Positions 1-41,068 of a stretch of DNA of 41,068 bases are shown here, piece by piece. How positions within the stretch are numbered: position 1 is the stretch's first letter; each line of letters opens with the position of its first letter. Below the pieces are notes generated by a model. The model worked only from the letters and a program-made list of their open reading frames with translations. It searched no databases and was not told the DNA's origin. Where the stretch lies: assembly GCA_031274765.1 (NCBI GenBank), contig JAISPR010000049.1:1-41068 (forward strand), in the 5' to 3' direction. This stretch comes from Nitrososphaerota archaeon. Lineage in GTDB: Archaea > Thermoproteota > Bathyarchaeia > Bathyarchaeales > Bathycorpusculaceae. The translations under genes and the position numbers were made by a program.

Positions 1-428
1 ACTCTCAAATTTATAATTATTATAGTTTATCAGCTTTAAAAATTCAACCGTTTTTTATTTTTGCTTTCAGGATAGCACAAACTGAATTTAAAATATGCAG
101 TCTTGTACTCTTCAAAAAAATTATTTGTAACTAAAGAGAAACCGCTGCGTATAAGAAAGTAGCTATGTCCGAGCCGTTCTACCGTGTACGACTAAATGAG
201 GTAATGATTGGTTTTAACACTAATACAGCATCGTAAGAAACATCGTAAGAAACATCGTAAGAAACATCGTAAAAGCATCGTAAAAGCATCGCAAGAAAAT
301 AATGATGTAACGGTTTACTCTTCATGGGGTAAAGAGGTAATTAAGAATCAAACACCCAAAAAGTGTGTGAAACTATTTGGGTGGAGGGGTTTTGTTGAGT
401 CCGTGGACGGTGATTTGGTTTTTTTCGA
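1..428. other. gene-poor window start with a short tandem repeat
   Basis: I see no convincing gene in this AT-rich stretch. The only structure is a 12-base tandem repeat at 229-298. An open frame through it encodes a Lys/Arg/His-rich repeat that looks like a by-product of the repeat. The stretch lies downstream of the minus-strand coupling-ATPase remnant. Confidence 0.5.
229..298. repeat. 12-bp tandem repeat (catcgtaagaaa)
   Basis: Three exact 12-base units (229-264) are followed by two 11-base variants (265-286) and one 12-base variant with a single change (287-298). The pattern fits replication slippage. Translated on the plus strand it gives a low-complexity basic peptide, so a coding role is doubtful. 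Confidence 0.85.
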
Positions 429-1130
429 TTATGTGTTTTGTTTCTTCGTCAAATAAGCCCAAGCTGCGTTCTTCTTTGAATGTTCTTGCGATAGGTAACT
501 TTTGTTGTTTATTGTTTTAAGTCTGAAATGCCAACCCTCACGCATAAGTGTTAGTATCAAGTGTTCTTTTGGTGTGCTTTCTATAACCTGCGGACAACCC
601 CTGTCTAAAGGAATCTTGGCTGGTTCTGTAAAAGACTCTAAACGTTGATTAAATACTTCAGAATGCTGCTCAACCACCAGTTCCTCTTTGAGAGGTTGAC
701 TATCCATAGAGGCATTGTTTGGTTGGTTGCTAAGCATATTTACGACTTCGATAGTTGCCATTTCAGGATGATCCGCTTCAAATCTTGCCGAGCTAGCTAC
801 TAAGGTGGCGTTCCACTCCAAAAGCTTCTCTTGTAGTTTCTTCTCATCGGTTTGGCTGGGTACGATAAAGACTGTTGGAAAACCCATCTTGCGATTGCGA
901 CTATAGTTGTTCTCTAAGCGGTCCCAGTGTCTCTGTGGGTAGCATTCGACCTCTACTGCAAAGCTTCGCGGGTAATCCCAACAAGAATGATCAATAAACC
1001 CTTTAGCACCCTCAACTCGTGAAGCAGGCAGAGTAGGGGTAACGTAAAGATCCGCCAAGCTCTCATCAGTCTCACCATCATCCACGCGCACGATCCAACC
1101 GTTTTGCCAGTAAATTTTCCGTTGCGCCAT
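429..1130 (-). pseudogene. C-terminal nuclease-like part of a VirD4/TraG-type protein (frame-shifted)
   Basis: This 233-residue frame has a WDYP motif (about 51-54) followed by EVE (60-62) and an NYSRN segment. That resembles the PD-(D/E)XK-like tail of archaeal TraD/HerA-type plasmid ATPases, with Glu in place of the usual Lys. The same frame stays open upstream to a run of five C (plus strand) at 1153-1157, and the other frame is sensible before that run. This therefore looks like the tail of one protein broken by a one-base slip. A separate gene starting at the Met near 1130 is the alternative. The remaining C-terminal half is low-similarity and hydrophilic. Confidence 0.5.
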
Positions 1131-1537
1131 AATTGCCGAAATATGCTCAACACCCCCTCTGCTTTTTCGCCCCGAAAAGAAACATCCAACAAACGCTTAG
1201 CCCCACGATCACTCAAATCCAAACACCAAAACCGCGTACACACATCTCTAGCCGTAAGCGTCTTTTTACCATACGCAAAAGACTCCTCACGCAACTGACA
1301 CACCGTTTCATCCTTAAAAACCAGCCAAGCATCACGCCTCGCATTATCAATCGTAAGATTCTTCAAAGCATTAACAAACCCCAACCCAGAAAGCACATAC
1401 GACTTAGGCTTAGTTGGTTCATACAGGAGGTGTTTTTGCAGAGTTTCTTCATCAATTGAACCACCATTTAACCTGACTGTAAGAAGAATCACCCACTCCA
1501 CAGGGGTCACTGGCCAGTCTAAAAATTCACGCTGCAC
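953..1537 (-). pseudogene. middle segment of the broken VirD4/TraG-type protein
   Basis: The first ~125 residues look like a helical, probably winged-helix region that would follow a TraG-type ATPase. It begins on GTG overlapping the previous frame by 11 bases. After the C5 run at 1153-1157 the residues become atypical, and the sensible reading moves to the neighbouring frame. The last ~65 residues of this frame are therefore probably not native. I recognise no catalytic motif here. Position, frame logic and direction all suggest it belongs to the same ancestral gene as the ATPase halves. Confidence 0.45.
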
Positions 1538-2117
1538 AGAACAAGTTTTTTACTTGCCCCATCAACTCATCCACATCAACTACGCGACCACAGTTGTTTA
1601 GGCTGTGCTTGATTACTTCGTTAGGGTTGTTTGGGCCGGTTTGGTGGTCGATTGTTTGCAGGACCTGATATTCACGGTTCCCACAAAACGGCGTCGAAAC
1701 AAAAAACAAGTGCCTTGGCAGATTCATCAAAGTCTGATACCCATAAACCTTAGGATAAAACTTTTCAAGCACCCGAGCAGTATCCTCTCCAACTCTAAAA
1801 GAGACTATTGTTTCGCATGTTTGGGTGATGGCTGCTTGGATGTCTTTGCGGTATTGTTCGATATATTGGCTTGCTATGGTCATGTAGACCTTGAACTTTC
1901 GTAGCGACTGCAGGGTTTCCGAAATGCTCTTTGTTATATAACGATACGCCTCATCCACATACACAAAAAACGGTTCACGATCCCCCTCAGAAGTATCTTC
2001 ACGAAACATAGCAGCCGTGTACGTTGCAGAGAGGATTAAGCTGCCTAAAAAGTTGGCAATATCCGTTGTAATCCTACCCTCCGGCAAATCCACAATCACT
2101 ATTTTTTTCTTATCCAT
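1527..2117 (-). pseudogene. VirD4/TraG-type coupling ATPase, C-terminal half (Walker B)
   Basis: This 196-residue frame carries a typical TraG/VirD4 second half: a strand reading KIVIVDLPEG, a Walker B strand FFVYVDEAYRY, and a Q-containing segment TIASQYIEQY as in conjugative coupling ATPases. The matching Walker A lies in the overlapping upstream frame, so neither half would be a complete ATPase alone. A GGAGG lies only two bases before its ATG, so translational coupling is possible, but a frameshift in one gene is simpler. Such ATPases pump DNA through type IV secretion channels. No relaxase or channel gene is visible here. Confidence 0.65.
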
Positions 2118-2845
2118 AGCCTCCGAAAATTTATGTCGCTTTTTTCTGCCATAAACATAGGCACAATTATTCGTTCTTGAACAAGACGATACAACTTAGT
2201 TAAAACAGCTATAGAAGCATCTTTAGGCATATTCTCATACTGTTTTGTCCAAAACGTCCTAACATTATAATCCCTACACTTCATAAGGAGCATCTCACGG
2301 AAGTCTGGATCCGAAAGAATCTTGTACAAATCAGGTAGTTTTGCGGATTCTTTCTCCATGAGTAGATAGAGGGCGTTTAGCAGGATCATGTCAAGGCGTG
2401 GTCCCCACCAGCGTTCGTAAATTTTCTCAAGATTATCCATAAACATACGAGCAACAACATCACGCTGATGCGGATCATGATGCTCTAAAAAGTTAATTTG
2501 AACCACTCGATTACCAAACTTGTTCTCAAAAGCCGACCACGGATTAATGTAAACAACCCTGTCCCACTGCTCAGGCGGAATATGAGATAAAACAAGTTGT
2601 GTAAGGTCACTATGGGAGTCAATGGCCATGAAACCTTCATCGTAATCTATATGTGGCTTTATCATGGAGAGCAAAAAACGTGTTTTACCCGACCCTGGAA
2701 AACCCATAACTAACGAGTGAATACGATCAGAACCATAGACACCACGCTTTAATTTCTTGCCAACAACGGGGTCTGTTTCAGCGTCAACACCTAATATATG
2801 TACTCTGGGTTTGTTTACGTTTGGGGTTGGAGTTTGGTTGCTCAT
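2099..2845 (-). pseudogene. VirD4/TraG-type coupling ATPase, N-terminal half (Walker A)
   Basis: The 248-residue frame has a Walker A P-loop GFPGSGKT at residues 48-55, followed by an IDSHSDL strand and a long helical region, as in TraG/VirD4/HerA-like DNA-translocating ATPases. It ends abruptly after SDINFRR. The family's next segment, leading to Walker B, continues in the other frame 19 bases before the stop. I read this as the front half of a gene of roughly 800 codons that has suffered several frame breaks. It marks an integrated conjugative element or plasmid remnant. A sequencing error cannot be excluded. Confidence 0.65.
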
Positions 2846-2922
2846 GTTCTAAACCTTCGGTTCTGCAACTCTATGTTTGCTCTTTTAAAAAACCCAAAAA
2901 ACTAAAGGTTGAAGTGATAAAT

Positions 2923-3114
2923 GTGAATGAACCATGCAAAAACCCCCTAAACCCAAACTGCCCAAACGAAGATATTGTTGTGTACATACAAATCGGACAA
3001 GAGAGATATCCTATATGCTGTCAATGTTGGGCTGAACTGGCAGAATCTAATGCGGAATGGAATGAAACAGGATTAAAAACTGAAGAAAAACAATGCTTAA
3101 CCACACAGGATTGA
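2923..3114 (+). CDS. small Cys-rich putative zinc-binding protein
   Basis: The open frame can be extended to a TTG at 2821. The conserved-looking part begins around GTG 2923 (MNEPCKNPL), where GTGAT lies a few bases upstream as a possible ribosome binding site; GTG 2914 is the other option. About 63 residues contain C-x6-C followed by C-C-x2-C and a WAEL segment, a plausible small zinc ribbon. It is divergent from the broken coupling ATPase and ends just before the HTH remnant. The function is unknown. Confidence 0.5.
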   Translation: MNEPCKNPLNPNCPNEDIVVYIQIGQERYPICCQCWAELAESNAEWNETGLKTEEKQCLTTQD

Positions 3115-3250
3115 AAAAAGGGAAGTCTGCGAAAAGGCATATATAACCTATACCACTCTTGCCAAAGGTGAAACTGTAAACTCTGAAAGTATAATCAAAA
3201 TTTGCAAGGCATTAAAAATTCAGCCGAGCGATATTATGAGGGCCCTATAA
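3101..3250 (+). pseudogene. C-terminal remnant of an XRE/Cro-type HTH regulator
   Basis: Too short for most gene callers. Starting right after an in-frame stop, the frame reads REVCEKAYITYTTLAKGE and continues with a segment ending ICKALKIQPSDIM. That is the helix 2 to helix 5 part of small Cro/C1-type regulators. There is no start codon and the first helix is missing. The linker after TTLAK also seems a few residues short. It ends one base before the ATG of the DUF1016 nuclease, so the pair was probably an operon with the HTH as regulator. Confidence 0.65.
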
Positions 3251-3251
3251 A

Positions 3252-4310
3252 ATGTCACTGGAAAAATCAGAGCAAAAATTATTCGAGGAAATCTCAGCAT
3301 TAATTGACCAAACAAAACGCAATATCAGCAAAAGTATTGATATGGCAACAGTTGGTTTGTTTTGGCATATAGGGAAAATGACCAATGCACATATTTTGAA
3401 AAATAAGCGTGCGGACTATGGCAAACAAATTGTCGTTTCATTGGCACGACAATTAGAAGAAAAATATGGCCGAACATTTAACGAGAAAAATTTTCGCAGA
3501 ATGTTGCAGTTCTCCGAACAATTTGATGATGTGCAAATTGTCGTTTTGCTGAAACGACAATTCAGTTGGACGCACATGCTTGCGTTATTACCCCTTAAAA
3601 ATATGGATGCACAGTTTTATTATGCCGATAGAGTTACGCAAACTGGGGCAAATGTGAAATCTTTGCGTGAGATGATTAAGCGAAAAGAATTTGAACGAAT
3701 TGATATTGCCAATTCTCGGCTTCCTGATGAAGAAATTATACCGTTTAATACGTTTAAAGATCCTTATCTGCTTGATATGTTTGGTCTTTCAGACAAATTT
3801 TTGGAGAAAGACCTTGAAAGTGCTATTTTGAACGATTTGGAAAACTTTATTCTTGAATTTGGCAAAGACTTTACTTTTGTTAAAAGGCAAAAACGTATGA
3901 TTTTGGATGGTAAGGATTTTTATCTTGATTTGCTGTTTTACAATCGTGAATTAAGGCGGTTAGTTGCTGTTGAATTAAAAATTGGCGAGTTTCTTCCACA
4001 GCATAAAGGGCAAATGGAGCTATATTTGAAGTGGCTTGATCGATATGAACGTAAAAAGGGGGAAAATTCACCTATTGGGCTGATTTTATGCACGCAGATT
4101 TATCGTGAGCAAATAGAACTTTTGGAAATGCACAAGGATGGCATTGTGGTCGCTGAGTATCTGACAAGTCTGCCCCCGAAAGTGGAGTTTGAGAAAAAAA
4201 TCCGTTTGTTAGTTGAAGAAGCAAAAGAACGTGTGGAACGTAGAATGCTTTTAGAAAATAATGGCGATATGAAAAGATTAACTGATGGCAAATCTGATGA
4301 CAGCGAATAA
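3252..4310 (+). CDS. DUF1016 (YhcG-type) PD-(D/E)XK nuclease-domain protein
   Basis: At 352 residues it has full family length. The N-terminal DUF1016_N domain (about 10-150) has VGLFWHIGK and RQFSWTHML. The C-terminal nuclease domain (about 170-330) has E197, D226 in FYLDLLFY, E241-x-K243 in VAVELKIGEF, and Q254 in GQMELY, so the catalytic set looks intact. The family is often found beside restriction-modification or toxin-antitoxin genes and on mobile DNA, and a defence or DNA-processing role is usually inferred. The HTH remnant directly upstream fits that pattern. It converges with the beta-propeller gene, with about 11 bases between the two stops. Confidence 0.85.
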   Translation: MSLEKSEQKLFEEISALIDQTKRNISKSIDMATVGLFWHIGKMTNAHILKNKRADYGKQIVVSLARQLEEKYGRTFNEKNFRRMLQFSEQFDDVQIVVLLKRQFSWTHMLALLPLKNMDAQFYYADRVTQTGANVKSLREMIKRKEFERIDIANSRLPDEEIIPFNTFKDPYLLDMFGLSDKFLEKDLESAILNDLENFILEFGKDFTFVKRQKRMILDGKDFYLDLLFYNRELRRLVAVELKIGEFLPQHKGQMELYLKWLDRYERKKGENSPIGLILCTQIYREQIELLEMHKDGIVVAEYLTSLPPKVEFEKKIRLLVEEAKERVERRMLLENNGDMKRLTDGKSDDSE

Positions 4311-4321
4311 ATAAAAAATGT

Positions 4322-5863
4322 TTAAGTAAAAGATGGAATTGATGGAACTATTCCAGGAGTATTGCGTTTGTTTCTGTGTTTTCGGTAAACCAGGGTCAGT
4401 AGTGTAACGATAATTCCTACAACAGCTAGAACAATGATTTGCTGGCATGTTTTTGGCAATGAATGGGGCTCCGTGATTGCGCTATCCGAATAATTGGTAT
4501 ATGCGATAGCAGTTAGGTCTGCTACTACAAACAATTTGTTATATGCTGAAACTATTGGTAAGAGGTAGTGTTCAAAATTTGTTGATCCAAATAGTGTACC
4601 TGTTGATTTATTGAATGCCAAAAGGTCAACACCTGTGTTCAAAAATACAGTGTTGTTAAGGACAGCTATTTCTGTTTGCACAGACGGATATGAAAAGAAA
4701 TCACTATTGAATTTAAACGGACTTGTCCATATAACGTTGCCTTCTGTCAAATCTAAGCTATACAAAAACCCTTCATATTGAAAATTATTGGTGCTCTCAA
4801 TATATTCCATCGTTGTATAGCTCCAAAAAATTCTTTGTGACTGAGAATCAACTTGTATAGACGATATTCCTGAACTAACAGCAGATGAAGCAAATGGCGT
4901 CTTCAATGGTACCTCCCAAACTAAACTGCCCTCTGACAAATTAAGCATACATAAATATCCATCTGATGTTACAAACAGAAGTTGTTCTTGATAGATAACA
5001 GGTTCATAGATTGCAGTTTTGAGATCAAGATTCCAAAATATGTTACCCGTTGTGGCATCAACTGAGAGTACAGTTTGCCCAGTGTCAGAATTTGTTTCGT
5101 TGCAGTTCCAAAAGATAATACTGCCGTTATAAACTAAGGGTTGATTGTTGCTAAACCATGGAATTGACCACAGGATGGTTCCTGTGTCGGAATTGATACG
5201 GTAGACTCCATTGTAAAAATTGTTGCCGCTGGGATATATACCTGAGGCGAGGACCAAGTTATCATCAAATGCCCAAACGTTATCGTTATAGGGCATATTT
5301 GGCGGGTTAGTGCTTGAGGGCGAAAATGTCTCCCAAAGCAGTACTCCTGTGCTGACATTGTATGCTCTCCAACCAGTTTGTGCTACGTATAGCCGACCGT
5401 CTGCAACTGCAAAAGCCGTGGGTGTGCTTTTGGATCCCCAAGATGTTTCTACTATAGCTTGGAATTGGAGCGGCAAAAGTTTGCCCGTATTGGCATCTAC
5501 AGTGATTACTTGACCTTCAGCTACACCAGCGAAAACTATTCCATCTTGTACAACAAGAGGCGCTCCCGCATACGATCCGCCCCCTACAGTAATCTGCCAT
5601 AGATTCTTTCCAGTTTGAGCATCAAAACAATTCAGGTCATAATTACTAATAACGAAAAGTTTTCCTTCGGCTATTGTATATGTGTTAGCAAAGTTTTTGA
5701 TGGTACATTGGTATAGTATTTCTGTTTGAGCGATTGAAGAAATACTGTTTGAAGAAGCATAAGCTGATTGATGTTGAGTTTGGAAAGAAGTTAACCCAAA
5801 AATAGTAATCAGTATTATGATAAAAATAGTGAGTGGCATTGTCAGTTGCCGATGTATTTTCAA
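4322..5863 (-). CDS. secreted PQQ-type beta-propeller surface protein
   Basis: The 513-residue product starts on TTG 5863, with GGAGA about 11 bases upstream; an ATG eight codons later is the alternative. It has a signal peptide or N-terminal membrane segment (about 10-35) and repeated propeller blades with patterns such as DAQTGKNLWQ, DANTGKLLP, STGVLLWET and SEGSLVWEVP. A C-terminal membrane helix (about 475-497) is followed by a basic tail, so the propeller should face outside. PQQ-like propellers without catalytic residues usually serve in binding or as surface scaffolds. The ligand cannot be read from sequence. Confidence 0.8.
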   Translation of the reverse strand: MKIHRQLTMPLTIFIIILITIFGLTSFQTQHQSAYASSNSISSIAQTEILYQCTIKNFANTYTIAEGKLFVISNYDLNCFDAQTGKNLWQITVGGGSYAGAPLVVQDGIVFAGVAEGQVITVDANTGKLLPLQFQAIVETSWGSKSTPTAFAVADGRLYVAQTGWRAYNVSTGVLLWETFSPSSTNPPNMPYNDNVWAFDDNLVLASGIYPSGNNFYNGVYRINSDTGTILWSIPWFSNNQPLVYNGSIIFWNCNETNSDTGQTVLSVDATTGNIFWNLDLKTAIYEPVIYQEQLLFVTSDGYLCMLNLSEGSLVWEVPLKTPFASSAVSSGISSIQVDSQSQRIFWSYTTMEYIESTNNFQYEGFLYSLDLTEGNVIWTSPFKFNSDFFSYPSVQTEIAVLNNTVFLNTGVDLLAFNKSTGTLFGSTNFEHYLLPIVSAYNKLFVVADLTAIAYTNYSDSAITEPHSLPKTCQQIIVLAVVGIIVTLLTLVYRKHRNKRNTPGIVPSIPSFT

Positions 5864-6759
5864 AATAGAACAGTTCTCCGATGTAGCACCAAAACTTTGA
5901 GTTTAAACAATCAATATACTACTGGTATTAAGTTAATAGGCAGTTAAATTAAGTTAAATTGCGCGGTCTTTTTAATGTTTCCTGATTTTACAGTGTTAGC
6001 AAATAAAAAGTGAGTTGACCAGATGAAAAATTTTGATGCTGTTCAATCACGGAATTTGCCTATTCTGTTGAGTAACGGTTTTTACGTAAAAAAGGGAAAA
6101 TTAGCGAAAAAGAGCGAGCGGTTATGGCGATATCGCCATTAACGGGCAGGTTCGAATCCAACATCCCCTGTAATTATGCAGGGAGTTTGTCTAGCACCTC
6201 ACGTATATGGTGAGAAATATTGCCCGATTCACCAACCACATACTATCGCCCTTGTAACATCAAGACTTACTAACTCACCATCGGATTGCAAAAAAGTAGT
6301 ATAGCTTTGGAAGGGCAGGTCGTTATAAGAATAATGATTTTTTGCCCAATTAAAAAGGGATTGTCCCGATTATATAAATTCGTTAACCAGAACAAAACCT
6401 CAACGACCAAAAACAAATCACACCACAAACAACAAAAATCATAAAATAAACTCATCAAAAACCATCCAAACACCAACATCTAGAAAAACCATTATACCTG
6501 CCAAAAAATAAAATAATTCGACAAACTATACTAAAAATTTATCATGCTTCATCTGTACAATAACAGAAATAACAAAAATTATGCTAAAACTGAAACGTAA
6601 GAAAATATTTGATTTTTAAATATGTCATTTTGGAATGTACTATAAACATGATCCTTGACATAAACAGGATAAAAATTGCCAAGAATTACACCCGCAAATC
6701 ATCAACATCGGACGCATACGCGTTGGATTATACAGTTTAACATACAGTTTATTGATAAG
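5864..6759. other. ~900-bp gene-poor gap
   Basis: No gene can be supported with confidence. It contains a 16-base perfect palindrome (6124-6139), a lone T-loop-like GGTTCGAATCC (6149-6159) and a CCCTG/CAGGG hairpin around 6166-6183. There are weak short frames at 6023-6142 and 6176-6304; the latter has a C-x10-C-x2-H spacing. From about 6380 to 6500 the plus strand is A/C-rich and low in complexity. Confidence 0.5.
6124..6139. repeat. 16-bp perfect palindrome
   Basis: ATGGCGATATCGCCAT is a perfect palindrome, nearly extended on both sides by GTTA/TTAAC with one extra base. It could be a dimeric protein-binding site or a cruciform. It lies ten bases before a tRNA-like T-loop sequence. No gene starts close by, so its role is unknown. 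Confidence 0.6.
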
Positions 6760-8397
6760 TTAGCCCGGTAAGGGAACTTCGATATATGTACTATTAGTGT
6801 ATATCTCAACAAACGGATTATCGTAGAGTTTATTGAAATTTTCTAAATCAGACCGCTGAATCGGAACTTTCCCGTGATAATACAAAAACTGATTAACATC
6901 ACCTTGTGAATATATGATGTATTGATAAAATTGGAAATCGACCATATTAGATTGGTTGGTCACGGATTCTAAGATGTTAAGATAATGAGGATACTTGATT
7001 GAATAGGGGGACTGGAACCACATTAAAAAGGTAGGTGAGGGGGTCATAGAAAAATACGCGGCATCCACAGGAACATGATTAAGATAAAAAGACGCCCCTA
7101 CAATTTCTGAACGGGCCACATTTTCAACTGTTATACCGCCATAGTGCGCAGGCACACTTATAAAAATCAGCGAACTAAGAAGAACTGCTAAAAGAACAGG
7201 TTTTTTGGAGATAAACTTTACACAAATAAAAGAGAGGGGAATAAGCATAAACATGAATCCCCGAATTATCGTTTCTGACATACCATAAGCAGTTACCACA
7301 ACAGGTAACGCCATACCAATCATACAAATTAACCAGAATTTTTCATCGGAGATTTTTTGTTTTGTAAATTTAAAAATTGATGTACTTATAAAAATAATGA
7401 AAATTAGAATAGATAATAACATCGTGTAATATCTAAAGCCATTAGTAACGGTTTGCTGTAATGACCCAAGAAGCTGGGCACGCCCAAACTGGAGACTAAA
7501 CAAGTTGGGCAATTCTTGTAATGTACTATGGAGAGTCCATTGGGTAAAAGGGAAAGCCCATAAGATCAAGAAAGCAAATCCAATGATGACAAAGTATAGA
7601 GCAATATAGCGGCCTCTATTTTGTCCTATGAGCACTAAGGGCACAAAACAGGCCAGGAGCATCATAGAAGTAAAAGCATGAGAAAAAATAATAGTTACTG
7701 AAAAAATTAAAAGTAAAACTAATAATGCACGGTTAGGGGATTTTTTCATGTAAGCAAATTTTGTAAAAATGAGAAATACAAGAGCGAAAAATACAAAAGA
7801 GAGCTGTTGGGGGCTATAATAGTTACCAGCAACCCACCACCAACTCGCTAAAAACCATAGGGTACCCATTATTGATATTGATGGTTCAAGTTTTATTCTG
7901 AAAATAAGATAGATTATAATCCCAATTAAGGCTGTTAAAAGTGGGGGCGCAATCCGACAAATTAACGCAAGAGGGATTCCGGTTATGGATGTTAGAATCG
8001 TATTGAAAAACAGAAATCCAGGAAAATTGTGGTATTTATATATACTATAGCGATCTTCGGGCAATTTGCCAACTTCAGTGATTTGTTGCCCTTCTGCGGC
8101 TGGATAACTTACGCCCAGAAGCACCGCATTTTCTTGAACTATTGAGGGTACTACAAAGAGGTATAAGATGGACAAAACAAAAACGACGGATAACCATTTT
8201 TTTGATTTTCTGCCAAGAAATAGTAGAGATACAACTGAAAAAAGACCCGCCCAATAAAAAAGGGGTAGTTTTCCAGCAAGGCCATAATCAGTTGGGGAAA
8301 CAAAAGGAACTACCGTGGTTACTAAAGTGAGAGCTACAATTACAAAGCTAAATATAGCTAAGAAAAGACGAACAGAAATCCACGATTTAGTGTTCAT
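6760..8397 (-). CDS. multi-pass membrane protein, GT-C-like putative glycosyltransferase
   Basis: The 545-residue protein has about 11-13 predicted hydrophobic helices covering residues 10-420, then a soluble C-terminal part of about 120 residues. The layout, with a large first loop carrying acidic and His residues (PEDRYSIYKYHNFPG) and a C-terminal extracytoplasmic domain, is that of GT-C fold glycosyltransferases and related archaeal surface-glycan proteins. I see no diagnostic STT3 WWDYG motif, so it is not an obvious oligosaccharyltransferase. Its neighbours are two GT2 enzymes and surface proteins, which supports a role in glycan assembly. The exact substrate is unknown. Confidence 0.55.
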   Translation of the reverse strand: MNTKSWISVRLFLAIFSFVIVALTLVTTVVPFVSPTDYGLAGKLPLFYWAGLFSVVSLLFLGRKSKKWLSVVFVLSILYLFVVPSIVQENAVLLGVSYPAAEGQQITEVGKLPEDRYSIYKYHNFPGFLFFNTILTSITGIPLALICRIAPPLLTALIGIIIYLIFRIKLEPSISIMGTLWFLASWWWVAGNYYSPQQLSFVFFALVFLIFTKFAYMKKSPNRALLVLLLIFSVTIIFSHAFTSMMLLACFVPLVLIGQNRGRYIALYFVIIGFAFLILWAFPFTQWTLHSTLQELPNLFSLQFGRAQLLGSLQQTVTNGFRYYTMLLSILIFIIFISTSIFKFTKQKISDEKFWLICMIGMALPVVVTAYGMSETIIRGFMFMLIPLSFICVKFISKKPVLLAVLLSSLIFISVPAHYGGITVENVARSEIVGASFYLNHVPVDAAYFSMTPSPTFLMWFQSPYSIKYPHYLNILESVTNQSNMVDFQFYQYIIYSQGDVNQFLYYHGKVPIQRSDLENFNKLYDNPFVEIYTNSTYIEVPLPG

Positions 8398-8716
8398 ATT
8401 TTTGCCCCATAAGGAAACTAATTATGGCAGTGTGCCAACATAGAATAGTTTTTACCAGCCAAGTTTTATGTGTTACCCATAAATTAAGGGTAACTTTTTT
8501 CTTCAAACCTTGGAAATTGGCCAACATGTCTGGAGTCAATACGAATTTAATTCTGCACCAAAATAACTATTCTAAATTAGCGCCCGGCCTAATTTTTAAT
8601 TCCTAAAAAACTAGTTTTGCATAGCAGCTACACGAACTAATCAGCGTATTTTTCCCTTATTTGTTCAACAATAAAGTTCTTTTTAGCGATTCATTTACCA
8701 CAGGTCTGAATCAGAA
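8398..8716. other. intergenic region holding a MITE copy
   Basis: The gap between the GT2 stop (8717) and the start of the membrane protein (8397) is mostly one copy of repeat family A (8427-8588). I see no gene in the remainder. Confidence 0.6.
8427..8588 (+). mobile_element. MITE family A, copy 1 (~160 bp)
   Basis: The left end reads GCAGTGTGCCAACATAG and continues AATAGTT. The right end carries the complement, AACTATTCTAAATT, followed by a decayed GCCAC-type terminus. The whole unit matches the reverse complement of 37824-37984 along its length, including shared internal tracts such as TTTATGTGTTACC and CGAATTT. Terminal inverted repeats without coding capacity point to a miniature inverted-repeat element. 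Confidence 0.75.
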
Positions 8717-9652
8717 TTATATCCAGTTGGAAAGGTAACCTTTCAACTCTATATTTATGGCCATTTTCAGATCTTTATCTGCAAAAATAGCCGCTTTTAT
8801 GCCTGAAAAAATTAGAAGACTAAAATAACCAAAACTTATACACTTAACATAGAGGTCATTTTTGAAATATTTTGAAACAAAAGCTGAGATGGACTTGCCC
8901 GAGTTAAAAAAATCTACATATAATCGGTCTTTACCCACACGATGATTATGCAAGATAACCGCTTCAGAGGAATAATAGATACTTAGATCAGCCTTCAAAA
9001 TGCGATAAAAAATGTCTGGATCCTCAGAACCAATAGCTTTTGTTCCACGACCCAAATTTATGTCATAGAAACCAATTAAATCAAAAACACTCCGTTGAAA
9101 TGAACAAAAACCATACCCAACCGCCCAAGGTACAGGCGTCTGTTCACCTAATCTTTTTTGACCTAATTTAGATAGAGTTGAAAACAATCCCCGAATTTGC
9201 AGATTCTTTTTTGAAAAGATTTTGGAACTATGGCCTCGGTCAAAACTCATTGTTCGCTCATAGAGATTACTGGAAGCATCTTTTCTTAACGCAAGCATTC
9301 TGCCAGTGACACAAAAAATTTTAGGGTCCTCAAAGGGTTTTAAAAGATTGGTCAACCAACCATTTGTAACAACAAAGTCATCGTCTGCAAAAACAAGTAT
9401 TTCCCCTGAACTGTTCTGTATCCCGTAATTTCTGGCTTTTGAAACACCACTTTCTGCAAAAAAAAGATACTTACCATTAGCCTTTAAGGTATTAGACCGA
9501 TTCGTTTCAATTATATGACTAACGTTACTACTATCCACCACCACTAACTCGAAAAATTTGTCAGCTACATCATTAATAGAATTTAAACAACACGCAAGGT
9601 CATTTGGCCTGTTTTTTGTTGGAATAATTATAGACACCCGTAGTTGTTTCAT
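8717..9652 (-). CDS. family 2 glycosyltransferase (GT-A fold)
   Basis: The 311-residue protein opens with VSIIIPTKNRP, the nucleotide-sugar binding strand of GT2 enzymes. It has the metal-binding DxD-type motif VFADDDF (about 90-96) and an acidic GSEDPDIFYR segment (about 213-222) that would hold the catalytic base. The C-terminal 40 residues are moderately hydrophobic and may touch the membrane. It is the last gene of an apparent operon, starting 18 bases after the oxidoreductase gene. It probably adds a sugar to a lipid-linked or surface glycan; the sugar cannot be told. Confidence 0.85.
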   Translation of the reverse strand: MKQLRVSIIIPTKNRPNDLACCLNSINDVADKFFELVVVDSSNVSHIIETNRSNTLKANGKYLFFAESGVSKARNYGIQNSSGEILVFADDDFVVTNGWLTNLLKPFEDPKIFCVTGRMLALRKDASSNLYERTMSFDRGHSSKIFSKKNLQIRGLFSTLSKLGQKRLGEQTPVPWAVGYGFCSFQRSVFDLIGFYDINLGRGTKAIGSEDPDIFYRILKADLSIYYSSEAVILHNHRVGKDRLYVDFFNSGKSISAFVSKYFKNDLYVKCISFGYFSLLIFSGIKAAIFADKDLKMAINIELKGYLSNWI

Positions 9653-9670
9653 AAGTTAAGACACCGTTTT

Positions 9671-10714
9671 TTAAATTAACTCGTCTATATAGACGGTTTT
9701 ATGTGTTTTTAGGCTCTGTTTAGCAGCTGTGGACACCGCGGTCACCATCAAAGCTTCAGCACCGGTTATTGGTGGTCTGCTGTTTGTTTTGACAGCATCT
9801 ATGAAACCAGCGATGCTTCGGGAATGATAGGTAATGCCACCGCGGAAGTATTTTCCTGAAGCAACAGAGGCAATCATTTTTGTTGCGTCTCTAAATGTGC
9901 GATTCATTTCAGTTAAAGGGGACAAAACCTGTCCATGCGTTTTGTACCAACGCCCATTACGAATATCACAAACGATACGTCCAGCAGTACCATGGATATC
10001 GAGATTAAATAAGAAAGAGTCATTGAGCCAAGATATGTCAGCTAAAGCCAAAGAGGTGTCTTTAAATTGCATAGAAACTTGAATGTGACTAATAAAATTA
10101 AAGCCGCCAGTAAAATCACCCCCTTGCGCAGATACGGATTCTACAACAGAAGGATTTGACCACAATAACATATCGATTAAATGAGGCCCGAAATCATCTA
10201 AAGCACCACCTTCATGGTACAACCAGCGCCCACTAGTCCACGATGAAGGGCAGGGCGTATGTGCAACACCTATCATAGAAACAATGCGGCCCAGTTTTTT
10301 TTGTTGCAGTACCGCATGAACTTGTTGAGCTACATCAACGCTACGGTAATTAAAAACAACACCCAACTGCACCCCTCTATCTTTGACTGCTTCAAGCACT
10401 CTTTTGCCTTCCTCTAAATCCAGAGTTAGGGGTTTTTCAGCAAGAATATGTTTTCCCAGTTTTGCGGCATAGAGAATTATGTCTGCATGTGTAAAACTTG
10501 GGGTGCAAACACTAACTATATCAGCATCTGTTTCACTCAGAGCTTTTTTGTAATCAGCATAATATCGGTTAATACCAAACTCTTTGGCGACATCTTTTGC
10601 TAGTTGCTCATAACTATCTACTACACTAACTATTTCAACCTCTGGAATCGTTTGGAAAACAGGAATATGCATCCGTCTAGCTACGGCGCCGCATCCGATA
10701 ACACATATTTTCAT
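9671..10714 (-). CDS. Gfo/Idh/MocA-family NAD(P)-dependent sugar oxidoreductase
   Basis: At 347 residues it has the usual family length. The N-terminal Rossmann fold has VIGCGAVARRMHIP (5-18). The EKP signature is at 93-95, with the catalytic Lys94. The second domain carries GGALDDFGPHLIDML (169-183), with the D and H expected in the active site. The family oxidises or reduces sugar hydroxyls, often on nucleotide sugars for surface polysaccharides. The start overlaps the DUF362 stop by ATGA, so the two are translationally coupled. The GT2 gene follows, suggesting one sugar-modification and transfer unit. Confidence 0.85.
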   Translation of the reverse strand: MKICVIGCGAVARRMHIPVFQTIPEVEIVSVVDSYEQLAKDVAKEFGINRYYADYKKALSETDADIVSVCTPSFTHADIILYAAKLGKHILAEKPLTLDLEEGKRVLEAVKDRGVQLGVVFNYRSVDVAQQVHAVLQQKKLGRIVSMIGVAHTPCPSSWTSGRWLYHEGGALDDFGPHLIDMLLWSNPSVVESVSAQGGDFTGGFNFISHIQVSMQFKDTSLALADISWLNDSFLFNLDIHGTAGRIVCDIRNGRWYKTHGQVLSPLTEMNRTFRDATKMIASVASGKYFRGGITYHSRSIAGFIDAVKTNSRPPITGAEALMVTAVSTAAKQSLKTHKTVYIDELI

Positions 10715-11622
10715 AATTGGTTCCCGGTGGTCTTTCTTTTAAACGCTCTGGCTTGGAAACGCAGTGCCAGCTTAAATAGCAGTGCTTGAGAGTTGCTCCA
10801 CTCAAAGTCTCTTTTAACATTCTCTAATCGCTCGCCCACAAGCACATAATTGGGGTTGCCCACACCTTTTTTAGTAGCTAAACAAATGTGTCCAATCCGG
10901 CGAGGGTTAAATCCCATGATTTTGGCGCATAGAGAATCGACTGCAACAGCATCATGCCCTGCAACAATTAACTCTGAATGGATGGGAGGACCAAAAGAAG
11001 GCCCCCATATTCCACCGGTGCCAACAATACCATCAACAATACAAAAGTCAGGTGCGCCTATGGCCAAATTTAGAGCTACAATTGCTTTGTCGATGTTTGG
11101 ATGAAGTTTTTGCTTGTCTATGCGGGGGTTGCAACCAAATTGGTTCTTTAGGCAACAGGTGATATTTGTCAGTACATTAGTTTTTAATTTGGGTAATGTG
11201 ATGAAGTAGGCGTCAGTAAATATTTTGGGTACAAAAAAAGTATAGCCGAATTCAGAAGCTTTTTCAATGCATTCATCTTTGGAGAGGTTTAACCATTTGG
11301 CGTTCCATTTTTCCATGACTGGTAGAAGGCCAAACCATTTAATGAATAGGTCAGCAATCACAACGCGGCCATCACTTTCAACAATATAGATGGCTATGTC
11401 ATTGTTTATGTGTTCGCGTAGGTATTTTAGAAGGGCATCTAAAAAGGTTGGGTGGGTAATTGCGCCTGTATCAGGGGTGCGAGAATCACAGAGGTTAATT
11501 TTTATTACGATTTTTTTTTGATTTGAGAGTTTTATTCCGCCGGCGAGTTCTATGGCGCGTGGAAGGTTTTCGTATACAGACTCATATGAGGAGTGTATGA
11601 GGCTGACTAAGGAACCGTTCAT
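10711..11622 (-). CDS. DUF362-domain protein
   Basis: I place the start at ATG 11622 (MNGSLVSL) because TTGGTGAAACATAC just upstream carries a GGTGA ribosome binding site. A longer frame to 11670 would run into repeat element D. About 303 residues match DUF362, with segments CDSRTPDTGA, PKLKTNVLT, CCLKNQFGC and GHDAVAVDSL. No ferredoxin-type Cys clusters are present, unlike in some DUF362 fusions. The biochemical function is unknown. It heads a three-gene operon with an oxidoreductase and a GT2 enzyme, joined to the next gene by an ATGA overlap. Confidence 0.8.
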   Translation of the reverse strand: MNGSLVSLIHSSYESVYENLPRAIELAGGIKLSNQKKIVIKINLCDSRTPDTGAITHPTFLDALLKYLREHINNDIAIYIVESDGRVVIADLFIKWFGLLPVMEKWNAKWLNLSKDECIEKASEFGYTFFVPKIFTDAYFITLPKLKTNVLTNITCCLKNQFGCNPRIDKQKLHPNIDKAIVALNLAIGAPDFCIVDGIVGTGGIWGPSFGPPIHSELIVAGHDAVAVDSLCAKIMGFNPRRIGHICLATKKGVGNPNYVLVGERLENVKRDFEWSNSQALLFKLALRFQARAFKRKTTGNQL

Positions 11623-11648
11623 GTATGTTTCACCAATTATTTTTGAGT

Positions 11649-11764
11649 TCAGACTGCGTAAAAACTCCAATAAAATTCATCAGGTCACTACATACAGCAA
11701 TAGGGAAGAGAGGGGTATGCTGGCTGTAGTGTTTAGTGATGTTTTTTGACTTTTGCGTAGTCTG
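11649..11764 (+). mobile_element. MITE family D, copy 1 (116 bp)
   Basis: It is bounded by TCAGACTGCGTAAAA and the inverted TTTTGCGTAGTCTGA. The two arms pair far inward (CACTACATACAGCA against TGCTGGCTGTAGTG), so the unit could fold as one long hairpin. The same unit recurs at 19269-19383. It ends 27 bases upstream of the DUF362 start codon, so any promoter of that operon lies in or beyond it. Confidence 0.75.
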
Positions 11765-11836
11765 AGTTTTCAATTTTTATTATGAGCATTTTGATGGATT
11801 TTTCAAGAAACCCGAGTTGAGTATACAGTATTTTAT

Positions 11837-11941
11837 TATAGGCGACCTCCGAAAACCCATATTTTTCCAAAAATCATCTGTTAAAAACCGTACAAATATG
11901 TTATTTGGTTTTCTGGAAGGGTGTTTTCGGAGGTTGCTATA
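11837..11941 (+). mobile_element. MITE family B, copy 1 (105 bp)
   Basis: The ends are TATAGGCGACCTCCGAAAAC and its near-complement GTTTTCGGAGGTTGCTATA. Related copies lie at 16674-16778 and 39204-39306, with a truncated one at 40794-40835. This copy interrupts a longer repeat whose other copy (40546-40793) has no insert at the matching place, which shows it as an insertion at a TA-rich target. Confidence 0.8.
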
Positions 11942-12134
11942 GAGTTATTTTGTGTAAGTGTGCTTTTGGAGTTTTAGTTTGAATATTTTTCGGTTTAAAT
12001 TTTGTGTATGTTTTAAAAGATAGCGGTGGTTCGATTTTGGTAGTTCAAACTGAGTTCATAGTATAAAAATTCAGCCTGTGACCTTTTGCTATTTATAGAC
12101 TATTGTTATATAGTAGAATAGCTTAAGTTTTACG

Positions 12135-12338
12135 TTGTATTGTGGGGTTTGTTATGACTTATGTAACAGATTCTCGATAAGTAGTTCAGTTTACAAGGAA
12201 AAAGGATGTACATGTGATCCTAAATGTAAAATTCGGTTAAAGGTATATGCACACATTTTTAGAAGTGTAGATTTTAAACTATTCCACTATACTTGCTACC
12301 TGTTTATGTTCGCAGTTAGTGGTCCATACAACAATTAA
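12135..12338 (+). CDS. small Cys-rich open frame (tentative)
   Basis: The TTG-started frame of 67 residues opens with CGVCYDLC and has a second Cys group, CTCDPKC, about 25 residues on, as in treble-clef or zinc-ribbon proteins. The segment IRLKVYAHIFR is helical. There is no clear ribosome binding site, and the 3' end runs into dispersed repeat E. It could be a degraded zinc-finger gene or chance. Confidence 0.25.
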   Translation: MYCGVCYDLCNRFSISSSVYKEKGCTCDPKCKIRLKVYAHIFRSVDFKLFHYTCYLFMFAVSGPYNN

Positions 12339-12383
12339 TCGCAATGAAATTTTTTGAGTCTACGCACCAGTTTGATAAAGAAC
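12302..12383 (+). repeat. dispersed repeat E, diverged copy
   Basis: The segment around CATACAACAATTAATCGCAA, followed by a TTGAGTCTACGCACC tract, matches the second half of repeat E at 13636-13757, 15195-15306 and 28948-29064. No clear terminal inverted repeats are seen in this family. Confidence 0.55.
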
Positions 12384-12413
12384 ATAGATGAAAAGTTTGA
12401 TGGGAGTGTTTCA

Positions 12414-13331
12414 TTACCGGGAACAAAAACCGACAAGATAACCAAGAAAAACCATGAGAGTAGACATCCAAAGGGTACAACACCTAAAAAGACCGGTTTT
12501 AACGTTTCCACGCAATAACATTTGTGGTGTACCCCTAAGCAGAGAGAGCAAATAGTTTTTTTCAGTTCTCAGGGGTTCTTTACTGGTTTGGTTACCACTT
12601 AAAACGAACGCCTTCGAAAAACCTTCAGCATAAGACCGACGCATTACATAGGTAAAACAAACCCTATGGGGAGCAACCACATGATGAACAACTGCATGAG
12701 GATCATAAATAATTGTTGACCCAGCCAACGTGGCGGTGACACGCATACCAAACTCTGTGTCATCATGGGACATTAGCATACAGCCAACCCGCCCCATGTC
12801 AGTTCTAAAAAAGCCAACATTTTCAAATACCCGGCGTCTAAAAGCCATATTACACCCGATGGGGTTTCTGATGGGCATTTTTTTTATCGGTAGACCTTTA
12901 TAGGAACAGCCAATTGTCCAGTATAACTCTTCAGGAAGCCATGCAGGGCGTTTATCGGGCCATACAGGGATAATATGCCCGCCTACACCAATAGTTAGAG
13001 GATTATTAAAGTTGCTTGTGAGGTTTTCGAGCCAATTTTTTTCAGCCACTGCATCGTCGTCGATAAAAGCAAGGAAATCAGAGGTACAACTTTTTACACC
13101 CATGTTTCGGGCCGCAGATAGACCAAAAACATCACTGACCACAAGTTTAACAGAAGATCCTAAGCGTTTTGTATAATAAGAAACTAGTGTACTGTTGGGA
13201 TCTATGGCAATCACTATTTCTTTGGGAGGCAGGGTTTGTTTTTTAAGGGATTCAATGCAGTTCACGACATCGTCTGCGCGATCTATTGAAAACACAGACA
13301 TTATAACAGAAACATCTATCAAAGCATACAC
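12414..13331 (-). CDS. family 2 glycosyltransferase, possibly AglG/AglJ-like
   Basis: The 305-residue GT2 enzyme has the first strand VSVIMSVFS, a DxD-type motif FIDDDA (about 90-95) and an MSHDDTEFG segment in the position of the catalytic-base motif. RPAWLPEELYWTIG (about 128-141) resembles archaeal and bacterial GT2 enzymes that work on dolichyl or polyprenyl lipids. A hydrophobic C-terminal stretch (about 280-300) may anchor it to the membrane. It stands alone, flanked by repeat-rich gaps. A role in surface-protein or lipid-linked glycan assembly is inferred from family and neighbours. Confidence 0.82.
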   Translation of the reverse strand: MYALIDVSVIMSVFSIDRADDVVNCIESLKKQTLPPKEIVIAIDPNSTLVSYYTKRLGSSVKLVVSDVFGLSAARNMGVKSCTSDFLAFIDDDAVAEKNWLENLTSNFNNPLTIGVGGHIIPVWPDKRPAWLPEELYWTIGCSYKGLPIKKMPIRNPIGCNMAFRRRVFENVGFFRTDMGRVGCMLMSHDDTEFGMRVTATLAGSTIIYDPHAVVHHVVAPHRVCFTYVMRRSYAEGFSKAFVLSGNQTSKEPLRTEKNYLLSLLRGTPQMLLRGNVKTGLFRCCTLWMSTLMVFLGYLVGFCSR

Positions 13332-13485
13332 CAGCCATCAATCATAAAGGCATTAATTTTATAGGAATCAATATTTTGTTGTTAACCAAACAGGGTTTAG
13401 CTGTGACTTTTATCAAGGGTAATTGATTTACTACTTTTGAAGTTTCAATCTCGTTTTATTGACTATCTTTAGCAGAGGTATCGGA

Positions 13486-13626
13486 GTGGTGAAAACCATC
13501 AAAGTGCCCCGCCAACAAACAGACATGATGAAGTTAAGAGAAGTAAATAGAGCAAAGGCAAAGACGAAAATGCCAAAAGAATTGAAATTAAATAAAGCCA
13601 CAGCTTTGTTGGGAAGTAAAATTTAG
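13486..13626 (+). CDS. 46-residue basic small open frame (tentative)
   Basis: It begins on GTG with AGAGGTATC as a possible ribosome binding site just upstream. The product is strongly basic (KVPRQQ, REVNRAKAKTK, MPKELKLNKA). The 3' end lies ten bases before repeat E. I recognise no family. It might be the C-terminal part of a small DNA-binding or antitoxin-like protein, or chance coding. Confidence 0.25.
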   Translation: MVKTIKVPRQQTDMMKLREVNRAKAKTKMPKELKLNKATALLGSKI

Positions 13627-13635
13627 TCTTTCGCT

Positions 13636-13757
13636 ATTTTAGGTTGGTGCACTCATTTTTCCTTCTTCAAGCTTCTTATGTTCTCCACTATACTCCATAC
13701 AACATTATACCGCAACAAAACTTATTGACCCCACCCACCTAATTTGACGAATAACCA
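13636..13757 (+). repeat. dispersed repeat E, copy
   Basis: It begins ATTTTAGGTTGGTG, has a pyrimidine-rich stretch, then CATACAACATTATACCGCAA and TTGACCCCACCCACC. The same order of blocks appears at 15195-15306 and, on the other strand, at 28948-29064. It is about 115-120 bases long and non-coding. Confidence 0.65.
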
Positions 13758-13959
13758 GAGTACAAATAGGGATGGGATAAATAGTATCAAATTATATTAC
13801 TCATATAAAACATGACATAGAAAACGGCCCATCAATATTGCGGAAATAGCAATAATCACATTTGATAGTAGTACCTGATAAGAGAAAATGACTATCAAGG
13901 GGTGAATTTTTGGTTACTTGTGTGAGGAGCGGCTCATTTGGTGTGGCTCAAAGGGCATT

Positions 13960-15066
13960 CTATGAGAGATTATGGGTGGCAGGCAGGGTTGTGTTGAGCC
14001 AAAGATAGACGTATCTGTTTTGGTATTGAGTTATCGATACATTGGGGTTGTATGCCCAGAGTTCAACAAAAAGCTGATAGTAGTAGCCATTATTGTCTGG
14101 GTCATATCGAGTGAGTTTATTGACGTTGAATTCTATGTTGTTGATTGTTATGCTTTGGAGCAGGGTTAGATTTTCAGCAGGTGAGGTTGTTGATATGGAA
14201 AAGTTTAGGGGTATGGTTGAGTTTTTGTTGTTTTGGATAACGGTACGGTATTCGTAGAGGGTTGGCTGGGAACTTGCGGTTTGGGTGTCACTATTTGGGG
14301 CAGGCTCGGTTTGATTTCTCAGTTTAACATTGCATATGTAATAAGTTGACGTGCCCATGTAATTGCCAACGCCTAGATAGATGCTGTAATTTTGACCGGG
14401 GATAATGTTGAAGGGGAGGTTTTGGGCTGTTTTTTCTGGACCTAATAGGTAGAGTTCAGAAAAAGTTTCACCGTTAGGTGAGGGTATGACTTCAACAATT
14501 AGGGGTGATGCAAGTAGCAATATGCCGATTGTACAAATGGAAGCAAAAATAATGCGGTAATCAGATAACTGTATGTGGGTGATGGGGTTTTTTTTATTTT
14601 TTAGGTTGTAGTGTTGTTTGAATTGTTTCCAGATTATGAACATGCTTATGGTGAGTAAGGCAGAGCCTATGACTGTTGTGGCAAGTTTTATTAAAAAGGC
14701 ATTTTGGTTTTCAATGAGGGTGGATTCTTTTAGGGTTTGGGCGTCTGCGATTATTTGTTTAGAAATTTGGATTGTTTTATCTGCGTTGGATAGGGTTTGG
14801 GTGTTGTTATTTGTTTTGTGGGCATTTTCGGCTTGGGATAGAAAGGTTGAAGCAATGTTTAGTTGATTTAGTAGGTGTGTTGTGTTTGCATGTATAGCTT
14901 CAGTGTTTAAAACTGTGTTAAAGGCTTGTTCAAGTGTTTGTTGGGCTTCTTGGAGTTTTATGGCTGTTTGGTCTGTTTGTGCAGAGACGATGAGTTCATT
15001 GTAGATAGGTAGGGTAACAACCAGGCCTATGAGGAGAAGAGTAGATAATTTGAGAGTGTGGGGTAT
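13960..15066 (-). CDS. DUF1616-like membrane/surface protein with probable ATA start
   Basis: From the first ATG (14643) only 227 residues would be made, starting inside a membrane helix. The frame is open much further upstream. It encodes another membrane helix (LLLIGLVVTLPIY), about 100 residues of coiled coil and the full helix now cut by the ATG. No ATG, GTG or TTG occurs in that extension. A perfect GGAGG at 15079-15075 lies eight bases before an ATA codon at 15066, giving 368 residues. The C-terminal half (FSELYLLGPE, GVGNYMG) matches the extracellular DUF1616 domain. ATA is either a rare start or a mutated ATG. Confidence 0.65.
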   Translation of the reverse strand: MPHTLKLSTLLLIGLVVTLPIYNELIVSAQTDQTAIKLQEAQQTLEQAFNTVLNTEAIHANTTHLLNQLNIASTFLSQAENAHKTNNNTQTLSNADKTIQISKQIIADAQTLKESTLIENQNAFLIKLATTVIGSALLTISMFIIWKQFKQHYNLKNKKNPITHIQLSDYRIIFASICTIGILLLASPLIVEVIPSPNGETFSELYLLGPEKTAQNLPFNIIPGQNYSIYLGVGNYMGTSTYYICNVKLRNQTEPAPNSDTQTASSQPTLYEYRTVIQNNKNSTIPLNFSISTTSPAENLTLLQSITINNIEFNVNKLTRYDPDNNGYYYQLFVELWAYNPNVSITQYQNRYVYLWLNTTLPATHNLS

Positions 15067-15194
15067 TGGTATTGCCTCCAGGGTTTTTAATGAGTGTTGG
15101 GTAACTTTAAACTTGTGGAGAAGGGTTAGTGTGGAGTGGGTTTATGTGGACTGTTTTTGGTTGGGTGATTAATTGAGAGACCCGGGGGGTTCGT

Positions 15195-15306
15195 TATTTT
15201 AGGTGGTGTTTGCTATTCTTTCTCTAAACTTGTATGTTTCTATATTTTTCATACAACTTTATTGTAACGGAATTTGTTGATTCTACCCATGTTTTAGCGA
15301 AGAATC
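15195..15306 (+). repeat. dispersed repeat E, copy
   Basis: The blocks ATTTTAGGTGGTG, CATACAACTTTATTGTAACG and TTGATTCTACCCATG followed by TTTTAGCGAAGAA line up with the copies at 13636-13757 and 28948-29064. It lies upstream of the DUF1616-like gene. Confidence 0.65.
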
Positions 15307-15310
15307 ACAT

Positions 15311-15420
15311 GTGGGAGATTTTTTAAAAATTATAATTTTTCGTGTTTTGTAGAAAATGAATGGAGAAAACCGTTTTTTCTTGTTTTTTGAGGATTTTTAC
15401 TAGTTTTTATCGGTTTGGGG
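15311..15420 (+). mobile_element. MITE family C, diverged copy
   Basis: GTGGGAGATTTTTTAAAAA, TTTTTCGTG and a closing ACTAGTTTTTATCGG match family C in order and spacing, but the inverted termini have decayed. Confidence 0.5.
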
Positions 15421-16673
15421 ATTGAGAAATAAATCTATCAGGTCCCTTCTTGGCAGAAGAGGATGCGAATATGGGCATAGCTACGCCTGTGTTTTGGTTA
15501 CTTTTTTCTCCTTCTTGTGATGATATGGTCTTTGGACCAGCGAGATTTAGTTGTTAAGCATACAACTTTGGGTTATATATTTTTTTTTCACCTGTTTGCT
15601 TCATTGTATAGGTACAAAAAAACCACAAACGTATTTTGCAATACATAAGCAGTGCAATATTGTGACGACTTTACATATAAATACACCATAATGTTTAATG
15701 AACCTCACTAGAAAACACGCCACAAAAAACCAGCAACTTACACATAATTAACTCAAATATTCTTGACAATAAAACGAGAGTGTTGCAAAAAATATTACAA
15801 AGAAAACAGATATTCTATACAAACAACAGATAAAATATCCAAAATGCAAAACCCACACTACACAAAAGCAGGATTCAACCACAACAAACAACATTAAAAT
15901 ACAGAACCACAAACAAAACACACCTACAACTTCTACCCCACGTCAGTGGACTATCCATAAACGACATTAAACGCATACTAAAACCCAACCCTCCACCCAC
16001 GTGTATTGGGTAAAAAACTTTCCCTAAGACCTATCAAAAACCCACCCCAAAGCGAAGTCATAATTGAACTAGATAAAATGGGCACTTTCTACGATCAAAA
16101 AACAAAGTTTAAGTCTGGAAAACGTATTGTCAAACTACCGAAGAGTTGGTAGATTAGAAATGCGAAAACCCAAGCGCCCAAACACTAAAGAAAATGCTTA
16201 ATAGGCGCAGGCTTTGGATGTAAGATTTTTTTGCAGATAATTGGGAAGCATATGCGAAGTTGATTTTATGAGTTGTTGGTTCAAACTAAAGCTGAAACAC
16301 AGGGGTGGAGTGGAATAATTTTTGTCAACGGCATTGTTCGGGAAGTTTCGTCGAAGGGTTATATGTTTCTATGAGTTTGCTTATGATTGATTTGATGGTT
16401 TTTTATTTGCTTGTTTCCATGTTGATGGTGTGCGTGAGGAAATCTGGAACCTTGTGTGCAAGCCTTTTTGAAATATTCTCGATAAAACAACCAAAATGAA
16501 CCCGACCCAAGCACCATAAACAAACAATAAACACAACACCTAAATCAGCACTTAGGGCAGACATCTTTCTCAATTTTAGGCTCTTTGTCCAAACAGGTAG
16601 TAGACCAAGCTTCACTTGGAAAAATTGGTTGTGCATAAAGGAGAATATATGCAAGTTTGGAGAAGAAACAAGA

Positions 16674-16778
16674 TAATGCAACCTCCAAAAACTCCATTTC
16701 AGAAAACCAAACAACATAGTTATACGGTTTTTAGCAAATGATTTTTGGAAAAATATGAGTTTTCGGAGGTCGCCATAA
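16674..16778 (-). mobile_element. MITE family B, copy (minus orientation)
   Basis: It runs from ATAATGCAACCTCC to GGAGGTCGCCATA and is about 105 bases long. It is the reverse complement of the 11837-11941 copy with scattered differences; shared blocks include AACCAAACAACATAG and ATTTTTGGAAAAATATGAG. Confidence 0.75.
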
Positions 16779-16831
16779 ACACCACCTAAAACGCTAAAGG
16801 CTTGTTTGTTGGAATTTTGTTAATCGTTTAA

Positions 16832-16947
16832 GGGGGAGATTGTCTAAAAACTAGAATTTTTCGTGCTTTTGATGGAAACGGACGGATAAAAACAGTTCTT
16901 TTTTTGTTTTTCTGGGATTTTTGTTAGTTTTTGGACAGTCTGGGGGG
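16832..16947 (+). mobile_element. MITE family C, copy (116 bp)
   Basis: The terminal inverted repeats are AGATTGTCTAAAAACTA and TTAGTTTTTGGACAGTCT, flanked outside by a G-run at each end. The interior has ACGGACGGATAAAAACAG. An inverted copy of exactly the same length lies at 19733-19848. Confidence 0.8.
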
Positions 16948-17190
16948 TTTTTTTCCAGACAAGTTGAAAGGTGACTATGCATTTGTGGCCCTACAGGAAT
17001 TCTTTTAGTTAGAGACTTATCAAATATAAATCAGAACGATGCCAAAAAAGTCTACCAAAGAAAATTAACAATTTTGTGCTAAACGCGAAAACGCAAAAAA
17101 ATAAATGAAAGAGGGATGCAAAATCACAACACAGCGCACATTGCACGATGTGTGTTATTTTGCAACATATTCGCTTGACGTCATCAGGGG

Positions 17191-17838
17191 TTATAAGCTT
17201 GATCGAACCGCGCCTGTAGCAAATGATTTGGCGTTCATTCTATTCTTGAATAGTTTGGCTCCAGCAATCACGCCCAATGCAACAAAGCAAGCCAGGAGTG
17301 CAGCCAAGCCAGCTAAACCATATTCGGGTATGACAAATGGATCAGTGGGAGTGCCCTTGTGATGTCCACTAATGTTAAACTGACCAGGTTGTGCTTCGGT
17401 TGTTTCTACAAAGCAATCGCTCTTGTTGTTGTTACCACTGTTAACATAGTCCAGTTCCCAACCGCCCGGTGCCACTATAACCCAACCAGGGTTATTACCA
17501 CCCGGATTTGTTGAGACCCCCATTGAAGGATCCCACGTAAACAGTTCGCCGTTAGTGAACTTTAGCTCCATCTTAGTCACTTTAGTAATGTCTCCTGTGT
17601 AAACAAGATGCCAGACACTTGGATCAGACAAATCTTGAATATCCTTTTCTTCCACTTGTGGGCAGTAGAATACGTTGGTCCATTTTTCTGTAAAGTCATT
17701 CCCAGTACCTTTGAGATAAACCGTTTGCGTGCTTGATTGACCAAATACTGTCAGCGGTAATAATGCACCAAAAAGACCAATAGTAAGCGCTAATGCAAAT
17801 ACCAATGATACATATTTTCGTGTTTTATACTTCATCAT
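17191..17838 (-). CDS. secreted surface protein with C-terminal PEYG-type sorting signal
   Basis: The 215-residue protein has an N-terminal signal peptide (basic start, then a hydrophobic core at about 10-32, likely cleaved near VFGQSS). A soluble domain of about 130 residues has two Cys (in VFYCPQ and SDCFVE), which could form a disulfide. The C-terminus has IPEYGLAG followed by a hydrophobic helix and a basic tail, the tripartite pattern of archaeal sorting signals (PEF/PEFG-CTERM type). AGGTGA lies four bases before the ATG at 17838. Its function is unknown; the protein is probably exported and anchored or processed at the surface. Confidence 0.7.
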   Translation of the reverse strand: MMKYKTRKYVSLVFALALTIGLFGALLPLTVFGQSSTQTVYLKGTGNDFTEKWTNVFYCPQVEEKDIQDLSDPSVWHLVYTGDITKVTKMELKFTNGELFTWDPSMGVSTNPGGNNPGWVIVAPGGWELDYVNSGNNNKSDCFVETTEAQPGQFNISGHHKGTPTDPFVIPEYGLAGLAALLACFVALGVIAGAKLFKNRMNAKSFATGAVRSSL

Positions 17839-18423
17839 ACTTCACCTAAACGTAACGTATACAAGACTATACTTTACGAATTAACGTCGTGTAGGCTAGC
17901 CGCATATTTACTTTGTGGTCACTTTATCTCAAAAAAACATTAGAACGTGCCCAAATCCAACAAAACCATCATAACTCAGCAAATACGTCAAACCACCAAA
18001 TACATCTTTTTGTTTCCATAGCCAAATTCATACAACCAACCAAAAACAATCAACAAAACAACCACAATACACCAACCAACAGAAACAACACAAAACATTT
18101 TTCCACTAAACAAATAAACAGAGACCAAAATCAAACTACAAACAAACCGCACAACAATCATTTTTCAGACCAAGTTAAAACGATGACAACACAAAACAAC
18201 ACCCAACAACCAGCATCATCAATTAAACAAATATTACCCTCATAAATATAAATTTCACAACATATTTTAATTCAGACAGCACCATTAGATATCATTATAA
18301 AAACCAGAGACGACAAACCAAACATAGACTAACTTGACGACATGTTTATAATTTGTCAGCCATAACAAAAAACAGGAACAAAAGATCCTTATAAGCCTCA
18401 ACTAAATAACACTATAGACACAC
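17839..18423. other. intergenic region with A/C-rich low-complexity tract
   Basis: From about 17930 to 18240 the plus strand is almost devoid of G and T runs and rich in CAA/AAC triplets. The open frame through it (Gln/Asn/Thr-rich) looks like a compositional artefact. The promoter of the following gene lies at the right end. Confidence 0.5.
18389..18395 (+). promoter_or_regulatory. TATA box for the gene at 18424
   Basis: TTATAAG lies 29-35 bases upstream of the ATG, placing transcription start within a few bases of the start codon. The transcript is probably nearly leaderless. Confidence 0.55.
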
Positions 18424-19188
18424 ATGAAACAGTTTTTGTTAACCCCCTCAGCAGGAAAGCACCTAATCGCAAAAGCCCTCATCGTTCACCCCGCCATTCA
18501 AAACGCCCTAAAAAGCGGCACCCTTGTCATAGTTGCAGGAACTACAAACGGCTATTTGGCCGAAGAAATTCTAAATAACCTCAACATCAAAGGTTTTTCG
18601 CGGCAACGATTTTTTCGCGGCATTACGCTTCCACCCGATAAAACCATAACCAATCAAGGTCGCTTAGCTGATGAGAGTCAATTTCCAGGAGACATAATCA
18701 TCTCAAAAAATACGTGGCAAAAAGGCAAAACCATAGAAGATGTTGCAGATACTCTCACCAAGGGAGATGTCATCGTTAAAGGTGCCAACGCCATTGATTT
18801 GGTACATAAACAAGCAGCACTTCTAATTGGGCATCCTAAAGCAGGAACCGCAGGATTAGCTTTACCGGCAGTTTTTGGGAGACGGGTAAAGCTCATAGTA
18901 GCTGCAGGCTTAGAGAAGCGCATAACAGGTGATCTCCATCGCATAGCATTAAAAATCAATGAATGTGATACAGAGGGTTACCGGTTTATGCCTTTGCCAG
19001 GGGAATTATTTACAGAGCTAGAGGCATTCAAACTACTCTGTGGGGTTGATGCTGAACTGATTGCCGCAGGAGGAGTTAACGGTGCAGAGGGAGCCTGTTG
19101 GATAGCTGTGTCGGGCTCAATAGATCAGGAGCAAGCGGCCAAAAAAATCTATACAAAGATAGCTAACGAATCGTCTTTTACGCTTTAA
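18424..19188 (+). CDS. conserved-looking archaeal protein of unknown function
   Basis: The 254-residue soluble protein starts at ATG 18424 behind a TATA box and lacks a clear ribosome binding site. It has alternating strand/helix segments and Gly-rich turns: LLTPSAGKHLIAKAL near the start, LVIVAGTTNGYLAEE (about 34-48), KGANAIDL (about 119-126), GHPKAGTAGLALPAVFGRR (about 136-154) and a late IAAGGVNGAEGA. This suggests a Rossmann-like or nucleotide-binding fold, but I cannot assign a family. It converges on the hemD end of the tetrapyrrole operon, separated by repeats, so a functional link is not shown. Confidence 0.6.
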   Translation: MKQFLLTPSAGKHLIAKALIVHPAIQNALKSGTLVIVAGTTNGYLAEEILNNLNIKGFSRQRFFRGITLPPDKTITNQGRLADESQFPGDIIISKNTWQKGKTIEDVADTLTKGDVIVKGANAIDLVHKQAALLIGHPKAGTAGLALPAVFGRRVKLIVAAGLEKRITGDLHRIALKINECDTEGYRFMPLPGELFTELEAFKLLCGVDAELIAAGGVNGAEGACWIAVSGSIDQEQAAKKIYTKIANESSFTL

Positions 19189-19268
19189 TTATCAGTCAGA
19201 TAGATGTCATACCGTAACAGACCACCAACTGTTTTCTGGAGCATATTTGAACATGATAAGGTCATATT

Positions 19269-19383
19269 TCAATCTACACAAAAAGTCAAAAAACAATAAC
19301 TAAACACTCCAGACAACGCATATCCCCCTCTATTGCTATATGTAGTGGCCTTGGTGAATTTTATGAGTTTTTGCGCAGTCTGA
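19269..19383 (-). mobile_element. MITE family D, copy 2 (115 bp)
   Basis: It matches the reverse complement of 11649-11764 over its whole length, from TCAATCTACACAAAAAGTC to TTTTTGCGCAGTCTGA, including TATTGCTATATGTAGTGG and GAATTTTAT blocks. Confidence 0.75.
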
Positions 19384-19732
19384 TTTTAAGAAATATTTAT
19401 AGATAACATTTTTTTAAATTGTAACAACAAGTTAAGTGATGTTATAGTATATTAATTTAAATTTTGCCATATACTATAAAGGTTATTTTGACATAAAGAT
19501 CCACAAGAAGCCGCCTTAAAATACAAACAAAACGGACACACCACAAAACAAACCCGCAAACCTTAACAGTTCAAAACAAACCTGTAGCTACAGGGTAGCC
19601 TAAAAACAAAAAACAGACCACCACCAACCCAAAAAACACAACCCACAAAAAAATCACCCCAAAAACTAAAAACCTACACAGAACAACACCCCAAAGCCTA
19701 CCTAAGAGATGGCCCAACAATTCAACAACACA

Positions 19733-19848
19733 CCCCCCAGACTGTCAGAAAACTAACAAAAATCCCAGAAAAACAAAAAAAGAACTGTTTTTATCCGTCC
19801 GTTTACACCAAAAACACAAAAAATTCTAGTTTTCAGACAGTCTCCCCC
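19733..19848 (-). mobile_element. MITE family C, copy (116 bp)
   Basis: It runs from CCCCCCAGACTGTCAGAAAA to CAGACAGTCTCCCCC and is the same length as, and inverted to, the copy at 16832-16947. The termini AGACTGTCAGAAAACTA and TAGTTTTCAGACAGTCT form near-perfect inverted repeats. Confidence 0.8.
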
Positions 19849-20008
19849 GCAATCTACAACGCTTAGTCAAACACAAATTAACACGTAAAAAACTTTCATC
19901 TACAGCAAAAAAGCCCCCAAAATCGACAAGCCTTTTCAACCCCGCTAAACAAGGTTTCAAAAGCAAACCGCACCCATATTAGCGAATACGTCATACAAAA
20001 GACTTAAC

Positions 20009-20145
20009 ATGCGAATACACTTAGCATCCAGAGGAAAACGCGTCAAAGACACCACGAGACGGAAATTTACTGCTCAACGTAGTGAGAAGTCTATTTATGG
20101 CGAAGTGACGGTTCTATTGCCATGTGCACTCAACTATGAGGGAGA
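20009..20145 (+). pseudogene. possible transposase C-terminal fragment (tentative)
   Basis: The frame reads MRIHLASRGKRVKDTTRRKF and continues with QRSEKSIYGEV. That resembles the RGKR...R.E..YG pattern near the end of some DDE transposases, but the match is from memory and weak. The frame then runs into a family C element. If real, it would be the only trace of a transposase in the window. Confidence 0.25.
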
Positions 20146-20243
20146 CTACTTAAAAACTAGAATTTTTGTGTTTTTAATAAAACGGACGAAAAAAAGGTTC
20201 TTTTCTGGTTTTTATCGGTTGCTAGTTCTTTGACATCCCAGAG
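20139..20243 (+). mobile_element. MITE family C, diverged copy
   Basis: GGGAGACTACTTAAAAACTA, then AATTTTTGTG, AAACGGACG and a closing GCTAGTTCTTTGACATC follow the family C block order. Several terminal bases have changed. Confidence 0.55.
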
Positions 20244-20445
20244 GTCTTGCGAAAGGGGGATATCTATTTTGAGCCATGTAATTTTTAAACTATGCCGCCA
20301 TAATTCAGCTGACAGAAAATCAATTAGTTTAATTTTTACATACTATAACATAAAATAGAGAACACATAAAACAAAATACTCACATACGTTAATAAAAAAA
20401 TTACAAATAAAAAACAACACACCACTCAACTATCAATCGCCACAC

Positions 20446-20452
20446 AAAAAAA
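20446..20452 (-). terminator. T-tract terminator after hemD
   Basis: A run of seven T on the minus strand begins one base after the hemD stop codon, the typical archaeal intrinsic signal. It would end the seven-gene left operon. Confidence 0.55.
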
Positions 20453-20453
20453 G

Positions 20454-21278
20454 TTAGGGTTTAGCCCAGTGCCTGGCAAGCGCGTCAAGGGCACTATCAA
20501 AGAGGTAATCATCGGGCACGACGTCAACTTTTATGGCGAGCTCGTTTAGGGCTTGAGCGGTGGTGGGTCCAATGGCAACAATGGTCACTTGTTTGGCAAG
20601 AATCTGTCGGAGCTGTTCTAGGGGTGCTTTTTCGGTGAGCATTTGGAATATGTTTTTAGCGCTCAACCCGCTCCCAAACAATATGGCACTTATGTATCCC
20701 GCGGATAGATCGTTGTAGAATTTTGTTTTAAGGGCCTCATCTATGGGCAAGCCTGACTCGTAAACATAGATTTCCTCCACATCTGCACCCATCTGTCGAA
20801 GGGTATTGGTCAGGATAGGGGAAGCATTGCTAGTACGAGGAATACGGAATTTTTTGCCTCGGATATCTGTGTTAGAAAGTGCTTCAAGTAAGCCGTCGCT
20901 GCTGTATTTTTGTGGAATCATATCCACATAAACACCTGTAGCCATTAGAGCTTCAGCGGTTTTAGGACCGACCGCTATAACAGAGGATTTTTTTAATCCT
21001 AAATAGAGCTGACTTGTCTGCTGTATATCTTTTGCAGCACTAAAGAGATGTTTGACTCCATTGGTACTCATTAAAACTACATAGTCCACGGTACCTTCTT
21101 GGAGTTCAAGTATGAATTTTTTGAGCGGCTCTTGGTTGCTTAGGGGTTTGATTTCGATAGCTGGGATGTAGTAGGGGATACCTCCCTTTGCTCTAATAAG
21201 TGCCCCTGCCTCGTTGGCTTGTTCTGCAGGGCGGGTTATAGCGATGACGCGTTCTCTTAGAGGGCTTTTTTGAACCAT
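20454..21278 (-). CDS. hemD: uroporphyrinogen-III synthase
   Basis: It cyclises hydroxymethylbilane with inversion of ring D to give uroporphyrinogen III in the cytoplasm. The 274 residues have the two-domain HemD layout, with the N-terminal VIAITRPAEQA (11-21), VVLMSTNGVKHLF around 67-79, and the late ILFGSGLSAK and VAIGPTTAQALNE segments. HemD is poorly conserved and has no absolute catalytic motif, so operon position is part of the evidence. The start overlaps the cobA end by 22 bases. It is the last gene of the left operon, with a T-tract directly after the stop. Confidence 0.9.
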   Translation of the reverse strand: MVQKSPLRERVIAITRPAEQANEAGALIRAKGGIPYYIPAIEIKPLSNQEPLKKFILELQEGTVDYVVLMSTNGVKHLFSAAKDIQQTSQLYLGLKKSSVIAVGPKTAEALMATGVYVDMIPQKYSSDGLLEALSNTDIRGKKFRIPRTSNASPILTNTLRQMGADVEEIYVYESGLPIDEALKTKFYNDLSAGYISAILFGSGLSAKNIFQMLTEKAPLEQLRQILAKQVTIVAIGPTTAQALNELAIKVDVVPDDYLFDSALDALARHWAKP

Positions 21279-22012
21279 GATAATTTCCTGCCTAATTTGG
21301 CGACGTCTCCAATAACGATAACAGAGGGCGGTTTGAGGTCGTGGTCTTGTGCTTCTTTTAGGATGGTTCCCAAAGTAGCAATGAGGGTGCGTTGTTGAGG
21401 AAGAGTTCCTGACTCGACCATAGCAACGGGTTTTTGTGGGTCTATACCGCCGGATAAGAGTTTTTCAACAATGCCTCTGAGCGATTCAACACCCATGAGG
21501 ATAACTACGGTGTCAACGGCGTGTGCGATTTTTATCCAGTTTATGGGTTTTTCTGCATCTCCTGCGCGGTGTCCGGTGATGATAGCAACTGATGCAGCAT
21601 AGTCGCGGTGTGTGAGGGGTATACCTGCGTAGGCTGGTGCGGCAACTGAGGAGCTGATTCCAGGTACATACTCAAATTCTATACCCTCGGCGTGTAATGC
21701 TTCGGCTTCTTCGCCGCCTCTGCCAAATATGAAGGGGTCGCCGCCTTTGAGCCGCACCACTTTGCCGCCCTGTTTTGCTTTTTCTATTATGAGTTCGGTG
21801 ATTTTGTCTTGGGGTACTTCGTGGAGTCCAGTGCGTTTACCCACGAAAATGCATTCTGCTTTGGCGGGTGCCATTGCGAGGATGTCTTTGTTTACACCCA
21901 GGCGGTCATAGATGATTACGTCCGCAGATTTTATTATCTCGACTGCTTTAACGGTGAGCAAATTAGGATCGCCAGGACCGGCGCCTACAAGAAACACTCT
22001 ACCATACACCAT
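21257..22012 (-). CDS. cobA: uroporphyrinogen-III C-methyltransferase (SUMT)
   Basis: It transfers two methyl groups from SAM to uroporphyrinogen III to make precorrin-2, the branch point to cobalamin and sirohaem. From ATG 22012 it has 251 residues: the SAM-binding GAGPGDP at 10-16, RLKGGDPFIFGRGGEE at about 87-102 and the PGISS motif. I choose 22012 rather than the upstream frame start at 22036 because GGAGA lies about seven bases before it and the family begins directly at this strand. It overlaps the hemC end by 14 bases and hemD by 22. Confidence 0.93.
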   Translation of the reverse strand: MVYGRVFLVGAGPGDPNLLTVKAVEIIKSADVIIYDRLGVNKDILAMAPAKAECIFVGKRTGLHEVPQDKITELIIEKAKQGGKVVRLKGGDPFIFGRGGEEAEALHAEGIEFEYVPGISSSVAAPAYAGIPLTHRDYAASVAIITGHRAGDAEKPINWIKIAHAVDTVVILMGVESLRGIVEKLLSGGIDPQKPVAMVESGTLPQQRTLIATLGTILKEAQDHDLKPPSVIVIGDVAKLGRKLSWFKKAL

Positions 22013-22934
22013 ACTTTTCTCTCCATTGTTTCTCAAATTCTTTGGCGCCCTGCTTGATTAGTTCTTCGCCTACAACGGTGCCCAGTTCTATGGCTTGGCT
22101 TAGGGTGCCCTTGGTTTGGGCGCTGATTTTTTGGTGGTCATTGAGTGAGAAGAGGCTGCCAAAAAGGGTGAGGCTGTCTCCTTGGGCTTTGGCGACTGCG
22201 CCGATGGGGACACGACAGCCGCCTTCGAGTTTGAGGACTAAACTGCGCTCAGCTGTGATTTCAGCTCGACTTTGGGCGTCTTCGATGGATTGTAGTAGGG
22301 TGATGATTTTGGTGTTGCCTTCTTTTGCAGTGAGAGCAATTGCGCCTTGTCCTGCGGCTGAGGGAAATTGTTCTTGGGGTAAACGTTGAGTGATTTTGTT
22401 TACGATGTCCATGCGTTCTAAACCGGCTTCGGCAAGAACTATACCGGCGAGTTCGCCGTTACAGACTTTGCTGATGCGGGTATCAATGTTGCCGCGGATG
22501 GGTTGGACCTCAAGATCGGGGCGGAGATATTTGATTTCGGCTAAGCGCCGCAAGCTGCCGGTGCCAATAGTGGCTTGGTGGGGTAGAGCAGTAAAGGGGA
22601 TATTGTTGTGGGAAATGAACACATCGTTTGGTGAGTCCCGTTTGGGGATTGCAGCTATTACTGTTCCAGTTTGTAGCTCTACAATGGGTACATCTTTTAG
22701 GCTATGTATAGCAAAGTCGATTTCGCCGCTGACAACCTGTTGGTCGATTTCCCGTTCAAATATGCCTTTGGCGTCGATGCTAAAGAGGGGTTTGCCGTGT
22801 TCTTTGTCGCCCATTGTATGGATGATTTTAAGTTCAAATTCTATGTGGGGGTTTTTTGTTTTTATCCAATTCAGGGTGCGATTTGTCTGTGCGAGTGCAA
22901 GTTTACTTCCTCGGGTGCCAACAATGAGTTTCAT
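21999..22934 (-). CDS. hemC: hydroxymethylbilane synthase (porphobilinogen deaminase)
   Basis: It polymerises four porphobilinogens into hydroxymethylbilane. The 311 residues include the start MKLIVGTRGSKLALAQT, the catalytic Asp81 in HSLKDVP, the basic GTGSLRR (125-131) and the dipyrromethane-cofactor Cys240 in LEGGCRVPIG. All key residues appear present. The start overlaps the hemL stop by ATGA, so translation is probably coupled. Confidence 0.96.
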   Translation of the reverse strand: MKLIVGTRGSKLALAQTNRTLNWIKTKNPHIEFELKIIHTMGDKEHGKPLFSIDAKGIFEREIDQQVVSGEIDFAIHSLKDVPIVELQTGTVIAAIPKRDSPNDVFISHNNIPFTALPHQATIGTGSLRRLAEIKYLRPDLEVQPIRGNIDTRISKVCNGELAGIVLAEAGLERMDIVNKITQRLPQEQFPSAAGQGAIALTAKEGNTKIITLLQSIEDAQSRAEITAERSLVLKLEGGCRVPIGAVAKAQGDSLTLFGSLFSLNDHQKISAQTKGTLSQAIELGTVVGEELIKQGAKEFEKQWREKYGVW

Positions 22935-24232
22935 GAGGGGTTCCTCGTTTTAGCTGCTACACAGAGAGCTTTGTCAAAAGCGTTTATGGTGAATTTGAGG
23001 TCGTCTTTTGTGTGTGCTGTTGAGACAAAACAGGTTTCGTATTGAGAGGGGGGGATAAACACCCCCTGTTTTAGCAGTTCGTGGAAGTAGGCAGAAAATA
23101 GTGCAGTGTCGCTTTGTTTGGCGTGGGTGTAATTAGTTATGTCTTGGGGGGTAAAAAATATTTGATACAGTGAGGCGATGCTGTGGACCTGTAGGGGTAA
23201 TTTGTATGTGGCTGCTTGGTCGGTGAGAGCTTTTTTTAGTTCAGAGGTATGCTTTTCAAGTGTGGGGTAGATTTGGTTTTGATTTTTAGTGAGATGATTA
23301 AGAATAGCTATGCCGGCGGTAACTGAAACTGGATTGCCGCTAAACGTCCCTGCCTGATACACGCTGCCTGCGGGGCTGATGTTTTGCATTATTTGTTTTT
23401 TTCCGCCAAACGCGGCCAAGGGAAAACCACCGCCCAAAACCTTACCCAGTGTTGCCAGGTCGGGTTTGACATCAAAATATTTCTGTGCACCCCCCAAAGA
23501 GAGGCGAAACCCAGTAATGATTTCATCAAATATCAAAACAGAATCATACTGATGGGTTATTTTCCGCAAGCTTGGCAGATAATTTTTTTGGGGCAAAATC
23601 AAACCCACATTAGCCACTACAGGTTCAACTATCACAGCCGCAATGTTTGCACCTTCAACTTTGAAAACATTCTCCAGAGCATCTATATCGTTGTAGGGCA
23701 ACACGATAGTATTTTGAGTGGTTTCTTGGGGAACACCCAACGAATTGGGAACCCCAAAGGTTGCAGCCCCTGAACCGGCTTTAACCAGCACACTATCATG
23801 ACTACCATGGAAGCAGCCATCAAATTTAATGATTTTTTTACGATTAGTGTAGCCTCTGGCGGCACGAATAGCATGCATAGTTGCCTCAGTTCCAGTGTTT
23901 ACCAACCGCATCATCTCCATACAAGGAGAAACATTACTAAGAGTCTCGGCGAATTGGACCTCGAGCTCTGTTGGGGTACCATAGAGAGTTCCTCTTGGAA
24001 GCTGAGTTTTTATGGCTGTGAGAATTTCTGGGTGAGCATGCCCCAAGAGAAGAGCCCCATAGGCCATACAGTAATCGGTGTATTTTTTTCCATCGGCATC
24101 ATAGAGTTTTGAACCCTGGGCACATTCTACAAAGAAAGGGTAGGGATCAAAGGCTCGAACAGGACTGTTTACGCCGCCGGGCAGAATTTTTTTGGCTCTC
24201 TCATAGAGCGCCATAGATTTGGATTCAGTCAA
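22931..24232 (-). CDS. hemL: glutamate-1-semialdehyde 2,1-aminomutase
   Basis: It converts glutamate-1-semialdehyde to 5-aminolevulinate using PLP. The 433 residues are of family length. The Schiff-base Lys264 lies in TLGKVLGGGFPLAA, and the motifs LPGGVNSPVRAF (17-28), NTGTEATMHAIRAAR (112-126) and FDEIITGFR (235-243) are present. Overlaps of ATGA with hemB before it and hemC after it show tight operon packing. It works with HemA, which sits at the head of the divergent operon. Confidence 0.97.
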   Translation of the reverse strand: MTESKSMALYERAKKILPGGVNSPVRAFDPYPFFVECAQGSKLYDADGKKYTDYCMAYGALLLGHAHPEILTAIKTQLPRGTLYGTPTELEVQFAETLSNVSPCMEMMRLVNTGTEATMHAIRAARGYTNRKKIIKFDGCFHGSHDSVLVKAGSGAATFGVPNSLGVPQETTQNTIVLPYNDIDALENVFKVEGANIAAVIVEPVVANVGLILPQKNYLPSLRKITHQYDSVLIFDEIITGFRLSLGGAQKYFDVKPDLATLGKVLGGGFPLAAFGGKKQIMQNISPAGSVYQAGTFSGNPVSVTAGIAILNHLTKNQNQIYPTLEKHTSELKKALTDQAATYKLPLQVHSIASLYQIFFTPQDITNYTHAKQSDTALFSAYFHELLKQGVFIPPSQYETCFVSTAHTKDDLKFTINAFDKALCVAAKTRNPS

Positions 24233-25209
24233 GGAAGAGTCATCCAGGTTTTTGCATTTTTTGCATGGTAAGTTATAATGAGATCAGCACCAGCGCGTTT
24301 AATACTTGTCAAGATTTCGCGGGTGAGGATTTTTTCATCTATCCAACCATTTTGTGCTGCCGCTTTAACCATGCTGTATTCACCGCTTACATTGTAGGCG
24401 ACAACTGGCACATTAAAGTTGGCTTTGGCCAAAGCGATAATATCAAGATATGCCAGGGCAGGTTTTATCATTATCATGTCTGCACCTTCTGCGATGTCGA
24501 GTTCAATTTCGCGGAGGGCTTCTTGTTGGCTACCAGGGCTCATTTGGTAACTTTGGCGGTTGCCAAATTTTGGTGTGGATTCTGCAGCGTCTCTAAAGGG
24601 GCCATAGAAGCCAGAAGCATATTTGGCGGCGTATGCAATAATTGAAATCTGGGAGTAGCCTTCTTGGTCAAGAGCTTCTCGGATTGCTGCAATTTGGCCA
24701 TCCATCATGGCCGAGGGCGCAACGATATCTATGCCGGCTTGAGCATAGCTAACAGCGGTTTTTGCGAGCAGAGCTATGGTAGGGTCGTTTTGGACTTCGT
24801 TATCTTTGATTATACCGCAGTGGCCATGTGTTGTATATTCACAAAGACAAACATCACCAATGACTACAAGTTCGTTGCCATAAGTTTTTTTGAGACTACA
24901 AATAGCTTGTTGGACAATACCATTTTTAGCATAGGCGTTTGTGGCTTCGGGGTCTTTTTTGGCGGGTATGCCAAAGAGAAGTACGGCTTTGATACCTTGA
25001 TCTATTGCGGCTCGGGCCTCTTTGGTGACCATATTGAGGGGCACTCTGTTGTAGCCAGGCATTGAATTGATGGGAAGAGGCTCTTTGAGATCTTCTTCAA
25101 CAAATATGGGGTAGATTAGATGAGCAGGGTTTAGGGTGATGGGGTTTAGCATATCGCGTAGAACCTGAGTTTGGCGCAGTCTACGCATGCGTACAGAGGG
25201 AAAACTCAT
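24229..25209 (-). CDS. hemB: porphobilinogen synthase (5-aminolevulinate dehydratase)
   Basis: It condenses two 5-aminolevulinates into porphobilinogen. The 326-residue protein keeps the zinc-binding Cys set C121, C123 and C131 in DVCLCEYTTHGHC, which marks the zinc-dependent class. The two active-site lysines are K196 in AYAAKYASGFYGPFR and K249 in MIMIKPA. It overlaps the precorrin-2 dehydrogenase stop by ATGA. Confidence 0.97.
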   Translation of the reverse strand: MSFPSVRMRRLRQTQVLRDMLNPITLNPAHLIYPIFVEEDLKEPLPINSMPGYNRVPLNMVTKEARAAIDQGIKAVLLFGIPAKKDPEATNAYAKNGIVQQAICSLKKTYGNELVVIGDVCLCEYTTHGHCGIIKDNEVQNDPTIALLAKTAVSYAQAGIDIVAPSAMMDGQIAAIREALDQEGYSQISIIAYAAKYASGFYGPFRDAAESTPKFGNRQSYQMSPGSQQEALREIELDIAEGADMIMIKPALAYLDIIALAKANFNVPVVAYNVSGEYSMVKAAAQNGWIDEKILTREILTSIKRAGADLIITYHAKNAKTWMTLP

Positions 25210-25859
25210 GTTGATTCACCTTTTTCTATGAGGTTTAGGGCTAATTTTTGAGCCTCTGCAAGATTACCTTCCAAGAGAGCTCGTTTGATGTTCACGTTAT
25301 CTAATAGGGCATATAATAGTTTACGCCTATGGGTTGGATCATCAATTTTATTTTTTAGGGTACAACGGATATTTGTTTGTAATTCAATGGCTAGCAAATC
25401 CTGGGGGGTGATTAATTTTTCGATACGTTCACGAAGCACATGTGCCATAGCGGGGCTTTTGCCGCTGGTTGATATTGCGATTTTAACGCTACCTATTTTT
25501 ACGATAGCGGGTAGAATAAAATCACTAAGTGCAGGGTTATCAACCGCATATACCAAACAGCCATACTTTAGGGCAGCATCTATGAGGTCATGGTTTAGTT
25601 TACTATTATTAGTGGCGGCTAAGAGAACATCGGGTTTGGGGTTGAGACTGTTAAAAAAAACGTGAGCGTCTTTAATTTCGGTTTTGAGCAGGTTAACCTT
25701 TTTGGTTTCTGCGAGTTTGAGAGCCTCAGTGGAGAAGTCTTGGCTTATCATCCAAATCACAGCGTCCAAATCCAGAAAGCTTTGAACTTTACGGGTTGCT
25801 TCTTTTCCACCACCGATTACCAGTATGGTTTTACCATCAAGTTTGAGGTCAAGGAGCAA
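25206..25859 (-). CDS. precorrin-2 dehydrogenase (CysG N-terminal / Met8-like)
   Basis: It oxidises precorrin-2 to sirohydrochlorin with NAD+, and in some relatives inserts metal. The 217-residue protein has the NAD-binding VIGGGKEA (14-21), an Asp at 107 (YAVDNP) matching the catalytic Asp of the CysG/Met8 family, and STSGKSPAMAH (130-140). It has no methyltransferase domain; that activity is in the separate cobA. It starts three bases after the stop of the amidotransferase-ATPase. Its product feeds the CbiX part of the right operon. Confidence 0.92.
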   Translation of the reverse strand: MLLDLKLDGKTILVIGGGKEATRKVQSFLDLDAVIWMISQDFSTEALKLAETKKVNLLKTEIKDAHVFFNSLNPKPDVLLAATNNSKLNHDLIDAALKYGCLVYAVDNPALSDFILPAIVKIGSVKIAISTSGKSPAMAHVLRERIEKLITPQDLLAIELQTNIRCTLKNKIDDPTHRRKLLYALLDNVNIKRALLEGNLAEAQKLALNLIEKGEST

Positions 25860-25862
25860 GGG

Positions 25863-27443
25863 TTAGTCGCCGCCTTGGGTTGCTCTTGGTGTAGGGGTTA
25901 GGAGATTTTTGAATTTAGCTGTGAGCGCATCATAGTCAACCTTTGTTATTTGGGGAGAAGAAGCAATTTTTGAGAGTAAAACAAGATTGATGTTTTTTTC
26001 GACAGTATCTAGGGCCTGTGCACCAAAGGCGTCATAGCGGATTTCAACTTCTGGGATCATGCCTCGCGCAGCCATATCTAAGCGGGGCACCATACCCAAT
26101 AACTCTACACCGACCTGCGCAAAGGTCTGATGTATCAGCTGTTTGGTTTGCTCGGTTATATAGCTGAGGCGTAGCTTGTTTAGAATCACACCGCACACTT
26201 TGACACCTAGAGTTTGTAATGTTTTAATGTAGTTAAGAGTGTTTATGAGGGCCCCTTCGAGGCCTTCATTATCACATCCCGCGACAATAACTGTTGAAGC
26301 CCCCAATGTAACTGCAACTTCAGCTGTGGACATAGGACGCGTATAGTTCTCGTTTAGTAACCCTGTAAAGGCACTCATGGCACCTTCAACTATGAGAAAA
26401 TTATAGTCACGGCTTGCCGCTGTGATCGCCTGTTTAGGGGGAGTCCAGCCGCTTTCGCCAATCTGTATGGAGGAATATTCGCATAGGGGTTCTTTGGTAA
26501 GATAGAGTGAAGAGACCGCATCACGTATATCGCCGCCCACTTTGATAACGCCTACGTTATAACCTTGCTTTTTGAGTGCTCCAGCGATACCGGTTACTAT
26601 AAAGGTTTTACCTGAGCTGCTACCCAACGCTGTGACCAGGACAAGTTTAGGTGGAAGAGGGGCTATGGGGGGTTGTTGGTAGATTCCTGTGGAAATGCCT
26701 ATTTCGCATTTGAGGTTTTTTATAAGGTTAGCGTTGACTTGTTGTATTTCTTTGAGTTCAAGGGGGCCAATATCTAGGGATTGTAAGATATTTTGCAGGA
26801 TGTTTGGGTTTTGATCTATGATGCCGTGGATTAAAATTCCGGCTATGTTGCCGGCTTTGTTGGTGACTCCAGAGAGGAGGTCTTGGGGGTTTTTTTTATA
26901 GTTCACTCGCTTAGCGTGGGTCATAAGGATGGCGCGGGAGTCGTTATGGAGCACTGTTTGTCCATATGTATGGCAGTGAAACCCTCTAACGGTTTGGCCA
27001 ATTTCTTGGGTGAGGAAGCTTTTATCGGTGATATTGGCACTTATGCGGTCTGTGCAGATTAATGGTTTAAATTCGACATCAAGTAGGCCTAGACCTTTAT
27101 TGGTTTGGGGTGATGTTGGGTGTTTGTTGTGGGTTTCTTTGGCGAGGGTTTGGAAGCCTGAGCCGATGCCAAGTACATATTTTCCGGATTCGGCCATTTT
27201 TGTGATTTCTTTGGCAACTTTGGGGTTGATGCTTGTTGATTCGATAAAGCTGCCGCCGGGGATGATTAGCATGTCTAAAACTTTTGAGGCGGGTTTGCCC
27301 TCAATTTGGGCGTCTGCGCAAACGAGGTTTGTTGGGAGGTTTCCAAAGTTTTCGAGGCAGGGTAGGGCGCCTGGGAGGTAAATTAGGCCTATTTTGTGGC
27401 GTAGAGCGCTTGTGTGTGGGGGGGTTATTTTTGTTTTTGGCAT
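25863..27443 (-). CDS. CobB/CobQ-like amidotransferase-ATPase with swapped domains
   Basis: From ATG 27443 (AGGA nine bases before it, TATA box about 65 upstream) it has 526 residues; a longer frame starts at 27542. Residues 15-215 resemble a CobB/CobQ-type glutamine amidotransferase domain, with the conserved His in GILIHGIID (H206). The nucleophile position reads GIGSGFQ (92-98) instead of GICGGFQ, so the Cys is missing. Residues 265-500 are a dethiobiotin-synthetase/CobB-like ATPase, with Walker A ALGSSSGKT (272-280) and IVEGAM (351-356). CbiA and CbiP have the opposite order, ATPase first. It heads the operon, so it probably acts on a tetrapyrrole or related acid, perhaps with free ammonia. 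Confidence 0.7.
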   Translation of the reverse strand: MPKTKITPPHTSALRHKIGLIYLPGALPCLENFGNLPTNLVCADAQIEGKPASKVLDMLIIPGGSFIESTSINPKVAKEITKMAESGKYVLGIGSGFQTLAKETHNKHPTSPQTNKGLGLLDVEFKPLICTDRISANITDKSFLTQEIGQTVRGFHCHTYGQTVLHNDSRAILMTHAKRVNYKKNPQDLLSGVTNKAGNIAGILIHGIIDQNPNILQNILQSLDIGPLELKEIQQVNANLIKNLKCEIGISTGIYQQPPIAPLPPKLVLVTALGSSSGKTFIVTGIAGALKKQGYNVGVIKVGGDIRDAVSSLYLTKEPLCEYSSIQIGESGWTPPKQAITAASRDYNFLIVEGAMSAFTGLLNENYTRPMSTAEVAVTLGASTVIVAGCDNEGLEGALINTLNYIKTLQTLGVKVCGVILNKLRLSYITEQTKQLIHQTFAQVGVELLGMVPRLDMAARGMIPEVEIRYDAFGAQALDTVEKNINLVLLSKIASSPQITKVDYDALTAKFKNLLTPTPRATQGGD

Positions 27444-27503
27444 GATTAATTTTCCTGCGGGTATGGTGGTTAGCTTTGGTTGTGATAAGTTTACTATGCG
27501 GGA

Positions 27504-27512
27504 TCTATATAA
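27504..27512 (-). promoter_or_regulatory. TATA box for the left tetrapyrrole operon
   Basis: GTTATATAG on the minus strand lies 61-69 bases upstream of ATG 27443. It would start transcription near 27480, leaving a short leader with an AGGA site. This argues against the longer frame starting at 27542. Confidence 0.5.
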
Positions 27513-27542
27513 CTGGATGGTGTAGGTTTGGGTTGTTTGCAT

Positions 27543-27982
27543 GAAAATTTGTTTCTGTTAGTAGTCAAATTCGAGTTCAGTCGATGTAGGGCAATATTAT
27601 AAATTTGTTATGGTGGGGATTTTATTAGTTTGGATGAGTTTTCAAATAGTTGGTATATTTCGGTGTCAGGATAGTGTTGCAATAGAAAGAGTTTGTTTCG
27701 GTTTTATTTGATATATAGCATGGTTACAAACAGATAAAAGAGTTCTACTTCTTATCGCTCGAACAAAACATATATCGCATATCACTTTTGTCGGATTTAC
27801 AAACGTTTTATCTCAAAATTTCCCCATTAAAGCTATATCGTTGTCCATGCTCAAATATTGTTCCTCATGTTTTCCAAACAATACACCATTTTGGGAATTT
27901 ATTTTAGTTTGATGTAAGAGAGCCTTAAAAATTTGCTTTGTTGTTGTGGAGTTGTGGTGTTGGTTTGTTTGTCAGGTTTTAG
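27543..27982. other. 440-bp gap between the left operon and the methylase gene
   Basis: No gene is supported. On the minus strand a frame of about 90 codons has only one internal stop (TGA) and sensible-looking peptides (LFGKHEEQYLSMDNDIAL, then NPTKVICDICFVRA). It may be a decayed gene downstream of the methylase; no family is recognised. Confidence 0.4.
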
Positions 27983-28876
27983 CTAGTAGTTTGATATGAG
28001 TAGTTCGCTAATGTTTCCGCGGTTTTCGGCTTGGCAGTTAATCATGCGTTTTGCGGTTATACGTTTGATATGATAGGGTTGGTATAGTTTGTCAAAAAAG
28101 TCATCGTGCATATTGTTGTTTTTGGGATCGGAGTTGCTGATAATCACTTTTGCACCTACTTGGTGAATTTTATTTACAAATTTGCTTAGTTCAATTTGTT
28201 TTTTATCATCAAAAGGGGTTTTAGTGTATGCAGTAAAGTTGGATGTTTGGGTAATTGGTCGGTAGGGGGGGTCGAGGTAGACAAAAGTGTTGCGGTCTAT
28301 AAATGTTGAGCAGTTTTTATAATCGCCACATCTTATGGTAACGTTTTGGAGTAGGGTGGATATATTTTTAATATTGGGTGTGTCACAAATGAGGGGTTTT
28401 TTATAGGATCCTAGGGGTACGTTAAATTGTCCCTTGTGGTTGACTCTAAAGAGACCGTTAAAGCAGGTTCGGTTTAAGAAAATAAACAATGTTGCTTTTT
28501 CAAGATTGATTTTTTCATCGTTATTTATTTTGAGATAATTAAAGCGTTCTCGTTTATTGTAATAATAAATTTTACGTTCTTCACGAGTCATATTCCAGAA
28601 CATATCTTGAAAAACGCCAAGTTCACCTATTAACTCATCGGCATAAAGCTTGATTTGAACATACGCATTCACAAGCTCTTTATTTATATCATTTATCAAT
28701 ACCTCATCTATTTTATACCTTGACAAAACATCAAAAAGCACCGCACCTCCACCCACAAACGGCTCACAGTACCTAACAATCCCTCTACCCAATTCCACAG
28801 GGTACTTTTTTTGAATATCAACAAGCAGCTGACTTTTGCCGCCTGCCCACTTTACAAAAGACTTTGCAACAACCAC
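27983..28876 (-). CDS. dam: DNA adenine N6-methyltransferase, D12 class (Dam-like)
   Basis: The 297-residue enzyme has the D12-class order: FVKWAGGKSQLL (7-18), the SAM-binding FVGGGAVLFD (40-49) and the catalytic DPPY (202-205). It transfers methyl from SAM to adenine in DNA; the recognition sequence cannot be told, though GATC is common in the class. It starts on GTG with GGTGGGA just upstream. No restriction gene is recognisable beside it, so it is an orphan or a restriction-modification remnant. It interrupts the space between two divergent tetrapyrrole operons, with repeats upstream, which suggests later insertion. Confidence 0.92.
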   Translation of the reverse strand: MVVAKSFVKWAGGKSQLLVDIQKKYPVELGRGIVRYCEPFVGGGAVLFDVLSRYKIDEVLINDINKELVNAYVQIKLYADELIGELGVFQDMFWNMTREERKIYYYNKRERFNYLKINNDEKINLEKATLFIFLNRTCFNGLFRVNHKGQFNVPLGSYKKPLICDTPNIKNISTLLQNVTIRCGDYKNCSTFIDRNTFVYLDPPYRPITQTSNFTAYTKTPFDDKKQIELSKFVNKIHQVGAKVIISNSDPKNNNMHDDFFDKLYQPYHIKRITAKRMINCQAENRGNISELLISNY

Positions 28877-28947
28877 ACTTTCCCACCGGCAACTAACATA
28901 TTAAATGTTGCGATGAACAAAGACAAACTCTTTTCCAAAAATTATTT

Positions 28948-29064
28948 GGTTCTTCACTAAAACAGACGGGTAGAATTAACAAGTTTCGTTACGACACAAT
29001 ACTTGTATGGGATATGGGAACATAACGATTTAGAAAAAGAAGAAGAGCGCACCACCCAAAATAG
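28948..29064 (-). repeat. dispersed repeat E, copy (minus orientation)
   Basis: Read on the minus strand it gives ATTTTGGGTGGTG, then CATACAAGTATTGTGTCGTA and TTAATTCTACCCG followed by TTTTAGTGAAGAACC. These match the block order at 13636-13757 and 15195-15306. Confidence 0.65.
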
Positions 29065-29100
29065 TAAAGCGCCAAGCTTTTGGATGGTCAAGTAATGAAT

Positions 29101-29254
29101 AATAGACCTTAGGCGTTATTATTTGTCGATTCTAAAACAAGTGTGCATTGCCTAAATGATTCAAAAAACAACCCTTAAAACATAACTATCACAATAACTT
29201 GCCAACAAAATGCACGCTCTACCGCTAAACACCAATAACGCCCAAGGTCTAATA
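29101..29254 (+). mobile_element. MITE-like element with 18-bp inverted repeats (single copy)
   Basis: TAGACCTTAGGCGTTATT on the left and AATAACGCCCAAGGTCTA on the right are inverted with one mismatch, about 110 bases apart. The inner arms share GTGCATT. There is no coding capacity and no second copy in the window. Confidence 0.55.
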
Positions 29255-29638
29255 AGCTACCAAAATACAAAATAATGGCCAGAAAAAACAATGAACAAAA
29301 ACCACTACCTGCACATACAAAATTTAATTTTTTAAACCACCCAAACTATCAAACACATCAAAGAGCACCCAACAAGTTACTACTTAGCAGGTCCAATATA
29401 GTGTTTTACAGTAAAATGGCGCCTATAGGGCTTGTTCTTATTTTCCTTCTGTCACAACATATTTTTGCAGAAAAACCCCTGTACATAGTGGTTTACGAGT
29501 GAAAAATAACGCTATATATCTCTGCTGAGTAGTAACACCAACAAACCTACGCTCAACCATTTTCACAAAACCTACCTAAAAAAGAGAAAAGAACACAAAA
29601 ACTCCAAAACCCCACATTTTAAACCTTTACCGTAAACG

Positions 29639-29645
29639 TTATATT
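29639..29645 (+). promoter_or_regulatory. TATA box for the hemA-cbi operon
   Basis: TTATATT lies 24-30 bases upstream of the hemA ATG, so the transcript should start within a few bases of the start codon. Confidence 0.55.
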
Positions 29646-29668
29646 CGGGCCGGTCGGTTTATCCATCC

Positions 29669-30958
29669 ATGAAATTCTCAGCAAAGGTAGACCACATACT
29701 AAACATTCGCATAACACACAAAACAGCTCGCGTGATGCTAATGGAAAGCGTGGCCTTTAAAGAAAAAAATCAAGCCCTTGCAGACCTCAAAGCCATAGAA
29801 GGCATAGAAGAATGCCTACTTTTACAAACCTGCAACCGCATAGAAATCTACCTGACAGCTGAAGAACCAAAAAAAACCCTCACCACCGTCAAAGAATACC
29901 TCATCAACAGAGCAGGCGAACACACCAAAGAAATATCAAAAGCCATCGAAACCGCAACCGACAAAGACGCACTCAACCACTTACTCTGCGTAACCTCAGG
30001 CATGGAATCCATGGTTATCGGCGAAGACCAAATCCTAAACCAAGTCTGGAATGCATACCTAGAAGCCGATAACGCCAAAACACTTGGACCTATCCTAAAA
30101 CACCTCTTTAACCGCGCCATGACTATTGGCAGACATGTACGCAATGAAACAGGCATCAACAAAGGCGCAGTATCAATCGGATCAGCCGCAGTTGAATTGG
30201 CTGTCACCTTACTAAAAAATTTAGAAGATAAAAAAATTCTGGTCATGGGCGCAGGAGAAATCGGAACACTAGTCTCTAAAGCCCTTGCACGCCGCTGTTT
30301 GAGCCCCATATTTATTGCTAATCGCACCTATGATCGCGCCGTTAAACTTGCTTTGGATCTCAAAGGGGAAGCAGTACACTTTGACAGATTCAATGATGTT
30401 ATGGTAGATGCTGATGTTATCATCTGCTCCACCTCAGCACCACACTATTTACTGACCAAAGAAATCATTTCGCACCTTATGGTGCAACGTAAAAATCCCT
30501 CACCCATGTTAATTATAGACATATCTAACCCACGTAATGTTGAAAAAACAGTTAATGAAGTACCAGGAGCTAAACTCTACAACATTGATGACCTGCAGGG
30601 GATAGCTGACAAAAATAAGGCTCAACGGGAAAAAGCCATTGCACATGCACAAACTCTTCTAAATAATGAATTATCTACTCTCGAAGATGATATGAAAGGG
30701 CTCAGTGTACGGTTAATAATCTCTGAAATTCTCTCTGAAACCGAGGAGATCCGCAAACGAGAACTCTTAACAGCACTCAACAAAATGGGACACCTCGATG
30801 AGCATCAAAAACAGGTTTTAAATGATCTAACTTCAATTTTACTCAAGCAAACCTTTATTCCTATAATTGAAAACCTCAGATTAGCAGCCAAAAACGATGA
30901 CACAGAAGCCATCAAAATGGCGGTTAAATTGTTTGAGAAAACGGGGAAAACGCAGTGA
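29669..30958 (+). CDS. hemA: glutamyl-tRNA reductase
   Basis: It reduces glutamyl-tRNA to glutamate-1-semialdehyde with NADPH, the first step of tetrapyrrole synthesis. The 429 residues include the catalytic Cys55 in LLQTCNRIEIY, the signature GMESMVIGEDQI (111-122), the NADPH Rossmann motif VMGAGEIG (192-199) and the C-terminal dimerisation helices. It heads the right operon behind a TATA box. Its stop overlaps the next start as GTGA. Confidence 0.97.
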   Translation: MKFSAKVDHILNIRITHKTARVMLMESVAFKEKNQALADLKAIEGIEECLLLQTCNRIEIYLTAEEPKKTLTTVKEYLINRAGEHTKEISKAIETATDKDALNHLLCVTSGMESMVIGEDQILNQVWNAYLEADNAKTLGPILKHLFNRAMTIGRHVRNETGINKGAVSIGSAAVELAVTLLKNLEDKKILVMGAGEIGTLVSKALARRCLSPIFIANRTYDRAVKLALDLKGEAVHFDRFNDVMVDADVIICSTSAPHYLLTKEIISHLMVQRKNPSPMLIIDISNPRNVEKTVNEVPGAKLYNIDDLQGIADKNKAQREKAIAHAQTLLNNELSTLEDDMKGLSVRLIISEILSETEEIRKRELLTALNKMGHLDEHQKQVLNDLTSILLKQTFIPIIENLRLAAKNDDTEAIKMAVKLFEKTGKTQ

Positions 30959-32034
30959 CAAAAACATCATTAGATAATGTCGGTTTAATCCTAATTGGTC
31001 ATGGAAGTAAACTGCCCCATAACCAAGAAAATCTCGAAAAACTCGCAGATATTCTACGAACGCATTCAGCCTTTAAACTTGTAGAACTTGCATTTATGAT
31101 CCGAAACACACCCACTATCCCTGAAGCTATAGACACAATAACCCAAAAAGGAGCAAAAAAAATCGTTTTAGTACCTGTGTTTCTTGCAGCAGGCGTTCAC
31201 ACAACACAGGAAATACCCGAGTTAATAGAAATTAAAGATAAAGAAGCACAGCTTTCTATAAAAGGGATTCAACTATTTTATGGTGAACCCATAGGAGCAG
31301 ATGAGTGCATTGCCGTCATTCTCGAAGAAAAAGCACTAAGAGCTTTGGGGGATAACTGGGTTCATCGCCATGCCACCTTTAGGGGGACCCCGATAATGAC
31401 ATATCCACTAACGTCTACTGAGATCTATGAACAAAGCATGAAACTTATTCATCCTGAAATTCAAGACGTACTGGATAGGGTGCCCAAAAATCAGGTTCCT
31501 ATTATCGAGCGTGTGGTTCACACAACTGCTGATCCGGAATTTGCCAAGCTTGTAGTCATAAGTGATCAAGCCGTTGACTCAGGTGTTGCAGCCATCAAAG
31601 CAGGGGCCAAAATCATCACTGATACAAAGATGATTAAAGCAGGTATACATGCGGCAAGGGTACAACACTTTGGAGGGGAAATTTTGACCTACATCGATGA
31701 TCCCCGAGCCAGCAGAGCCGCATCTGTTGAATCTATCACGCGATCGGTAGCAGCAATACGATTAGCAATTGCTGAGGATGCAAACAATGCTATTTTTTTA
31801 ATCGGCAATGCACCCACAGCAGCTTTTGAGCTTGCTAAACAGATTAGGCAAAACAAAGTTAAACCTGCCTTGATAGTTGCAGTTCCAGTAGGGTATGTTG
31901 GAGCAGCCGAATCAAAAGAGACCATTACACAGCTTGGGGTTCCATACATAATTACAAAGGGAAGAAAAGGCAGCAGCACCATAGCCGTTGCAATTTTTAA
32001 TGCCCTATTATCAATGGCCGAAACTAAACTATAG
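30955..32034 (+). CDS. cbiX/cbiC: fusion of CbiX-type cobaltochelatase and CbiC methylmutase
   Basis: Residues 8-120 are a short CbiX-type chelatase, with GHGSKLPHN (H16) and a second metal-binding His in GVHTTQEIPE (H82). It would insert cobalt into sirohydrochlorin. Residues 148-359 are a precorrin-8X methylmutase, with the catalytic His189 in ERVVHTTADPEF, GNAPTAAFEL and PVGYVGAAESKE. It moves the C11 methyl to C12 to give cobyrinate. One chain thus holds an early and a late step of the anaerobic pathway. The GTG start overlaps the hemA stop by four bases. Both domains look intact. Confidence 0.92.
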   Translation: MTKTSLDNVGLILIGHGSKLPHNQENLEKLADILRTHSAFKLVELAFMIRNTPTIPEAIDTITQKGAKKIVLVPVFLAAGVHTTQEIPELIEIKDKEAQLSIKGIQLFYGEPIGADECIAVILEEKALRALGDNWVHRHATFRGTPIMTYPLTSTEIYEQSMKLIHPEIQDVLDRVPKNQVPIIERVVHTTADPEFAKLVVISDQAVDSGVAAIKAGAKIITDTKMIKAGIHAARVQHFGGEILTYIDDPRASRAASVESITRSVAAIRLAIAEDANNAIFLIGNAPTAAFELAKQIRQNKVKPALIVAVPVGYVGAAESKETITQLGVPYIITKGRKGSSTIAVAIFNALLSMAETKL

Positions 32035-32045
32035 GAAGAAAAATC

Positions 32046-33146
32046 ATGGTGCGGTTTTTAAAATATGGTATAACAACGGGGGCAACAGCGGCTGCAGCAG
32101 CTAAAGCCGCAACCATAACAGCCATTGGAGAACCAGTGGATTATGTGGTTATACCAACTCCGATTGGACTGCGTTTTGAGGTGCCAGTTAAATCTAGCCG
32201 TAAACTCAGCAAAGACACAGCAGAGGCATCTGTGATAAAGGATGCAGGACAAGATATTGATGCTACCGACAAAATGGAAATCACCGCTACAGTCAAGTTA
32301 ACAGATGATAACAAAATCAGTATCAAAAGCGGAGTTGGAATTGGCACAGTCACTAAAGCCGGCTTGCAAATAGCCATTGGCGAGGGCGCCATAAATCCGG
32401 TACCCAAAACCATGATAACCCAAGCCGTCAAAGAGGTCCTGCCCCCCCACAAAGGTGCAGAAATCCTAATAAGTGCCCCCGAAGGAGCCAATATCGCCAA
32501 AAAAACCATGAACCACAAACTTGGAATAAAAGGCGGCATATCCATTCTTGGAACAACAGGGGTCGTTAAACCCCTCTCTCTTGAAGCCTGCCGCCGCTCA
32601 CTGGTTCCCCAAATCGATGTTGCATTAGCCCACGGCTACAACCCAATACTTTATGTCCCAGGCAACATTGGTGAACGCATCGCTAAAGAAAAATTCAAAG
32701 TCCCCGAAGATGCAATTGTACAAACAGGCGACTTTGTTGGATACATGCTTGATAAAGCAGTCGAAAAAGGCGTCAAAGAAATCATCCTTCTGGGACATTC
32801 AGGCAAACTTGTCAAGTTAGCCGCAAACATCTTTAACACTCACCACAAAGTCGGTGACTCACGAAATGAAGTTATCGCAGCTTATGCAGGCGCCGTGGGT
32901 GCAGACCAAAAAGCCATCAATGAACTCTTAGATGCAAACACTTCTGATGAAGCCACAGATATTCTTCAAAAAATAGACCTAACAGAAGCAACCTACAACC
33001 GCATCGCTGAACGAGTGCATCAGCGAGTCAGCGACCGCGTAGACAACAAAATAAAAATAAGCGTCGTTATCGTCGCTATGGACAGCAGAGTTCTTGGCAT
33101 GGATACAAACGCACGGTGTAACAAACCTTGGCAAACCTTAGCATAG
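32046..33146 (+). CDS. cbiD: cobalt-precorrin-5B C1-methyltransferase
   Basis: It methylates C1 of the corrin ring after deacylation, using SAM. The 366 residues are of family length, with the N-terminal YGITTGATAAAAAKAA (7-22), VGIGTVTKAGLQI around 95-107 and VYTPGN-like LYVPGNIGE around 202-210. It starts 11 bases after the fusion gene and overlaps cbiE by 19 bases. It belongs to the anaerobic cobalt-early route. Confidence 0.96.
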   Translation: MVRFLKYGITTGATAAAAAKAATITAIGEPVDYVVIPTPIGLRFEVPVKSSRKLSKDTAEASVIKDAGQDIDATDKMEITATVKLTDDNKISIKSGVGIGTVTKAGLQIAIGEGAINPVPKTMITQAVKEVLPPHKGAEILISAPEGANIAKKTMNHKLGIKGGISILGTTGVVKPLSLEACRRSLVPQIDVALAHGYNPILYVPGNIGERIAKEKFKVPEDAIVQTGDFVGYMLDKAVEKGVKEIILLGHSGKLVKLAANIFNTHHKVGDSRNEVIAAYAGAVGADQKAINELLDANTSDEATDILQKIDLTEATYNRIAERVHQRVSDRVDNKIKISVVIVAMDSRVLGMDTNARCNKPWQTLA

Positions 33147-33811
33147 TCGGTATTGGACCAGGCTTAGCAGACTACGTTACACCCGTAGCAAGAAAAGCCG
33201 TAGAGAACGCAAACTTGGTTATTGGCGCACAGAGGAGCTTAGCACTTTTTCCAAACGAAATTAGCGGCGAACAAATTGTTTTAACCGCTAAAAATCTCCA
33301 AGACACCCTAAAGAAAGCCTCAGAAGCAGTTAAAGCAGATAAAAAAGTGGTTTTGCTCTCAACTGGCGACCCGGGCTTCTCAGGATTACTACATACTGTA
33401 CTAGAGAGTGGATTATTTAGCATCGATAGCATCAAAGTTATCCCCGGAGTTAGCTCAATTCAAGCATGTGCCGCCCGCTTAAATATCAGTTGGGATACCG
33501 CAAAACTATTCACATTTCATGGAAACCAAGTCTCTGATGAGCAAAAAAACAAACTGACTGACGCGTTTCAATGCGGCCACACCATCTTTTTGTTGCCCGA
33601 CCAGAAAGAATTTACACCAAAAAATATAGCCACTTTCTTACTCAAAACAGGGGCAAATCCAAAAACACAGGTTTATGTCTGTGAAAACATAACCCTTGAA
33701 AACGAAAAAATCACACAAAATACTCTAGAGGAGATTATGAGTCTGCGTTTTGGCTCGCTGTGCGTAATGGTTATCAAACAGGTAACAAATGCAGGTGAAT
33801 TGATATGGTAA
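33128..33811 (+). CDS. cbiE: cobalt-precorrin-7 C5-methyltransferase
   Basis: This SAM-dependent tetrapyrrole methylase (227 residues) has SIVGIGPG near the N-terminus, LLSTGDPGFSGLL in the middle and the PGVSS motif, as in the CbiE half of CobL. It starts on TTG 33128 inside the end of cbiD, because no better start fits before the first strand. It overlaps cbiT by seven bases. The C15 methyltransferase is a separate gene here (cbiT), as usual in the anaerobic pathway. Confidence 0.94.
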   Translation: MANLSIVGIGPGLADYVTPVARKAVENANLVIGAQRSLALFPNEISGEQIVLTAKNLQDTLKKASEAVKADKKVVLLSTGDPGFSGLLHTVLESGLFSIDSIKVIPGVSSIQACAARLNISWDTAKLFTFHGNQVSDEQKNKLTDAFQCGHTIFLLPDQKEFTPKNIATFLLKTGANPKTQVYVCENITLENEKITQNTLEEIMSLRFGSLCVMVIKQVTNAGELIW

Positions 33812-34410
33812 AGAATTGGACGTACAAAACACCAGGAATCCCCGATGAGGCCTTTAATCAAAGTGAAACTATTCCAGGACCAACAAAAGAGGAAATTCGA
33901 GTTATCACCATAGCTAAAGCACGTCTAAGTGAGGGTGATGTTGTGGTTGATGTAGGATGTGGTACGGGTGGTTTAACTGTTGAGGCGGCTTTGCAAATTG
34001 GGGGAAAGGGTCGGGTCTATGCTATTGATGAAGATATTGGAGCAGTAGATTTGACAAAAAGTAATGCTGCGAAATTTGGTGTAGAAAACTCTGTTATAGT
34101 TACAAAAGGAAAGGCCCCTGAGGCGCTTTTGGCTTTGCCTATTGCTGATGTGGTGTTTGTAGGGGGTGGGGGGGTTTCTCTGAGAGCCATTATTCAAACA
34201 GTGCACTACAAATTGAGAGCGGGCGGGAGAATTGTTATAAATGCCATATTGTTAGAAACTGCGACGGTGGCAATGGCTGAATTGAAGGCTTTGGGTTATC
34301 GAGACATTGATGTAGTAAATGTTTTGGTCGCGAAGGGAAAGCAAATAAATAGCGGGACCATGATGTTGGCAAGAAATCCGGTAACAATAGTTTCAGCAAC
34401 AAAACTTTAG
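33805..34410 (+). CDS. cbiT: cobalt-precorrin-6B C15-methyltransferase (decarboxylating)
   Basis: The 201-residue class I methyltransferase has SAM motif I VVDVGCGTGGLTVEAA (about 47-62), then YAIDED and the FVGGGG segment typical of CbiT. It methylates C15 and removes the C12 acetate carboxyl. The N-terminal TPGIPDEAF is characteristic. ATG 33805 overlaps the cbiE end. Confidence 0.95.
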   Translation: MVKNWTYKTPGIPDEAFNQSETIPGPTKEEIRVITIAKARLSEGDVVVDVGCGTGGLTVEAALQIGGKGRVYAIDEDIGAVDLTKSNAAKFGVENSVIVTKGKAPEALLALPIADVVFVGGGGVSLRAIIQTVHYKLRAGGRIVINAILLETATVAMAELKALGYRDIDVVNVLVAKGKQINSGTMMLARNPVTIVSATKL

Positions 34411-34422
34411 AGGTATATTTGC

Positions 34423-35217
34423 TTGGTTGGCGTATTCATCGGCATTGGGGTTGGCCCAGGTGACCCCGAGTTGCTTACATTCAAGGTTGCAAAAGCCCTC
34501 AAGGCCGTAGATGTCATCTGCGTGCCTAAGAGTCATATAAACAAGCCCAGTATGGCATTGGGTATGATTAGAGAGGTTTTGGCGGAACGTGAAAAACCTG
34601 TTGAGATTATAGAGCTTGTTTTTCCCATGACCAAAGATGAACTCAATAATCGTAAACTCTGGATGGAAAGTGCAGCCATAGTTGCTGAGAAGGTCAAAAA
34701 AGGTGATGTTGCCTTCATTACCCTTGGTGATCCTATGCTGTATAGCACTTTTCGCTATCTCTATGAATGTGTCAAAGAAACTTATCCCGAGATTGAGCTT
34801 GAGATCATTCCAGGTGTAACTTCAGTCACTGCTGTTGCGGCTTCGTCCAAGTTGCCGTTGGCAGAAAAAGATGAAGTTGTCACCATCATCCCCTCAGACC
34901 TTGATCCGACTCATTTAGAAGATGTTGCCAGACACGCAGATAATCTTGTGTTTATGAAATGTGCGTTTCATATCAAAGAACTCATACCCATTTTACTTAA
35001 AGCGGGCTTCACTGAGAACTCTACGGTTGCGCTTGTTAAGCGATGTACGCTCTTAGAAGAGAAAGTGCTTGTGGGTAAGCTTTGTGAAGTTGAGGATTGG
35101 GACATAACAGAGGACTATTTTTCAGTCGCTATTGTTAAAAAAAGTCAGGTTCCTATTCATTGGAAACAAAACGGGAATGGATGCGATAAATCGGGGTGTG
35201 GTTGTAGTCATGAATAA
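34423..35217 (+). CDS. cbiL: cobalt-precorrin-2 C20-methyltransferase with Cys-rich tail
   Basis: It adds the C20 methyl to cobalt-factor II or cobalt-precorrin-2. The 264 residues include GVGPGDPELLT (9-19), VAFITLGDPMLYSTF around 104-118 and a PGVTS motif. It starts on TTG 34423, with AGAGGT about 14 bases upstream. The last ~12 residues, CDKSGCGCSHE, are rich in Cys and His and lie beyond the normal methylase end, suggesting a bound metal or cluster. The end overlaps cbiF by eight bases. Confidence 0.94.
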   Translation: MVGVFIGIGVGPGDPELLTFKVAKALKAVDVICVPKSHINKPSMALGMIREVLAEREKPVEIIELVFPMTKDELNNRKLWMESAAIVAEKVKKGDVAFITLGDPMLYSTFRYLYECVKETYPEIELEIIPGVTSVTAVAASSKLPLAEKDEVVTIIPSDLDPTHLEDVARHADNLVFMKCAFHIKELIPILLKAGFTENSTVALVKRCTLLEEKVLVGKLCEVEDWDITEDYFSVAIVKKSQVPIHWKQNGNGCDKSGCGCSHE

Positions 35218-35971
35218 AGTTGTGTTTATCGGTGCTGGTTCGGGCGATCCAGAGCTTATAACTATAAAAGGTAAAAAATGGCTTGAGCAAGCAGATGTTG
35301 TTCTCTACACGGGTAGTTTGCTAAATCCGGAATATCTCAAATATTGCAAAGCAGATGTGGAACTCTATGATAGTGCTAAAATGGGGTTACCTGAAATGCT
35401 CAGGGTTATGATTGACGGTGTTAGAGCAGATAAACGGGTAGTTCGGCTCCATGATGGTGATCCAAGTTTCTATGGTGCAATTCAAGAAGTCATGTCTGCA
35501 TTGGATAGAGAAGGCATTGAATACTTCCGTATTCCAGGTATTAGTTGTCTATTGGGGGGTGCAGCAGCGCTAAATAAAGAGTTGACGCTTCCAGATATTA
35601 GTCAAACAGTTATAATCACTCGTCCTCAAGGACGAACTCCTGTGCCTCAAGCAGAGAGCATACAAAAGCTTGCGGTACATCAGGCCACTATGGTTATTTT
35701 TTTGGGTACCCCCCATATCGCTTGTGTAGTTGAGGATTTACAAAAAGGTGGATACCCCAGTGATACGCCCTGTCAGGTGGTCTACAAGGCGACTTGGCCA
35801 GAACAAAAAATCGTTAAGGGTACTCTTAGTGATATTGTTGAAAAAGTTAGGGCCCAGGGTATAACCGAGACGGCGCTTATTTTTGTGGGCAAAGTTTTAG
35901 ATCCTCAGGCATATGATTTTTCTAAACTCTACGACCCCAAATTCACCACAGGGTTTCGTAAGGGCGAGTAG
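35210..35971 (+). CDS. cbiF: cobalt-precorrin-4 C11-methyltransferase
   Basis: The 253-residue methylase begins MNKVVFIGAGSGDPELIT at ATG 35210; a longer frame from 35132 only reads through the cbiL end. It has RLHDGDPSFYGAIQE and PGISC motifs and the CbiF-typical ITRPQGRTPVP. It methylates C11. It overlaps cbiL by eight bases, and its stop is directly followed by the cbiG ATG. Confidence 0.95.
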   Translation: MNKVVFIGAGSGDPELITIKGKKWLEQADVVLYTGSLLNPEYLKYCKADVELYDSAKMGLPEMLRVMIDGVRADKRVVRLHDGDPSFYGAIQEVMSALDREGIEYFRIPGISCLLGGAAALNKELTLPDISQTVIITRPQGRTPVPQAESIQKLAVHQATMVIFLGTPHIACVVEDLQKGGYPSDTPCQVVYKATWPEQKIVKGTLSDIVEKVRAQGITETALIFVGKVLDPQAYDFSKLYDPKFTTGFRKGE

Positions 35972-37057
35972 ATGACTAAAGAGGGTATAACAATTGTTGC
36001 TATCACCCATCGCGGCGTTAACACAGCATTAAAAATTCAAAAAGTGCTTGATAATTGCAGTTTAGTTGCCGTTGTTTATGTTCCAAAAAAATATGGTTGT
36101 CCAGGCGTCACAGTTATAGACACGTCCATAGCAAATTTTATAAAAGAAACATATAGCAAATCAAGTGCTATAGTCGCAGTTATGGCCACAGGCATAATTA
36201 TCCGTGCGGTTGCACCTCTTTTGGAGAGTAAATTAACCGATCCCGCAGTCATAGGTGTAGACGCTACAGGTAAATTTGTCATAAGTCTTCTCTCGGGACA
36301 TTTAGGCGGAGCAAATAATTTGACACAAACCATTGCAACAGGCATCGGTGCCACGCCAGTCATAACAACTGCCTCAGATACATTAGGTAAATTAAGCGCA
36401 GATGAACTTGCCAGAATCCTACATATGACAATTCAAAACCCTGATAGTCTGGTTGCTGTAAACTCGGCGATAGTGAACAATGAACGCATCGTTGCGATAT
36501 TGGTAGGTGATGTCAAAGTTCCGTTAGAGACTCTTAGCGGGTTTGAGGTCAAGCAGGTTCAAAATAGCGCAAAAATTCAAGAGATTGCAAAAACCTATGA
36601 CGCGGGAATCATAATCACTGACAACCCATACGTAACCATCAAATTGAATAAACCTCATACGGTACTAAAAACTAAACGCATCATAGTTGGATTGGGTGCA
36701 CGTAGAGATACACCGATGGAAAATATTGTTGCGGCAGTAAAGATAGCCCTTGAACGGGTGCAGGTGCCACTTGGAAGAGTGAGTTCTTTTGCAACGGTGG
36801 ATATAAAACGTACTTCCCAACCCATGATAGATGCTGTGAAAGGGCTGGGTGCACCGCTTGAGTTTTTAAGTGTCGATGTACTTCGTTTAGTGACAAATGC
36901 AGATCTGTCGCCAGATTCAGCGATGGTTCAGCAAAAAATTGGTGTTGGAGGAGTATGCGAACGAGCCGCTTTACAGGTAGCAGGGAACAAATCAAAGTTG
37001 ATTCTCAAGAAGATCAAACTAAACGGGACAACAGTAGCAGTAGCCGAGGCAGAGTGA
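35972..37057 (+). CDS. cbiG: cobalt-precorrin-5A hydrolase
   Basis: It opens the delta-lactone of cobalt-precorrin-5A and releases acetaldehyde. The 361 residues cover the N-terminal CbiG domain (MATGIIIRAVAP, SGHLGGANNLT), a middle domain and the C-terminal domain with GLGARRDTP and GAPLEFLSVDVL. It starts immediately after the cbiF stop and ends with a GTGA overlap to cbiH. Confidence 0.95.
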   Translation: MTKEGITIVAITHRGVNTALKIQKVLDNCSLVAVVYVPKKYGCPGVTVIDTSIANFIKETYSKSSAIVAVMATGIIIRAVAPLLESKLTDPAVIGVDATGKFVISLLSGHLGGANNLTQTIATGIGATPVITTASDTLGKLSADELARILHMTIQNPDSLVAVNSAIVNNERIVAILVGDVKVPLETLSGFEVKQVQNSAKIQEIAKTYDAGIIITDNPYVTIKLNKPHTVLKTKRIIVGLGARRDTPMENIVAAVKIALERVQVPLGRVSSFATVDIKRTSQPMIDAVKGLGAPLEFLSVDVLRLVTNADLSPDSAMVQQKIGVGGVCERAALQVAGNKSKLILKKIKLNGTTVAVAEAE

Positions 37058-37791
37058 GCGTAATTGGTATTGGACCGGGCAGTGCTGAGCATCTAACGCC
37101 TAAGGCCAGAACAGAAATTGAAACAGCTGATGTTGTTGTGGGGTATGGGACCTACATTAAACTTATCAAACACATGATTAGAGGAGATAGCGAAGTTGTT
37201 TCGGGTACCATGGGCAGAGAGGTTGAGCGGGCCCAAATAGCCATTAATAGAGCCAAATTAGGTAAGCACGTTGTAATGGTGTCTAGTGGTGATCCTGGGG
37301 TGTATGGTATGGCGGGTGTTGTGCTTGAAGTAGCGGCTAAAGATCCAATTCCAGTACCTGTCGAAGTTGTACCGGGCGTAACGGCAGCTACTGTTGCATC
37401 GGCTATTCTTGGAGCTCCATTGATTAGCGACTTTGCAGTCATCAGTCTAAGCGACCTGTTGACTCCTTGGGAAAAAATTGAGTGTAGACTTGAGGCAGTC
37501 TCACAAGCAGATATGTCCATTGTTCTCTATAATCCGCAAAGTCAAGAACGCATTGAACCGCTGACAAGAGCCTATGAGATTATGCTCAAATACATAAAGC
37601 CTGAAACTCCGGTGGGTATTGTGCATCAGGCAGGCCGTGAAGGACAGTCCAGTAGCATCACTACACTCAAAAATATGCTTAACTGTAATATTGACATGGT
37701 TACAACCATAGTTATTGGCAATTCTGCCACCAGAATTATAAACGGAAAAATGGTTACCGAGAGAGGATACGACCTTCAAGGTTTAATTTGA
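37054..37791 (+). CDS. cbiH: cobalt-precorrin-3B C17-methyltransferase
   Basis: It methylates C17 with ring contraction. From GTG 37054 the product has 245 residues, the usual length, beginning VSVIGIGPGSAEHLTPKA. It has VSSGDPGVYGMAG and PGVTA motifs. I prefer GTG over the longer ATG frame at 36955 because it forms a GTGA overlap with the cbiG stop, has CGAGGC just upstream, and the extra N-terminal residues are a shadow of cbiG. It is the last gene of the right operon; repeat A follows about 30 bases later. Confidence 0.94.
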   Translation: MSVIGIGPGSAEHLTPKARTEIETADVVVGYGTYIKLIKHMIRGDSEVVSGTMGREVERAQIAINRAKLGKHVVMVSSGDPGVYGMAGVVLEVAAKDPIPVPVEVVPGVTAATVASAILGAPLISDFAVISLSDLLTPWEKIECRLEAVSQADMSIVLYNPQSQERIEPLTRAYEIMLKYIKPETPVGIVHQAGREGQSSSITTLKNMLNCNIDMVTTIVIGNSATRIINGKMVTERGYDLQGLI

Positions 37792-37823
37792 GAAGGTAGT
37801 TTGGTAAAAATCTGGAAAATTTG

Positions 37824-37984
37824 GCAGTGTGCCAATTTAGAATAGTTAATGTGGCACAGAATCAAATTCGTATCGACTCCATACAGGATTGGTAAATTTC
37901 CCAAGAAGAGAAAAGATACCCTTAATCCAGGTAACACATAAACCACCTAACAGGTAAAAAACTATTCTATGTTGGCACACTACC
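37824..37984 (-). mobile_element. MITE family A, copy 2 (161 bp)
   Basis: Left end GCAGTGTGCCAATTTAG then AATAGTT; right end AACTATTCTATGTTGGCACA. These form inverted repeats of about 23 bases with few mismatches. The full length matches the reverse complement of 8427-8588. It lies just behind cbiH and may serve as its 3' hairpin. Confidence 0.8.
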
Positions 37985-38005
37985 TGTTTTGGTGGGTTGG
38001 TAGTT

Positions 38006-38077
38006 GTTTGTTTTTTGTCTTTTTTTGTTTTGGCGGGGTGTTTTAGGAAGGTCTTATTTCAAACTGCCGAATGTCAG
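38006..38077 (+). repeat. ~72-bp repeat, inverted partner at 40836-40907
   Basis: A G/T-rich stretch followed by AGGTCTTATTTCAAACTGCC and GAATGTCAG. The same order in reverse complement is found at 40836-40907 with few differences. The pair brackets the 38-40.8 kb genes. Confidence 0.7.
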
Positions 38078-38268
38078 GTGTTATTTGTGGTATTGGTGGA
38101 GTTCTTTTATTGCCAAATGTTATCAAATCCAAATTAAGACATTGTCAAAATTTTGCTAACCAACAAACACAAACATCAACAAAAATATCAAATACAAAAG
38201 CTAAACAGATTTACAGTAAAATCAAACAAAAAAAGGAAAAGTTGGGTTGAAACCAACAAGGGGTTTAT

Positions 38269-38790
38269 TTAACTAGTCGCAAAGAGCGCGTCGTCTAGCT
38301 CGGGGTTTACATGGATAGCAGAGATAACGTATTCAGTTTCATCAGCAGTAAAGGTATAGGTTGCGTCTGTTCGGTTCCAGTTCTCGAGGTTAGATATAAA
38401 TTCGTGTACTAATGTGATATACACTGCATCATTATTGAAATTACTTGCTGTCCAAGTTTCACCGTTATCCATACTCACATAGGAAGTTGAGCCGTCTAGT
38501 TTTATGACATAGTTGAAAGTATTGCTTTCAACAGTCATATCTACTCGGATTTCTTCAGTGGCTGCATTGATATCTTTAACTGCAACGTTATAGACAACAC
38601 CAGTACTCTCGGTAACAGTGAATTGTAGAGAAGTTGCCTCAGGAATAGCTGGGGGAAGTGTTGGAGTCGGGTCAGTTGTAGTTTCGTTTTGGTTGCCCAT
38701 CAAAAGGACTGCCGCAGCGGCAGCGACAATGACTATCACTAAAACCGCAACAATGAGGTAGATAGTTTTTTTATTCACCTGAATCACCAT
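38269..38790 (-). CDS. small membrane-anchored extracytoplasmic protein
   Basis: The start is set at ATG 38790, because a TATA box lies 29-37 bases upstream and the upstream frame extension to 38835 crosses that box. The 173-residue product has a basic N-terminus, one long hydrophobic helix (about 9-30) and a Thr/Pro-rich linker. A beta-rich domain follows with repeated acidic and aromatic residues (SMDNGETWTAS). It is probably tethered outside the membrane. No family is recognised; many archaeal surface proteins have this layout. Confidence 0.6.
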   Translation of the reverse strand: MVIQVNKKTIYLIVAVLVIVIVAAAAAVLLMGNQNETTTDPTPTLPPAIPEATSLQFTVTESTGVVYNVAVKDINAATEEIRVDMTVESNTFNYVIKLDGSTSYVSMDNGETWTASNFNNDAVYITLVHEFISNLENWNRTDATYTFTADETEYVISAIHVNPELDDALFATS

Positions 38791-38818
38791 TTTCTGGCTT
38801 TCTCTTTGCTCAAAAAGT

Positions 38819-38827
38819 AATATAAGC
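38819..38827 (-). promoter_or_regulatory. TATA box for the gene starting at 38790
   Basis: CTTATATT on the minus strand, 29-37 bases before the ATG, predicts a nearly leaderless transcript. Confidence 0.5.
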
Positions 38828-38954
38828 TTTTCCAAACGTTAACCCCTTTGAAGGGCAAAAAAGAGGAAGCATAAATAGTTGCAACACTAAAAATGGCATA
38901 CATACCCATCAGCAACACGATAAATATTAAAAATCGAGTGCCCGACGCAAATTT

Positions 38955-39176
38955 TTAGCGTTCCAGGGATAGTTTGCTTATACCAGCCGCTTGTTCTATA
39001 ATAAGCACATGTTCAGCCGCGGTTGCAAATATTTCATGTGCGTAACAGCAATTATCTGCTCAACTGCTTTAATCTGCTATGTTAGCTATTTGCTTGATAC
39101 CGCCGTTTTCACTTCCCAGATTTTTGGCGGGTTCATCGAACATAAACATGACCATGCTCAATGTGAGACTACAGAA
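38955..39176 (-). pseudogene. decayed C-terminal remnant of a Rad50/SMC-like ATPase
   Basis: Reading the minus strand across at least two frame breaks gives three pieces in the right order. First is a Walker B-like MFMFDEPAKNLGSENGG. Next is a segment with an H-loop, VEQIIAVTHMKYL. Last is AEHVLIIEQAAGISKLSLER, ending at a stop. Rad50/SbcC and related repair ATPases have LDEP, then VTH, then a closing strand of this kind. The start, P-loop and coiled coils are absent. The remnant stops about 28 bases from MITE B, which may mark its truncation. Confidence 0.5.
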
Positions 39177-39203
39177 TTATAAAACACCGCGTAAATTTTA
39201 CTG

Positions 39204-39306
39204 TATAGGCGACCTCCGAAAACCTAATTTTTTCAAAAATCACCTGTTGAAAACCGCGTAATTATGTTGCTTGGTTTTCTAATAGGGTTTTTGGAGGTTG
39301 CCTATA
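39204..39306 (+). mobile_element. MITE family B, copy (103 bp)
   Basis: TATAGGCGACCTCCGAAAAC at the left and GGAGGTTGCCTATA at the right, with the same interior order as 11837-11941. It sits between the ATPase remnant and the AN1-M50 gene. Confidence 0.8.
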
Positions 39307-39533
39307 ATAATTGGCTATATGACAACAATAAAAATCTCTGAAAAACAACCAACTACAAACAAATCTTATGAAACAAATTTCCATTGAAGTGCAATGAAAA
39401 ATATAATGCTTACTACTCCGCCATAAAACCACTACTTCAAAACCAAACATCCAATTAACCCACACCTATACACCAACATTGCGATGAACCAGGGTTTTCC
39501 AGACATACAAGTATGCCTCTTTGTGGCGTAAAA

Positions 39534-39540
39534 ATATAAG
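39534..39540 (+). promoter_or_regulatory. TATA box for the AN1-M50 gene
   Basis: ATATAAG lies 38-44 bases upstream of ATG 39578, which would leave a leader of roughly 10-15 bases. A GGAAGG lies in that leader. Confidence 0.45.
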
Positions 39541-39577
39541 AAACCCCCACACTATCAATGGAAGGCGCCAAATAATC

Positions 39578-40411
39578 ATGCAATGTCAAAAATGCAACAT
39601 AGAATCTGTGATGCCCTTTCGCTGTCCTTTTTGCGGCGGACAATTCTGCAGTCAACACAGACTACCCGAAAACCACAACTGTATAGGAATCAGCAACGCC
39701 CGGGCCCAAACACAACACCGGGTTATGACCCAGCAAAACGACAGCTCATACAATTACAGCTATGTATATGACCAACCACCCCATAAAAGACAATACCACA
39801 TCCGCTGGAGCCCCAAAGAAGTCAAACATTTAAGCGTCGCAATTGCACTTGTTATCGGCGTTGGCTTATCACTGGGCGTGTATAATTTTTTGTCTGTGTG
39901 GTCATGGGGTGCAATAGGTACTTTTGCATGTATTATAACAGGGTCTTTTTTGGCGCATGAAATAGCCCACAAAATTATGGCACAAAAAGCAGGCATGTGG
40001 GCAGAGTTTAGATTAACCACCTGGGGCGCGGTTTTAACGCTCATTGCAGTGTTTTTACCAGTTAAAATAATTGCTCCAGGCGCCATGATGATTGGAGGCA
40101 CCCCGCCCTCAGCGAAGAATATGATAAAAATTGCCAGTGCAGGAATAATAGTCAACATGATTCTTGCAACGATCCTTTTATGTTTAGCATTTGGGTTACC
40201 AATCGCGGGATTACCAGTTAACGACTACACTTGGATGCTGTTTTTCTCTGCCTATCTTAACTCGTTTATGGCAATCTTTAACTTGTTACCTGTTGGAATC
40301 TTTGATGGTTACAAAATTTTTATGTTAAACAAGAAAGCATGGGGAATAACAATTATCCTATCTGGGATTTTATTGGTAGTCACAGGTTGGATAACCTTTA
40401 TTGGTTTCTAA
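39578..40411 (+). CDS. AN1 zinc finger fused to an M50 site-2-type membrane protease
   Basis: From ATG 39578 (a frame to 39521 lacks support) the product has 277 residues. Residues 3-35 fit the AN1 pattern exactly: C3-x2-C6, C16-x2-C19, C24-x2-H27, H33-x-C35. After a polar linker come about six membrane helices. HEIAH at 127-131 is the zinc-binding HExxH, and NLLPVGIFDG (235-244) supplies the third ligand, Asp243. The family cleaves membrane proteins within the bilayer. The AN1 domain should lie on the cytoplasmic side and may recruit substrate or partners. The substrate is unknown; the neighbouring membrane-anchored protein is one candidate. Confidence 0.85.
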   Translation: MQCQKCNIESVMPFRCPFCGGQFCSQHRLPENHNCIGISNARAQTQHRVMTQQNDSSYNYSYVYDQPPHKRQYHIRWSPKEVKHLSVAIALVIGVGLSLGVYNFLSVWSWGAIGTFACIITGSFLAHEIAHKIMAQKAGMWAEFRLTTWGAVLTLIAVFLPVKIIAPGAMMIGGTPPSAKNMIKIASAGIIVNMILATILLCLAFGLPIAGLPVNDYTWMLFFSAYLNSFMAIFNLLPVGIFDGYKIFMLNKKAWGITIILSGILLVVTGWITFIGF

Positions 40412-40545
40412 CAGTACCCTGTTTACCTCTAACAAACAAAAATAGCGCTTTACGATAGTTATAGATGCCGCCCATGCCATCAGCAGGCAGTAACATTATG
40501 ATATTGATGCAGGTTATTGTTTAGAACGTTATAGTTTGTGAGTTT

Positions 40546-40793
40546 CAATTTTTCTACTATAACCTATTTTTGATGGACTTTTCGTGAAAACCAGGTTATT
40601 CACAGCAATATTTTACTAAAAATAATTGTTTTTTATGAGGGTATTTTTTTAGAGTTTTTTAATTTGGATACTTTTTCTGGTTTAGGCATTTTATATGGTT
40701 TGAAAAATATGTGTGGATTGAATTTTGACAGTTCAATCTGAATACTTAGTAGAAAAAAATGAAAAACTCAGATATAGTTGTTGAGTATTATTG
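40546..40793 (+). repeat. long diverged repeat, related to 11765-12110
   Basis: Blocks such as GAGTTTCAATTTTTCTA, TTTTTGATGGACTTTTC, TTTGGATACTTTTTCTGG and GACAGTTCAATCTGAA correspond in order to 11765-11836 and 11942-12110. It lacks the family B insertion seen in the other copy. Confidence 0.5.
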
Positions 40794-40835
40794 TATAGAC
40801 AACCTCCAAAAACACCATTTCAGAAAACCAAGTAA
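40794..40835 (-). mobile_element. MITE family B, truncated copy
   Basis: TATAGACAACCTCCAAAAAC followed by ACCATTTCAGAAAACCAA matches one end of family B for about 42 bases, then stops at the start of the 72-bp inverted repeat. Confidence 0.6.
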
Positions 40836-40907
40836 CTGACATTCGGCAGTTCAAAATAAGACCTGCCCCAAACACCCCAACAAACCAAAAAAACACAAAA
40901 AACAAAC
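40836..40907 (-). repeat. ~72-bp repeat, inverted partner of 38006-38077
   Basis: CTGACATTCGGCAGTTCAAA then ATAAGACCT and an A/C-rich stretch: the reverse complement of 38006-38077. It abuts the truncated family B copy exactly, as if inserted there. Confidence 0.7.
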
Positions 40908-41068
40908 CCCAAAAACAAAACAAACCAAACCCAAACAACACAAACCAACCCCACCAAAAACAAACCCAAACCCAACAACCAAAAAAACAAAAAACAAACA
41001 AAGCCCCAGCTAACACACCCACCACCCAACAAACAAACAGCCGCTACGCCACAAGAGACTCTAAACTA

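Follow-up and report, generated by a model that had tools for sequence, protein, structure and literature searches.

At the head of an operon of tetrapyrrole genes, the genome segment analysed here (41,068 nucleotides of a Bathycorpusculaceae archaeon, contig JAISPR010000049.1; hereafter the window) encodes a CobB/CobQ-like protein with its two halves in reversed order and with a glycine where the catalytic cysteine is expected. Is this a known enzyme, and what reaction could it carry out in this state? The protein is probably the Bathyarchaeial equivalent of CbiA, a corrin amide synthetase that has secondarily become dependent on ammonia; we infer its substrate, its use of ammonia and its target carboxylates.

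Domain order and family membership

The features of the gene discussed below are these:

25863..27443, minus strand: PRK06278-type amidase gene, predicted GATase-first corrin amide synthetase (NF004921; Pfam GATase_3 and AAA_26/CbiA)
26778..27395, minus strand: class-I GATase-like half, nucleophile lost (Pfam GATase_3; Foldseek matches to GatD, HisH and GMP synthetase)
27162..27164, minus strand: Gly94 replacing the catalytic Cys, GIGSG versus GI/VCSG (Cys in 77 of 80 distinct relatives)
27108..27134, minus strand: eroded loop THNKHPTSP, reading TD[IV]GRLSxxP in relatives
26826..26828, minus strand: His206, the retained GATase histidine (ILIHGI), invariant across a 27-member alignment
25899..26651, minus strand: AAA_26 or dethiobiotin-synthetase-like ATPase (synthetase) half, conserved sites all intact (Pfam, site count, Foldseek)
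26604..26624, minus strand: P-loop GSSSGKT of the ATPase half

The protein has 525 residues when read from the Met at 27443, the start picked in the first-pass annotation. A longer ORF (25863-27542, minus strand) gives 559 residues from an ATG at 27542, and family homology begins near 27395. In the longer ORF, Pfam places GATase_3 at residues 80-245 (6e-15) and, at residues 302-489, both AAA_26 (1.5e-12) and CbiA (1e-10). The C-terminal part of the CbiP/CobQ profile aligns with the N-terminal half of the protein and the N-terminal part of the CobB/CfbB profile with its C-terminal half; thus, the domain order is truly reversed. The AlphaFold2 (AF2) model (pLDDT 89.9, pTM 0.91) was matched by Foldseek to class-I GATases (GatD, HisH and GMP synthetase) over one half and to dethiobiotin synthetases over the other, so that the first half has the GATase fold. 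The first-pass annotation had described a GATase half followed by an ATPase half, opposite to CbiA, CbiP and CfbB, and a nucleophile motif reading GIGSG beside a retained IHG histidine. The Pfam and profile coordinates agree with the former, and the sequence confirms the latter.

Against NF004921 (PRK06278) the amidase scored 457 bits (cut-off 354) over profile positions 2-476 of 482, that is, over its full length. Since both score and architecture fit, it was filed in this family, whose curated cut-off does not demand the catalytic Cys; a check for the nucleophile found it absent (GIGSG), and the protein was accordingly not placed among active glutamine amidotransferases. The GATase-first order is the norm of NF004921, and the earlier suggestion that the swapped order is a novelty pointing to a new role was therefore rejected. 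Tests for the canonical enzymes failed: for CbiA/CobB, PRK01077 gave 79 bits (cut-off 254) and TIGR00379 60 bits (cut-off 261), each over one half only; for CbiP/CobQ, scores were 77 bits against a cut-off of 273 and 72 bits against 310; and for CfbB (NF033195), 54 bits against a cut-off of 560, the window's genome (G000) having a partial match only.

The family occurs in Bathyarchaeia, Methanomethylicota and class I methanogens, and farther GATase-first relatives are present in Vulcanisaeta and other Thermoproteota. Several of these divergent relatives (L024-L029 and L118-L120 in the Vulcanisaeta set, with L023, L116 and L117) fall under the NF004921 cut-off, and they keep the Cys and lack the DxGR loop. 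Their role may differ, because some of their genomes also match canonical CobB. One Bathyarchaeial genome (G413) carries two PRK06278 genes, L161 and L162, 60% identical and both with the Cys; the second copy lies outside the tetrapyrrole cluster and adjoins a restriction-modification-like locus. A literature search found no paper on PRK06278 and no biochemistry for any family member.

Loss of the catalytic cysteine

Among the 80 distinct family members collected, the three that lack the Cys are the window protein, L058 (genome G255) and L059 (G320), all of them from genomes whose genus was matched to Ca. Bathycorpusculum. It had been foreseen that both the order and the missing Cys might prove standard for one family; this holds for the order but fails for the missing Cys. 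The absence of the Cys is a genuine variant within a known family, recurrent and specific to its lineage; it arose late, in a few Bathycorpusculum species, and does not characterise the family as a whole. Sequencing error, a frameshift pair and chance were rejected as explanations, because the two other genomes share the Cys-to-Gly replacement together with changes in the DxGR loop, and the DNA of the loop is in frame.

The four nearest relatives, 72-75% identical to the window protein, all have the Cys. They come from B. termitum, Coa324_bin13, B. acetigenerans and B. hydrogenotrophicum, termite-associated MAGs by name, and in the tree the window protein branches beside them. L058 and L059 pair as sisters (98% support) in a group apart from the window protein, so the tree implies at least two losses of the Cys. 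L055, the sister of this pair, still has the Cys although its DxGR loop is gone, a hint that erosion can start in the loop.

Positions kept in at least 95% of members were taken as conserved sites, 50 in the GATase half and 35 in the ATPase half. The window protein breaks 5 of the 50 (the Cys and, in the loop, D, G, R and S) and none of the 35, and other members break on average 0.8 and 0.4 sites, respectively; L059 has extra changes that are scattered. When the window gene was compared with L032, divergence at third codon positions was about five times that at second positions in both halves, a sign of purifying selection. This pattern and the unbroken ATPase sites indicate that the gene is maintained and its synthetase intact. 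Support for relaxed evolution throughout the GATase half is weak: by the ratio used for this purpose, L058 ranked first, L059 fourth and the window protein (L001) tenth among 36 branches, but the Cys-bearing L037 had an equally high ratio, and some Cys-bearing branches were equally uneven. Faster evolution of the GATase half is clear only in L058 and L059, the excess in the window protein being confined to the motif. The predicted order of the loop did not differ between the window protein and a Cys-bearing relative (block pLDDT 72 and 75).

Gene context and exchange with CbiA

The amidase gene is followed by genes for the early steps of the pathway, and a divergent operon carries the corrin-ring genes:

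25206..25859, minus strand: precorrin-2 dehydrogenase / CysG N-terminal domain, next in the operon (profile match; order kept in relatives)
24229..25209, minus strand: hemB (sequence; syntenic in Bathyarchaeia)
22931..24232, minus strand: hemL (sequence; synteny)
21999..22934, minus strand: hemC (sequence; synteny)
21257..22036, minus strand: uroporphyrinogen-III methyltransferase, sumT/cobA (sequence; synteny)
20454..21278, minus strand: hemD
29669..30958, plus strand: hemA, first gene of the divergent corrin-ring operon (sequence; synteny)
30955..32034, plus strand: fused CbiX-CbiC (chelatase and precorrin-8 methylmutase)
32046..37791, plus strand: the corrin-ring genes cbiD, cbiE, cbiT, cbiL, cbiF, cbiG and cbiH, with cbiF and cbiH being our own assignments from TP_methylase matches and gene order

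Three bases separate the amidase gene from the precorrin-2 dehydrogenase ORF, which begins at 25859. The two divergent clusters, hemA-cbiXC-cbiD-E-T-L-F-G-H on one side and amidase-precorrin-2 dehydrogenase-hemB-hemL-hemC-sumT-hemD on the other, are conserved in Bathyarchaeia, and this conserved operon supports the role in the tetrapyrrole pathway proposed at first pass. In genome G330 the amidase operon runs on to a CobD-like aminotransferase gene and ends with CbiB. Neither cbiA nor cbiP is present in the corrin-ring cluster at 32046..37791. A gene for a D12-class adenine DNA methyltransferase (window 27983-28876) lies in the 2.2 kb that separate hemA from the amidase gene; it looks like an insertion because hemA and the amidase gene nearly adjoin in most relatives. 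Elsewhere in the window (3252-4310) lies a gene for a YhcG/DUF1016-type PDDEXK nuclease.

The amidase is the sole CobB/CobQ-type protein found in the window's genome and in the nine Bathyarchaeia genomes searched with TIGR00379; a further match to the ATPase half is carried by some members of another family in Bathyarchaeales. Copy numbers were compared in methanogens. Of the 22 methanogen genomes with the family, G444 has no canonical CobB and each of the other 21 has exactly one; in one of the 22 the family gene is split. The CfbB profile, run on 13 of the 22, found one CfbB over the cut-off in 12 and none in G444. CfbB and PRK06278 are thus different enzymes, since both coexist in methanogens. 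Of the seven methanogens without the family, six have two canonical CobB proteins, CfbB and another one distinct from it; in the remaining genome no CbiP appeared. A second canonical CobB is therefore found in 0/22 family-bearing and 6/7 family-less methanogens (Fisher 1.5e-5, a value that ignores kinship, and the six genomes with CbiA could all belong to a single clade). Because the family and a second canonical CobB never occur together in these genomes, PRK06278 most likely replaces CbiA; that the two substitute for each other is the simplest reading, and it fits the NCBIfam name. The assignment of CfbB to F430 synthesis came after the 2011 gene inventory of Methanothermobacter. That inventory gives a single gene, MTH1460, as CbiA (PMC3087415); this gene would be the canonical, CfbB-type copy.

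No CbiP/CobQ scored over the cut-off in any of 151 Bathyarchaeales genomes, though corrin-ring genes and CbiB are present. CbiB was found in all Bathyarchaeia searched, usually in two copies. The window's genome has two paralogues (C10:8137-8988 and C27:13796-14650), and of the Bathyarchaeial copies one adjoins a CobD-like aminotransferase and the other a B12-binding radical SAM-like gene. For Bathy-6 a nearly complete B12 pathway has been described, with two genes not identified (PMC11697101). Since Bathyarchaeales lack a recognisable CbiP, the substrate range of the amidase may exceed that of CbiA. Either this enzyme makes all six amides, or another enzyme performs the remaining four amidations, or the corrinoid is less amidated. 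A bolder proposal, which we regard as rather doubtful in its entirety, starts from the corrin-ring genes and CbiB of Bathyarchaeales and from the absence there of a recognisable CbiP and, in most of the genomes searched, of canonical CbiA. It holds that a single domain-swapped enzyme forms all six corrin amides in this order, and that a few Bathycorpusculum species use free ammonia after two independent Cys losses, in a microbial parallel to the origin of CPS1.

Proposed function and comparison with known enzymes

In the proposed mechanism, the C-terminal, dethiobiotin-synthetase-like half would activate corrin carboxylates (the a and c acetates of cobyrinate) with ATP, by homology through phosphorylation of the ring carboxylate. 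The N-terminal GATase half of nearly all relatives would deliver ammonia from glutamine hydrolysed at the Cys. In the window species this half probably serves only for structure or channelling now, and the synthetase would take free ammonia. Free ammonia, already put forward in the first-pass annotation, is the likely donor because class-I glutamine hydrolysis is not expected without the Cys; the replacement of Cys by Gly beside intact synthetase sites makes its use probable. Bathycorpusculum includes two termite-gut lineages described as amino-acid fermenters (PMC10684969), and hindgut ammonia in soil-feeding termites reaches up to 130 mM (PMC7886697). We hypothesise that the termite-gut habitat favoured the Cys losses, the habitat of the window's genome itself being taken from its neighbours in the tree.

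The most serious alternative, although an unlikely one, concerns the substrate: sirohydrochlorin, sirohaem or a Ni-tetrapyrrole might be amidated instead of a corrin, in a DsrN- or CfbB-like role. The gene adjoins that for precorrin-2 dehydrogenase, the related DsrN and CfbB act on sirohaem or Ni-tetrapyrrole substrates (PMC10504309), and many AhbD-like radical SAM proteins occur in Bathyarchaeia. However, methanogens with the family already possess CfbB, haem proteins are reported to be absent from two Methanothermobacter species (PMC3087415), presence of the family tracks loss of canonical CbiA, and the operon of G330 extends into CobD-like and CbiB genes. With the AhbD haem-synthase profile (TIGR04545), each Bathyarchaeial genome gave 8-22 matches, none over the cut-off; these include proteins of about 700 residues (G000:C117:9537-11620 and others) and an adjacent pair in several termite-clade genomes.

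Somewhat less likely again is the same enzyme fed with ammonia in trans by a separate glutaminase subunit. Class-I synthetases often partner with a separate GATase, and here the GATase fold and its histidine are kept; yet the cluster contains no extra GATase gene, and the genome contains no other CobQ-type GATase except a short PurQ-like match. That the loss of the Cys begins a decay toward a pseudogene, for instance in a species that salvages corrinoids, appears improbable. The window branch is somewhat long (0.183) and L059 has its scattered changes, but the frame is open, no ATPase site is broken, the excess of third-position divergence holds in both halves, the surrounding corrin-ring cluster is intact, and two lineages show this same change. 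Finally, the first-pass annotation had offered a non-catalytic tetrapyrrole sensor or regulator, for which the missing nucleophile speaks and nothing else; with 35/35 conserved synthetase sites intact and no other CbiA candidate found in the genome, there is no sign of such a role and we consider it highly improbable. Taken as a whole, the earlier interpretation is partly supported, and an ammonia-dependent CbiA equivalent is the reading that we favour.

The analysis offers functional evidence for the archaeal family PRK06278: in Bathyarchaeia, and in class I methanogens, where CfbB is the one canonical CobB, it would be the corrin a,c-diamide synthase that had been missing. It points to a cofactor amidase that has repeatedly lost glutamine use in nature, with a possible tie to ammonia-rich termite guts. 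It also exposes a gap in the 151 Bathyarchaeales genomes without a CbiP over the cut-off, namely the enzyme for the other four amidations of the side chains.

The window amidase shares with PRK06278 members the GATase-first order, the P-loop and the GGDIRD motif, but they retain the GI/VCSG Cys and the DxGR loop and it has lost both. CbiA/CobB has the same two domain types and the same predicted reaction; unlike the amidase, it has the ATPase half first, the GATase half second and the Cys present. CbiP/CobQ likewise has these domain types in the reverse order. CfbB (Ni-sirohydrochlorin a,c-diamide synthase) and DsrN (sirohaem amidase) are related tetrapyrrole amidases of the canonical CobB type, unlike the amidase. 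The precedent for how the window protein may work is human CPS1, in which the GATase domain is retained, the catalytic Cys is lost (Ser294 is at its position) and free, external ammonia is used (PMC4655335). The synthetase and substrate of CPS1 are unrelated to those of the amidase, and the likeness is one of mechanism, with no claim of common membership.
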